Source: Panopea generosa
Lineage: Eukaryota; Mollusca; Bivalvia; Adapedonta; Hiatellidae
Direction: 5' to 3'
Assembly (NCBI GenBank): GCA_029582155.1
Contig: CM055906.1
Span: 11,775,101 to 11,839,100 of the forward strand
DNA length: 64,000 nucleotides
The notes beneath the pieces were generated by a model. It was not told the DNA's origin, ran no database searches, and worked only from the letters and a program-made list of their open reading frames with translations. A program made the translations under genes and the position numbers. This document shows, piece after piece, positions 1 to 64,000 of this stretch (its first letter is position 1; each line of letters starts with the position of its first letter).

Positions 1-460
1 TTGCCCAACCGCTTTACACAGCTCTTATTTCTTGGGCGTAAGAATCTACAGTGTAAGGCAGATAATTCTTAAGTGAGACCTAAAACGTTCTCATCATCTG
101 TTCTGTTAAACAATTTTACCTGACTTTTCCTTATTGTAGCTGACAATATATAATATGAAACAAGGCACTGAATAAAAGGGGATTTATCAATTTCAATCAA
201 TGTATATGTAGATTATTTAATATCAGTGTGTCAGGATAATATTTATAACTGTCAAAATAATAAATTGCCGTTAAGTTTAAAAGAAAATACAGCCTTTTAA
301 TCATTTCATATATGGCCTAAAATATGTTAGTATGTTTTTAAGTCCATGTGCAAGTCCGCTCAAAGAAGTAAATAGAATCTATGTAGGTCCTTGCTTGGAT
401 ATTGAATATTTGCTTTCGTAACCATCAGTTACCTATGATAAGGAAGAATTTGTTTAAACT
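1..460. other. AT-rich non-coding sequence
   Basis: No open frame with protein-like composition, no splice-framed exon and no recognisable repeat is visible here. The sequence is AT-rich and runs directly into a SINE-like element at about 461. Confidence 0.5.
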
Positions 461-652
461 TATTTATTTTTACTTCGATTGAGAAAAAAATTCTTACAAC
501 TTAAATAAATCACACTCGAAGACTTCCCGGTTAAGCATATGCGGGAAAGTGTCTTGCTCAAGGACAGCACACATAGCTGTGATGGAGGATCGAACCCACG
601 GCCCTCTGATCATGGGTTCAGTGCTCTACCACTGGACCACGTGCTCCGCACA
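461..652 (-). mobile_element. tRNA-derived SINE (family C), copy 1
   Basis: Read on the minus strand the element opens with a tRNA-like head. An A-box-like segment (TGGTCCAGTGGTAGAGC) is followed about 35 nt later by a B-box-like segment (GGGTTCGATCC). A tRNA-unrelated body and an AT-rich tail near 461-480 (AAACTTATTTATTTTTAC on the plus strand) follow. The same order recurs at 56157-56367, and the tail half alone at 7663-7745, so this is a dispersed family. The head is what is expected of RNA polymerase III-transcribed SINEs; there is no coding capacity. The tRNA of origin is not assigned. Confidence 0.75.
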
Positions 653-880
653 AAGAAGGATAACCAAGTAACCAGAAATAAAGACATATTTTTTTAGTAT
701 TTCTTAAATTATGTTGTATATTTGCTGTAGCAATCTAGAGTGCCAAAAGACAAAGAAGGATAACGAGTAACCAGAGACATTTTTTTGATATTTCTAATTT
801 TAGCTACAATGTGAAAAATTATTTAGCATTAATGTTTTTTCTAGGAAACCAAAGACATATAACAAGTAACCTCAGTTACC
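651..880. repeat. Degenerate ~95-bp tandem repeat, three copies
   Basis: A segment beginning ACAAAGAAGGATAAC and continuing AAGTAACCAGA...AAAGACAT recurs about every 93-99 bases, near 651, 750 and 843. The third copy is shortened and diverged. It directly abuts the SINE head at 652. No function is visible. Confidence 0.5.
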
Positions 881-1153
881 AAAGGTATATAGCGGGATAC
901 AAATGCACTTACTTGTGCAGAGGTGCTACTTTTGTGTAAAATCTATTTTTGTTAAGCGAATAAATTGCCACCGATTATTTTTAATGTGTTTCATAAATTA
1001 TATGTTAGTGTAACAGTCTTTTTAAGTGGTATACAGTAATACTTAATTTTTCAAATTCGTTTGAATCAGTGACATAAACCAGTCATTGGTTGAATTATCC
1101 ACTTTTTGAAATATATCACAAAAAGATTTTATGTATATGAGGTGCTGTTTTTC

Positions 1154-1317
1154 TATTTAACCATATTAATAAGAGAATAATATCACTTATTTGAATAGAG
1201 GATACACTTATTTGAATAGAGGATATCACTTATTCATATTCAAATAAGTGATATCACGTGTACATATAAATGATATCACCTATTTGATTAAGTAATATCA
1301 CTTATTATGGTTAAATA
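1154..1317. repeat. Foldback (imperfect palindrome)
   Basis: The outer arms, about 17-20 bp, pair TATTTAACCATATTAATAAG at 1154-1173 with CTTATTATGGTTAAATA at 1301-1317. Inside lies a perfect 13-bp inverted repeat: GATATCACTTATT at 1222-1234, an 8-nt loop, and its complement at 1243-1255. The motif ATATCACTTATT recurs in both orientations throughout. This is the structure of a small foldback or MITE-like element, but no target-site duplication was identified. Confidence 0.6.
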
Positions 1318-1910
1318 CCCGGTAGTAAAACAACAACCCATAGATGTACATATTTGGGTGCAGTCCTTAAAGAATTATTTGGTAAAATAATTTGTACACA
1401 ATGTTATATACAACATTAACATTCATATTATAGTGCTGGCTGACAGAATCCAGTGTCTAGGTTGTGGCTGTTTACAACAAATTGTTCCTTAATAAAGGTG
1501 ACCACTAACACAGGTTTAACTATATTGTCAGTGACTTAATGTATATGTCTCAGTTATTGTAAACAAACAGAACTTGTGGTGTTTCTCTGTTAGCTTCCTC
1601 TCTTCTGTTTTACTTACTTTCATTACTACATGATTGTAACATTTTGAGACTGGTTTTGAGTCCAACCTGGTTGTCTATATGTATTCAGGCAATAGTTCTA
1701 GCTGCCACATTCTATTAGCATCATATAGCTTTAAGACCATATCAATTGTATTGTCTTATATATATAATTATTACCTGTGTTAATTGGCTATTGGCAATCT
1801 TGTGCACAGTCTTGGTAAAGAAAGGTTACCATTGTATTTACTTGATCTATTATACTTTTATTTAAATTTTGACCAATATGATGGAATCTTTAGTTTGTAC
1901 AACTTCATAA
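1318..1910. other. AT-rich non-coding sequence
   Basis: No coding exon, RNA gene or repeat unit could be supported. An 86-codon open frame starting at 1784 runs into the tRNA-like relic at 1911 and is not protein-like. Confidence 0.45.
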
Positions 1911-2005
1911 GGGTGTCAAGATCCCCACCAGGACTTGAACCTGGAACTTTTTTCAAACAGAAAAGTGTGCTAGCTTACACTATAGAGATGTACCCCGACA
2001 ACACA
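1911..2005 (-). mobile_element. tRNA-derived SINE relic (family D)
   Basis: On the minus strand there is a tRNA-like segment with TGTAAGCTAGCAC, then a good B box (GGTTCAAGTCC) and a closing pairing segment (CCTGGTGGGGA). The A-box region is weak and no tRNA cloverleaf closes fully, so this is a SINE head or tRNA pseudogene rather than a working tRNA gene. Only one copy is visible in the window. Confidence 0.55.
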
Positions 2006-2209
2006 AACCAAGTGTACATTATTTTATCTGAATGTGATAACTAAGACCACCCTTAAAAATAAGTTTGTTTGCCACTTCCAACCCGTACTGGGTAGGAAGG
2101 GGATTTTTTTTGATTTGCAATCAATCCGAAAAACCTTTTAAAGGATATGGACAGAGAAAGAACAAACAAAGATCTATAATATATTGAATGAATAACAATA
2201 TCTTTTTAT

Positions 2210-2222
2210 GGGGGGGGGGGGG
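2210..2222 (+). repeat. Homopolymer run of 13 G
   Basis: An uninterrupted run of 13 G on the plus strand. Its length is likely variable between individuals and sequencing runs. Confidence 0.9.
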
Positions 2223-2495
2223 AGGTAAAAAAAGTTTCCAACCAGCAGGATTGTTGTGGATCAACTGGAAATGTAGGACTGTAGCAAAATATTGAAATCG
2301 CAATATATCACAATATTTTGTATAACATGCCTTAATCAATTGTATTTATCAAGTGAATTGTAATACAGCAAGTCACAATCTAAAATCATTTTCAAACACA
2401 GAAGTATGCATATTCTGTACTGTGCTTGGTTTAATATACAATCAGTGCCCAAGAGGAGCTTGTTAAGTATTTACTGGAAATCCTCCATCCTGTAA

Positions 2496-2552
2496 AACCG
2501 CAGGGTGTAGAGCATCCGCCTCACTTGTGGGAGATCTTATATTCAATCCCAG
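2496..2552 (+). mobile_element. tRNA-derived relic, plus strand
   Basis: An A-box-like GGTGTAGAGC is followed by CATCCGCCTC and a decayed B box (ATTCAATCCC) with roughly tRNA spacing. It cannot fold into a complete tRNA. It is probably the head of an old SINE whose body is no longer recognisable. Confidence 0.45.
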
Positions 2553-2756
2553 TCATCACCATTTCGCAAGCAATACACAGCCCTACAAAATATTTTAATT
2601 AAACCTGAATGGCCAAATGTATCAAATGAATGGCATGGTAGTAACAACTGTTTAATCTAAATGTTGCTTTTCAAGTATTTAAACAGTTCCAACAAATCTG
2701 TCTACTCTGCATTTTAAAGAAATTAAAGAAACATAGGAGTATATTTATATATTTAA

Positions 2757-3045
2757 ACAAGAGTTGTCAGAAGACAACAAAGCTCGCCTCTGGGTGTCTA
2801 AGTCCAAAAAGGGCCTAACTGTGCCAAAATGCAATTCAGAGTTATGGTTCATGTCTCTGTGTGTTCCATTGATGATGGTGAACACACATGCAATGTTTCA
2901 TTCACATCCAATGAGTGGTTGCATAGATATCTTAAACTAAAACTTAAACACAAAAGTTTAACCTGGGTGTCTACAGACGATGCTGAAGAAGACACCGGGG
3001 TCATGACAATAGCTCTCCATGGACTTCGTCCCGGCAAGCTAAAAA
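2757..3045 (+). mobile_element. Dispersed non-autonomous element (family 1), copy 1
   Basis: The element starts ACAAGAGTTGTCAGAAGACA, where GTTGTC and GACAAC form a short hairpin, and ends GGCAAGCTAAAAA. A near-identical copy lies at 35597-35878 in the same orientation (about 90% identity by eye) and a decayed one at about 29690-29935. The short open frames on both strands inside it are shared only because the DNA is shared. No transposase is encoded. Terminal architecture resembles the larger elements at 7900-9395 and 28640-29623. Confidence 0.75.
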
Positions 3046-3264
3046 GTAAGGAAATGAGTGGTTGCTAAATAGAGATGATCACTTCATATGTTCTACTGTT
3101 GTAGCTGTGAGAAATAACATGCTGTTCACTTTCATTTCGAATACAATGATTGAAAAAAGATCACTGTAAAATGTACTTAAGAAGTAAGATGCTTTTACCC
3201 TTTGGTATTTTCATACAAATAAAAACAAACTTTTCTATAGAGATATGTTTTCCCTGTCGTCGAG

Positions 3265-3403
3265 TCTGTAACTATGTTGTCAACTGGTGCACCACTAGCT
3301 GTCACAATAGCCTGCCACTATGTTGTCATATGGTGCGTCACTAGCTGTTGCAATAAGTTGCTACCATGTTGTCAACCGGTGCATCACTCACCAGCTGTCA
3401 CAA
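3265..3403 (+). repeat. 46-bp tandem repeat, three copies, at the edge of the 47-bp satellite
   Basis: A unit beginning ACTATGTTGTCAACTGGTGC recurs at 3271, 3317 and 3363, exactly 46 bp apart. It abuts the 47-bp array. The nearly equal period and shared blocks (ACC...CAGCT, ...CATG...TCA...) suggest an old, diverged edge of the same array, but the alignment is loose. Confidence 0.6.
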
Positions 3404-6400
3404 TCATGGTTCACATGTTTATACCCACAGTTCTAGTTTCAGACTGTAGCACATGGTTCACATGTTTATACCCACAGCTCTAGTTTCAGACTATGACACA
3501 TGGTTCACATGTTTGTACCCACAGCTCTAGTTCCAGACTGTGACACATGGTTCACATGTTTATAACCACAGCTCTAGTTTTAGACTATGACACATGGTTC
3601 ACACGTTTTGTACCCACAGCTCTAGTTTCAGACTATGACATATGGTTCAGATGTTTATACCCACAGCTCTAGTTTCAGACTATGACACATGGTTCACATG
3701 TTTGTACCCACAGCTCTAGTTTCAGACTGTGACACATGGTTCACATGTTTATAACCACAGCTCTAGCTTCAGACTATGACACATGGTTCATATGTTTGTA
3801 CCCACAGCTCTAGTTTCAGACTGTAGCACATGGTTCACATGTTTATACCTACAGCTCTAGTTTCAGACTGTGACACATGGTTCACATGTTTATAACCACA
3901 GTTCTAGTTTCAGACTGACACATGGTTCACATGTTTGTACCCTCAGCTCTAGTTTCAGACTGTAGCACATGGTTCACATGTTGTACCCACAGCTCTAGTT
4001 TCAGACTGTGACACATGGTTCACATGTTTATACCCACAGTTCTAGTTTCAGACTATGACACATGATTCACATGTTTTAACCCACAGCTCTAGTTTCAGAA
4101 TGTGACTCATGGTTCACATGTTTATACCAACAGCTCTAGTTTCAGACTGTGACACATGGTTCACATATTTTGTACCCACAGCTCTAGTTTCAGACTGTGA
4201 CACATGGTTCACATATTTATACCCACAGCTATAGTTTTATACTATGACACATGGTTCACATGTTTGTACCCACAGCTCTAGTTTCAGACTATGACAGTTG
4301 GTTTACAGGTTTGTACCCACAGCTCTAGTTTCAGACTGACACATGGTTCACATGTTGAACCAACAGCTCTAGTTTCAGACTGTGACACATGGTTCACATG
4401 TTTATACCCACAGTTCTAGTTTCAGACTGTAGCACATGGTTCACATGTTTATACCCACAGCTCTAGTTTCAGACTATGACACATGGTTCACATGTTTGTA
4501 CCCACAGCTCTAGTTTCAGACTGTGACACATGGTTCACATGTTTATAACCACAGCTCTAGTTTTAGACTATGACACATGCTTCACATGTTTTGTACCCAC
4601 AGCTCTAGTTTCAGACTATGACACATGGTTCAGATGTTTATACCCACAGCTCTAGTTTCAGACTGACACATGGTTCACATGTTTGTACCCACAGCTCTAG
4701 TTTCAAACTGTGACACATGGTTCACATGTTTATAACCACAGCTCTAGTTTCAGACTATGACACATGGTTCACATGTTTGTACCCACAGCTCTAGTTTCAG
4801 ACTGTAGCACATGGTTCACATGTTTATACCTACAGCTCTAGTTTCAGACTGTGACACATGGTTCACATGTTTATAACCACAGCTCTAGTTTCAGACTGAC
4901 ACATGGTTCACATGTTTGTACCCTCAGCTCTAGTTTCAGACTGTAGCACATGGTTCACATGTTGTACCCACAGCTCTAGTTTCAGACTGTGACACATGGT
5001 TCACATGTTTATACCCACAGTTCTAGTTTCAGACTATGACACATGATTCACATGTTTTAACCCACAGCTCTAGTTTCAGAATGTGACTCATGGTTCACAT
5101 GTTTATACCCACAGCTCTAGTTTCAGACTGTGACACATGGTTCACATGTTTTGTACCCACAGCTCTAGTTTCAGACTGTGACACATGGTTCACATATTTA
5201 TACCCACAGCTCTAGTTTTAGACTATGACACATGGTTCACATGTTTGTACCCACAGCTCTAGTTTCAGACTATGACAGTTGGTTTACAGGTTTGTAACCA
5301 CAGCTCTAGTTTCAGACTGTGACACATGGTTCACATGTTGAACCAACAGCTCTAGTTTCAGACTGTGACACATGGTTCACATGTTTATACCCACAGCTCT
5401 AGTTTTAAACTATGACACATGGTTCACATGTTTGTACCCACAGCTCTAGTTTCAGACTGTGACACATGGTTCACATGTTTATACCCACAGCTCTAGTTTT
5501 AAACTATGACACATGGTTCACATGTTTGTACCTACAGTTCTAGTTTCAGACTATGACACATAGTTCACATGTTGTACCAACAGTTCTAGTTTCAGACTGT
5601 GACACATGGTTCACATGTTTATACCCACAGCTCTAGTTTCAGACTGTGACACATGATTCACATGTTTATACCCACAGCTCTAGTTTCAGACTATGACACA
5701 TGGTTCACATGTTTATACCCACAGCTGTAGTTTCAGACTATGACATATGGTTCACATGTTTGTACCCACAGCTCTAGTTTCAGACTGTGACACATGGTTC
5801 ACATGTTTGTACCCACAGCTCTAGTTTCAGACTGTGATACATGGTTCACATGTTTATACCCACAGCTCTAGTTTCAGACTATGACACATAGTTCACATGT
5901 TTGTACCCACAGCTTTAGTTTTAGACTATGAAACATGGTTCATATGTTTGTACCCACAGCTCTAGTTTCAGACTATGAAACATGCTTCACATATTTTTAC
6001 CCACAGCTCTAGTTTCAGACTATGACACATGGTTCAGATGTTTATACCCACAGCTCTAGTTTCAGACTATGACACATGATTCACATGTTTGTACCCACAG
6101 CTCTAGTTACAGACTGTGACATATGGTTTACATTTTATACCCACAGCTCTAGTTTCAGACTGTGACAAATGGTTCACATGTTAATACCCAGATCTAGTTC
6201 AGACTGAACAAATGGTTAACATGTTTATACCCACAGCTCTAGTTTCAGACTATGAAACATGGTTCATATGTTTGTACCCACAGCTCTAGTTTCAGACTAT
6301 GAAACATGCTTCACATATTTGTACCCACATCCCATGACACATGATTCAGATGTTTATACCCACAGCTCTAGTTTCAGACTATGACACATGATTCACATGT

Positions 6401-7500
6401 TTGTACCCACAGCTCTAGTTTAAGACTGTGATAAATGGTTTAAATGTTCAAACCAACAGCTTTAGTTTCAGACTATGACACATGGTTCAGATGTTTATAC
6501 CCACAGCTCTAGTTTCAGACTATGACACATGATTCACATGTTTGTACCCACAGCTCTAGTTACAGACTGTGACATATGGTTTACATTTTATACCCACAGC
6601 TCTAGTTTCAGACTATGACAAATGGTTCACATGTTAATACCCAGATCTAGTTCAGACTGAACAAATGGTTTACATGTTTATACCCACAGCTCAAGTTTCT
6701 AACTGTGACAAATGGTTCACGTGATTATACCCACAGCTCTAGTTTTACACTGTGACAAATGGTTCACATGATTATACCCACAGCTCTAGTTTTACACTGT
6801 GACAAATGGTTCACATGATTATACCTACAGCTCTAGTTTCACACTGTGACAAATGGTTCACATGATTATACCCACAGCTCTAGTTTTAGACTATGACAAA
6901 TAGTTCACATGATTATACCCACAGCTCTAGTTTTACACTGTGACAAATGGTTCACATGATTATACCCACAGCTCTAGTTTCACACTGTGACAAATGGTTC
7001 ACATGATTATACCCTCAGCTTTTGTTTCACACTGAGACAAATGGTTCACATGATTAAACCCACAGCTCTAGTTTCAGACTGAACAAATGGACCACATATT
7101 TATACCCACAGCTCTAGTTTCAGACTGTGACAAATGATTCACATGTGTATACCCACAGCTCTAGTTTCAGACTGTGACATATGGTTCACATGTTTATACC
7201 CACAGCTGTAGTTTCAGACTGTGACAAATGATTCACATGTGTATACCCACAGCTCTAGTTTCAGACTGTGACATATGGTTCACATGTTTATACCCACAGC
7301 TCGTTTCAGACTGTGACATATGGTTCACATGTTTATACCCACTGCTCTTATTTCAGACTGTGACATATGGTTTACATGTTTATACCCACAGGTCTAGTTT
7401 CAGACTGTGACAAATGGTTCACATGTTTATACCCACAGCTCTAGTTTCAGACTGTGTCATATGGTTCACATGTTTATACTTAGAGCTCTATTGTCACACT
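3404..7500 (+). repeat. 47-bp satellite array, about 87 copies
   Basis: The monomer reads ACATGGTTCACATGTTTATA, then CCCACAGCTCTAGTTTCAGA, then CTGTGAC, with a measured spacing of 47 bp (for example 3451, 3498, 3545). Monomers differ by a few substitutions and small indels and lack CpG almost completely. The array has higher-order structure. A block from about 3446 to 4428 is repeated from about 4429 to 5410 (offset about 982 bp, some 21 monomers), marked by the rare variant GACAGTTGGTTTACAGG at 4293 and 5273. Further block repeats occur at 5928-6670, and a local subtype (ATGATTATACC) fills 6710-7060. A short open frame at 7228-7410 is a translation of the repeat. Confidence 0.95.
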
Positions 7501-7662
7501 GTACTACTTTATGATTCCAAATGATATGAAGACTCAAATGAAGTAATTATGTTTTTAACAATTTAAGGACCCAACTTCCGATTTTAATTATTCAATTTGG
7601 CCAGTTAAAAATTTTGTTCACTATATTATGGTTATATTGTTATGAGCTGGTCATTTCGGAGT

Positions 7663-7745
7663 TAAACTTATTTATTGGACCATGATTGCAAAACAAGTTA
7701 TTACAACTTAGTCAAGTCATGCTGCGAAGCCTTTCTTGGTAGAAC
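7663..7745 (-). mobile_element. SINE family C, truncated copy 2 (tail only)
   Basis: Plus-strand sequence from TTAAACTTATTTATT through ACAAGTTATTACAACTTAG to TCATGCTGCGAAGCC matches the body and tail of the family C elements at 461-652 and 56157-56367. The tRNA-like head is absent, consistent with truncation at the 5' end, the usual outcome of LINE-driven retrotransposition. Confidence 0.6.
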
Positions 7746-7899
7746 CAGTACTAAGCATAATATTATGCGAATAAAATTTTGACTTAAATGTGCTTATAAG
7801 CCCTGTGATGAGGGGTTGTGGTTGAATCACGCTTGTTCAAGAATTTATATGAAATCTTGTGTTATATAACTGCTGCCAGGTTTGGTTAAGATTTAATAA

Positions 7900-9395
7900 A
7901 CAAGAGGGCCAAAATGGCCCTCTATCGCTCACCTGTCTAACCTTGAGTCACCCAACTAAAGTAGATTATTATAATACATGTACACTCAAAATTCCAGAAA
8001 AATGAGATGGGCAAGAATTTTGATTTGTTTTGAAGATGTAACAGATGCTTAGAAGAGTTCAAACTTGGTAGAGTTTCACCCATGGTAAATGTCAGTGAAA
8101 TTACATTGAAATCAGGTCAGTAGATTCTGACAAGAAGGTTTTTGAAGTTTTTACTATAGCTGCCTATATAGTAAACTAGCACATCACTGTGGCGGTCATC
8201 TTTTTTAACAAATCACAATGGCTCGAACAAACTTGGTAAAGGGTCACCCAAGGAACATTTCTGCGAAACTGTTTTAAAATTGATCCCGTGAATTCTGACA
8301 AAAAGACTTTTTTTAGTTTTTACTATAGCTTACATAGTAAAGTAACCCCATCCCCTGGCCGCCATGTTTTTTAACAAATCAAGATGGTTTGAACAAATTT
8401 GGAAGAGGGTAACCCAATGAACATTTCTGTGAAATTATTTTAAAATCGAGCCAGTAGTTTCTGACAAGAAGATTTTTTAAGTTTTTACTATAGCTTATAT
8501 AGTAAACTTACCCCACCCCCAGGCTGCCATATTTTTTGACGAATCAAAATGGGCTGGACAAACTTGGTAGAGGGTCACTCAAGGATCATTTCTGTGAAAT
8601 TATTTTAAAATCGAGCCAGTAGTTTTTGACAAGAAGATTTTTTTTATGTTTTTACTATAGCTCATATAGTAAACTAACAGTACCTCATCCCCTGGCCGCC
8701 ATGTTTTTTGACGAATCAAGATGGCTTGAACAAACTTGGAAGAGGGTAACCCAAGGAACATTTCTGTGAAATTATTTTAAAATCGAGCCAGTAGTTTCTG
8801 ACAAGAAGATTTTTTAAGTTTTTACTATAGCTTATATAGTAAACTAACCCCACCCCCTGGTCGCCATGTTTTTTGAAGAATCAAGATGGCTTGAACAAAC
8901 TTGGTAGAGGGTCACCCAAGGATCATTTCTGTGATATAATTTTTAAAATTGAGCCGGTAGATTGACAAAAATTTTTTTTAAGAATTTACAATAGCTTATA
9001 CAGTAAACTAACCCCACCCCCTGGCCGCAATGTTTTTTGACAAATCAAGACGGCTTGAACAAACTTGGTAGAGGGTCACCCAAGGAACATTTCTGTGAAA
9101 TTATTTTAAAATCGAGCCAGTAGTTTCTGACAAGAAGATTTTTTAAGTTTTACTAATTAAACTTGCCTCGCCCCCTGGCGACCGTGTTTATTGACGAATC
9201 AAGATGGCTTGAACAAACTTTGTAGACAGTCACCCAAGGAACATTTCTGTAAAGTTATATCAAAATTTGCCCAGTGGTTTCAGAGGAGAAGTTGTTAGAA
9301 GCTTAAAGTTAACGACGGACAATGGACGACGGAGGACAGACACCAGGCGATCACAAAAGCTCACCTGTGAGCTTTCAGCTCAGGTGAGCTAAAAA
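7900..9395 (+). mobile_element. Large dispersed non-autonomous element (GGCC family), copy 1
   Basis: The 5' end is a palindrome around AGAGGGCCAAAATGGCCCTC followed by TCGCTCACCTG. The 3' end is a hairpin, AGCTCACCTG...CAGGTGAGCT, then AAAAA, so the GCTCACCTG motif is inverted between the ends. The interior holds seven units of about 165 bp. Each contains CCCCACCCCCTGGCCGCCAT, AATCAAGATGGCTTGAACAA and CAGTAGTTTCTGACAAGAAG, spaced at 8217, 8377, 8542, 8714, 8879, 9043 and 9197. No protein is encoded. A second copy lies at 17711-19161. The class is unresolved: the hairpin followed by CTAA recalls Helitron 3' ends, but no Helitron 5' end or AT insertion site was confirmed. Confidence 0.8.
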
Positions 9396-11125
9396 TGAGA
9401 TTACTATTGCACTGCACAAAAATTTTAACATTTTTCCATTATATAACTCTTTATAAATCAGTGACGCTAGCGATTGCTCCAAATTTAACACCAGGGACCT
9501 CACTTCTGCAAAAAATTCAGAAGACACAATGCTAAATTTCTAAGCCTTGAACTTTAAGAGAAAATGTTATTTTTAAAGTTTTCTTTAAAATGTTTGAAAA
9601 GTTGATCATGCTGGTTCAAGAACTCTTCCAAGATCTTATAACTGCTGTACAAGTTTGGTTAAGATGCATTGAAAAATGGGAGTGCTACCACTTCTACCAG
9701 AAAATGATTATGACAAGGCTGGTGGACAATTTACCACTACATAAGCTCTGCTAGACTTTTGTAATACAGCCAGCTCTCCAGATTGAGTCCGTTAAATAGC
9801 AGCACACTTGAGCAAGTTGTTTGGTCAGTTGCTTCAGACAGTGCTTGAAGAACGTCATATTTAAGTAGGCGTTCAATTTCTATGAATTGTGGGACAGTTT
9901 CACCAACATATACTTAAAAACTTAAATCTAAGAAAAGCAGCCAAGATATCATGATTTTAGACTGGTTTCAGTTAAACTGCATATGGTTTCACTTATATTA
10001 AGTGTATAATATATAAATAAGCAGTCATAATTTAGTTAAGTTTTAAAATACTACTTAAAATGCTGGTGAAACAGAAGTTTGATTCAGGAGATATAAGGTT
10101 CTATATATAGACTAAATGAAGGGTGCTCTCCTGAAAGCAACAAACAGTTTACATCAAGACAATACAAGTAGCCATGACAACAACATGAGATGACAACTGA
10201 CTAGATAAGACAAACAAACTAGGCTTGGAATGACGAGAGCAAATATCTATCGTGCTTGCACAAACCTAGAAAATGATTGCAACTCTGCACTACCTGCTTC
10301 TACGTGTATATACAGAAAATTACAAATAAACAGAGAAATCCGGTCACAATGGGATGGGATACAGTGTAAACTACAGGTGAATAGAAAGCTATAAAATGCA
10401 ACTTTTGATAATTCAGCAGCTGCAAATCCGTCATAATCTATTCAATTTGGCCATTTCAAAAATTTGTCCAAGATATTATGATTATGTAACTGCATGTAAG
10501 TTTTGTTAGGGCTGAATGAAAATGACTGAAAACAATACTGAAGGAGTTATTTCCCTTTGACCATTCTTATTACATTTTACGAGATAAACATAATGTGAAA
10601 CTTTCTGTGAGGGTCTGCCTGGATATCCACTCATTGTTCTGAAATTTTTTGTGGGGGTCTGGATTTTTTGTACAAGAGTAAGTTCATGCATGATTTATAA
10701 TGACCACAACTGCTGAATCCATGTGTTTTATATAGATAGAACAGTAACATAGTTTATAATTAATAAATATGTTTACATAATTACACGTGTATTAGATTTT
10801 CTCATACATGTTATCTCTCTTGAGACATTTAAATACTTATTCAGTTGTGCTATACCAACACTCATAGGCCTCTTGTTTCATATAAAATATTAGAAAACCA
10901 TTCACAATTAATACTCAATTCGAAGGCTGAAAATTAAGTTAAGTCATCTTAAAAACATAAATATAAAGTCAAGAATATATATTGGAGTTATTTCCCTTTT
11001 ACAAAACATGATTGAAGAGAGTGACATTTACAATTTGTTTGTTTTTACATTATTTAAGCAGAATACAATAATTATCAGTTCATCACATTATTGTCTCTAG
11101 ATTTTATAAATGGTGTTCTTAATCT
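9396..11125. other. Non-coding sequence with fragments of a dispersed repeat
   Basis: No exon is supported. A degenerate dispersed motif (TATAACTGCTGTACAAGTTT then GGTTAAGAT) is seen at 9640-9672. Related traces occur at 7860-7890, 10480-10515, 43095-43130 and 56960-56985. The rest is AT-rich, with nothing recognisable. A 61-codon minus-strand frame at 10506-10691 is not protein-like. Confidence 0.45.
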
Positions 11126-13452
11126 AGAAGCAGGTTACGGGTACTTAGCACCATTGATAACTGTACACAGGATACAGGTACTTAGCAACATTAATAACTG
11201 TACTCTGTACACAGGATACAGGTACTTAGCAACATTGATAACTGTACTCTGTACATAGGAAACAGGTACTTAGTAACATTAATCACTGTACTCTATACAC
11301 AGGATACAGGTACTTAGCAACATTTATAACTGTACTCTGTACACAGGATACAGGTACTTAGCAACATTAATAACTGTACTCTGTACACAGGATACAGGTA
11401 CTTAGCAACATTGATAACTTTACTCTGTACACAGGATACAGGTACTTAGCCACATTGATAACTGTACTCTATACACAGGATACAGGTACTTAGCAACATT
11501 GATAACTGTACTCTATACACAGGAAACATGTACTTAGCAACATTAATAACTGTACTCTGTACACAGGATACATGTTCTTAGTAACATTAATCACTGTACT
11601 CTATACACAGGATACAGGTACTTAGCAACATTGATAACTGTACTCTGTACACAGGATACAGGTACTTACTTAGCAACATTGATAACTGTACTCTGTACAT
11701 AGGAAACAGGTACTTAGTAACATTAATCACTGTACTCTGTACACAGGATACAGATACTTAGCAACATTAATAACTGTACTCTGTACACAGGATACAGGTA
11801 CTTAGCAACATTGATAACTTTACTCTGCACACAGGATACAGGTACTTAGCCACATTGATAACTGTACTCTATACACAGGATACAGGTACTTAGCAACATT
11901 GATAACTGTACTCTATACACAGGAAACATGTACTTAGCAACATTAATAACTGTACTCTGTACACAGGATACATGTTCTTAGCAACATTAATAACTGTACT
12001 CTGTACACAGGATACAGGTACTTAGCAACATTGATAACTGTACTCTGTACACAGGTACTTAGCAACATTAATAACTGTACTCTGTACACAGGTATTTAGC
12101 AACATTGATAACTGTACACAGGATACAGGTACTTAGCAACATTAATAACTGTACTCAGGATACATGTACTTAGCAACATTAATAACAGTACTCTGTACAC
12201 AGGATACATGTACTTAGCAACATTAATAACTGTACTCTGTACACAGGATACAGGTACTTAGCAACATTGATAACTGTACTCTATACACAGGATACAGGTA
12301 CTTAGCAACATTGATAACTGTACTCTATACACAGGATACATGTACTTAGCAACATTAATAACTGTACTCTGTACACAGGATACATGTACTTAGTAACATT
12401 AATAATTGTACTCTGTACACAGGATACAGGTACTTAGCAACATTGATAACTGTACTCTGTACACAGGATACAGGTACTTAGCCACATTAATAACTGTACT
12501 CTGTACACAGGATACAGGTACTTAGCAACATTGATAACTTTACTCTGTACACAGGATACAGGTACTTAGCCACATTAATAACTGTATTCTGTACACAGGT
12601 ATTTAGCAACATTGATAACTGTACACATGATACAGGTACTTAGCAACATTAATAACTGTACTCAGGATACATGTACTTAGCAACATTAATAACTGTACTC
12701 TGTACACAGGATAGATGTACTTAGCAACATTAATAACTGTACTCTGTACACAGGATACATGTACTTAGCAACATTGATAACTGTACTCTATACACAGGAT
12801 ACAGGTACTTAGCAACATTGATAACTGTACTCTATACACAGGATACATGTACTTAGCAACCTTAATAACTGAACTCTGTACACAGGATACAGGTACTTAG
12901 CAACATTGATAACTGTACTCTATACACAGGATACAGGTACCTAGCAACATTGATAACTGTACTCTATACACAGGATACATGTACTTAGCAACATTAATAA
13001 CTGTACTCTGTACATAGGATACAGGTACTTAGCAACATTGATAACTGTACTCTATACACAGGATAAGGTACCTAGCAACATTGATAACTGTACTCTATAC
13101 ACAGGATACATGTACTTAGCAACATTAATAACTGTACTCTGTACACAGGATACAGGTACTTAGCAACATTGATAACTGTACTCTATACACAGGATACAGG
13201 TACTTAGCAACATTGATAACTGTACTATATACACATGATACATGTACTTAGCAACATTAATAACTGTACTCTGTATACAGGATACAGGTACTTAGCAACA
13301 TTGATAACTGTACTCTATACACAGGATACAGGTACTTAGCAACATTAATAACTGTACTCTATACACAGGATACAGGTACTTAGCAACATTGATAACCGTA
13401 CTCTGTACACAGGATACAGGTACTTAGCAACATTGATAACTGTACTTTGTGT
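11126..13452 (+). repeat. 44-bp satellite array, about 52 copies
   Basis: The monomer reads ACACAGGATACAGGTACTTA, GCAACATTGATAACTGTACT, CTGT, with 44-bp spacing measured at 11341, 11385 and 11429. Variants alternate ATTGATAAC with ATTAATAAC and CTGTACAC with CTATACAC. Some units have lost 10-20 bp, as near 12030-12160 and 12590-12670. Block repeats exist: a rare unit with ACATAGGAAACAGG recurs at 11255 and 11699 (offset about 444 bp, ten monomers plus a 4-bp insertion). A block with shortened units recurs at 12091 and 12599. CpG is essentially absent and there is no coding capacity. Confidence 0.95.
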
Positions 13453-14084
13453 GGGTATCTGAATAAGTATATATCATAGGCTTAAGAATAATGATTGCAT
13501 ATAAGTTACCACCAGTGGGGTTCCAGCATGCAACATAAATAACGCAGTCACTTGTGCATGTTGTAAAATATAGTAAACTGAGTGTTGGATAGAATGTTGG
13601 CTAAAACTGTAGTTTTACAAATGTCAATAGTCTAACTGCATATCAACAGATGTGATTATTGATTGCTTTCTTTCTGTTGCAGTCATGTAACTTTATGGTA
13701 ACTATTTTTTATTGTAGGCAATAAACCCCAATTTAATCTGTTAAGAAGCTTTATTGTGTAATTATTACAAGGTCTCGTAAGTTTCAGTGACATTAAGCAT
13801 ATTTAGATAAAAAACATATATACCTTATGTACAGTCAACCTGTCTTTAGCAGCCAGACAAAGTAAGAAGCAAAGTGACCTTTTAATACAGGTTGTTGCTT
13901 TATATATGTTAATTTGCCATGAAAACGTAGAAATGGGGATTAGAAAATGTAGCTGCTCAACAAAGATGGTCGCTTACATAGGTTTGACCATTAATATATT
14001 ATTTGCATTGACTTATTCATTGAAAAGAGGACTTGCATCTGTTCCACTTAAATTATGTATTACAGAAACATACATGAATGTCAG
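13453..14084. other. AT-rich non-coding sequence
   Basis: No exon with framed splice sites is evident. The 89-codon plus-strand frame from 13906 extends into the SINE at 14085 and its composition gives no reason to treat it as a gene. Confidence 0.45.
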
Positions 14085-14345
14085 AAACTTGTGTTGTTGT
14101 ATGGTGTTGAGTGTCACTTTTAACAATGTTTCAGTCATATCAGGCAGTGTCTACTCGAGTGCTGTCACATTCTGAGTGCTGTCACACTGGTGTACCATGC
14201 CACAGACACATGGTATCATACCCCAACCAGTGGTATTATTCATCTAAACCAGACCGACCATACCTAGAACTATCCTCCAACTCCTGAGTGCCAAGTGAGG
14301 AAGCTTCTAATAAATTTTTTCTAGTCTTTGGTATGCAGTTCATAA
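14085..14345 (-). mobile_element. tRNA-derived SINE (family B), 5'-truncated copy
   Basis: The plus strand shows the (GTT)n-side tail GTGTTGTTGTATGGTGTTGA, then the body motifs CTGTCACACTGG, CATGCCACAGACACATGGTA, CCTAGAACT and GAGGAAGCTTCTA. These appear in the same order as in the full copies at 32345-32659 and 61105-61426. The tRNA-like head expected at the high-coordinate end is missing, so this copy is truncated. A short internal duplication (GTGCTGTCACA twice near 14158-14187) is present. Confidence 0.7.
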
Positions 14346-14358
14346 ACTTATGTATTAC

Positions 14359-14497
14359 CTTTGATGCTGTATAGATCTGCTGCGATCTGAATATGGATGA
14401 GTAGGTCAGCAGAGGCCAACACTGCTTTCTTCTCAATATCTTGTCCGTCTCAATATTTTTTCACCCTGGCAGTTTTTTCTGCAGAAGTCCATCGTAT
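14359..14497 (-). pseudogene. Candidate exon of an unidentified gene, with one in-frame stop
   Basis: On the minus strand a 139-nt segment is bounded by a good acceptor (pyrimidine-rich TTTTTTCATTTCAG) and a good donor (AAAG/GTAATA). In the frame starting at its first base it reads as a balanced, helical-looking protein segment. It includes RWTSAEKTARVKKY, then a TGA at codon 16, then EKKAVLASADLLIH and IAADLYSIK. No family was recognised. The stop could mean a decayed exon, a sequencing error or chance. The neighbouring SINE ends only about 14 bp downstream of the donor. This is an inference from splice signals and composition only. Confidence 0.35.
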
Positions 14498-14499
14498 CT

Positions 14500-15900
14500 G
14501 AAATGAAAAAACATAAATTGTCCATCCATCTGCTAAATCTGTAATCATCTGGAATCAAATTACATGGTAATAAATGGACCTCTTTCTTCTTGTTTTATAT
14601 TAATGGTTAATGGCCATTATTTGATTATAAAGGGATAAAAAGGTGATAGATTCCCAAGCTACTATATGCCTACAAAATGTACATGTTCAGTGCAGTAGTA
14701 AGGAGTTGTTAGTGAAGTTTTAAATCTAAAATAAGTTATTATTATTATGTAGTGGAACTTAAAACCTAGGACTGAATAGGTCATGAATAAAACCTAATAG
14801 CTGGATCTCACAAGATCTCATTCTTTTATAAGATTTTTTTGCTGAATATAACAATATCAATAAGATCAGAGTAAAGCCCGTGACCTCGAAGTCTAATCAC
14901 AAATTCAATTAGATTTAACAATGCCATAATCAGGGTTTTCTTTGTGTAACAGAACCACTGCATTTGATAACTGGTTTTACTCAATGCAAGACTTAATGGT
15001 CCCTTCTGGTTTGATAAAAAAGATTTTTGATAATGCTTTCAGTTTCAAATACAGAATAATAAGACAAATGATTGAATGATTGATGGACTTGTTGTAAATT
15101 CATTACAAAAGCAAAATTGCAAGATTTCATTGTGTAATTCACAACACCGTTTGGATAATAATCTAGCAATTAATTTATAATGGCCTAAATGTTGAAAACA
15201 GATTAAAACAACCGAGACCATGTTCATATTTTTTTGGTGTCTGTCTTATCATAACTATTATAAAAGATAGTTTTCACTAGTGCGACACATTGCACGTCTC
15301 TGAGGAGCCTTTTGACATATTTTATTTTTTTGCGTCTTCAGAGGAGACAGCTGATCAGATATCCAAATAATAAAAAGCCATCAATGCCTTATCATATCAG
15401 GCTTAGTTTTCACGTGTTACCTCTAGTAGAATTTTATGTCAAATACCTTTTTATCAAGCTATCCGGACTGGAAGTTGCAATTAGCGATTGGAACTGTTCT
15501 TTTTCTTATTTTGAATCATGGTGAACAAATTATTGTACAATGAGTTAGAATGAGGTGTTTCTTTTTCTCGTCAGTGTATTCCAATAAAACAGAAGAAAAT
15601 ATCTCAATTTCAGCATGCCCATAGTCCTTAATTTAAAGATGCTTTGTAGCTCGCACTTTATCAACTGGTCTTGGAGGGTTGATATTGATTAAATTGCAAA
15701 TTACGGTCGACTGTCATAACATATATTCATATTAATTATGCATCAAAATATAAAAAATAGAAAGTAAACAAACACACTGTAAATGCGGAACCGGATATAC
15801 AAAGAAAGGTGTAAAACATGAACCGTTATTTTTCACACTTAGCTCTTGTTCAATCTGCATCCGAATACAGCTCAACTGAAACACAAGCAGCAATATTTGT
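14500..15900. other. AT-rich non-coding sequence
   Basis: Nothing beyond AT-rich sequence was recognised. Small frames at 15045-15227 (minus) and 15312-15524 (plus) have no framed splice sites, no motifs and no supporting context. Confidence 0.4.
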
Positions 15901-15904
15901 ATTG

Positions 15905-16262
15905 GGCGACTACAAGTCCAGAGATGAGGGATGCGCCATGAACATGTTAAAAGATCCGAAGTCCCATCTCTTCAAGAAAAACGGAAAATGAACCGACTGG
16001 TCTTCTTTTACAAGGTGGTCAAGGTGCCAGCTTTGCATACCAAGACTCTCTTACCCCAATAAAATCTAAAAGGCGTATAAAGGCCAAACATTACCCAGAC
16101 TGTATTGAGTCTAATACTATTGAAAGACAAAAAAACAAATAACTCTAGACATTTCAAAACTGTTCAGTGTAGTACTGAACTATTTAAAAGCTCATTCTTC
16201 CCAAGGACAATTATTGACTATAACCACCTGGATGGCAACCTTGTGTGCACTCCATCAACAGT
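15905..16262 (+). pseudogene. Decayed C-terminal end of a CR1/Jockey-group LINE reverse transcriptase
   Basis: Three-frame reading recovers the landmarks that close the coding region of this LINE group. DYKSRDEGCAMNMLK comes first at about 15908. Next, after a frame change, is RKMNRLVFFYKVV near 15990. Last is SSFFPRTIIDYNHLD near 16190-16240. At least two frameshifts separate them, so this is a dead, 5'-truncated fragment. It is fused at about 16260 to a Tc1/mariner fragment. A related, also decayed, LINE lies at 30206-31290 on the other strand. Confidence 0.65.
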
Positions 16263-16545
16263 ATGCGCGGCCCCAAAGTGCGAGACTCACGACACTTCCT
16301 GACACCAAACGTTGACGTGCTTGCCATGACCGGCACTATACCCAGATATGAACCCAATGGAACATGTTTGGGATTATTTGAAACGGAGAGTTTGTGCCAG
16401 AAATCTTAGGACAAATCATGAACTTAGGGCTGATATAGCAGAGGAATGGGACCAACTACCGACTCAATTTCTACGAAGGCTTGTCTTGTCGCTGCCCCGA
16501 CGTGTTGCATTGGTTAATGCCCATGGGTCACACACGCGATATTGA
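16263..16545 (+). pseudogene. Tc1/mariner transposase C-terminal fragment
   Basis: The segment carries the end of a DDE transposase of the IS630-Tc1-mariner superfamily. DSRHFLTPNVDVL lies in one frame at about 16285-16330. After a frameshift near 16335 comes PDMNPMEHVWDYLKRRV, in which NP-EH-WD is the typical signature around the third catalytic acidic residue. The frame continues to a plausible natural C-terminus (GSHTRY, stop at 16543-16545). The first two thirds of the transposase, including the first two catalytic residues, are missing, replaced by LINE sequence at the left junction. It is inactive. Terminal inverted repeats were not found. Confidence 0.8.
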
Positions 16546-16865
16546 AATTTAAACATGACAACAGTAGGTGATATTTTTACAAAATGAGTTATTGTCAAAA
16601 ATGCAGTAAGTAAATTCAAACGCCAATTGTGACAAAATAAATTAATCTACACACTTATTGGCATTGAGCTGTTCTTTCCAACAATACCAAATGTATAAAA
16701 ATCGGTTGCCTCTGAGAGGAGATATTTATATTTAATATAGATGGACAAGACTTTTGATATTGATGATAAAGAGAGAACTGTAACTAGTGTTGTTATAACT
16801 TGTTCAATTTGCGCATGTTATATAAAAATATGTATTATCATATGAGGTTAACTGTCTGTTACATA
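16546..16865. other. AT-rich non-coding sequence
   Basis: Sequence following the Tc1 fragment. A 3' terminal inverted repeat of that transposon might be expected within the first 100 bases, but none could be paired because the 5' end is missing. Confidence 0.4.
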
Positions 16866-17530
16866 AGTGATAAAATATGTTTAAACTAAATATGAAGTTT
16901 CAATCAAATACATGCAGAGGCTGTTGAGTTTCAATCATATACATTGAGTGTTTGTTGTGATATGTATGTGATGGTACTTGCACACAAAACTTTAACCAAA
17001 ATGTCTAAGTCAAACAATGGCACTGATACTTTTCTTTATATTCAAGCAAGAGTTCTCTCCCTTAGTTACTGTAGGTTTGGTGACTAAGAAATCTTGTGTG
17101 AAGTTTCAATTAAATACATGGTGTATGGTTGGTGAGATACGGAGTTGATGGTATTGCATACAAAACTTAAACCCGAATTTTTAAGTCAAACAAGGGCAAT
17201 AACTTTCATTATATTTATGCAAGAGTTATCTAACTTAGTATGTTCTGATGACTAGGAAGTCTTGTTTAAAGTTTAATCAATAAATTGAGTGGTTGGTGAG
17301 ATATGGACTTAATGGTACCTGCACCCAAAGCTTTAACCAGGCAATAGTTTGCATCATATTTATGCAAGAGTTATCTACCTTCACTATTTTAGTAGATTTG
17401 ATGCATGGAAAGTTTTGTGTTAGGTTTAAATAAAATACATTGAGTGGTTGTTGAAATATGGACTAGATGGTACTTGCACGCAGAGCTTCAACCATAATTT
17501 CCAAGTCAACCAAAGGCAAGAAAATTTACT
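16866..17530 (+). repeat. Tandem repeat of about 176 bp, three to four diverged copies
   Basis: Each unit contains the blocks GAAGTTTCAAT...AAATACAT, GTGAGATATGGACTT, GATGGTACTTGCA, AAGTCAAACAAGGGCAATAA and TATGCAAGAGTTATCTA. The block GTCAAACAA recurs at 17009 and 17185 (176 bp apart). A lone decayed unit is at about 31310-31460. This is a dispersed internally tandem element without coding potential. Confidence 0.65.
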
Positions 17531-17710
17531 GTTTTCCCATCATGAGTGTTCATATGTTAAAATAATTGTCTCCTTTATGAACTCTAGTTCCTTTACTTGA
17601 GTTAATATGAAACCTTTATTCACGAGCAAATTCAGCGCATCAGTTCTCAAGATAATTTTTTTTGAAATTTCATTATTTTACCCTTTTTTTGCCACTGCTT
17701 GCCATTAATA

Positions 17711-17990
17711 ACAAGAGGGCCAAGATGGTCCTATATCGCTCAACTGACTGACCTTGAGTCACCCAACTTAAGTAGATTATATGATACATGTACACTCAAA
17801 ATTCCAGAAAAACTTGATGTGCAAGTATTTAGAATTTTGATTTGTTTTGAAGATGTAACAGATGCGTAGAAGAGTTCAAACTTGGTAGAGGTTCACCCAT
17901 GGTAAATGCCAGTGAAATTACATCAAAATCAAGTCAGTAGATGCTGACAAGAAGGCTTTTGAAGTTTTTACTATAGCTGCCTATACATTT
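17711..17990 (+). mobile_element. GGCC-family element, copy 2, 5' part
   Basis: Starts ACAAGAGGGCCAAGATGG and follows copy 1 (7900-9395) through CCTTGAGTCACCCAACT, TACACTCAAAATTCCAGAAA and CATGGTAAATGCCAGTGAAA. It ends at ACTATAGCTGCCTATA, where unrelated sequence takes over. The rest of the element resumes at about 18603. Confidence 0.7.
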
Positions 17991-18602
17991 AGAGACAGTT
18001 CCAAACCTAAGTCTTCGAACTAAGATAAAAATCCAGTTCCAGCACAAAACTAACCTGTTATGTTTGAATATGGTTTCAAACTAAAGCATCAGACTAAACT
18101 ATTGTGCATGAAACAATCCACAATTCCAGCACAATAAATATTCCTATGAGTTTCAAACACAAGCCTTCCCTATTGCTTGAAAGAATCTTTGTCGCAGTGC
18201 ACTCTCCCCCAAAAACAATTAAGCTCCTCCTCCGAGATTTCAAGTACATTTTGACACTGAAAATCTCAAGCAGACTTCTTGCTGTGATGAAACTAGCTAA
18301 AATATGGTATTGCTATAATTATTATGAAGCAGTAAACCATCTGTCTGACCCATAAAAAGTCTGACTTTTATATTCAGAAAAACACCTATTTTAAAATGGT
18401 TCATGATTTATGAATAATATTTCAATCATTGATTATAATTGTATCATTCATCTTTTTATGATGAATTATCTTTTAAAACTTAGATCTGGTAAATATTGTA
18501 TAATAATAGCAAAAACAAAGTTTATTTAAAGAGTTTATTACCTCTTCTTTTAATAATTGCTATATACTGACACTTATGCTATAAAACAAGGACATAAATT
18601 TG
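17991..18602. other. Unidentified ~610-bp segment interrupting the GGCC-family element
   Basis: This segment separates the two halves of copy 2 and is absent from copy 1 at the equivalent point. It includes an 83-codon plus-strand frame (18104-18355) with no recognisable motif. It is either an inserted element or the result of a rearrangement combined with loss of internal units. No terminal inverted repeats or target duplication were identified. Confidence 0.4.
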
Positions 18603-19161
18603 ACATAAAACTAACCCCACCCCCTGGTTGCCATGTTTTTTGACGAATCAAGATGGCTTGAACACACTTGGTAGAGAGTCACCCAAGGAACATTTCTGTG
18701 AAATTATTTTTAAATCGAGCCAGTAGTTTCTGACAAGAAGATTTTTTTAAGTTTTTACTATAGCTTAATATATAGTTAACTAACCCCACCCCCTGGCTGC
18801 CATGTTTTTTGAGGATTCAAGATGGCTTGAACAAACTTGGTAGAGGGTCATCCGAGGAACATTTCTGTGAAATTATTTTAAAATCGAGCCAGTTGTATCT
18901 GACAAGAAGATTTTTTAAGTTTCTACTAATTAAACTTGCCCCGCCCCCTGCGGCCATGTTTTTGATAAATCAAGATGGCTTGAACAAACTTGGTAGAGGG
19001 TCACTCAAGGAACATTACTGTGAAGTTAAAATTGGCCCAGTGGTTTCAGAGGAGAAGTTGTTAAAAGCTAAAAGTTAACGACAGACGATGGATGACAGAC
19101 GACGGACACCAGGCGATCACAAAAGCTAACCTGTGAGCTTTCGGCTCAGGTGAGCTTAAAA
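18603..19161 (+). mobile_element. GGCC-family element, copy 2, 3' part
   Basis: Resumes with CTAACCCCACCCCCTGGTTG and contains about three of the ~165-bp internal units. It then has the characteristic 3' end: GACGACGGACACCAGGCGAT, AGCTAACCTG...CAGGTGAGCT and TTAAAA. The final hairpin is one base less perfect than in copy 1. Confidence 0.7.
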
Positions 19162-19570
19162 TTAAATCTCCATCAACAGTGCCGTCTCCAGTGTTATGTC
19201 TAAACAGTGCTCCAGATATCAAGAGACAGAACAAAAAATGTCACTGGTAAGTGTCACATGCCCCCAAATGGTTTGTGAAAATAACAATATATTTTATAAT
19301 AGGTAGCGCTGTATCCATAAATATCAAGAGTCATGGACTGACGTTTGTTGTTGGTTTTGAAGTTTTTATTTATTTACCCTCACACTTTGAACTGGTCATT
19401 TTGGCGAGCCTAAACAGATGATTAAAAATAAATTGATGAATATGAATGACATACGAAGGATGAGTAATGATATATGACGATTATATACATATTTGATATT
19501 TTACATATTTATTATTTACATACAGTAATCAACCTTTCTTTTTATCATGTTTATTAGTTTAATATATTGT
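19162..19570. other. AT-rich non-coding sequence
   Basis: No exon or repeat unit was recognised between the GGCC-family element and the 410-bp duplication. Confidence 0.4.
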
Positions 19571-20255
19571 TAGTCTTGCGTAACTCTATATTGAATGCTG
19601 ATGACACTAATAACGTCATATGACATTCCCTATCACCATTATACAGTAGTATATACTGATATTGGTAAACCATACAGCCTTATACCTAAGTGTATTGCTA
19701 TTTATATACTACATGTGTTTATATTTATAGTACACTATTATATACGATAAAATTAAAAATATTCAAAAATGGAAGAGTGTACTATTTACTTCTAATGAAG
19801 TTTTACTTTTAAGTATAGGGGTACTAAGGAGTAGCAAAAGGTAGTCACCATTGGACTAGTATGTGTATCCTTTTCTCCCACTCCGATGTGGAAATTGAGT
19901 TACGCCAGTATATGATTTAGCACTATTATATCTATTATAATTTTTTATAAATTTGGTTATTAATTAGTGTAATTTATGCCTAGTCTTGCGTAACTCTATA
20001 TTGAAAGTCAATGACACTAATAATGTCACTTGACATTCCCTAATACCATTATACAGCAGTCTTTACTGATATTGGTAAACCATATAGCCCTATACTAAGT
20101 ATATTGCTATTTATATACAATATTTGTATACAATTATATATTTTATCGGCAGGTACTAGGATTTGTCAAAAAGTGATCACCCGTGGACTAGTAATCAAGT
20201 CATTTCCCACAATCCGATATGTAAATTGAGTTATGCCAGTATGATAAGTGGCAAT
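19571..20255. repeat. Two-copy tandem duplication, ~410-bp unit
   Basis: The block TAGTCTTGCGTAACTCTATA begins at 19571 and again at 19981, exactly 410 bp apart. The following ~270-350 bases align, including TGACATTCCCTA, ACTGATATTGGTAAACCATA and, at the far end, GTGGAAATTGAGTTACGCC matched by ATGTAAATTGAGTTATGCC. The pair lies immediately downstream of the LINE coding region (LINE reads minus, so this is its 3' side). It may be a duplicated LINE 3' UTR, but that is inference. Confidence 0.65.
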
Positions 20256-20408
20256 AGTGTGTAATTTACCATATCCTGTTTCAGCCTTGCAATATTATAT
20301 TTAGTACATCGCATGGTTAAGCTTTGACCAACCCCTGTTAATCTCCCAGGGTGTGTCACATAGTGGTACACAATGGTTTAAAATTAAATTAAAATATTAT
20401 ATACCTAA

Positions 20409-21344
20409 TTAAACTGTGAAATTTGTAAATAAGCACCAGGCAGCCCTGTGAATGAGGCAATCCAGCAGAAAATGTTCTGTTGAGTTTCTCACCTTGCACC
20501 GGGTGCAATCTCCCCCTATCCTTAGAATATATTGCCCGCCATTACCAGGTAGGAGATTCACACCCAATCTCAGACGAGTTATGCATCTGATTATCCTTTT
20601 ATTATTAGAATAGTTTATATGTCGTCTGAGATTTACAGAGGATCTATGAAAGGTATGTTTAAAAGGTTTATTGATTATGGATTCGTTCCATTTATTCAAA
20701 ACCTTTTTTCTGGCCATAGCAATGACCTCAGTAGGTGCAAGGGGAACTGTATTTGTTATTTTTGAATATTGTAGTCCTTCTTTAGCCGCCCTGTCAGCTT
20801 CCTCATTTCCTGATATGTCTACATGTGCTGGACACCATTCCATATAAACTTGTAATCCTAATTCAAGACACTGATTATATTGTTTATAAATTTCTGCCAA
20901 AATATCAGGCCTTGATCTGCTATTATTATTTTTGAGTGAAATGAGGGATGAGAGAGAGTCCGAAAGAATAACAGATTTGTTTGGTTTATGTTCTATTATC
21001 CATCACATAGATTTTTGAATTGCTATAAGTTCAGCTGTGTAAAGTGACAAATTGTTGCTGAGTCTCTCAGAATACTGTATCTGAAGCAACGGAATGACAT
21101 ATGCAGCTGCAACTGTCCCGTCCTCGGGATTTTTACTACCATTTGTGTAAATTTGAGTATGTTTAGCATAATGCTGGTCAATATGATTTGCAGTAATGGA
21201 TCTTATGAGTGATGGCAAATCTTTTTTACTGAACTCAGCTGTAAGGGATAACCTAATATCAGGATTTTTAAGCATCCAAGGCGACTCCAATTTGGGCCTA
21301 AAATCAGCTAGATTGACCCTACTGAGTCCGTACTCCTCCACCAA
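20409..21344 (-). pseudogene. LINE RNase H domain (broken)
   Basis: Two blocks carry a type I RNase H. The upstream block (21344-21003) has IYTNGSK where the first catalytic Asp is expected (the family has Y-T-D-G-S), so that residue reads Asn. LYTAELIAI, also in this block, supplies the catalytic Glu. ILSDSLSSL lies between the blocks near 20960. PAHVDISGNEEADRAAKEG in the downstream block (20900-20409) supplies the last catalytic Asp. A CxxC-type cysteine/histidine pattern near the C-terminus (CTRCK...EHFLLDC) is also usual in these elements. At least one stop (near 21001) breaks the reading frame. Confidence 0.8.
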
Positions 21345-21501
21345 ATCTTGTGTATGGGCCTCGAAGGGTAGAGCTATATGTGCTTTTTTTTTTTAATCTC
21401 GATTTGATATAGTATCCCGTCCCAATGATTCTATTCACAGGGTTACTTTCTTTCCGGGTTTGAGCCTTGGCCCAGTACTTAACTGACTGATTTTCCCATC
21501 T

Positions 21502-22960
21502 TTAATTTAATGGTATAACACTCCCCTCTGATTCCAATAAATATGCAGGTGTGGAGTGTAGCGCTCCGAGAGCTATCCTGAGGGCCTTATTTTGAAGTAT
21601 ATCTAATTGTTTTAGTATATATGGGGATGCACAAGAGTAGATTTGAGCCCCATAATCTATCTTTGGACGTATGAGGGACTTAAACAGAAGTAAGAGACTA
21701 TTTTTATCTGAGCCAAAATCTGTGCCTCTTAACATTTTCATCAAATTTAAGTCCCTCTCACACCTGATCACAATGTCTTTAATGTGACTGTGGAAATTTA
21801 GAGTCCTATCCAAAAACATGCCTAAAAATTTTACTATTTTTTTAAATATGATCGGTGCTCCGCCTAAATTTACGTCCAAGCTGTGCTTTTTTGAGTTACC
21901 AAAAATTATACCCACTGTTTTATTTAGATTAATTTTGAATCCCCATTCTTTAGCCCACCCCCACATTAGGTCAAGTCCTGTTTGAGCTCTTGATTGTAAC
22001 AGGTTTAAGTTGACCCCCCCCCGCCCCTAGCCATGTGCCAGAATCATCAGCAAATTGGCTGGTAACCATGCCTGTCCCCTCTAGTGTAGCAGGCAAATCA
22101 TTTATCAAAATAGAAAAAAGAAGAGGGGATAAAATAGCCTCCTGGGGAGTTCCTCTGTCTACCGTTTCTGAATTTGACAGAGTTCCCCCCACTTTAACCT
22201 GAATTTTTTGACCTTCGAGGAAGTTTCTCAGATATTGGTAGCAATTTCCTGTTATTCCATGTTCTTTTAATTTAAATAGAACACCTCAGTGTGAGGTGAG
22301 ATCAAAAGCTGCTTGTAGGTCTAAAAATATTGCTAGGACCAAATGTCCCCTATTTTTGGCTGTAATTACATCATGTTGCAGACGTGCGAGCTCATCCAAA
22401 GTGCTCCTCCCCTTTCTAAAACCAGATTGACAGGGGTTAATTATATTTTTTGATTCAAGCAGATGTTCTAAACTGCTTTCACCATCCCCTCCATTAATTT
22501 TCCTGGATGGGAGGTTAGGCTGATGGGTCTATATGATTGAGGTTCATTTGGGTTTTTCCTTGTTTTAATATTGGAATAACACAAGCCTGCTTCCAAGCTA
22601 CAGGGTAGACTCCACTACTCCACACCTTATTGTAAAGAACTAACCATATGTCCAGACAAACATTTGATATGAAAGTTTATCTAATCCCGAGGTAGAGTTC
22701 TTCCTGCTGTCAATGATTGCCCTTAGTTCAAAAATTGAGAAGCTATGGTTAAGTTGAGACCTGTTTGTTTCTGGGGTATCAAGGTGGTTTTTGTACGGTG
22801 ATTCAAATTTTTTTTGATATTTTAAGGTATCTGAATTAACATTTGAGTCACTGCTAGCTTTAGAGTAGTACTTAACTAAAAAGTTAGCTTTTTTTACTTC
22901 GGTAACCGCTTAAGCTATTTTATTCCTTAAGAGTGGAATTGAGCGATGTGAAATTCCTTT
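21502..22960 (-). pseudogene. LINE reverse transcriptase domain (broken)
   Basis: The minus strand shows, in order, GFRKGRSTLDELARLQHD near 22400, AIFLDLQAAFD (motif A, near 22320) and GTPQEAILSPLLF (motif B region, near 22150). The catalytic FADD follows near 22050, then the thumb-side segments WGWAKEWGFKINLNKT and KFLGMFLDRTLNFHSHI (21966-21830). Near the end is LQNKALRIALGALHSTP. Several frameshifts and stops intervene, for example within 22192-22960 and near 21968. The catalytic aspartates themselves are retained. Confidence 0.85.
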
Positions 22961-23363
22961 AATACTATGGACTTTTTTTCCAAAATTGTTTAGAATTTGA
23001 GTTTTTAAGAATACATGTCTCACAGAATTCTTCCCAGTTTTGCTTTTTAGCATTTAAGATGACGTTTCTAGCTTCTCGTTCGGCTTCCTTGTAATCATAT
23101 AGATTTCCTAGACAAGGGTGCCATTTTAGTTTATTATGTGCCCTTTTTCTCTCATTAATAACATTTTGGCAGGTCTCACTCCACCACAGGACGTTTTTTC
23201 CTTTTTTTTGTTTTGTGTCAGAAACGGATAAGCATTGTTTAGCAATCAATAGGAATCTCTCTGATAAGTTGGAGTTAAATGTATTAATGTCATCAGAGTG
23301 GACCTCATCTAGGGTTATCTCAGTGCATTTACTATAAAAAAAGTTCCCAATCTGCTTTTTCAT
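22961..23363 (-). pseudogene. LINE linker between endonuclease and reverse transcriptase
   Basis: A 132-codon open block contains WWSETCQNVINERKRAHNKL, matching the family pattern W-W-[ST]-X-C...[KR]-X-A in the region preceding the reverse transcriptase. It is helical and lysine-rich, with WEEFCETCILKNSNSKQFWK near its end, the usual lead-in to the fingers domain. It is frame-separated from both flanking domains. Confidence 0.7.
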
Positions 23364-23407
23364 AGTTAAATTTTGGATCTGAGTTAATTTTTTGCTGAGT
23401 TTTTTAA

Positions 23408-24105
23408 TTATTTTTTTTTAATATTTATGCAGATTGGGTAGCGATCCGATCCCATATTATCTTCATGTACCCACCAAGTTGAAATAGCCGAAAATTTGGG
23501 ACTGGTGAATATTAGGTCAATACAGGTGCCCTTGCCGGAGCCCTGGTCTACTCTGGTGATGGAACAGTCATTGAGTAGAACTTTGTAATTTTTACCCGCC
23601 CATTCCACAATATCCCTCCCGTTTGCTTTTAGAGATCCCCATAATGGGTGGTGTGCATTGAAATCTCCATTTATTATACAGTCCCTAAGTCCATCCTCAG
23701 CATTTTTAGATGAACTTATGTTTTCTAAATATTCGAGGTCATACCCCCTGGAATATAGATTGATTAAAATAAAAGGGGATCCCCCTAGATGGACCCGGAA
23801 CATTTGAACTTCAATTGAAGTGTTCCCCAGTTTATCATTAGGGACATCCACTCTGATTTCCTCTTAACTGATGTTGTTTTTAAAATATACGGCTAAGCCA
23901 CCGCTAGCTATATTATTGGAATTATTATATTTATTTTCTACATGATAACCAGGAATTTTTTTAATTATGTTTTTAGCTAATTTAGTTTCCTGCACACAGA
24001 GAATATCAATATTTGTGTTTAAATCTAAAAGAACTTTTATCTCTATGTGCCTTAGAGTTGTTAGTTCCTGGGCATTATAAGAAATGACAGTGAGATCCCT
24101 ATTAA
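23408..24105 (-). pseudogene. LINE endonuclease domain (broken)
   Basis: This is an apurinic/apyrimidinic-like endonuclease of the EEP fold. The N-terminal part reads VISYNAQELTTLRHIEIKV and then ILCVQETKL (catalytic Glu), from about 24095 to 23985. A stop lies near 23864. The second block has INGDFNAHHPLWG (catalytic Asp-x-Asn) and ends GSDRYPICI. The family has S-D-H at that site, so the catalytic His reads Arg. The domain would nick target DNA in an active element; this copy could not. Confidence 0.85.
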
Positions 24106-24460
24106 AAACTAAGTTTATTGTTGCGGCGGTTACGATCAGTCAGTACTTTATGGCGTGCTGTTTGAGACAATAATTTTTTTTTAGTTTTTATCTGTCTCAA
24201 TAAGCCAGTCAACACAGGTAATTTTTTTGCAAGATTTGAGTGAGGTGCACGTGTTGGAATTTTAGGTACAGTTTTTTCCACTCCCACTATGATTGTCTCC
24301 ACGCTGGATTTTAGTTCTGTATTTTTTTTTAGATTTGAGATTATTTCTCTTTTTAAGTATTCATTTAAACGACTCTCTGCTATTTTTGATTTGTTTTTTA
24401 TTAATTTTTTTGATAATTCCTACAAGGTCATCTTAATTTATTGCTAAAATTTCATTTTTA
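24106..24460 (-). other. LINE region between ORF1 and endonuclease
   Basis: AT-rich, T-run-rich on the plus strand. The minus strand has short basic frames but no conserved motif. It probably holds the decayed C-terminus of ORF1 and the ORF1-ORF2 junction. Confidence 0.45.
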
Positions 24461-25768
24461 TTTCGAACATTTATTGTAGGGATATCTTGATTTTTTTTTT
24501 TGGGGGGAAAATATCGTGGAAGTTTGTTGAGATGAGTCGACCAACGTGGATATTTTGATTGGTCTGCTGATCACTGGTTCCTCCTCTTCCCCCGCGAGTT
24601 CAGCAATGAATCTTTCTTCAAGTAAAGAGGCTGCCGATGTGGAGCTTTCCATGCTGTTCTCCCCAAAGTAAAAGAAGTCCGAGTGCAGCGAGACCAATGA
24701 ATCCTCCCCGGTGACGTTAAACTCACTGTCATCATTGATCGATGATGAAGAAACATGCGATAGTGATGTTTCACTCACGTCACCCTGGGAGGTCTCCTTA
24801 ATGTCACAGGGAGTGGAAGTACTGAGAATCGTGCTATGGGGCGGTGTTGTTAGGCCCCTATCTTTTACAACTACTGTTTCAGAGGGCTGCTCTTTGGTAA
24901 AGAATATCTTATTAGAATTTTTTTCCCATCCCAGGGGATCCCGTCCCTGAAGGCCTGTAGAGCTATAATTGCCACTTTTTTGTAGGATGAGCATCCCCTG
25001 AATCAAGTAGAATGCTCTCCCCCACAGTTTGCGCAGCACGGTAAACCTATATATTGACATTCTTTTATATTGTGATTTCCAGCACATTTGGCGCACCTCG
25101 CCTCATTTTTGCATACCGAGCTCACATGGCCGAATGATTGGCAATTAAAGCATCTCAGTGGGGGCGGTGAATATTCAACAATACAGAAATAGGTAGGGGT
25201 ATCGGCCACCTGGACTGACTTTGCCCGATATGGACGATTTTACCGCCACCTAGGGGTTACTGTATTTGTCCCGCAACCTGTCCATCTTAAGGATCTCGGA
25301 ATTTCCACCCGAATCCCCATGTTGGAGTCTCAGGTGGGGTCTGAGCTCCTCAAGATTTACCTGCTGCGGGACACCATGAATAACCCCAGCCACCGTATTT
25401 CCCCTGTGTGGGATAAAAGCCACCAGGGGGATCTTGGCTATTGTAAATGGCTTCTTAGTCAATATTGTGTTGACTACCTCGGATGATGCAAGCTCAAGCA
25501 TGTAGGCAACCGACGTCAGAGGGATGACTTTATTGACCTTATTTACCAGCTCCCGGTGAATTGCTTGGGTAAAGGCTACTATTGAGATATATTTCAATAT
25601 GGGAGCTGGTCTGGCTGATTTTATTACCAGCCTGTGCGCCCATGTACTCTTCATGACAAAGTGATTGTCTGAAGGTGCACAGGTCTGGTTATGTAGATAT
25701 GATGTCCGGTTACACCGGTTCTCTTGTAAATTATACTTATGCACACTATTGCCACTATTTGTATCCAT
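24458..25768 (-). pseudogene. LINE ORF1 (gag-like) with CCHC zinc knuckles, broken
   Basis: ORF1 starts at the Met at 25768. The N-terminal 170 codons contain a conserved RNA-binding-type core (VIHGVPQQVNLEELRPHL near 25340-25290). After a frame change comes a cysteine cluster: CFNCQSFGHVSSVC is a canonical C-x2-C-x4-H-x4-C knuckle, followed by CAKCAGNHNIKEC and CCANCGGEHST (25150-25003). A second frame change then leads into an acidic, Ser/Thr-rich tail (24890-24458). Such proteins coat LINE RNA. The tandem knuckles support assignment to the I superfamily. Confidence 0.8.
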
Positions 25769-25980
25769 AATTGTTTTTCTTGTTGTAATAAAATAGTCAT
25801 TTAAATATCACTGTTGATGAATACATGATAGATTGTTTATGGTTATGATATGATTAAATCTGGGATGGAGATGAATGATGATTGATAAAATCTGGATGAT
25901 TATTTTATTATTTTATTTTTCATAGGGTGGTTCGATCCTCTTTCCAGCCTGACCAGTTCAAATGGAGGGCGAATAAACTG

Positions 25981-26345
25981 TAAAATTATATAAAAAATGG
26001 TCTGTGTTGTTTCCTATGTTAATATTTTAGATGGGACCATTTTGACAACACAGCCTATAAATGATGGGTGGGGGATGCCAAATGTAAAAAAAGGTGAACA
26101 AATGAATTTAGAGTGGCCAAAAGAAAGTCTAAACGAAAATAAAGGTAAGGGAGAGGGTTACCATCGGTGGTGCTGATATTGATGGTTTCTCCGATGTCCT
26201 TGTGTATTATTTTTATCCCTTGACGGTGAGGTTAAATATAAAATTTTAGATTTAATATTTTCTTACAAATAGAAAATGGCTGCCACCTGGCAGACCCGAA
26301 ACAGGAAGTCCAATGGATTGACATTTCAGACTAGACACACAATTT
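25981..26345. other. Non-coding sequence upstream of the LINE
   Basis: No gene is recognised. A short imperfect palindrome (GGCTGCCACCTGGCAG) lies near 26279, just before the tandem element that follows. Confidence 0.4.
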
Positions 26346-27415
26346 CATGTTTAATTACATTAAAGTGTGACCTTGACCTTTGTGTAACCTTGACCTTGAC
26401 ATCTGATGTAAAGATCTGAGTATTTCTTACAGATAATGCAGGCGACAATCATCATAACATGTTGATCATTTGTGTCAAGCTATTTTAAAATCCCTCCATG
26501 TAAAACAAAATTATAAACCAGGCATAAAATATTAAACAGACTAAAAGTGTGACCTTGACCTTTGAGGTAAGGTTCTGGGTATTAATGAACACTTTGTCCA
26601 GCCATGCTGAACAATTGATAAATTGAGTCAGGTGTTTTTGAAATCCATCCATGTATGATAAATTTATAGACCGGATTTGAAATCTCAGACTAATTCTTAC
26701 ATACGACACATCGCCATGTCATCTTGATCAATAGAGCCAAGTTAAAGACAAATTAACAAATTAGAAACGAAATATCAAACAAACTGAAAGTGTGACCTTC
26801 AACTTTGAAGAAAGATTCTTGGTCTTACACACGGCACTTCATCATGTCATGTTGATCAACTGAACCAAGTGCTTTTGAAATTTATCCATAGGTAACAAAG
26901 TTACAGACTGAACACGAAATCTCAAACAGACAAAGTGTCATCAAGCAAAGTTAAATTGTGACTTTGATCTTTGAAGCGGGTGTCTACGTAAACTCGCAAC
27001 AAGTCATCATGTTAGGTTGGTCATTTGTAGCAAGTATTTATAAAATCCATCTATGCATGACAAAGTTAAAGGCCAGACACGAAATCTCACAGAGACTCAA
27101 AGTGTGACCTTGACTTTTAAAGTATGGGTGAGAGTCTTACGTGCGACATGTCATGATGTCATGCTGATGAATTGAGCCAAGTGTTTGTGAAATTTATCCA
27201 TAGGTGACCAAGTTACAGATTGTACATGAAATCTCAGACTAAAAGTGTCGTCAAAGTTATATGTGACTTTGATCTATAAATTTGTTACCCGCAACATGTC
27301 GTCATGTTATGTTGATCATTTGTAGCAGGTAATCATAAAATTCATCGATGCATGACAAAGTTACAGGCTGGACATGAAACCTCACACAGACTCAAAGTGC
27401 TGTTACTGTTACCGT
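26346..27415 (+). repeat. Dispersed element of diverged ~145-bp tandem units
   Basis: About seven units each contain AAAGTGTGACCTTGACCTTT, a segment like ACATGTCATCATGTCATGTT and GATCA.TTGAGCCAAGT. Each then has GAAATCCATCCATG, ATGACAAAGTTACAG and ACACGAAATCTCA. Units are clear near 26365, 26545, 26785, 26935, 27095, 27235 and 27390 and vary in length. There is no coding potential. On the minus strand the units carry the sequence TCAAGGTCA. Confidence 0.7.
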
Positions 27416-27995
27416 ACCTAGCCCCTTCAGTTGAACAAACCTTAAATCCCTTCAAAAGTGAAACATTTATACAGAATATGAATAAATTCAATTGAAAGAG
27501 ACTTTATTTTTCTGTGGGGATGTTAAACAAAGGCGTTTTCAATTTTCAGTTCTTTCATTTGTATAACTTGTAGTTTATGTCAGCTTGATTGTGACTTACT
27601 TCACAGTTTTGGCAATTATTCTCGAGTTATATTTTCAATAGAGCCAGCACTTGGTTTCATTTTTTCATAGGGGCAAGTCTGTATCAAACCTGTGACCTGT
27701 GGTGAGAAGCCAAAAGCCTATCCACTACCCACATTATTTTATAGCTGTCTGGAGTGATCATTGTGTTGTCAATGAAGATATTTAAAGATATCAAAATTTT
27801 GTGAACTAGCATTTGTTATAAAATGATGGAATTCATTTGGATCCCTGGTAATTGAGGACATTTTTATAAAGTGTATATCAGAAACAAATGTCTTCTCTGA
27901 AATGAACTTTTTAACAATCATTTTGCGGTTAATACATTTCATATTTAGTATTGGCCTAAAGCTTCATTAATTCAACACAAAATGTAACCGAGGGG
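27416..27995. other. Non-coding sequence with a tRNA-like relic
   Basis: Mostly AT-rich sequence without recognisable genes. On the minus strand 27730-27655 resembles a tRNA-like SINE head (GTGGGTAGTGG...CACAGGTTTGATACAG), too decayed to assign. Confidence 0.4.
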
Positions 27996-28116
27996 TCAAT
28001 TTCTTATACATTTTTTCAGTTTAAACATGATCCAAGTTGTCAGGAGTAGATTACTACTGGAAGTCAAAACCTCCCTGATGTTATCTTCATTGGTATCTGG
28101 TCTGTATTCACTCATT
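27996..28116 (-). pseudogene. Candidate terminal exon, unidentified
   Basis: On the minus strand a strong acceptor (TTTTATTTTCTTTCAG) precedes a 39-codon frame beginning with ATG one base in (MSEYRPDTNEDNIREVL, later TTWIMFKLKK) and ending in TGA at 27998-27996. The composition is protein-like, but the frame is short, no family was recognised and no polyadenylation signal was located. It could be a 3' exon of an unknown gene or coincidence. Confidence 0.25.
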
Positions 28117-28639
28117 CTGAAAGAAAATAAAACATAATGTAACTTTTAAATGACAACAATGATTTTTTTTATATTAAGCCCTTAAAAAAAATGCTTTGGT
28201 AGCGACAGCAATGGATGTTTTAAAATCAAACCTGTGTATGCGGTCATCTCTATCCAGCAGCCACTTGTTTTAAGCAAGCATTTGCTATTATTTTTGTTCG
28301 TGGGGATTTTAGTTTGTTGAACTGTTTTTTTTACACTTTCCACATCTAGCTAAATCAACGCTGCATATGGCGTAGATTTAAAGACGATATGAGTATTAAA
28401 CAATCTTACACTATTTACAAAATCATCAATTAAAATATTGATGCAATATGACAAAAGGATGGATTAATTACCATAAAGCAATGCACATAGCCATATGAAA
28501 ACAGAGGTAATTTATATTGACAGCATTACATAACCTAAGTTTGTGGGCATTTGATTTCGTTGTCTAGGCTCCCCACAAAATCGATGAAAATTAGGACTCC
28601 ATGAAAATAAATGATATGCAGACTCTTCAATCCTTGCTG
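28117..28639. other. AT-rich non-coding sequence
   Basis: No exon or repeat unit was recognised. Confidence 0.4.
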
Positions 28640-29623
28640 ATGTAAGGATAATTTATATCAAATATGAACTAGTTTGACTGAAAGGTTATTGAGAGGAAGC
28701 TTTGTTACAAAACAATGCTTTAGATCTCAAATTAAACAACATATTAACACAAATGGAAGAAAAAATGAGAATTTTTCATTTTCCCATAGTATTCCTTTGT
28801 AAAACTCAAAGACCTCTTACAGGGCCTCTATACATCCCAGTGCCCCTTGATTGGTACAAACTTAGAACTCTTTATAATAGGGATAACTTACATCAAACAT
28901 GAACAAATTTGACTGACTGTTTGTTGAGAATAAGATTTATAACAATGTTCAATTTTAACCATTTTGTGACCCCCACCCTGCCCCTTTTAGAAAGTCAATC
29001 TTTGGTATCAAACAAAATCTTATTTGTTAAGACTAGAAGATGCTTCAAAACTCAAACTGAATAAAAGAAGTCATAAATGAATGAAAAAAAGATAATTTTC
29101 CGTTTTCCCATAGTATTCCTACATAAAACTCAAAACCCCTTACAGGGCCCCCATAAATACCAGACCCTTGATTTGTATAAACTTTAAACCCATACTCAAT
29201 GGGATATGCTATATCAAATATGAACAAATTTGACTGACTGGTTGTTGAGAAGATTTTTGAAAATTTTCTAACTTAACACTTTTTTTGAATAACCCTGGCC
29301 CCTTATGGAAAGTCAATTATCCTTTTTGAACCAAATGTTATTTCCTATTACTAGATGATACTTCAGGACTCATACTTGCTGAGCAGTTCATGAGATGAAG
29401 ATTTTTTAAGTTTTAGGCAATTTTTAGAAATGGCGGCCATCTTGAATTTTAGATCGAAAGAAAATCTTCTGTATAGTCTCCAATGCAATAAAAATATCCA
29501 TATGAAGTTTGAGTTTAATTGGCCTAGTCGTTTCAGAGAAAGTGCTGCTAACGGACGACAGATGACGGCCAACACGCCATCACATACTAAGCCCTTCTGG
29601 CCTTTAGCCAGTAGAGCTAAAAA
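28640..29623 (+). mobile_element. Dispersed non-autonomous element with ~324-bp tandem units
   Basis: Two units align with a 324-bp offset (TTCCCATAGTATTCC at 28781 and 29105). Both carry AAAACTCAAA, TTACAGGGCC, TATCAAATATGAACAAATTT and GACTGACTG.TTGTTGAGA. The 3' end is ACGGACGACAGATGACGGCC, then CTTCTGGCCTTTAGCCAGTAG and GAGCTAAAAA. That is the same plan as the GGCC family: a GACGACGGA-like stretch, a hairpin, then GAGCTAAAA. The 5' boundary is uncertain. A third, decayed unit is at about 33600-33860. Confidence 0.65.
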
Positions 29624-29689
29624 CAACAAAATAAATAAAATTTTGCCCACAGGGTCATGGTTTTGAACAAATCAAACATAAAACATCAA

Positions 29690-29935
29690 GGCCTTGTACT
29701 ACAAACTTTAACCTGCTAAAACAAAATTAATAAGTCTAAAAGGGAAATAACTCTGCCAAAATGTAACCCAGAGTTATGTTTCTTATGTCTGTGAGTTCCA
29801 TTGATGATGCTAAACATACATGTGAAGTTTCATAGATATCTTACCCGATAAAAAACTTTAACCTGAAAAAACCAACACCGACACCAGGGCGATTACAATA
29901 GCCCCCCTATTCTACAAATAGTCGAGCTAGAAATT
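29690..29935 (+). mobile_element. Dispersed element family 1, decayed copy 2
   Basis: Matches 2757-3045 through AACTCTGCCAAAATGTAACC, GTCTGTGAGTTCCATTGATG, AAGTTTCATAGATATCTTA and ACACCAGGGCGATTACAATAG, ending GTCGAGCTAGAAA. The ACAAGAG start is lost and a central stretch is deleted. Confidence 0.55.
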
Positions 29936-30200
29936 ATATTGCCAAAAAAAGTAATATTTCCTCTATGCAATTACCAAATTTCATATTGGTATTGATATAC
30001 CCCAACCCTAGCAACAGCTCCAGAAAATATGTAATTGCTATAATGTTTAACCGACTAAATCTACATGAACTTTAGTTTCAAACTCATTACATCATTGCAC
30101 AATTCAAGGAAGAGTGATATAGAGATGTGTATGATAAATAGGTGAAAAGACATGTATGAAATGCATCCAAGAACCTGGTTAATACTTTGACAACCAATTT
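29936..30200. other. AT-rich non-coding sequence
   Basis: Nothing recognised between the decayed family 1 element and the LINE fragment. Confidence 0.4.
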
Positions 30201-30205
30201 ATCAG

Positions 30206-31290
30206 TTAAAAGTTTTGCAATTGACACGGACTGCTCCAGGTAACCATTACATGCATATTTTCTAGTGCTGTTGCTACATAACCGTATTCAATATAGGTCT
30301 GAAATTTTAACAGAATGTACTGTAGCAATCGCAAAAGTAAATTCCGGAAGAGCATTCCACAGCGGCATGACTCTTGAGGAAAAAAGGACATTTGAGGCAG
30401 TCAGTTGATCATGTTGTAGGTGATATATTCTTTTAGAGTATCTAGATGCTTTGTTAGTCATTAGGTGTCGGTCTCTGTCAATGTCAACCAGTCTATTATA
30501 TATTTTGTAAAAAGTGTCAAACTTTTTTACATCTTTACTCTAGGGTTGATCATCGCAATTTGTCAAGCATGTCCCCAAAATGAATAGTATTATGCTATCT
30601 TCTACATGTCCATTGAGTTGCTGTTCTTTGCATCATTTGAAAGTCATGTATGTTGACCCCGAATGTGGGAGTGGAGACGCATAGTCAAATTGGGGTCAAA
30701 TTAAAGTTTGGTATGCAATGTGTGGTGCCCAGTCCAATGTTTCAGTAATTGTAATCCCCATATACTTTGTTACTTTTACATGGTCAAGCGTTTGTCCATG
30801 TAAAGTGTAGTGGTAATTAATTTGATTTTTCTGGTTGATGTTCTCACTTAGTAACATTTGGATACATTGGAATTCATGAGCCACTGTTGCTACCATGTGC
30901 CAAGGTTCTGTAAGTAAGTCTGGTTCAATGCAGTCCTAAAGAATAATATACATTTTTGTAGCGACAGTCATCTGCAAAAAGCCTCACATTTGATGATAAA
31001 CTGTTCAGTAGGTTGTTTATAAACTATAAGAAGAGAATTAGACCTAGGCAAGAGCCTTGGTGAACCACCGGATATTACTGGAGCTTAGTGGGAGTGCATT
31101 CCGTCCGGTTGCCTGATAACCACGAGGCAATCCAACAGTTGGTTGTTCCTCTTGCACTGTAGTGGTCTAGTTTGTATAGTAGATGCTTGTGGAGTACTTT
31201 TTGGAAGACTTTGGCAAAGTCCATCAAGATAATGTCTGTCTGTTTGTGCTTCATATTGTACTTATATTGACTAATCCAAGTAAACAAGTC
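30206..31290 (-). pseudogene. Decayed CR1/Jockey-group LINE reverse transcriptase fragment
   Basis: The minus strand reads ILMDFAKVFQKVLHKHLLYK (motif A region) and GTTNCWIASWLSG near 31250-31120. Traces of the motif B region (QGSCLGLILF) follow at about 31050, then LFADD near 30985 as the catalytic core. Next come QTLDHVKVTKYMGITI and LDWAPHI (30790-30700), and finally SFFPQESCRCGMLFRNLL near 30390-30340, matching the usual FFPR-x-x-x-WN-x-LP ending. Stops and frameshifts separate the blocks and the 5' half is absent. It is inactive. Confidence 0.7.
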
Positions 31291-31309
31291 ATCTTACTAA
31301 ATTGAGTAG

Positions 31310-31465
31310 GTCTTACAACTGCAAAAGTTTCAATCCGATACATTTTATTCTATTCAAGAAAGTGTAATCCAACTTGGTCACTAGTATTGCAATAGGTTTG
31401 TTGACTGGGAAGTCTCGTTTAACTACACTGGCTACCGAGATAATGCCTTGCAAAACTTTTAACTA
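31310..31465 (+). repeat. Single decayed unit of the 176-bp repeat
   Basis: Contains AAGTTTCAATCCGATACATT, ATTCAAGAAAGTGTAATCCA, TTGACTGGGAAGTCTCGTTT and TACCGAGATAATG, in the order of the units at 16866-17530, but heavily diverged. Confidence 0.4.
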
Positions 31466-31599
31466 AGATGTGACTTGCCGGGAGAGTACAGTTGCCCTCC
31501 TTATTCTTAAAAAAATCTATTTAATTTTAATTTGATCTCAGATTTCACTGAAAGGTATGTGTCAGCTTCAACCACAACAGAGCAAGATTATAGAGAAAG

Positions 31600-31790
31600 A
31601 AACATTAGATAAGAGACAGAGCAAGGAACAAAAGACAGAGAGGTTAATACAGTGCCCCCTTATCCTAAAGAACACTGCCCCCTCTGAACATATACTTACT
31701 TGGAAGTTTACTGTGTAATCATATCCCAAAATGGACTGCTTCATACCAATACCAGGAGTTCCCATGTTTTAACAACCTGCAGTTATAAAT
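31600..31790 (-). repeat. Duplicated segment (paired with 34925-35100) containing a splice-framed stretch
   Basis: Minus-strand sequence following GTAAGTATATGTTCAGAGGG and continuing GTTCTTTAGGATAAGGGGGC, ACTGTATTAACC is repeated in diverged form at 34925-35100. Within this copy a stretch is framed by CTGCAG and CAA/GTAAGTA (31783-31703). It includes an ATG-started reading (MGTPGIGMKQSILGYDY), but the frame does not resemble a known protein. It is best treated as a low-copy repeat, with an outside chance of a small exon. Confidence 0.4.
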
Positions 31791-31837
31791 ATTAATAACA
31801 TGCTATAGTAAGGATATAATTTAGGAAACGACTGATT

Positions 31838-32083
31838 GAATATTAAGTGTCATTTTATGCCATCGAGGGCTAACAGATGATCAGTTAACCTAACTGTTTG
31901 ATGGGATCCTGAAAGGTTAACCAGTACTCCAGCACACTTCAATCAGAGGTGAGAGACGAATGATAATGAGATGCAATGTTGAATAATCAATCATCACAGA
32001 GACTGCTGCCAGGCGGGGATTCAAACTCACGACCCCTGGATTGATAGTTAGACGCATCACTGACTGAGCTAATCAGGCCCAGC
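31838..32083 (-). mobile_element. tRNA-derived SINE (family A), full-length copy
   Basis: The minus-strand head GGCCTGATTAGCTCAGTCAG (A box) and GAGTTTGAATCC (B box) is followed by the body: CAGTCTCTGTGATGATTG, ATTATCATTCGTCTCTCACC and TGGTTAACCTTTCAGGATCC. The tail is TTAGCCCTCGATGGCATAAA and AATATTCAATCA. About a dozen copies occur in this window. The block GGATCC...GGTTAACCAGTACT is the part shared with the 74-bp satellite at 48545-55870. Confidence 0.85.
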
Positions 32084-32220
32084 TTTAGGAAACAAAGAAA
32101 CAGTTTAATGAATCTCTCATCTGTGGCAAAATAGACCATCACATACCAAACTATGTTTTAAAATTCAAGCAACACAACATAGACATTAATTATACAAGAA
32201 GACATGTTAAATTCAATAGA

Positions 32221-32332
32221 TTGACTGATTGAATATTTAATGTCATTTTTATGCCATAAAAAAACTGACGATCAATTAACCTTACCGCTCTTCCCTGGGA
32301 TTCTGGAAGATTAACCAGCACTCGAGCAAACA
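32221..32332 (-). mobile_element. SINE family A, tail half, split by a family B insertion
   Basis: The plus strand carries the family A tail (GATTGAATATTTAATGTCAT, ATGCCATAAA, GGGATTCTGGAAGATTAACC, AGCACTCGAGCA) and then stops at 32332. The matching head half resumes at about 32660 on the far side of the family B SINE. Confidence 0.75.
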
Positions 32333-32344
32333 GAGTAATTAATT

Positions 32345-32659
32345 TCTTGTTGTTGTTGTTGTATGGTGTTCAGTGTTGCTTTCAACAACTTTTCAGTCAA
32401 ATCGCTATGGCCTCTACTTGAGACAGTATTCTGAGCACTGTCACACTGGAGTATCATGCCGCAGACACATGGTATGATACCCCACTCAGTCACATTATAC
32501 TGACACCAGGCCAACCAGTCCTAGAACTTTCCTCTAAATGTTGAGCGTCAAGCGAGGAAGCTTCTAGTACCATTTTTAAAGTCTGACCCCATCAGGGATT
32601 GAATCCATGACCTCCACATGCGAGGCAGACGCTCTACCACTAGACCACACTGAGGTCTT
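32345..32659 (-). mobile_element. tRNA-derived SINE (family B), inserted in SINE A
   Basis: The minus-strand head is GTGGTCTAGTGGTAGAGCGT (A box), then a decayed B box (GGATTCAATCCC). The family body GAAGCTTCCTCGC, TACCATGTGTCTGCGGCATG and CTCCAGTGTGACAG follows, and the element ends in a (CAA)n tail (plus strand GTTGTTGTTGTTG at 32349). It is flanked by near-identical 12-mers GAGTAATTAATT (32333-32344) and GAGTATTTGATT (32660-32671). These correspond to family A sequence (GTAACTGATTAC), so they are the target duplication. The insertion is therefore younger than the SINE A copy it splits. Confidence 0.8.
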
Positions 32660-32815
32660 GAGTATTTGATTACTTTCCACTTGCAGTGAAAGATGAATAA
32701 TAACTAGACAAGTTGTATATCAACTTTCAAAGAGTCTGTGGCCATGCAGATTCAAACTCACGTCTCCTGGATTGATACGATAGTCAGACATGCCAACTGA
32801 GCTTATCAGGCCTGG
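32660..32815 (-). mobile_element. SINE family A, head half, split by the family B insertion
   Basis: Continues family A from TTGATTACTTTCCACTTGCA through GTTGTATATCAACTTTC and CAAAGAGTCTGTGGCC to the tRNA-like head (TTCAAACTCACG, B box; GAGCTTATCAGGCC, A box) in plus-strand orientation. Confidence 0.7.
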
Positions 32816-33414
32816 CAAACCTGTTAATTTTTTTATCCAAGATCATATCGTTACACCACTGTTTGGTCAATATACAAGGTGGTAGAGTGTTCATAAGGTC
32901 TAATAAGGCATATTTTTTTAAAATGCAAGACCCACAACTAAACCACTATGATCTGATTTGATTAGTTAACAATTTGTCTCAGATATTGTTACAAAACTTC
33001 TCTTACTTATACTCCAATAAGTAAGTTTTAAAGTGCACATCAAACGGGACATATTTCTATCAATTAAGTGCCATAATAAGTACATAATGCAATATCTGAC
33101 GAGTGCACACACATGGTGAAATTGACAAAATGTTATAATTTAAGGGTCACAACTCAAGCAAATTATCCTACTTATTTGACAAGTGAACCAAACCGTCCAA
33201 GAGGCCCAAGGATGCTCTACTGACTTATAATGTCCATAGTATTTTATTTTATGAATAAATATTGGGGAGTTTGTATTCAGTTAAACTCTTAGCTTTTGTT
33301 ATCGCATTAAAGCTAAAATAGATTAGTAAACTAAATCCTTCTTATTAACTCAAATTTGCTATAAACAGAGGCTTTCAGATCTCGAACTAAAAAAGAATTA
33401 TTGTACAAATGTTT
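32816..33414. other. AT-rich non-coding sequence
   Basis: No exon or repeat recognised. Confidence 0.4.
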
Positions 33415-33545
33415 GTCCTTTAATGCCATCGAGGGCCAACAGACAATCAGATCCTGGGATCCTGAAATGCTAATCAGTATTCAGGCCACCAATCTCTGCA
33501 AGTAACTGAGAACTTTCCAACTTAAATCAGCAATGAGACAAATGA
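33415..33545 (-). mobile_element. SINE family A, truncated copy
   Basis: Plus-strand TTTAATGCCATCGAGGGCCA, GGATCCTGAAATGCTAATCA, TCTCTGCAAGTAACTGAG and TCAGCAATGAGAC match the family A tail half. The tRNA-like head is missing. Confidence 0.65.
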
Positions 33546-33599
33546 CAATAAATGGAATGTCATATTTCATCAATCAGACTGCCTGGACAGGGGGACTTG

Positions 33600-33860
33600 A
33601 CATTGCTGAATGTACGAAAAAAATGCGAATTTTTTGTTCCCAACAGGGCCATGTAACCTTGCATCTGGACTTGGGGGGGGAAAACTTCACTGAAATACTT
33701 ACTTATAGAATGATTAAGTATAAACATATTTGACCAGCAGGCTTTAGAGAATATCTTTGAAAATCTAAATATTAACCTTTATTGAGACTTTCCTGGCCTT
33801 TTATAGAAATTCATTCTAAATGAACCAAACTGGCCTCTTATTGACATTCAATCGCCATTT
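33600..33860 (+). repeat. Decayed unit of the 324-bp element
   Basis: Resembles 29220-29400: TTTGACCAGCAGGCTTTAGA, ATCTTTGAAAATCTAAATAT and CCTGGCCTTTTATAGAAAT, with similar spacing and heavy divergence. It contains a run of eight G at about 33672. Confidence 0.4.
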
Positions 33861-34082
33861 TTCAGAGTCTGACTGGAATATTGAGCAGACTGGAAATGTA
33901 GTCTCAGTGGGCAAGTTTTCTAACATATTTACAATACTGATGTCAAACCTTCTATAGTTGTAAAATTAATGAAGGGGGAAAGCCTACACAACTTATATAA
34001 AATGTGAAAAAAGCTATATGTAAATAAAGTTCTTTTTAGGAAATATAATAGTAGACTCAATTGACTATTCAAAATCTGTTGA
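33861..34082. other. AT-rich non-coding sequence
   Basis: Nothing recognised. Confidence 0.4.
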
Positions 34083-34320
34083 CGGGCCCAATTAGCTCAG
34101 TCGGTTACGCGTCTGACTATCAATCCAGGGGTTGCGAGTTCAAATCCCTCATCCGGCAAGTCTCCGTGATGATCGATATACGACATTGTGTCTCATAATC
34201 ATTCGACTCTCACCACCGATTCATGTGGGAAAGTTATCAGTTACTTGTGGAGACAGGGCGTGATCGAGTACTGACTAATCCCAGGATTTGATAAATATTG
34301 GACAGCATGGTTTTGTTAAT
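34083..34320 (+). mobile_element. SINE family A, plus-strand copy
   Basis: Starts GGGCCCAATTAGCTCAGTCG (A box), then CGCGTCTGACTATCAATCCA, then GCGAGTTCAAATCCC (B box). The family body follows: AAGTCTCCGTGATGATCGAT, TCATAATCATTCGACTCTCA and GAGTACTGACTAATCCCAGG. It is the only plus-oriented copy and has the best-preserved head. Although the head is tRNA-like, it continues into the SINE body, so it is not a stand-alone tRNA gene. Confidence 0.85.
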
Positions 34321-34924
34321 GAAAAATCATGTCCAACAAATTAATTTGAGCCGCATCATCAATAGTTGGAAAGACCTCCCCAAGGATATTATTGCTTCCA
34401 ATTCAGTAGACACTTTCAAACACAGGAGACTGCCACTAGATTAAGGCTATGCCTAAATCTTAAATTCCCATAAAAATGTAAATGTCCACTATAAATCAGT
34501 TCTTCAGAATGTTCAATTTTTTGGAAATCTCTAAATGGTCGACCCTGTTTGAAAAACTCTCCCGGACCCAAGACAAAGCTAGTCATTTTAATATTTTTTA
34601 ACCAACAATCAACAACACCTCTGTGAAAAATGTTCAACCCCACCCATATCATGCTCGTTTGATTACTTTTTTTATTAAATTTGTAATTATTTAAAAACAA
34701 AATTCATTGAATTATATTCCCCCAAACCTCCCCTGATAAAATGCCTATAAAGTTTTAGATTCTTTGTCAAGAGTAATGACCCTTGAATAATAAACTTTGA
34801 CAGTGTCCACTCTTGACTGGATCTTCATCAAATTAAGAGTTTAGTTATGTAACTTCAAAATTACAGAATTAAACATGAAACAATGAAGAAGAACTATCTC
34901 AGCTAGACGTTGCTCAGTTGATGC
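34321..34924. other. AT-rich non-coding sequence
   Basis: No exon was recognised. The 94-codon minus-strand frame at 34416-34700 has no motif or splice context. Confidence 0.4.
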
Positions 34925-35100
34925 TGACATTTTAAAGAAGAAAGAAAAGTAGACAAAGGAGTTAATGCAGTGTTCCCTTATCCTAAAGAACATCTACCTC
35001 CTCTGGACAGTTAGAATTGTTATATAACTTACTTGTTTACTTACTTATCTGCATCCCATGGCTATGGAACTAAAGTGGACTTGCAGCTGTGCCTATAAAA
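34925..35100 (-). repeat. Duplicated segment (paired with 31600-31790)
   Basis: Shares TTCTTTAGGATAAGGG, CACTGCATTAACTCC and the GTAAGT-rich part with 31600-31790, at perhaps 75% identity by eye, on the same strand. Confidence 0.4.
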
Positions 35101-35329
35101 ATAAATAAATATGTTACACACATAGTCGATTCTTTTTTACTTCTTTTTCTAAATAAAAACAAAAATCTTAAGAGGGCCTGATGATGCTGTACTAGTCAAA
35201 GTGACCATATTAAATTCGTAAATTTCACAATATAAACCATTTTAGGGACTGTCTTGGCCCCAGCATTCTATACAACAACTTATTTCAAATAACAATTTGT
35301 TTGTTTGGGATTTTTTTTTTTTGTAGTAC

Positions 35330-35577
35330 TTCAGTTAACAGTAGTCAGCACACCTAATCATTGTTCTTTGGATTCTTAAGGCAGTTAACAAGCACTAGAC
35401 ACACTTCATCTCTACAAGTCACTGACTACTTACCCACATACTCAGAGGTAGGAAACTCATGGCCATAGAATAAAGTCCATGACCAATCATCATTGAGACT
35501 GCAGCTGGGTTGGGATTCAAACCCACCTGAATTAATAGATGCATTACTGGCTGCACTGGCCAAGCCCAGCAAAAATA
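35330..35577 (-). mobile_element. SINE family A, diverged copy
   Basis: The plus strand keeps GCAGTTAACAAGCACTAGAC, CTCTACAAGTCACTGACTAC, CAATCATCATTGAGACTGCA, the B-box complement GGGATTCAAACCCAC and an A-box remnant (GGCTGCACTGGCCAAGCCC). Confidence 0.65.
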
Positions 35578-35596
35578 ACCGGTTATTAACTATTGA

Positions 35597-35878
35597 ACAA
35601 GAGTTGTCAGAAGACAACAAAGCTCGCCTCTTGGTGTCTAAGTCCAAAAAGGGCCAAAACTGTGCCAAAATGCAATCTAAGTTATGGTCTTGTCTGTGTG
35701 TGTTCCATTGATGATGGTGAACACACATACAAAGTTTCATTCACATCCAATGAGTGGTTGCATAGATATCTTAAACTTAAACGCAAAAGTTTAACCTGGG
35801 TGTCTACAGACGATGCCGCCGGCAACCCTGGGGTCATAGCAATAGCTCTCCTTGGACTTGGTCCTGGCAAGCTAAAAA
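35597..35878 (+). mobile_element. Dispersed element family 1, copy 3
   Basis: Near-identical to 2757-3045: ACAAGAGTTGTCAGAAGACA at the start, TGTTCCATTGATGATGGTGA and TCCAATGAGTGGTTGCATAG in the middle, GGCAAGCTAAAAA at the end. The overlapping open frames on both strands are artefacts of this repeat. It abuts a SINE A copy. Confidence 0.75.
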
Positions 35879-36657
35879 CACTTTAATATCCCAACATTTT
35901 TATACATAATTCTTCATATATTGCAATATACTATACAACTATCTACCTTTTTAGTGGTCAATGGTTAAAATCATTTATGCAAGAAAAACGCATATATTGA
36001 ATAACAATAAAAAGGTAAATCAAGAAGTAGTCTTACATTACAAATGTATTAGGTTCCTGACTTTCACTTCATTATTACTTTCACTGCGTTTTAACAGAGG
36101 TGTGAAGTCTCCATGAACCAATTCAACTATCAGCCCTTCATTCCTAACGACAAACTAACTTAAAATATGTCCAATTATTCAGAGCGCAATGCCACCAGTA
36201 TTAAGCTCTACATTTTGGATCCACTCTTGATCAAAATAGCGTCATGAACACCAATACATATACAACCTGACGTCATTATATAAACATATCAGTTGTGGAA
36301 AATGGTTTAATTATATTTTAGTGTTGAATAAGTGGTATTTCAGTGTCAGTTTTAATTTACGGAATATAATACTAGTAAACAGTTCATTTAAATGTTGTTT
36401 TATTGAGTAGTGCAAATGGAGCTTGAATGGACTATCAGCATGATAATGAAAAGAACGTTTTATTTGAACTATTGACTCAGTAATTGACTCAGAGGAGGTA
36501 ACCGGATGAAACTGGTTTTGAAAGAATAGGTGGTCAATAGTTCAATTTTAAAGAAATTGGTGGTTAATAGTTAATATTATTTGACTGGTTTAGTTCAGTT
36601 TTCAACCAGTCAGATTGAAGCATTTATAATGATATATAATAAAAAATACAATATTAC
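35879..36657. other. AT-rich non-coding sequence, 3' side of the photolyase-like pseudogene
   Basis: A further 3' exon of the pseudogene could lie here, but none with both splice signals and family similarity was found. Short repeated phrases (ATTGACTCAG twice near 36470-36490; GGTGGTCAATAGTT and GGTGGTTAATAGTT near 36530 and 36560) are present. Confidence 0.4.
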
Positions 36658-36856
36658 CTTTTGATCTACGTAGAATAAATATTTGGTGGACTTGTTTCAT
36701 CCTATCCATACAAAGTTTGCTTGCGTCTGCATGGTTCACCATAGATGCTGGATAGTCTTTTGCCACAATGCACTTGGTTGCTTTTTGGACACTCTATGGT
36801 GTATTCCAGGGTTCATAGATATAGTGTGGCGGATAACCTTTCAATACAGGTAATGG
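36658..36856 (-). pseudogene. (6-4) photolyase/animal cryptochrome-like pseudogene, exon 4 of those visible
   Basis: A 199-nt exon with acceptor TTTTCAG and donor AAAAG/GTAATA on the minus strand. The reading from its first base gives PLPVLKGYPPHYIYEPWNTP, a TAG at 36796-36794, then SVQKATKCIVAKDYPASMVN and HADASKLCMDRMKQVHQ. YIYEPW, the VQ...C.IxKDYPxxMVxH stretch and RMKQV are hallmarks of the C-terminal FAD-binding domain of animal cryptochromes and (6-4) photolyases. Two lesions are visible: the internal stop, and a frame mismatch of one base at the junction with exon 3 (a missing base near the exon start). A working enzyme binds FAD and repairs UV photoproducts or signals to the clock; this copy cannot make that domain. 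Confidence 0.85.
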
Positions 36857-36964
36857 CTGAAAACAAATCACACAATTACTCAGTTATAATCTTGACCTCC
36901 AGATCACAACAAATGGCTTGAATGTGATATAGTATAGCCGATATATATATTTTAGTTAAACCAT

Positions 36965-37060
36965 AGCATAATATCAATCATCATGGAGATTGTGACCCAG
37001 CAGGAATTCTATATCATGACCACTGGATTGCTAGTCACAAGCTACCGATTGAGCCAACCA
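36965..37060 (-). mobile_element. SINE family A, head fragment
   Basis: Plus-strand ATATCAATCATCATGGAGAT, GACCACTGGATTGCTAGTCA and ACCGATTGAGCCAACC match the family A head region. The tail is missing. It lies in the intron between exons 3 and 4 of the pseudogene. Confidence 0.55.
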
Positions 37061-37878
37061 GTACTTTGTAAAGAATGTCTGTAATATATATCCTAGCATC
37101 ATGCATGAACATTTGACATAATAAAGAGTTGACCTATTAAACCTACTACTGTAAGTTTATTTGGCTGGTAACCTTCATTCAGACTACCGGTACTTGGATT
37201 TCTTCCTTCAAACCAGTTGTCCAAGATATTGTTATTGAAATCTCAGCAGCAGAATAAACAAAATACTACAGAAAAAACTGTTGCTACAAGTTCATTAGAT
37301 TTGGCACATCAATGTAACACTACCTCAGCAGAGCTGGCCTTTATGCTTTTTAATGGAATTTGACTATTAACCTATACTTACTAATTTTGCCACAACTATA
37401 AAGAAGGCTCAAGGCTATTCCGGATCAGTCTCCAGTCTATTTCCTGGAAAGAACCAGAAATGAGTGTTACTGAGTGTTATTTTTAGAGAGGTCATCAAAT
37501 TGAGACTGATGAACAACTGACCTCTGGCATGAGCAGCCAACACTATATCCACTGTACTTTCGCACAGATTATTTGACTATTGACTCAATGTGTTCACACA
37601 TTCTTCTCCAGGTCACAGGCATCACAATGACATCAGGAGTATAGATAGTCTGAGTGTTATTTTAAGCTACTAGTGATTCTGCCATTGTGCAGACACCAAA
37701 GATACAATACTTGAACAAAAACAATCCATCCATAAGCCAGTAACACATTTAAAATAATGTTGTTCATTGTTTTTTTTATTTTACACAGTTTACTATTAAA
37801 ACTGGAATTAATAGTACAGTAAAGTAGTTAAAGTTTGCATGCACATTAACATTTACTGTACGTCTACACAACAAAGCA
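37061..37878. other. Intron of the photolyase-like pseudogene, with a weak tRNA-like relic
   Basis: Mostly AT-rich. On the minus strand 37560-37505 has a weak tRNA-like look (GTGGATATAGTGTTGGCTGC...CAGAGGTCAGTTGTTC), possibly an old SINE. No further exon found. Confidence 0.4.
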
Positions 37879-37880
37879 AC

Positions 37881-38394
37881 ATACCTGATAACATCACTAC
37901 ATACCTGACAAAATCACAACATACCTAATAAAATCACAACATACCAGATAAAATCACAACATACCTAATAAAATAACAACATACCTTATAAAATCACAAC
38001 ATACCTGATAAATTCAAAACATACCTGATAGAATCACAACATACCTGATAAATTCACAACATAACTGATAAAATCACAACATACCTGATAAAATCACAAT
38101 TAGGCTAATAAATTCACAACATACCTGATAAAATCGCAACATACCTAAGGCAATTCTTAAAAAAATGGTTGTTTGCTGTGCTCCAACCCAGTATTTTTCA
38201 TGTTGGCAGTTAGATAGCTAATTTTTTTTTGGCCAGATTTTAATTTTTTTGTGGTCATCTTCAATAAAAATGGACAGTTATCATGAAAAAAATTCAACGC
38301 TTAGAAAGTCAATAAAAAAATTTGAGTAGCAAGTAGTTAGGAGCACGACAAACATATATTTTTTTAAGGACAGTCTAATAAAATCACAACATAC
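37881..38394 (-). repeat. 20-bp minisatellite built from the exon 3 splice donor
   Basis: Fourteen units begin at 37881 and every 20 bp to 38141. The last is split by an insertion at 38149-38374. On the minus strand the unit reads TTGTGATTTTATCAGGTATG. The authentic exon 3 end and donor, GATTTAATCAG/GTATGTTGTGATT, lies at 38405-38382 in exact 20-bp register once the insertion and its duplicated CTAA are removed, so the true donor is effectively unit 15. Seven units carry CAG/GTATGT exactly. Five more carry TAG, AAG or CTG before GTATGT, for 12 of 14 with an intact donor core. The two exceptions are at 38061 and 38101. Confidence 0.9.
38149..38374. mobile_element. Small terminal-inverted-repeat element (MITE-like) inserted in the minisatellite
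   Basis: A 226-bp element with imperfect inverted ends. The left end is TTCTTAAAAAAATGGTTGTT then TGCTGTGCTCC from 38154. The complement of the right end is TCCTTAAAAAAATATATGTT then TGTCGTGCTCC, from 38370. The element interrupts a 20-bp unit so that ATACCTAA and TAAAATCACAAC lie on either side, with CTAA present at both 38145-38148 and 38375-38378, a 4-bp target duplication. It encodes nothing. The superfamily is not assigned. Confidence 0.75.
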
Positions 38395-38547
38395 CTGATT
38401 AAATCTCCTGTTGGATCTGCCTGCATACTAATGTCAACAGGACAGTAAGAGTAGAGGATATTGTTGGAAGAATGAACTACACGACAGCCACAACCACACA
38501 CCCGCATTCACCGACCAATCAGCATCAAACAACAGCTTGTCAAACAC
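38395..38547 (-). pseudogene. (6-4) photolyase/animal cryptochrome-like pseudogene, exon 3 of those visible
   Basis: A 153-nt exon with acceptor TATTTACAG and donor ATCAG/GTATGT. It reads [20 protein letters not shown], then LSCSSFFQQ. After one extra base it continues in another frame as [20 protein letters not shown] and IR. LDADW-x-N-x-G-x-W-x-W-L-S-x-S-S-F-F and YCPV...DP-x-GD-x-IR are conserved blocks of the FAD-binding domain in cryptochromes and (6-4) photolyases. The family's exon would be 152 nt to the same phase, so the single-base insertion is directly visible. The exon borders the minisatellite made from its own donor. Confidence 0.88.
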
Positions 38548-38951
38548 CTGTAAATATTATTAAGGCAGCTCAGGGAAAGGATTCATATAAGGTTTAAAAG
38601 TGCAATAAATTCATACTTTGTGTTTTCTCAGATCATTTCACACTGAAAAACAAATCATATCTCTGTGCATAATAGTTGCATTTGAAGATTAATATCCAAA
38701 TCCTTAAAATTAAAAGTAAAGATGTTTATATGTATGTTACAAGCTAAAATTTCTTCAATCATAAATTTACAACCCATAAATTTGATATACTGTAAGGTAT
38801 GTAAATCCGACTGTCTTAGCTTAAACCATGACTTCATAACATTAAATTTATGAATTATTCATTTTTACCTTATACTACCAATATGAATATTATAATGAAT
38901 TATAACAAGTACATATATGAACAATTTTGCTGGTGAAATGGGTCGGGAAGA
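38548..38951. other. Intron of the photolyase-like pseudogene
   Basis: AT-rich, no recognised repeat. The frame at 38655-38837 is not protein-like. Confidence 0.45.
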
Positions 38952-39205
38952 TTGATTAATTGATTGATTGAATATTTAGCGTCATTTTTATGCCATCGAG
39001 GGCTAACAGATGATCAGTTAACCTAACCACTGTTTCCTGGGATTAACCAGTACTCGAGCACACCCCATCTCCGCAAGTAACTGATTACTTTCCCACTTGA
39101 ATCAGTGGTGAGAGACGAATGATAATGAGACACAATGTCGTATATCAATCATCACGGAGACTGTTGCTGGCGGGGGATTTGAACTCATGACCCCGAACTG
39201 TACCA
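38952..39205 (-). mobile_element. SINE family A, nearly full-length copy
   Basis: The plus strand shows the tail GATTGAATATTTAGCGTCAT, ATGCCATCGAGGGCTAACAG, then GGGATTAACCAGTACTCGAG, ATCTCCGCAAGTAACTGATT, ATATCAATCATCACGGAGAC and the B-box complement GGATTTGAACTCATG. The element ends before the A box. Well preserved, so probably a fairly recent insertion in this intron. Confidence 0.8.
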
Positions 39206-39395
39206 CCCAAAACAAAAATAAGTTTTACTTTAGCATGATGTGGTTTTGCCTGCAGAGGTTCAATCTTCTTTCTATCACTCATGAATATTTAGAAAATGCA
39301 CAGAATGAGTGATACTCTATCAATGCTTCTACAGAGTGTGCCAGTAAAACTATTTCTGTATAATTATACAATTTCACAGTAGGTAGCAACTTTCA

Positions 39396-39530
39396 GATTG
39401 ACTGATCAAATATATAGCATCAGTTTTATGCCATCAAGGGCTAAGACAATCAGTTAACTTAACCTATCTTTCCTGGGATAATGGAAGCCTAACCAGTACT
39501 CCAGCACATCCATCTCCCCAAGCAACTAAC
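39396..39530 (-). mobile_element. SINE family A, truncated copy
   Basis: Only the tail half is present (plus strand TATGCCATCAAGGGCTAAGA, GGATAATGGAAGCCTAACCA, CATCTCCCCAAGCAACTAAC). Confidence 0.65.
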
Positions 39531-40355
39531 AGAAGTGACAGGCCAAGAAAACCTTATTTCTTCAGGAAATGAGCATGTTAATTTTTTTTGTGATTTTAAA
39601 AGTATTGCCTTTTAAATCAATAATTTTGAAATTAACAGTAAGAATGACAATGTATACTGGGGATCAATTAAAGTATAATCTATGTTATTTTCTCTGTACT
39701 CATGATTTAATAGTTATAAATAAGTTTAATGAGGCTGTTTTCAGTCAAAATTATCAGTATATTTTCCATAGTGTTGGGTAACGTTCAGACAATGTCATGG
39801 TCTTTATCATACCTAATAGTGCTAAAAATGTAGACTATATTAGAAACATTTAGTCCACTAAATAACCTGTATTTTATAGGGATATACATTTGTTACAGAC
39901 AGTTCATGGAAGACAATATAATGTTGTTAGTTATAGTATTTAATACTTTCCCGTTGTCATACAATAAATGAAAGAAAAAGATTGACAATAAACACATAAA
40001 AAACAGATGTTTAATTATGTCTTTTACATTTGCTTGAATTGGAAACAAAAATACAGATACAACCATTTCGCACCAAGAAATAATTTTAAAAGTTGCAGAA
40101 TTTTGGTGCAAAAGGGTTGTAATTTGATCTTTGTCAAATATCTCTTCTTTTTTTTAAGTTAAATGACTGTTTCACGTCAGTCTCTGTTAAAATCATCCAT
40201 AAAAATGACAAAAACCATGAACAAAAACTAGAGGAGTTTACAATTTTTTGTCTTTCCTGAACAATTAGGAATATTGACTTACAATTGTTTTGCACCAAGC
40301 CCTCAGTATACATTACTGAAATTTTCAAATTGTAATGATGAATAATTATGACTAG
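39531..40355. other. AT-rich intronic sequence
   Basis: No exon recognised. Frames at 39569-39781 (plus) and 39893-40328 (minus) lack motifs and splice context. Confidence 0.4.
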
Positions 40356-40500
40356 CTATTACCCGTGCTGCGGACGGAGTTGAGGCAGGTGTTTGGTGGA
40401 GCATGGTTTGGTTGACTGTGGCAAAATTATTCTCAAGCAATGACCCGTGCTGCGCACGGTGTTGAGGATGTAATTTCCAGGGCCTATAAAATTATTTGGC
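40356..40500 (+). repeat. Two-copy repeat with a hairpin core
   Basis: ACCCGTGCTGCGGACGG near 40362 and ACCCGTGCTGCGCACGG near 40442 are about 80 bp apart. The second is a perfect hairpin (CCGTGC, TGC, GCACGG). Each is followed by GTTGAGG. This begins a GC-richer patch to 41620 composed of tandem duplications. Confidence 0.6.
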
Positions 40501-40855
40501 TCTGTTTGGCAAGTGCCTATTAAGCTGTGAGCACCCCCATTTTACCGGTCACCCATTTGCGGATAAGCATACTTGGCATACTATTCAACATGCATTGTCA
40601 TGCTTCCACTTGTCATTGGCACCTATTTCCGGACAGGGATTTGCACATTCAATCAAGCTTTAAAATTCTTAAAAATTGGCTCCGTTTGGTGCGGGCCTTA
40701 TTAAGCTGTGAGCACACCTATTGTACCGATCACCTATTTCTGGACAGTTGTACTGATTCATGTATTTGTCATGCTTACGTTATACATAGGCGGCACCTAT
40801 TTTCGAACAGGGAATCGCACATTCAATCAAGCTTTATAAACCGCATAAACATATT
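40501..40855 (+). repeat. 181-bp tandem duplication, two copies
   Basis: TAAGCTGTGAGCAC begins at 40521 and again at 40702. Each is followed by TACCGGTCACCCATTT or TACCGATCACCTATTT, then GTCATGCTT..., GGCACCTATTT..GGACAGG or equivalent, and CACATTCAATCAAGCTTTA. The 134-codon plus-strand frame across them is a repeat translation. Confidence 0.8.
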
Positions 40856-40984
40856 GACGGTAGGGTGTAACTGTTATTGCGTTTCCCTAAATTGCGTTTC
40901 CCTAACCTTTTCCGCGTTCCCCTTACCTTAATAAGTGATGTGAAATCTATAAAAAACATGAAAAACGTCGAAAACTGTCTGATA

Positions 40985-41455
40985 GAAATAATGATAGCGG
41001 CTGAATGTCGAAATGCTGGCGAGCGAGGGGAGCATTCATTGCATGGTACCGGGAGCATACAGTAGCAGGCGGGAGAAGCAAGTGCACTTTCATCACGTAC
41101 CACTTCTGTCCCATAAAATACAAATATTCTTCCTAACATAGCTTTATTACTTAATCCTTACGCATCATACTTTTTATCATCACAATTTTCATGTGTTATC
41201 ATTCAGTTGTAGTGCAATGATTGCTCCCTTCGTTGTGTGGCAGCACGTGATAGCGGCAGATTGTCAAACTACTGGCTTGCATGGGGAGCATGCATTGCAT
41301 GGCACCGGGAGCATACGGTAGCAGGCGGGAGAAGCAAGAACATTTTCATCAGGTTCCAGTTCTGTTCAATAAAATACAAAAATTCTTCCTAACTTAGCTT
41401 TATTACTTAATCTTTACGCATCACACTTATTATTATCACAATTTTTTTGTTGCAA
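40985..41455 (+). repeat. ~256-bp tandem duplication, two copies
   Basis: GATAGCGGC at 40993 and 41249 starts aligned blocks containing GGGAGCATTCATTGCATGG or GGGAGCATGCATTGCATGG, ACCGGGAGCATAC, GTAGCAGGCGGGAGAAGCAA and ATTCTTCCTAAC.TAGCTTTA. Both end with TTACGCATCA. It follows the 181-bp duplication and precedes a 51-bp one. Confidence 0.8.
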
Positions 41456-41460
41456 TGCAA

Positions 41461-41611
41461 CGATTGCTCCCTACGTAGTGTGTTTCACCATTGACAGGTG
41501 GCAGCAAATACCGATTGCTCCCTATGTAGTGTGTTTCACCATTGACAGGTGGCAGCAAATACCGGCACCCTATTGGTGTGTTTCACCATTCACAGGTGGC
41601 AGCAAATACCG
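41461..41611 (+). repeat. 51-bp tandem repeat, three copies
   Basis: Units begin CGATTGCTCCCTACGTAGTG at 41461 and CGATTGCTCCCTATGTAGTG at 41512 and, shortened, at 41563. All contain TGTTTCACCATT.ACAGGTGG followed by CAGCAAATAC. Confidence 0.85.
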
Positions 41612-42026
41612 GCAAGTTCCATGGCGATAGTGACTGAATCTGCGATCGTGGTGATTGAAAATCTTTCCTGAAGCTACGTTGATACATTATCCACTTTGCC
41701 ACATAGCTTATCTTCTTCGCCACATTTATAAAGCCCCACATACGAAAAATTAGCACGTTCCTTCAAGCGGTTTCGGAGGAGATACGTCAATTTACAGACG
41801 GCTGCTTACAGAAATAATATATAGAATAGATATTGAAATATGTTTTTAGATTTCAGTGTTGTAAAATTTGCTCAGTATAACCCTTTTATACACTCAACTT
41901 CGGGACAACATTCGTATTATGGGTTGATAAACTAGGTATAGATCTGTTATTAAATTGTTAAGTTAGTGCAATAAAACCCTTTCACTCATTGCTTATGAAT
42001 AATTACTTCCCTGATTTTTAACCTAC
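41612..42026. other. Intronic sequence of the photolyase-like pseudogene
   Basis: No exon between the 51-bp repeat and exon 2. The phrase CAAGCGGTTTCGGAGGAGAT near 41765 resembles the ends of bivalve dispersed elements but no full unit could be defined. Confidence 0.4.
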
Positions 42027-42163
42027 CTTAAATCCCTCCTGCCAGGAAGAAGCTAGTGACCGCCCCATATCTAGAAGCAAACTGTGTCATGTCCTGCTAG
42101 ATGGTGTACCCATCCTTCTTATCTGGACCATATAGCATAAATCCATGGAAACCCAGAATTACC
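42027..42163 (-). pseudogene. (6-4) photolyase/animal cryptochrome-like pseudogene, exon 2 of those visible
   Basis: A 137-nt exon with acceptor TTGTATTTCAG and donor TTAAG/GTAGGT. From the first base it reads GNSGFPWIYAIWSR, TAA, EGWVHHLAGHDTVCF, TAG. GFPWI.AI...EGW-[IV]-HHLA-x-H is the signature around the FAD pocket in cryptochromes and (6-4) photolyases. After a frame change, RYGAVTSFFLAGGI sits where the family has a short Trp-rich stretch ending in GIK or GMK. The family's exon would be about 141 nt, so this one has a net loss of four bases plus two stops. Phase 0 entry agrees with exon 1. Confidence 0.88.
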
Positions 42164-42655
42164 CTGAAATACAAGGTGTAGTAGTTCATATACCATAGAG
42201 AGATAACTATAGGATATATACTTTTTCTTCATGAATTGTCGGCTAAAACACGGTATTCCTCTGATTTTCATGTTATATATCCATTTCAGACAAGTGGCAC
42301 CTTCCTGGTTAAATGTAACCGAGTTATCATTACATCATTAAACAGTAATGTGACAGTAAAAAGGTTACGGACACTACTAAAATATCAAGCAACCTCCCAA
42401 ACCCTTGATGACCTTGATTGATGAGAAAAAAATAATTGTACAAATGTATTCTCTTTTAAAGACAAAAAATACGATAAAATTTATGAATTTTAAATCATTT
42501 TACCAGGAAATAATGGTCTTAGGGCAGAGAAAAAGTGTCATTTATCAATGAAGTTTATGGTTATACTGGCTTTAATAAAAACAAAACAGTGCTAATCTAT
42601 AAACAATAATTATATACTCAACATTTTCTTTTACATTGCGAAAAATGCTCTGCAA
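42164..42655. other. Intronic sequence
   Basis: AT-rich, no exon or repeat recognised. Confidence 0.4.
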
Positions 42656-44200
42656 CAAAAACACCTTAAACAACTAGCAAGACAAGAGCAATGAAAAGTG
42701 AAATATGATAAGCCAGAAAACTACAATTATTACAGTTCAGAAATTGGAGAGAGAAATTAAAACTAGACTAAAAACATCAGTGAAATGAAGATGAAAGGTG
42801 GAGAAGAAGAAAAAGTCTACATTGAACACCAAACTCCAGGCATTTATCAAACCTAAGAAATTTTTTAATGTTATGAGAAAGAAGAAAGCTTCAGGAAAAA
42901 GAAAAGTATATAAATAGATGAAAAGGAAGATCTAAAGAAACCTTACATGTAAATACAAACAGAAATGTAAACCCCTGCCCATCTCAGGCCGTGAAATAAC
43001 CAGGACCTTGACTTTTCTTTCTGCAGAGCCTAGGTAAAGTCCCTTTCCTGCAGGGCCACTTTGCTAAAAGTCTTTTGCTGTTTGGGACCTCTTATGGTTA
43101 TATAACTACTGTGCAAGTTTGGTTAAGATTCTTTGAAAAATGAAAGTATTATACCACAGTAGACAAGATCAAATAAAGCAAAAAAAAAACATTCACGGGA
43201 AGGTAACTCAGACAGTAATTATATGATCAGGCCAATTCAGGAAAGGAACAGCCATAATCACAGCTATTTTGGCACAAAGTTAACTCCTGTACTTCAACAG
43301 AACTGCAGAGACATTCATGCTGTAATTTTAAGAGCGCTGCAATTTATTCAACTGTCCCCAGCTATATCTCAACTTTTGGGGAGCAGAGTTTAGAAATGAA
43401 TGGTGCCTAAGACAGAAAATATACTTAAACTGCAGTTGGTGGTGAAAAGTAACAGTGAAAATAACATAAAAGCGGCAAATGCATATACATGTATAAAGAA
43501 ACTAAAAACGTTCTCGGCAAAATATTTCACACTGACCATACCACTGAAGAATCAGAAAGAAAGAGCATGTCAACAAGTTTTTGTTAGAGCATCAATATAC
43601 AGACACCTACAAAAAGTAAACTGAGTTCAAATGTAGCACTCCTCGGAAAAAAGGTGAAATTATTGATTCACCATCCCCTTCTTCTAAAATTATGTTAGAA
43701 AATGCAACTCACTTATTACACCTGATTGCAAAAAGAAATTTGAAATGGTTCATGTATTTGTGAAATACGTGTTAAAGTAACTCCGAAGTTAAAGAGAAAA
43801 GAGCGATGCTTACAAAATAATAATTATGTAGGTAAATCATCAACAACTAGAGAAAAACTATGAAGAAGCACCTGAAATTGCATTAGAAATCTCAAAGGTT
43901 CAAGCAAGTCTAGTGGAGAGAGCAAATAAGAGACTGGTAAGAAGTTTAAGACTTTAAAGAGTGTTGAAAGTACCTAGTGAACTAGTTTATTTGAGCGCCA
44001 CATCAACCGAGAAGTACCAAGAAAACATCAAGTAATTAGAATCAAGAGACAGTATAGAGAGAAGGAAAAAGTATGTCATGACAACACTATTTGAGGAGGA
44101 TCATAAACATCAGACAAACAGCCTAAAAAATTAGGTTAACAATTTATTCATGAAGCTGAAGCTTGAAAATGTGATTAAAATGAGATTGTACTAAAGTGCC
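42656..44200 (+). other. Purine-rich stretch with decayed-looking reading frames
   Basis: The plus strand is unusually A/G-rich and punctuated by short lysine/glutamate-rich frames, for example 43400-43624 and fragments near 43630-43720 (TPRKKGEIIDSPSPSS) and 43860-44130. Such composition can be the remnant of a transposon-encoded protein, but no family motif was recognised. A fragment of the dispersed TATAACTACTGTGCAAGTTT repeat is at 43096. It lies within the intron between exons 1 and 2. Confidence 0.3.
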
Positions 44201-44944
44201 AAATTAACTATTAATGGTTGTGTTCGTAACCCATTGTAGTAACAATTCTTAATTAATCTGTTTGTTTCAAAAGCATTTTTTTGTTGGTAATGTCTATATT
44301 AGGTTTAAAGTACTTTGCTCAGACAAGCTTTTACATGCCTTTAATTTGATCTGTCAGTATTTTAGACGAACTAGAATTAATATATTTTAAAAATTCTGTG
44401 TTTTACGGTAAACAAAGATTGACAGGAACATACAATCTGAATCATTTGATTAAACTTTGCTTTTTCTATTTACATACATCCTAAACATGTTATTTCTGTA
44501 AAATAATAAAAGTAAATTTGATTTTAACACTAATTTTTACCATGTTATATGCACCCTGTAGTGTCCGTAACTTTCCCATACCCCATGTGAGATGAATTTG
44601 AAAAGAATGTATTTACAGTTACCTCTCAAATAAAATATGGCCAATAAACTAAAGGTATTGATACATCAGAAAAAGGTACATTTGAATTGAGTTTCCAATG
44701 TTGAATTTTTGACACTTGTGGGACACTTTCTGGGCAAATACAGTGTTTTAGCTGTGTGCGAAACTTAACTTTGACCTGTTTCTATTATGAATATTTAATA
44801 AAAAAAATATATATGTAGTCATACTGGAACCAGTATTGGATTTTGAGGCTTAAAAATATTGTTTTACATTTTTGAACCGAGTGTCAGAAAATTCTAGAAA
44901 TATGATCCAGTCTCAAACATATTCGTCTCTAACTGAATACATAC
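44201..44944. other. AT-rich intronic sequence
   Basis: Nothing recognised up to the donor of exon 1. Confidence 0.4.
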
Positions 44945-45073
44945 CTCAGCCCACTTGATTAGGGCTTCCAGGCTTTTGTCTCACAGTATTTGAACATGTA
45001 TTGGATTTCTCTCAATTCTCTCGAAATTGGAATTATTTGATGCTGCTGTGTAGGAATATTCACGCCCAAACAG
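44945..45073 (-). pseudogene. (6-4) photolyase/animal cryptochrome-like pseudogene, exon 1 of those visible
   Basis: A 129-nt (43-codon) exon with acceptor TTACATGTCAG and donor GAG/GTATGT, both phase 0. It reads LFGREYSYTAASNNSNFERI, ERNPIHVQIL, TGA, DKSLEALIKWAE. The family has L-x-W-R-E-x-x-Y-T, N-x-x-x-NPI-x-V-Q-I-x-W-D-x-N and ALxKWAE here. The TGA stands exactly where the conserved Trp codon TGG is expected, one base change away. WREF at the start is also altered (Trp to Gly). The exons encoding the N-terminal photolyase domain should lie at higher coordinates on this strand but were not found. Confidence 0.9.
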
Positions 45074-45484
45074 CTGACATGTAATGATAATGGTGGTTCA
45101 TCCCTTCTTGACCTGAGGTACATAATGTTCACAATGCACTCATCACAGATTTAGAATTTGTTTTATGGAGTTCAAGTTATACATGGCATCCTCTTTTACT
45201 GTTGGAGGAAAACCACAAAATGAAGCCGAGTTTAAGCATCTTTGCACTTGTAACTGGTAAACATTGTTACATATTGTACAACTTCAATGGTGAAAAGTAA
45301 GTGATATTAAGACAACGTCTTAGCTTTGCCATGGAGGACCTGCATTTAAGTTAAACTTGATTTTAATTTAAGTAGAAAGGAATTTAGTGATAATAGTAGA
45401 ATGAGAAGCATACTGGCCTAGTGATGAAAACTTACTGCCCATACCTTCATGTCAATTCTGGCTCAGCAGAAAATCTTTAAAAGT
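45074..45484. other. Intronic or flanking sequence
   Basis: The next upstream exon of the pseudogene is expected on this side; no segment with the right motif and splice signals was found here. Confidence 0.4.
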
Positions 45485-45575
45485 AATGATCTGGTCCCTG
45501 TTCATGTCATGTGTCACATTCATCATCTGGTCCCTGTTTATGCCATGTGTCACAGTCATCATCTGGTTCCATCAA
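45485..45575 (+). repeat. 36-bp tandem repeat, 2.5 copies
   Basis: ATCTGG recurs at 45489, 45525 and 45561. The first two full units share TCCCTGTT.ATG.CATGTGTC. The third is partial. Confidence 0.75.
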
Positions 45576-45674
45576 GGCTATCAACACTATGAAACAATGA
45601 ATATACATCAGTGTAGACATTTACAATATGTTTATGATGACAAGAAAATGTACCTTTACATCCAATCACTTTCA

Positions 45675-46570
45675 ACCTAACTAACCTATCTACCTAACCA
45701 ACCCTCCTACCCACCCATCCTTCCATCTTCCTAAAGACCACCTTCCTACACAACTACTTACCTAAGCCTGCCAGCCCAACCACCCATAACTACCTACCTA
45801 CTAACAGTTCTACCTACTTACAGGTCTACCTACCTATAGGTTTAACTAACTACTTATCTACCTACAGGTTTACCTACCTACTTACAGGTCTACCTACCTA
45901 CATACCGGTCTACCTACCAACACGTCTACTAACTTACAGGTCTACATGCTTACAGTACTACCTATCTACTTACAGGTTTACCTACTAACAGGTCTACCTA
46001 CTTACAGGTCTATCTACCTACATACAGGTCTACGTACCTACAGGTTTACCTACCTACTTACAGGTCTACCTACCTACATACCAGTCTACCTACCAATACA
46101 TCTACTTACCTACAGGTCTACCTACCTACATACAGGTCTACATACTTACAGGTCTACCTATCTATTTACAGGTTTACCTACTAACAGGTCTACATACTTA
46201 CAGATCTACCTATCTATTTACAGGTTTACCTACTTACAGGTCTACCTACTTACAGGTCTACCTATCTATTAACAGGTCTACCTACCTACCTACAGGTCTA
46301 CATACTTACAGGCCTACCTACCTACAGGTATACTAACCTACCTATAGTACATACACAGCAACATGTACCTATAGTACTTACCTACCTACAGGTCTACCTA
46401 CCTACCTACAGGTCTACCTACCTTCATACCTACATGTCTACTTACCTACTTACAAGTCTACCTACATACCTACAGTACCTACCTACCTACAGGTCTACCT
46501 ACCTACCTACAAGTCTACCTACATACCTGTAGTACCTACCTACCTACAGGTCTACCTACCTACAGGTACT
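45675..46570 (+). repeat. (ACCT)n-derived minisatellite
   Basis: Nearly 900 bp consists of TACC, TACT and TACA words organised into irregular 16-24 bp units of the type CTACCTACTTACAGGT. The left edge is simpler ACCT/CCAT sequence. A 108-codon frame at 45946-46272 simply translates the repeat. Confidence 0.9.
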
Positions 46571-46628
46571 TTGATCAACATATGCATTTTAAAACATCCT
46601 GTTGGTACTTCCAATACAAGGCATCTTA

Positions 46629-46791
46629 TGCAATGTTTATGACAGCCCTACCTGTTTCAATGCCTGTGACCTTTGTGACCTTTCTCTTTGTATATATTTA
46701 TCTGTCATATCACATTAAAATATATGTATATACAAAGGTCACAAGGGTTGCAGGCATAAAAACATTAAGGGCTGACATAAACATACACGCA
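46629..46791. mobile_element. Foldback / MITE-like hairpin element
   Basis: The left arm (46629-46702) reads TGCAATGTTTATGACAGCCC and later TGCCTGTGACCTTTGTGACC and TTTGTATATA. The complement of the right arm (46725-46791) reads TGCGTGTATGTTTATGTCAG, CCC and later TGCCTGCAACCCTTGTGACC, TTTGTATATA. The arms pair over roughly 67-72 bp at about 75-80% with a ~22-bp loop. No target duplication is clear. Both overlapping open frames are shadows. Confidence 0.7.
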
Positions 46792-47285
46792 ATATAAATA
46801 TTAATACTAGCAATTATGACCAGAACTACACAAGCAAAAACAAAGCAGCAACCAATCAGATTCAAGTACTTTTTCATGGTGGCTTTAACCCCAATCATAC
46901 AAAAACAAAGGGCCATAACATTTGTTATTCAATCAGGCCTGTTCAAGAACTTGGTAAAGAGGGCAATTAATAAATACAAGCTAAACAATAAAAAAGAAGT
47001 GTCAGAGCACACAAAATTTAACTCATGGACAAAAGCGCCACACGAGTGATCAGATAACCCAATCACAAGCTAAATAAGTTTGACGATATAAACATTACTT
47101 TTGCCAAGAATCTTAATTTAACCCAAAACATACAACATTTAAGCAGAAGGAATTTGAATTTGGACAGTGCAATCTTTTACTGGTATTTTCATAAATGATC
47201 AAGACACCGGAGTATTGCAAGTAATACACAATTCCCCCAACGGTTTACCAGATTACCAATTATGATGCCATGGCAATCACAATTT
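46792..47285. other. Non-coding sequence
   Basis: Contains phrases common in dispersed bivalve repeats (AAAGGGCCATAACATTTGTT and TGTTCAAGAACTTGGTAAAG near 46908-46960) but no definable unit. No exon found. Confidence 0.4.
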
Positions 47286-47550
47286 TTGCCAGACTGAAAA
47301 AATAAAATGGCCTGCATAATTTCGCTATTGCACTCTTACCACAATTTAAGCTATACAAATGCAGCTTGGACACTTTTTGCCAATTTTGTTGCCTTTTTGT
47401 CTGAATGAAAAAATAAAATTACCTGCATTATTTACTTATTGCCTTCTGTCAGTATCTACAGTTTCACAAACTTTGCTTGGATACTTTTTCAGTAATCTAT
47501 TCAGACGGATGGCCAGAAGGACATATGCCAGACAAACGGACGGAGGGTAA
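47286..47550 (+). repeat. Two-unit dispersed repeat (~108 bp offset)
   Basis: CTGAAAAAATAAAATGGCCT followed by GCATAAT near 47295 recurs as CTGAATGAAAAAATAAAATT, ACCTGCATTAT near 47402. Each is followed by TATTGC..TCT, an A-rich stretch and GCTTGGA.ACTTTTT. The copy ends GGACGGAGGGTAAACC, a typical terminal phrase of such elements. Confidence 0.5.
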
Positions 47551-47720
47551 ACCCTCCACTGAAACCAGTAGGAAACGGAAAAGATATTACAACTGCTGAT
47601 GTATGATGTGAATTGAAACTACTGTGAAAATAATACTTAAATATGAGTGGTAATTGTTTGCATTTACTTTGCAATAGAAGCCTTGTATATATATATCAAG
47701 TACAAACAGGATGTTTTAAG

Positions 47721-48008
47721 CACACTCTCCCAACCCCACTCACCCCATCCATCCACTCCCCCCTTGCCCTCCCCAACCCCCTTCCCTCCCTCACCCCACC
47801 CCCTTCCCTCCCCCCTTCCCCACCCCAACCCCTTCCCTCCCCCCACCCCCCTTCCCCACCCCACCCCACCCCCTTCCCTCCCCCCACCCCTTCCCTCCCC
47901 CACCCCCCTTCCCCACCCCAACCCCTTCCCTCCCCCCTAAACCTCCCCACCCCCCCTTCCCCCATAAATCTCCCCACCCCCCAAAAAAATATCCCCAATC
48001 CCCCCAAA
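47721..48008 (-). repeat. Long C-rich polypyrimidine tract (G-rich on the minus strand)
   Basis: From about 47767 to 48008 the plus strand has no G at all and is dominated by CCCC, CCTT and CACC words. The minus strand therefore has dozens of GGGG and GGGGGG runs separated by 1-4 bases. The open frames on both strands (Pro/Ser/Thr-rich plus, Gly/Arg-rich minus) are translations of this tract. It is capable of many alternative G-quadruplexes, i-motifs or triplexes. Confidence 0.9.
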
Positions 48009-48049
48009 AATGGAAAAAAAAAAGAACAAACAAAAAAGAAGAACAAGAA

Positions 48050-48335
48050 ATGTATCCTACAAGAACATGGGTAACCCCACTTACAATACGCCCTTGGAGA
48101 AGGTGTATAACAAGTTTGATTTGAATCAGATGAAACCTCAAGGTACGTCTGTATATGAAATTTTTTTTTTTTAAGTCAGAAAAAGGAGGCGTAACTCCTT
48201 CAAAAATAAATGCGAACATAAACCCTGATGATACACCCTTGTTCAAGTGAAGATGTATAGCAAGTTTGATTGGAATCGGACTGTAGTAATTGAGGCCACA
48301 AGGGACACATGTATGGACGGACGGATGGACATTCT
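48050..48335 (+). repeat. Two-unit dispersed repeat (~150-bp offset)
   Basis: AGGTGTATAACAAGTTTGAT at 48101 and AGATGTATAGCAAGTTTGAT at 48251 lie in aligned units containing CTT.....AAG before and T.GAATC.GA after. The stretch ends TATGGACGGACGGATGGAC, a common closing phrase of bivalve dispersed repeats. Confidence 0.6.
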
Positions 48336-48544
48336 AACAAATGTATATTTAAGTCTTTTTCAACTGTCTAAAAAAATTACTAGCCTTAGACACTTAAAAT
48401 CCCATAAGTGTGTAGACAGACAGTGGACAGTTCAAACACTTTGACCCTTGGGGGCATGAAAGGGAAACAGATAACAAGATCGACATCTGTTACAATCTAC
48501 TTATTCAGTAAAAGCTTACCATGTAAAAATGAAGATACAACTAA
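48336..48544. other. Short non-coding spacer before the 74-bp satellite
   Basis: No similarity to SINE A was seen here, so the SINE match is confined to the right edge of the array. Confidence 0.4.
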
Positions 48545-51500
48545 CTTACCCAGTACTCAAGTGCAACATTACTGTTTATATTTCATAACAGGCCAAAGTA
48601 CTCCTGGGATCTTTGAAGGTTAACCAGTACTCAAGTACACCATTACTGTTTATATTTCATAACAGGCCCAAGTTCCCCTTGGATCTTTGAAGGTTAACCA
48701 GTATTCAAGTACACCATAACTGTTTATATTTTATAACAGTCCTAAGAACTCCTTGGATCTTTGAAGGTTAACCAGTACTCAAGTGCACCATAACTGTTTA
48801 TATTTCACAATAGCCCCAAGTACTCCGGGGATCTTTGATGGTTAACCAGTACTCAAAGACACCATTACTGTTTATATTTTATAACAGGCCCAAGTATGCC
48901 TTGGATCTTTGAAGGTTAACCAGTACTCAAGTGCACCATTACTGTTTATATTTCAAAATAGACCCAAGTACTTCTGGGATCTTTGATGGTTAACCAGTAC
49001 TAAAGTACCCCATTTCTGTTTATATTTCATAACAGGCCCAATTACTCCTGGGATGTTTGAAGGTTAACCAGTACTCAAGTGCACCATTACTGTTTATATT
49101 TCACAACAGACCAAAGTACTCCTTGGATCCATGAAGGTTAACCAGTACTCAAACCACCATTTATGTTACATTTCATAACAGGCCCAAGTACTCCTGGGTT
49201 CTCTGAAGGTAAACCAGTACTCAGGTACACAATTACTGTTAATATTATACAACAGATCCAAGTATTCCTGGGATCTTTGAAGGTTATCCAGTACGCATGT
49301 ATGCATTACTGCTTATATTTCATAACAGGCCCAAGTGCTCCTTGGATCTTTGAACGTTAACCAGTACTCAAGTGCACCGTAACTGTTTATATTTCATAAC
49401 AGTCCCAAGTACTCCTGGGATCCTTGAAGGTTAATCAGTATTCAAGTGCACCATTATTGTTTATATTTCATAACAGGCCCAAGTACTCCTTTGATCCTTA
49501 AAGGTTAACCAGTATTTAAGTGCACCATTATTGTTTATATTTCATAACAGGCTCAAATACTCCTTGGATCTTTGAAGCTTTACCAGCATTCAAGTGCACT
49601 ATTACTGTTTATATTTCATAACAGGCTCATATACTCCTGGGATCTTTGAAGATTAACCAGTACTCAAGTGCACCATTACTGTTTATATTTCAAAAACATG
49701 CCCAAGTACTCCTTGGATGTTTGAAGATTAACCAGCACTCAAGTACACCATTACTGCTTATATTCCATAACAGGTCCAAGTACTCCTTGGATCCTTGAAG
49801 GTTAACCAGTTTTCAAGAGCACCATCACTGTTTTTATTTCGTAACAGGCCCAAGTACTTCTGGGATCCTTGAATGTTAACCAGTATTCAATTGCACCATA
49901 ACTGTTTATATTTCATAACAGGCCCAATTACTCCTTGGACCTTTGAAGATTAACCAGCATTCAAGTGCACCATAACTGTTTATATTTCATAACAGGCCCA
50001 AGTACTCCTGGGATCCATGAATGTTAACCAGTACTCAAATGCACCATTACTGTTCATATTTCATAACAAGGCCAAAATACTCTTTGGATCTTTGAAGACA
50101 ACCAGCATTCAAGTGCACCATTACTGTTTATATTTCATAACAGGCCCATGTACTCCTGGGATCCTTGAAGATTAACCAGCATTCAAGTGCACCATTACTG
50201 TTTATATTTCATAACAGGTCCAAGTACTCCTGGGATCATTGAATGTTAACCAGTACTCAAATGTACCATTACTGTTTATATTTCATAACAGGCCCAAGTA
50301 CTCCTGGGATCCTTGAAGATTAACCAGCATTCAAGTGCACCATTACTGTTTATATTTCATAACAGGCCCAAGTACTCCTGGGATCCTTGAATGTTAACCA
50401 GTACTCAAATGCACCATTACTGTTTATATTTCACAACAGGCCCAAGTACTCCTTGGACGTTTGAAGATTAACCAGCATTCAAGTACACCATTACTGTTTA
50501 TATTTTATAACAGTCCCAAGTACTCCTTGGATCTTTGAAGGTTAACCAGTACTCAAGTGCACCATAACTGCTTATATTTCACAATAGGCCCAAGTACTCC
50601 TGGGATCTTTGATGGTTAACCAGTACTCAAATACACCATTACTGTTTATTTTTCATAACAGGTCTCCTTGGATCTTTGAAGGTTAACCAGTACTCAAGTG
50701 CACCATAACTGTTTTTATTTCGTAACAGGCCCAAGTACTCCTGGGATCCTTGAATGTTAACCAGTATTCAAGTGCACCATAACTGTTTATATTTCACAAC
50801 AGGCCCAATTACACCTTGGACCTTTGAAGATTAACCAGCATTCAAGTGCACCAATACTGTTTATATTTCATAACAGGCCCAAGTACTCCTGGGATCCTTG
50901 AATGTTAACCAGTACTCAAATACACCATTACTGTTCATATTTCATAACAAGGCCAAAATACTCTATGGATCCTTGAAGACAACCAGCATTCAAGTGCACC
51001 ATTACTGTTTATATTTCATAACAGGCCCATGTACTCCTGGGATCCTTGAAGATTAACCAGCATTCAAGTGCACCATTACTGTTTATATTTCATAATAGGC
51101 CCAAGTACTCCTGGGATCCTTGAATGTTAACCAGTACTCAAATGCACTATTACTGTTTATATTTCATAACAGGCCCAAGTGCTCCTGGGATCCTTGAATG
51201 TTAACCAGTACTCAAATGCACCATTACTGTTTATATTTCACAACAGGCCCAAGTACTCCTTGGACGTTTGAAGATTAACCAGCATTCAAGTACACCATTA
51301 CTGTTTACATTTTATAACAGTCCTAAGTACTCCTTGGATCTTTGAAGGTAAACCAGTACTCAAGTGCACCATAACTGTTTATATTTCACAATAGGCCCAA
51401 GTACTCCTGGGATCTTTGATGGTTAACCAGTACTCAAGTACACAATTACTGTTTATTTTTCATAACAGGTCCAATTACTCTTCGGATGTTTGACGGTTAA

Positions 51501-54500
51501 CCAGTACTCAAGTACACCATTAATGTTTATAATTCATAACAGGCCAAATTTCTCCTGGGATCTTTGATGGTTAACCAGTACTCAAAGACACCATTACTGT
51601 TTATATTTTATAACAGGCCCAAGTACGCCTTGGATCTTTGAAGGTTAACCTGTACTCAAGTGCACCATTACTGTTTATATTTCATAATAGGCATAAGTAC
51701 TTCTGGGATCTTTGATGGTTAACCAGTACTCAAGTACCCCATTTCTGTTTATATTTCATAACAGACCCAATTACTCCTGGGATGTTTGAAGGTTAACCAG
51801 TACTCAAGTGCACCATTTATATTTATATTTCATAACAGTCCCAAGTGCTTGTGGGTTCTTTGAAGGTTAACCAGTAATCAAGTGCACCATTACTGTTTAT
51901 ATTTCACAACAGACCAAAGTACTCATTGGATCCATGAAGGTTAACCAGTACTCAAACCACCATTTATGTTACATTTCATAACAGGCCCAAGTACTCCTGG
52001 GTTCTCTGAAGGTAAACCAGTACTCAGGTACACAATTACTGTTAAAATTATACAACAGATCCAAGTATTCCTGGGATCTTTGAAGGTTATCCAGTACTCA
52101 TGTATGCATTACTGCTTATATTTCAGAACAGGCCCAAGTACTACTTGGATCTTTGAACGTTAACCAGTACTCAAGTGCACCATAACTGTTTATATTTCAT
52201 AACAGTCCCAAGTACTCCTGGGATTCTTGAAGGTTAACCAGTATTCAAGTGCACCATTATTGTTTATATTTCATAACAGGCTCAAATACTTCTTGGATCT
52301 TTAAAGCTTTACCAGCATTCAAGTGCACCATTACTGTTTATATTTCACAACAGGCTCAAAAACTCCTTGGATGTTTGAAGATTAACCAGCACTCAAGTAC
52401 ACCATTACTGCTTATATTCCAAAACAGGTCCAAGTACTCCTTGGATCCTTGAAGGTTAATAACCAGTTCTCAAGAGCACCATTACTGTTTTTATTTCGTA
52501 ACAGGCCCAAGTACTCCTGGGATCCTTGAATGTTAACCAGTATTCAAGTGCACCGTAACTGTTTATTTTTCACAACAGGCCCAATTACTCCTTGGACTTT
52601 TGAAGATTAACCAGCATTCAAGTGCACCAATACTGTTTATATTTCATAACAGGCCCAAGTACTCCTGGGATCCTTGAATGTTAACCAGTACTCAAATGCA
52701 CCAATACTGTTCATATTTCATAACAAGGCCAAAATACTCTTTGGATACTTGAATGTTAACCAGTACTCAAATGCACCATTACTGTTTATATTTCACAACA
52801 GGCTCAAAAACTCCTGGGATCTTTGAAGGTTAACCAGCATTCAAGTACACCGTGACTGTTTATATTTCATAACAGGCTCAAAAACTCCTCGGATCGTTGA
52901 AGGTTAACCAGTACTCAAGTGCACCATTACTTTTTATATTTCATAATAAGCTCAAATACTCAATGGATCTTTGAAGGGTGACTAGAACTCAAGTACACCA
53001 TTACTGTCTATATTTCATAACAAGTACTCTTTGGATCCTTGAAAGTTAACCAGTTCTCAAGAGCACCATTACTGTTCATATTTCATAACAGGCCCAAGTA
53101 CTCCTGGGATCCTTGAATGTTAACCAGTACTCAAATGTACCATTACTGTTTATATTTCATAACAGGCCCATGTACTCCTGGGATCCTTGAAGATTAACCA
53201 GCATTCAAGTGCACCATTACTGTTTATATTTCACAACAGGCCCAAGTACTTCTTGGACGTTTGAAGATTAACCAGCATTCAAGTACACCATTACTGTTTA
53301 TATCCATAACAAGGCCAAAATACTCTTTGGATCCTTGAAGGTTAACCAATTCTCAAAAGCACCTTACTATTTATATTTAATAAAAGGTCCAAGTACTCCT
53401 GGGATATTTGAAGGTTAAACAGTACTCATGTGCACCATTACTGTTTATATTTCGCAACAGGCCCAAGTACTCCTTGAATCTTTGAAGATTAACCAGAATT
53501 GAAGTACACCACTACTGTTTATATTTCACAACAGGACCAAGTACTCCTTGGAGCCTTAAGCGTTAACCAGTACTCAAGTGCACCATTACTGTTTATATTT
53601 CATAACAGGACCAAGTACTTCTATGATCTTTGAAGGTTTACCTGTACTCAAGTGCACAATTACTGTTTATATTTCACAATCGGACCAAGTAATCCTCTGA
53701 TCCTTGATGGTTAACCAGTACTCAAGTGCACCATTACTGTTTTTATTGCATAACAGGCTCAAGTACTCCTGGGATCCTTGAAGGTTAACCAGTACTCAAG
53801 TGCACAATTACTGTTTATATTCCATAACAGACTCAAGTACTTCTGGGATCATTGAAGGTTAACCAGTAATCAAGTATACCTTTATTGTTTATATTTCATA
53901 CCAGACCCAAGTACTCATGGGATCCTTGAAAGTTAACCAGTAATCAAGTACACCATTACTGTTTTTATTTCATAACAGACTCAAGTACTCCTGGGATTCT
54001 TTAAGGTTAACCAGTACTCAAGTACACCAGAATTGTTTATATTTCATATTTGGCCTAAGTACTCATGGGATCCTTGAAGGTTAACTAGTTCTCAAGAGTA
54101 CCATTAATGTTTATATTTCATAACAGGCCCAAGTACTCATGGGATCCTTGAAGGTTAACCAGTACTCAAGTGCACCATTACTGTTTATATTCCATAACAG
54201 ACTCAAGTAACTCTGGGATCTTTGAAGGTTAACCAGTAATCAAGTATACCATTATTGTTTATATTTCATACCAGACCCAAGTACTCATGGGATCCTTGAA
54301 AGTTAACCAGTAATCAAGTACACCATTACTGTTAATATTTCATAACAGACTCAAGTACTCCTGGGATTATTTAAGGTTAACCAGTACTCAAGTACACCAG
54401 AATTGTTTATATTTCATAATAGGCCTAAGTACTCATGGGATCCTTGAAGGTTAACTAGTTCTCAAGAGTACCATTACTGTTTATATTTCATAATAAGCCC

Positions 54501-55860
54501 AAGTACTCATGGGATCCTTGAAGGTTAATAAGTACTCAAATACACCATTACTGTTTATATTTCATAAAAGGCCCAAGTACTCATGGGATCCTTGAAGGTT
54601 ATCCAGTATTCAAGTGCACCATTACTGTTTATATTTCAAAATAGGCCCAAGTACTGATGGGATCCTTGAAGGTCAAACAGTACTCAAGTGCACCATTCCT
54701 GTTTATATTTCATAACAGGCCCAAGTACTTCTTTAATCTTTGAAGGTTAATCAGTACTCAAGTACATCATTACTGTTTATATTTCATAACAGGCCCAAGA
54801 GCTCCTTGGATCTGAGAAGGTTAATCAGTACTCAAGTGGACCATTACTGTTTATATTTCATAACATGCACAAGTACTCCTGGAATCCTTGAAGGTTAACC
54901 AGTACTCAGGTGCACCATTACTGTTTATATTCCATAACAGACTCAAGTACTCCTGGGATCCTTGAAGGTTAACCAGTAATCAAGTATACCATTATTGTTT
55001 ATATTTCATACCAGACCCAAGTACTCATGGGATCCTTGAAAGTTAACCAGTAATCAAGTACACCATTACTGTTTATATTTCATAACAGACTCAAGTACTC
55101 CTAGGATTCTTTGAGGTTAACCAGTACTCAAGTACACCATAATTGTTTATATTTCATAATAGGCCCAAGTACTCATGGGATCCTTGAAGGTTAACTAGTT
55201 CTCAAGAGTACCACTACTGTTTATATTTCATAATAAGCCCAAGTACTCATGGGATCCTTGAAGGTTAATAAGTACTCAAGTACACCATTTCTGTTTATAT
55301 TTCATAATAGGCCCAAGTACTCATGGGATCCTTGAAGGTTAACCAGTATTCAAGAGCACCATTACTGTTTATATTTCAAAATAGGCCCAAGTACTCATGG
55401 GATCCTTGAAGGTTAAACAGTACTCAAGTGCACCATTACTGTTTATATTCCATAACAGGCCCAAGTACTTCTTTAATCTTTGAAGGTTAATCAGTTCTCA
55501 AGTACATCATTACTATTTATATTTCATAACAGGCCCAAGAGCTCCTTGGATCTAAGAAGGTTAATCAGAATTCAAGTGGACCATTATTGTTTATATTTCA
55601 TAACAGGCCCAAGTGCTTCTTGAATCTTCAAAGGTTAATCAGTACTCAAGTACATCATTACTATTTATATTTCATAACAGGCCCAAGAGCTCCTTGGATC
55701 TAAGAAGGTTAATCAGAATTCAAGTGGACCATTACTGTTTATATTTCATAACAGGCCCAAGATTTCCTTGGATCTGTGAAGGTTAACCAGTACTCAAGTG
55801 CACCATTACTGTTTATATTTCATTACATGCACAAGTACTCCTGGGATCCTTGAAGGTTAA
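48545..55860 (+). repeat. 74-bp satellite array, about 98 copies, derived partly from SINE family A
   Basis: The monomer reads CAGTACTCAAGTGCACCATT, ACTGTTTATATTTCATAACA, GGCCCAAGTACTCCTGGGAT, CCTTGAAGGTTAAC. Spacing is 74 bp at 48551, 48625 and 48699. About 43 bases (CTCCTGGGATCC..GAAGGTTAACCAGTACTCAAGTGCACC) match the SINE A body, and the right edge continues without a break into the rest of a SINE A copy. Blocks are duplicated: 49163-49360 recurs at 51966-52163 (offset 2803 bp). A rare unit with AACAAGGCCAAAATACTC recurs at offset 881 bp (about 12 units). Units with ATACCAGACCCAAG at 53901, 54271 and 55011 are spaced 370 and 740 bp (5 and 10 units). CpG is nearly absent. Confidence 0.95.
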
Positions 55861-56015
55861 CCAGTACTCAAGTACACCAATCTCCGAAAGTAATTTTTCC
55901 ATTTGAATCGGTGATGTGATGAATGACAATGAAATACAATGTTGTATATCAAACACTACAGAGACTGTCGAAGGCCGGGGATTCAAACCCAACTGAAACT
56001 GAACTAACCAGGTGT
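55840..56015 (-). mobile_element. SINE family A, head half continuing out of the satellite
   Basis: From the last monomer (GGATCCTTGAAGGTTAACCA, GTACTCAAGTACACC) the plus strand runs on as AATCTCCGAAAGTAA, TTGAATCGGTGATGTGATGA, ATACAATGTTGTATATCAAA, CAGAGACTGTCGAAGGC and the B-box complement GGGATTCAAACCCAAC. This is standard SINE A order. It then decays before the A box. The SINE A tail beyond the shared block has been replaced by the array. Confidence 0.8.
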
Positions 56016-56156
56016 GACAGAAAGGGAATAATGTTTTGTTGCTGTTAAATGCCAACATTACATTCTCTCTTTTTTATATTGAAGTTCATTTGCTGATTTA
56101 AAGATAAAATCATAGTGGTGGAGAGTTTGTTCGAACACTATAGTTATACTATAGTT

Positions 56157-56367
56157 TAAACTTATTTATTTTACGTTGATTATGAAACAAGTTCTTACAA
56201 CTTAGACAAATCATGCTTGAAGACTTCCTGGGCAAAACCATTATTAATTGTATGTCGAAAAGTGTCTTGCTCAAGGACACTATACACAGTCGTGTCAGAG
56301 GACCGAACCCACAACTCTCCAATCATGGGATCAGTGCTCTACCACTGGACCATGTGCTCCACATTAT
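56157..56367 (-). mobile_element. SINE family C, copy 3, full-length
   Basis: The plus strand shows TTTAAACTTATTTATTTTAC, ACAAGTTCTTACAACTTAGA, GAAGACTTCCTGGGCAAAAC, GTGTCTTGCTCAAGGACACT and the B-box complement GGACCGAACCCAC. It ends with the A-box complement GCTCTACCACTGGACCATGT. It matches 461-652 over its whole length. Confidence 0.75.
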
Positions 56368-56399
56368 TACACTATCATGAATCAAAAGACAATCTAACC

Positions 56400-56570
56400 C
56401 CTTATTCCTTGGATACAGTATTTGAGCAAACCTATCTCTGCAAGTTACTGATAACTTTCCCACTTAACCAGCGGCGAGGCAAATGACAATGAGATGCATC
56501 ATCATGTATCAATCATAACAGAGGCCAGGCTGGGATATCAGATGCTCTCCCAAGTGAGTCAACTTAGGTA
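56400..56570 (-). mobile_element. SINE family A, diverged partial copy
   Basis: The plus strand has TATCTCTGCAAGTTACTGAT, AACTTTCCCACTT, GGCGAGGCAAATGACAATGA, ATGTATCAATCATAACAGAG and a decayed head. The tail is lost. Confidence 0.6.
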
Positions 56571-58941
56571 GGGAGGATCCAATTAAAACTGCCAGTATTT
56601 GTATTCACACAAGTTCAAATAATAATGAATAAAATGAATAGGGTTTTACAGGGTACCAACAAATTATAGGTTATTAGACGCCAACAGGAAGGAAGATTCC
56701 AGGTTCACTCTACATGTACAAAAACAACAAAATAACATACAGATTTAAACAAAAATACACCAACAAATGAACCTAGAACTTTGATATCTGCAGAGTTCAG
56801 CAAATTCTATCATATAACTCAATTTGTCGCTTCTAACAACATGTATGAGCCACAGTGATCCTATTCTTGCCACCACACATATGGCTCCCTCAAATCCTGT
56901 GGTGGGGGCGTTTGTTGTAAAATCACGCTGATTCAAGAATTTGTCAGATCTTGAGGTTAAAAAAACTGCTGTGCATGTACATGATTTATGCCCTTTGTCC
57001 AGAATAGAAATGAAATCAAGGGTCTGCACACATACTTGGGTATTTCAATTTCATTCCTACAATAATTTTTTCTTTAAGAAAAAAAAATGAATTCTGCACA
57101 TTTATACATTCGTAAATAGATGAAAAAAATCTATAACGTTATCATTGTCAAAATTTTTTAAAATACATGTAAAACACTGATTTGACTTGCCAATACTTAA
57201 TAACAAGTTGCTACATAAACTACAAAACCATCCTTCAGTCACGTAAAAAACTTCATATGTTTATATACACTCGAGTCCCATTATAATGTGGATCTTGGGG
57301 TTCACAAAGTGAAACCCTGATATACATGAACTGCGTTGTAGAGATAATTTACCTTGAAAAATCTAACTCCACTAAATGTCATTGTTTGCATTGTAATGAA
57401 ATTTGATACATATTTGTGTACAGCAGATTGGGATACACTTAGGTATGTATAAAATTCATCAAAAAGAAAAACATATTCATGTTTTGATAAAACTAAAATT
57501 GACAGCTCTGCCGCGTAACCCAGACATGTAAAAAAACGGTGTCTACGTAAAAACCTAGCCTATGATAAAGTTTGGAGATGGCTACTGTGTTTGGACGTGT
57601 CAGAATTTAGTGAATCACTCTGATTATTACCAACTATAAATAATTAATGCCGGCACAAATCAATTTAATAAACTATCATTTCAACCATCAATATGTATGG
57701 TTTTTAACAGTTTGTTCTAAGCAAGTAGAAGTTCAGCGATGATCAAATTCAAGCAGGGGGATGATATATTGTTTGGTTGTCATGCCCCCCCTCCCTCCCC
57801 TTCTCCCAGCGAAAAAATGGGAGTAAAGAAAAATTGCGTTACAACGGAATTTGCGTTGTATCGGTCTGCATAATAATACAAATACAGAAAATTTATTAGA
57901 TGTAAACAACTTCGTTTTAAACTTTGATAACGAACAATATGGTAGATGATATATGACAACATAAATTTAAAAAAGACCAAAAAAAACTGACATGAACAAA
58001 AAAATAACATACACATTTAAACACAAGCCAAAATATATTTGAGAAGCCAATGTTAATCTTGTGCAGAGATTTGTATAAATTGTAACAACTTGTAACAAGT
58101 TTGATAAGATAAAGATATATTAGTATAACATAATTTGGGAATACCACCTCAGATCTGATCTATAATAACAAAATAACATCCACTTCTCAACAGATAGATT
58201 AATACATGAAAATAATATGGGTAAATTCAGAATTAATCAAAATAAACTTAAAAACAACTATGTATACAAACAAAAAGCAACTTTTACCAAAATGCACTTA
58301 CATATAAAAAATAAAAATACATGTTATTAAGAAGACAGTTATTATTTTAACAATGATTAGTCATACAATGACATGAACTTCTCAAAATGTAACTCAACAA
58401 AAGTACAGGCATTAATACATAGAATACAAGACAAAAACATTACCAAAAATGCACATAACAAAAATGACACACATACGATTGTTAACAACATTGAGCACAC
58501 ATAATAAACTTACAGGTATGGTCACTCAACTGTTCTTATCATATGAAGTATTTCTATATTTGGTTAGTCACGACAGTATATTTCTGAAAGAAGATGAAAT
58601 ATCTTTTTGGTTAAAACAACATATAGGTGGTAGTTCACAGAAATAATTAATTGAATATATTAAACAGGGCAGCTCTTATGAAAATAATGCTATCAGATGT
58701 TATTGAGTCAAAATAAAAATGTAAACACACGATAGCCCATCCACCCTCCCAGAAAAACCTGGTTAAATATAGTGAAATAAGTTTTTATGCAACACTGGTA
58801 GATTATGAGACCAACAGGTGTTCCTGACCTCCCTCCAAACCCAGTTTCTTATCACATTATGTAGATTGTTTACTCATTATCTACAAGTTCAAATTATTCT
58901 TAAAGTATTTATCCCTTGTCTTGACAGAAAGTTTCACATAT
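56571..58941. other. AT-rich non-coding sequence
   Basis: Over 2 kb without a supportable exon or RNA gene. A fragment of the dispersed repeat (AATCACGCTGATTCAAGAAT near 56922) is present. Frames at 56745-57029, 57780-58147 and 58449-58646 have no motif or splice context. A short C-rich run (CCCCCCCTCCCTCCCC) is at 57784. Confidence 0.4.
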
Positions 58942-59500
58942 ATTTTTTGGACCAACCTGGGCTTGTACCCACAACCTCTGAGGAGAGTTATCACATCAAT
59001 TGTTTGGACCAAGCTGGGCTTGTACCCACAACCTCTGAGGAGAGTTATCACATCAATTGTTTGGACCAAGCTGGGCTTGTACCCACAACCTCTGAGGAGA
59101 GTTATCACATGAATTGTTTGGACCAAGCTGGGCTTGTACCCACAACCTCTGAGGAGAGTTATCACATCAATTGTTTGGACCAAGCTGGGCTTGTACCCAC
59201 AACCTCTGAGGAGAGTTATCACATCAATTGTTTGGACCAAGCTGGGCTTGTACCCACAACCTCTGAGGAGAGTTATCACATCAATTGTTTGGACCAAGCT
59301 GGGCTTGTACCCACAACCTCTGAGGAGAGTTATCACATGAATTGTTTGGACCAAGCTGGGCTTGTACCCACAACCTCTGAGGAGAGTTATCACATCAATT
59401 GTTTGGACCAAGCTGGGCTTGTACCCACAACCTCTGAGGAGAGTTATCACATCAATTGTTTGGACCAAGCTGGGCTTGAACCCACAACTAAACCAGCACC
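58942..59500 (+). repeat. 57-bp minisatellite, ten copies, derived from a tRNA-like B-box segment
   Basis: The unit reads TTGGACCAAGCTGGGCTTGT, ACCCACAACCTCTGAGGAGA, GTTATCACATCAATTGT. Units start at 58947 and every 57 bp to 59460. Copies are almost identical. A C/G difference in CACATSAAT recurs with a 228-bp (four-unit) period at 59108 and 59336. Since 57 is divisible by three and no unit contains a stop in several frames, long frames stay open on both strands (238 codons plus, 219 minus). On the minus strand each unit contains GTTGTGGGTACAAGCCCAGC, and in the last unit the canonical B box GGGTTCAAGCC. That ties the unit to a tRNA-derived SINE. A protein-coding role is not supported. Confidence 0.93.
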
Positions 59501-60079
59501 TGAGGCTATAAAAAAACTTAAAAGAACCCTTTAAAGTCAATATACATGTATTAACACAAACTTTTATAATATAATGTCTTTTTAAATAATATTTTAATTC
59601 ACTTAATAATTGTGTACATCATTACATATACTAAATTTAAATGTCAACAGTACAATGTGAAACAAAAATACTTTTGCTTTTTTGGCAACACCAATTTCAA
59701 ATGAAATTCTTGAATAAAATATTGTTTAAACCAAATGAAATTCGTGAAATCATGCAATCTTTTGTTCTATTTACCGCTAAAAAATTCTATCCAGAAATAT
59801 AAAAAGAATAAATTAATACAATTCTACTCCAGGCTACAAAATATACAAAACATACATAATCTTTGAGAGCAAGTCACGAAATCAAAAAGGACAATAAATA
59901 AATAAACTGTCAGAGTAAACACTTCTTCTGAACATCTTGTACATTTATTGTGCAAAAGTTCAATAATTATCACATGTGGTGAATTTATTTATTACATCAT
60001 AATTATAACCTTGATCTGCTCTCATAGATTATGTAATGTTTGTGATATAAAATACTATGTTATAAAAATCTATTGTACC
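59501..60079. other. AT-rich non-coding sequence
   Basis: Nothing recognised. Confidence 0.4.
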
Positions 60080-60230
60080 ATATTTTTGTTTATTTTTTTT
60101 TCTTCTTTTTTCTTATTCATCTTTTATTTTATTTCTTTTTTCCATCTGTCTTTTTTTTTTTTTCTCCTTTTTTTTTTTTTTATTTCTCTTTTGTTTATAT
60201 TTTTTTTTCTCACATTTTTTTTCTATTAAT
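60080..60230 (+). repeat. T-rich low-complexity tract
   Basis: About 150 bp of T runs interrupted by C and A (TTTTTTTTTCTTCTTTTTTC type). The 93-codon Phe-rich frame ending here is an artefact. Confidence 0.85.
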
Positions 60231-61094
60231 GGTACGAGTCTTAAAATATTGAATACTACAGTAACAATTATACAACAATTACAATAATACTACAATTATT
60301 TCAATTTAAATGTACATACCTGATAAAGAGTTTAACGAAATTCAGACACCATTGACTGTTACAAGTACTGTTTAGATTGTTTATTCCTACTTTTTTTAAG
60401 TCGAAATTCAATCCCAATGTTGTGTAAGGTCTCTCTACACCCTTGTAATGTATAACAACTACACAGCATATTGTCAGTGTACTCTACTTCGACCTTTTTG
60501 TCCATGTTTATATCAATGAAGCTGCTAGTAATTCCTCTTCAATATCTTATTCCACACTAGACTTAACTGTCACATCCAGTCTGCAGGTAGATGGCAATCC
60601 ATGATGTCACATATATTCATCTCTTGAAGAATTCCACAATAAATGGCTTAGAACTTGAAACTGTGTTGTATCTGCTCTGCATATGGGTTACTTCCGATAA
60701 TTGTCTTGTAAGAAGTGAGTGTTGTTTCTGATCAATATAAGTATTATTCCAGACTGTTCTTTTAAATCTGAAACAAGAAACCACAATCTGTATAGACTAT
60801 TTGATGAAAAAAAAAAAGCCAATCAAAATAACAGTATTTTTACAGGTTTATCTCCAACAAGATACACAGTGCTGCAGATCTATTAAGCATGGACTATCTG
60901 ACATATACAAAAAGAGGCCCATGGTTCTTAACGGTCACCTGATTATCCTGAATGGCATAAAGCTATATATGAATCTATTTCTTCTAACTTTTGTCAATAA
61001 AACGTAAGTGTTAACCATCATGTCAGCAACAACAAATCACACCAAAATCTATTCAGTCTATCTATCTAGCTGCTTTGAAAGATAAAAACACATC
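60231..61094. other. Non-coding sequence with a trace of a dispersed element
   Basis: AAAGAGGCCCATGGTTCTTA followed by ACGGTCACCTGA at 60911-60942 resembles the opening palindrome of the GGCC-type elements, but no body follows. A 36-nt minus-strand stretch at 60317-60352 has both acceptor and GTATGT donor and might be a chance microexon-like pair. Nothing else recognised. Confidence 0.4.
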
Positions 61095-61104
61095 TTATAG
61101 ATAG

Positions 61105-61426
61105 TTGTTGTTGTTGTTGTTGTTGTATGGTGTTTAGCTTTCAACAATTTTTCAGTCATATCGCGACGGTGTCTACTTGAGACAGTATTCTGAGCGCTGT
61201 CACACTGGAGTATCATGCCGCAGACACATGGTATGAGACACCACCCAGTCACATTATACTCACACCAGGCCGACCAGACCTAGAACTCTTCTCTAAATGC
61301 TGAGCGTCAAGCGAGGAAGCTTCTAGTACCATTTTTAAAGTCTTTGGTATGACCCGGCCGGGGATCGACCCACGATCTTCCGCATGCGAGGCGGACTCTC
61401 TACCACTAGACCACGCCGCGGTCTTT
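61105..61426 (-). mobile_element. tRNA-derived SINE (family B), full-length with target duplication
   Basis: 322 bp. On the minus strand it starts CCGCGGCGTGGTCTAGTGGT (A box) and continues GCATGCGGAAGATCGTGGG with the B-box-like GGGTCGATCCC. The body GGTCATACCAAAGACTTTAA and GAAGCTTCCTCGCTTGAC follows, and the element ends in (CAA)n, read as (GTT)n from 61106 on the plus strand. It is flanked by a 10-bp direct repeat TTATAGATAG at 61095-61104 and 61427-61436. The intact ends and perfect duplication indicate a young insertion. Confidence 0.9.
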
Positions 61427-61614
61427 TTATAGATAGATTCTATTTGAAAATAATTTTATCAGATTCCTTCTATTTAAACTTTATAATATACAACCATAAA
61501 CCTTTAACAAAACATAACATTATCACTGACTAGAATTAACACTGACCAATCTTAAATCAAATCTGTATGCACGTTATTAGTATTGCTGACCAAGATTTGT
61601 GGATGATGCCTTTG
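61427..61614. other. AT-rich non-coding sequence
   Basis: Nothing recognised beyond the SINE target duplication at its left edge. Confidence 0.4.
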
Positions 61615-61845
61615 TTAATGTAATGTTAAATTTGTATGGCCACCTGCACATTTTAGTTCTCTGGCAAAATCTACATCCACATTTGCTAATATTTCTTTGT
61701 TAATTTTCTTCTGAGCCAGACTCAAATGTGTCCAATCCAAAGCTTTACTCTTCAAATTGTTTATATTATTGTGTTCTTTGCCTATCTCCAACATGTTTGT
61801 TGATATTGAATCAGCAGAACGTGTAAAAATGTATGTGACACAGTC
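61615..61845 (-). other. Unidentified 76-codon open stretch, possibly exonic
   Basis: Between a TAA upstream and a TAA at 61617-61615 the minus strand is open for 76 codons with balanced, protein-like composition (YIFTRSADSISTNMLEIG; later LSLAQKKINKEILANVDVDF). There is an internal Met but no clear acceptor in frame and no recognised family. AT-rich DNA can produce such frames by chance. Confidence 0.2.
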
Positions 61846-62261
61846 TTACGCACATGGGTGCTGGTTACCAAATTTGCCTCAAGTCAAATCAGTAAAACAT
61901 TTTGAATAGAAGACCAGCGGGCACATTACTATAGCCTTGTTTTGAACTCGGAAACTCCATAAAATTATCTAAAATAAATGACATCATTCAGCTTAAATAT
62001 TTCCATTGCCGGATTATTTTGAACAGTTTATGGAATTCACCAAGCAAATTGGGATGTAAAGAATCTATCATAATAGTGAATCTGTATTGCATTATGTCAG
62101 TATACTGGTAATACTGTACATCACTATCTAAATGTGAAATAGATGAATTATTATTTTACAGGTATATAATGCATTTCAAAGGGAAATTGGAAAGTTGTGG
62201 TTGAATTTTTTTTTTCTATTTGAAAATCCATTTTCCAAAATAAAACTTCCAAAGGATTATT
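61846..62261. other. AT-rich non-coding sequence
   Basis: No exon or repeat unit recognised. Confidence 0.4.
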
Positions 62262-62495
62262 GGATTGAATATTTAGCTTCTTTATTGTAGGTTAGCTCAT
62301 GATCATTAAACCTAACAGCTCTCTCCTGGGATCATGGAAGGTTAACCAGTACTTGAGCACTGCCATCTCTGCAAGTAACTGATAATTTTCCCACCTGAAT
62401 CAGCGATGAGAGACTAATGACAGTGAGATGCAATGTTGTATATCAATCATCATTGAATCTGTGGCCAGACTGGGATTTGAACTCACAACCTCCAT
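62262..62495 (-). mobile_element. SINE family A, nearly full-length copy
   Basis: The plus strand carries TTGGATTGAATATTTAGCTT, then TCCTGGGATCATGGAAGGTT, AACCAGTACTTGAGCACTGC and CATCTCTGCAAGTAACTGAT. ATATCAATCATCATTGAATC and the B-box complement GGGATTTGAACTCAC follow. It includes the same block as the 74-bp satellite monomer, here in its single-copy SINE setting. Confidence 0.8.
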
Positions 62496-63826
62496 CATAT
62501 ACAAGAAACAATAATTATTTTTTACAAAACAAGAATTCTGCATTTTATAACGAATACAGTAATTTTTGTACTTCAACTTTTACAGTGTTTAAAAGAATAC
62601 TCTTACTCTCATTCTAACATTGTATAAATATCAAGGCATATTTTTACACTTTCAAATTTAATATTTACTACACCAATTGAAGTATTAACAACTTGTTTCA
62701 AGTAATTGCCCTGTAATAAATGAAAGATTTTCAATGTAAAATCAGCCATGTTACTACTGCGACAAACAGACACACAAGCAATATCAACATCTGGAAGCTT
62801 TCCTCCAAAACAATAATACTTAAATTTTATGACTGATTTATTAAGATTATAATATTTGATATGACAATGAAATGAAAAGTAAAATACCCTCTTAGACCTA
62901 TTAACTCAAATATGGTTTCAAGGGTTCCTTTTACAACATGGCTTGTATAATGATTACTCTAATCATACTTGTATAAACTGCATATTAACAAAATTCTCAC
63001 CTAACAAAGCTCTACAAACATCAGACAAATATACCATTTTACAATTAACTTCACTGAAACTTTAAGCCTTAATAAAGTTTACCTTTTTAATTGAAATTTA
63101 TTATTTTCATTTATTTTATTTTTTTATTATTTGATAACAGCATTAAAATGTTAACAGTAATTTTATGCCTGTAACAGAAACCTTATTAACCCACAGTTGA
63201 TTCAGACAAAGAAACTGCTTAAAGGGAAATATTGACATTTAATACTCAATGTGGTGGTGTAAATATACATTACTAACACACATATATAAATATATAACTT
63301 ATGCATCAGGGAATTCAAAGTATACAATTATATAACCACCTTATTATATGCGTCAGTTTTTAGAAACTACATCATTTGATTGGTTTACCTTTTCTATTTT
63401 GAACAAACTGCCTTTGTTATCCCCATCAACGATTGTAAACTGTGTATCGGTGACAAAAATTGTGTACAAGTACATATTTCAAGATTCATGTAAACACTTA
63501 CACACAGGCAATGTCAAACATTTAAAATAATCTACATACTTAAATATAACTGATCTATTATGTGAAGGTACCTAACAAATCTGGGACATAATGCTAATAA
63601 ATGAATGGAAACAAAATTAGATCACCAAGGTGCAACTATTTTCAATTTTGTGCTGACTCCATATATATAATAAATAGTATTACATTTCCATTATTAAATT
63701 ACTGTTTGGCCAATTACCTGTGAACATGTCGATAAATGTTTACTTTAACGGGCAGGTGAACAGATGACTGGAACACCATATACAACTCGAAAAACTTATC
63801 TGGTCCTAATGAAATTCATTGTATAT
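62496..63826. other. AT-rich non-coding sequence
   Basis: No exon, RNA gene or repeat unit recognised. The 60-codon plus-strand frame at 63348-63530 has no motif. Confidence 0.4.
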
Positions 63827-63854
63827 GGGGGGGGGGGGGGGGGGGGGGGGGGGG
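63827..63854 (+). repeat. Homopolymer run of 28 G
   Basis: Twenty-eight consecutive G bases. The exact length is unreliable in any assembly, and the run is likely polymorphic. Confidence 0.9.
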
Positions 63855-64000
63855 AAGGTATAGATAGAAGAGAAAGATATTTAAAATAATATTTTAAACT
63901 AATTCGTGCTCTCACACTGCCATAGAGTCGACAGAACAGAAATGACAGTCAATAAATAAAAAGAATAAATACAACATAATAAGTTGGTCATACTGATAGA
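63855..64000. other. Non-coding sequence to the window end
   Basis: Nothing recognised. Confidence 0.4.

What the first reader, a model, noticed from the sequence alone, without database searches (positions are those of the whole stretch)
37881..38405. Minisatellite made of 14 tandem copies of a 5' splice site, in register with the real donor
Seen directly: 20-bp units at 37881 + 20k (k = 0 to 13). On the minus strand each reads like the last 11 bases of the adjacent exon plus its donor (exon GATTTAATCAG/GTATGTTGTG; unit GATTTTATCAG/GTATGTTGTG). After removing the small insertion at 38149-38374 and one CTAA, the authentic donor falls exactly 20 bp after the last unit. Seven units keep CAG/GTATGT and five more keep GTATGT after a different trinucleotide. 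The exon side is conserved protein sequence (GD-[LYF]-IR), so the array most likely arose by tandem amplification of the donor. It would present the spliceosome with a ladder of decoy 5' splice sites spaced at 20 nt, so retained units would change phase.
Basis: seen in the sequence. Interest (0 to 1): 0.85.

Follow-up and report, generated by a model that had tools for sequence, protein, structure and literature searches.

The report
Repeated splice donor, dead gene copies
A 20-letter piece straddling the end of an exon and its splice signal, from a cryptochrome/photolyase gene, was copied head-to-tail many times inside scattered, broken copies of that gene; a gene with only two copies of the piece is still in the same genome, so the growth of the repeat can be followed, but it looks like a relic rather than a working switch.

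Summary
In detail: 13 intact 20-bp units (37876-38135, minus strand), one unit split by a 226-bp inverted-repeat insertion (38149-38374, TTAG duplication), and the exon's own donor (38386-38405) share one register; shuffles give none. The exon belongs to a cryptochrome/photolyase FAD-domain gene. Donor amplification is supported: of five other gene copies read here, three have a single donor, the gene at C5:18.21-18.25M has exactly two units (its exon end equals the array consensus), and a diverged C4 copy has about four and no insertion; the window and 22 other fetched copies have 4-25 parsed units. The 100 listed exact matches form 46 loci: the C5 gene and 45 dispersed copies of the same locus. 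So the repeat is abundant, but not unlinked. The dispersed copies lack the photolyase domain, mostly share exon A frameshifts, and vary evenly over codon positions; 25 scorable new unit changes do not avoid the donor core. A selected 'decoy ladder' is unlikely, but no RNA was available. Exon-intron-boundary minisatellites are known in amphioxus as 'mirages'; this is a new member of that kind, unusual for its preserved steps and copy number.

The parts
38395..38547 (-). FAD-domain exon ('exon B') in the window; one extra base relative to the C5 gene, so frameshifted
   Evidence: 92% identical to L018 exon B over 153 of 153 bases, indel +1. PF03441 itself did not list this window exon.
38386..38405 (-). 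Authentic exon end plus donor, GATTTAATCAG|GTATGTTGT (first unit)
38375..38385 (-). Left half of the unit split by the insertion (ends with target duplication TTAG)
38149..38374 (-). 226-bp insertion with inverted-repeat ends and TTAG duplication: MITE-like, its end found at hundreds of other places
   Evidence: (arms 38156-38184 / 38340-38368, 83% complementary), (486 + 477 places with up to 3 mismatches to its end; reversed control 0 + 0)
38136..38148 (-). Second TTAG plus right half of the split unit
37876..38135 (-). 13 intact 20-bp units, each like exon end plus donor
36658..36856 (-). Next exon ('exon C') with an internal TAG; PF03441 match 40.2 bits
42027..42163 (-). Preceding exon ('exon A'), indels net -4, as in 16 of 23 dispersed copies read
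26000..62800 (.). Minimum span of the dispersed duplicon that carries the array (probed at 26.0-28.8k, 43.5-45.7k, 60.3-62.8k)

Best explanation
The array is a donor-boundary minisatellite of the kind called a 'mirage'. Step 1 (shown by comparison of gene copies): in a cryptochrome/photolyase gene with a single donor after ...GD-F-IR, a 20-bp block made of the last 11 exon bases and first 9 intron bases was duplicated once; this two-unit state survives in the C5 gene. Step 2 (shared features shown, exact order inferred): a 5'-truncated copy of that gene gained more units between the parental first and last unit, took a MITE-like insertion into the unit next to the donor, and was spread over about 50 places on a large duplicon. 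Step 3 (inferred): unit number then changed copy by copy, including blocks of several units, by slippage or unequal exchange. The window copy is a relic. If transcribed, the exon-proximal donor most likely stays in use (inferred from amphioxus), and use of a later unit breaks the frame.
For: C5 gene: exons A, B and C open, photolyase-domain matches at C5:18.212-18.225M; its donor region GATTTTATCAG|GTATGTTGT GATGTTATCAG|GTATCTTGT has exactly two units, and the 44-base pattern occurs once in the genome with up to 3 mismatches. Single donor in L035, L037 and L036. About four units and no insert in L016. 4 to 25 parsed units in the window and 22 dispersed loci; insert present in all 22 and absent from L016 and L018. 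Last unit keeps the parent's unit-2 G in 16 of 23 copies; only 1 other unit has it. 46 loci from the 100 listed exact matches: the C5 gene plus 45 dispersed copies. Pseudogene character: exon A indels net -4 in 16 of 23 copies, 12 of 12 photolyase-domain matches lie at other loci, variable sites even over codon positions 1/2/3, exon B 11/14/14, exon C 22/21/22. Donor core not protected: 17 of 25 private changes fall in its 9 of 20 positions, 6 in the GT.
Against: No RNA was available, so neither silence nor normal splicing is shown. The private-change test has only 25 events. Exon B has no indel in 18 of 23 dispersed copies (L017 only in part), and exon A nets 0 in L012, so not every copy is plainly dead in each exon. 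Exons are more alike between copies (medians 93-94%) than introns (87-88%), which selection or fewer indels could each cause. By total mismatches the last unit is no closer to the parent's unit 2 than the best inner unit (inner minimum 2 in each copy, last unit 2-6); only the position-4 base sets it apart. L018 could be a contraction of a longer array, though single-donor paralogues make that less simple. The tree is weakly supported (0.70-0.73), and L017, with the insert and 25 units, groups with L016. Some C5-gene rows carry stops inside the matched stretch; for exon A the exon itself is open, the photolyase-domain exons were not read.
Confidence: 0.85

Rival explanations
1. The ladder of donors is functional: downstream units compete with or hold back the real donor and tune splicing of a cryptochrome/photolyase transcript.
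For: 7 of 14 window units have the same U1 duplex energy as the real donor, -7.8 kcal/mol; 182 of 357 parsed units in the window and 22 loci, donors included, are CAGGTATGT. In the C5 gene two donors of near-equal energy (-7.8 and -7.2) lie 20 nt apart. Exons are more alike between copies than introns.
Against: The window copy is frameshifted and lacks the photolyase domain. New changes hit the donor core at or above the expected share (25 events). In amphioxus, mirages are reported not to disturb normal splicing (PMC3087553, PMC3902484; passages read).
Confidence: 0.06
2. An unrelated minisatellite that matches the exon end by coincidence or by conversion of the exon towards the array.
For: The unit occurs at 885 places with up to 3 mismatches (reversed control 75), so it looks like a satellite at first sight.
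Against: The 46 loci formed by the listed exact matches are all copies of this gene locus; exon end GATTT[TC]ATCAG (DFIR) occurs without an array in the C9 paralogue and with two units in L018, so the exon state is older than the array.
Confidence: 0.02
3. Assembly or haplotype artefact: the array length or the many copies are produced by the assembly.
For: Some copies lie on small contigs (C23 and C24, 5.0 and 4.3 Mb), and L032 and L033 have the same unit count and spacing.
Against: The fetched copies are 77-92% identical to the window in the two adjoining intron stretches, have different unit orders, and the listed loci lie on 17 contigs.
Confidence: 0.05

Closest known systems
'Mirages' of amphioxus (Adh3, globins BflGb6 and BflGb9, troponin C; similar repeats in PGBD5)
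   Same: Minisatellite-like tandem duplication of an exon-intron boundary including the splice site; unit 10-72 bp in Adh3; unit number varies between haplotypes; boundary units escape homogenisation (PMC3087553 passages; PMC3902484 passage).
Single donor duplications such as the 8-bp duplication at human OCT1 exon 7-intron 7
   Same: Donor duplicated once in a gene, as in L018 here; alternative use gives a truncated protein (PMC8137991 abstract and section list).
   Different: 8 bp rather than 20, a human polymorphism, not an array.
Intron gain by tandem genomic duplication of segments holding AGGT
   Same: Tandem duplication of sequence holding a splice signal (PMC4974935, PMC3443670: search listing only).
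   Different: No new intron is seen here; copies stay inside an existing intron.

Membership tests
Mirage (exon-intron-boundary minisatellite) | Tandem units each spanning the exon-intron boundary, in register with the true site | tested here: met
   11 exon-like + 9 intron-like bases per unit, 20-nt register after removing the insert
Mirage (exon-intron-boundary minisatellite) | Unit number unstable between copies | tested here: met
   4 to 25 parsed units over the window and 22 dispersed loci (between loci, not between haplotypes)
Mirage (exon-intron-boundary minisatellite) | Lies in a transcribed gene and leaves regular splicing intact | not testable with these tools
   No RNA data; window copy looks like a pseudogene
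Mirage (exon-intron-boundary minisatellite) | Found in cephalochordates | not tested
   Organism unnamed; 1.47 Gb in 39 contigs. That amphioxus genomes are about 0.5 Gb is recalled.
MITE-like insertion inside the array | Short, terminal inverted repeats, target duplication, many dispersed copies | tested here: met
Cryptochrome/photolyase family | FAD-binding exon homology | tested here: met
   PF03441 matches window exon C (C13:11811792-11811953, 40.2 bits, over cut-off) and the C5 gene; exon B of the window by 92% identity to the C5 gene. Cryptochrome versus photolyase not tested.
Working cryptochrome/photolyase gene (window copy) | Open frame and photolyase domain | tested here: not met
   Frameshifts in exons A and B, TAG in exon C; 12 of 12 PF00875 matches lie at other loci

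The most novel reading that the evidence does not exclude
The C5 gene is kept with two near-equal donors 20 nt apart, and the choice between them is used: the downstream donor gives a frameshifted transcript that lowers or times the output of this cryptochrome/photolyase gene, while the dispersed arrays are the runaway descendants of that twin donor. This would be a mirage with a function, outside amphioxus.
Probability: 0.08. Interest if true: 0.65.

Novelty: new member of a known kind. Interest (0 to 1): 0.42.

Why it matters
One genome holds the one-, two-, about-four- and many-unit states of the same donor in related gene copies, so the birth and growth of an exon-boundary minisatellite can be read step by step. 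It also gives about 50 natural replicates for asking how the spliceosome treats a row of equal donors, if any copy is transcribed, and suggests that boundary minisatellites may not be confined to amphioxus.

Tried and rejected
Rejected: an unlinked genome-wide satellite (the 46 loci from the listed exact matches are the C5 gene and copies of that locus); the insert as part of the array (its end is dispersed independently). Looked for a transposon that could carry the duplicon: ten open frames were scanned with Pfam (8 of the 38 frames of 85 aa or more listed, plus 2 shorter ones) and gave endonuclease, RNase H and weak reverse-transcriptase matches, no transposase; the rest were not scanned, so a carrier is not excluded. 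The LINE pieces at about 20.4-23.9k appear near only a few array loci (40 of 341 candidates scored).

Led nowhere or limited: the ends of the duplicon were not found. Window 13.6-16.2k matched near three array loci (C12:20.87M, C16:1.12M, C20:7.95M) and otherwise other places (40 of 9177 candidates scored), so an older left border between 16k and 26k is only a guess. The organism was not identified. No sister-species genome was reachable. One search's test is small: 25 events, 4 ambiguous variants dropped, L033 merged with L032, variants seen in two or more copies not counted, and the half-unit joined to the insert's end is parsed as a unit in most copies. The parser also misses degenerate units (14 in the window instead of 15 with the donor; 3 in L016 instead of 4). 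L020 was left out of the tree. The exon join was off by one base; one search corrects it and is the one used.

Literature: searches, whose listings were capped; boundary minisatellites were described in passages of PMC3087553 and PMC3902484 only. Passages of PMC12783039 (earthworm metallothionein) concern intronic repeats and exon duplications, not a donor array. The original Adh paper (PMC117041) is not held and was not read.

Full report
OBSERVATION. The array is real and as described. Tandem Repeats Finder gives period 20 and 13.5 copies at 37877-38146. In exon|donor register on the minus strand there are 13 intact units at 37876+20k (k = 0 to 12), one unit split by a 226-bp insert at 38149-38374, and the authentic donor unit at 38386-38405. 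Taking out the insert and one TTAG leaves exactly 20 nt. Of 14 units, 7 are CAG|GTATGT and 5 more keep GTATGT. Thirteen matches with up to 3 mismatches, donor included, are in the window, against 0.00 in 100 shuffles.

WHAT THE EXON IS. The exon reads [29 protein letters not shown] in one frame and [18 protein letters not shown] in another, with a frameshift between. I recognised the motif as cryptochrome/photolyase from memory; the test was Pfam: FAD_binding_7 (PF03441) has 104 matches in the genome, among them window exon C and three exons of a gene at C5:18.248-18.253M. Window exon B is not itself in that list; it is 92% identical to exon B of the C5 gene. The window also holds exon C at 36658-36856 with a TAG and exon A at about 42027-42163 with net -4 bases. 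Whether the gene is a cryptochrome or a photolyase was not tested.

WHERE ELSE IT IS. The unit occurs at 431 + 454 places with up to 3 mismatches (reversed-pattern control 33 + 42) in a 1.47-Gb, 39-contig genome. The 100 places listed, all exact, form 46 loci on 17 contigs by my count; the other 785 places were not listed and not examined. I fetched 24 of the 46 besides the window, so 25 of 46 were read; one of them is the C5 gene (L018). All 25 have exon B sequence, L016 and L017 only in part. Of the other 21, 17 have an exon-end match within 1 kb, 3 more have exon C within 2 kb, and the last, C15:8.531M, has duplicon sequence at the expected offset. So the 46 are the C5 gene and 45 dispersed copies. 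The exon-end/donor pattern occurs at 53 places with up to 3 mismatches, among them the C5 gene and L016. Probes from window 26.0-28.8k, 43.5-45.7k and 60.3-62.8k find collinear stretches at array loci, for example C7:65.0M, C9:64.7M and C12:12.6M (40 candidates scored per probe), so the duplicon is at least about 37 kb.

THE SERIES. Three paralogous loci have a single donor: L035 and L037 (C5:81.9M and 82.9M), GAATATATCAG|GTAAAT and GAGTATATCAG|GTAAAT, and L036 (C9:32.7M), GATTTCATCAG|GTACCT. The gene at C5:18.21-18.25M has photolyase-domain and FAD-domain matches and exactly two units: GATTTTATCAG|GTATGTTGT GATGTTATCAG|GTATCTTGT; that arrangement occurs once in the genome with up to 3 mismatches. 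Its exons A, B and C are open, and B and C join in frame; two of its photolyase-domain rows and one FAD row list a stop inside the matched stretch, which for the FAD row is outside the exon; the photolyase-domain exons were not read. L016 has four units (one 2 nt short, the last without GT) and no insert. The window and 22 other dispersed loci have 4 to 25 parsed units, donor included, and all 22 have the insert. The last unit keeps the parental unit-2 G at position 4 in 16 of 23 copies, against one single other unit, as expected if the array grew between the parent's two units; by total mismatches the last unit is not closer to it than the best inner unit. The array consensus equals the exon end of L018, while most dispersed copies' own exon end reads GATTTAATCAG, so the array keeps the older exon sequence. 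In a tree of exon B, 3' flank and exon C (24 copies, L020 left out) rooted on L018, L016 and L017 together split from the rest, with weak support (0.70-0.73); L017 has the insert and 25 units, so the tree does not order the steps by itself.

THE INSERT. It has inverted-repeat ends (83% complementary over 29 nt), a TTAG duplication, and its end occurs at 486 + 477 places with up to 3 mismatches, 0 + 0 for the reversed control; many listed places are not array loci. It is MITE-like.

FUNCTION. Against a selected decoy ladder: (a) the 12 photolyase-domain matches all lie at other loci, and exon A indels netting -4 are shared by 16 of 23 dispersed copies; (b) variable sites among dispersed copies are even over codon positions 1/2/3, exon B 11/14/14, exon C 22/21/22; (c) of 25 private single-step unit changes, 17 lie in the 9-base donor core and 6 in its GT, above the 11.25 and 2.5 expected by length, so the core is not protected, with small numbers. 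Against a plain relic: exon B has no indel in 18 of 23 copies (L017 in part) and exon A nets 0 in L012; exons are more alike between copies (medians 93-94%) than introns (87-88%). For potential use: 182 of 357 parsed units, donors included, are CAGGTATGT with the same U1 duplex energy as the real donor, -7.8 kcal/mol. In L018 the second donor is nearly as strong (-7.2), and its use would shift the frame and stop; use of consensus units 1 to 5 also stops. In the window the first further donor-like GT is about 250 nt beyond the exon because of the insert.

COMPARISON. Tandem repeats over exon-intron boundaries were named 'mirages' in amphioxus Adh3 and are reported in globins and troponin C, with similar repeats in PGBD5 and with normal splicing (PMC3087553 and PMC3902484, passages read). 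The array meets the structural definition. What differs is the genome, the gene, the pseudogene family and the preserved intermediate states. I saw no boundary minisatellite outside cephalochordates in the capped listings of searches, which cover only openly licensed full texts. A human donor duplication that stayed single is known in OCT1 (PMC8137991, abstract read).

CHANGES ON RE-CHECK. The count of linked loci now names the C5 gene apart from the 45 copies; the exon B indel count, the L012 exception, the last-unit distance result and the stops listed in the C5 gene were added; confidence in the main reading was lowered from 0.87 to 0.85 for these.

Noticed in passing
window 20412-23863 (minus), perhaps to 25807: Pieces of a LINE: endonuclease and RNase H matches over cut-off, reverse transcriptase below cut-off; present near a few array loci (C12, C16, C18, C20).
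   Followed up: partly
window 48546-55879; 3405-7502; 11161-13450; 58930-59488: Several large minisatellite arrays (74 bp x 99, 47 bp x 88, 44 bp x 53, 57 bp x 9.8 at 98% match).
   Followed up: no
L018 about 3500-4750 and 5440-6900: The C5 gene has two further repetitive stretches in the introns around exon B, by eye unrelated to the donor unit.
   Followed up: no
G000 C5:81.906-81.925M and C5:82.936-82.955M: Another cryptochrome/photolyase paralogue is present twice, about 1 Mb apart, nearly identical in the exon B stretch read.
   Followed up: partly
L013, L024, L027 arrays: These three related copies share an internal repeat of a block of several units, showing multi-unit duplication steps.
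   Followed up: partly
window 31075-31293 (minus): A short open frame with a weak reverse-transcriptase match (E 0.004, below cut-off).
   Followed up: no
G000 C23, C24: Small contigs hold four array loci each in the listing; L032 and L033 have the same unit count and spacing.
   Followed up: no
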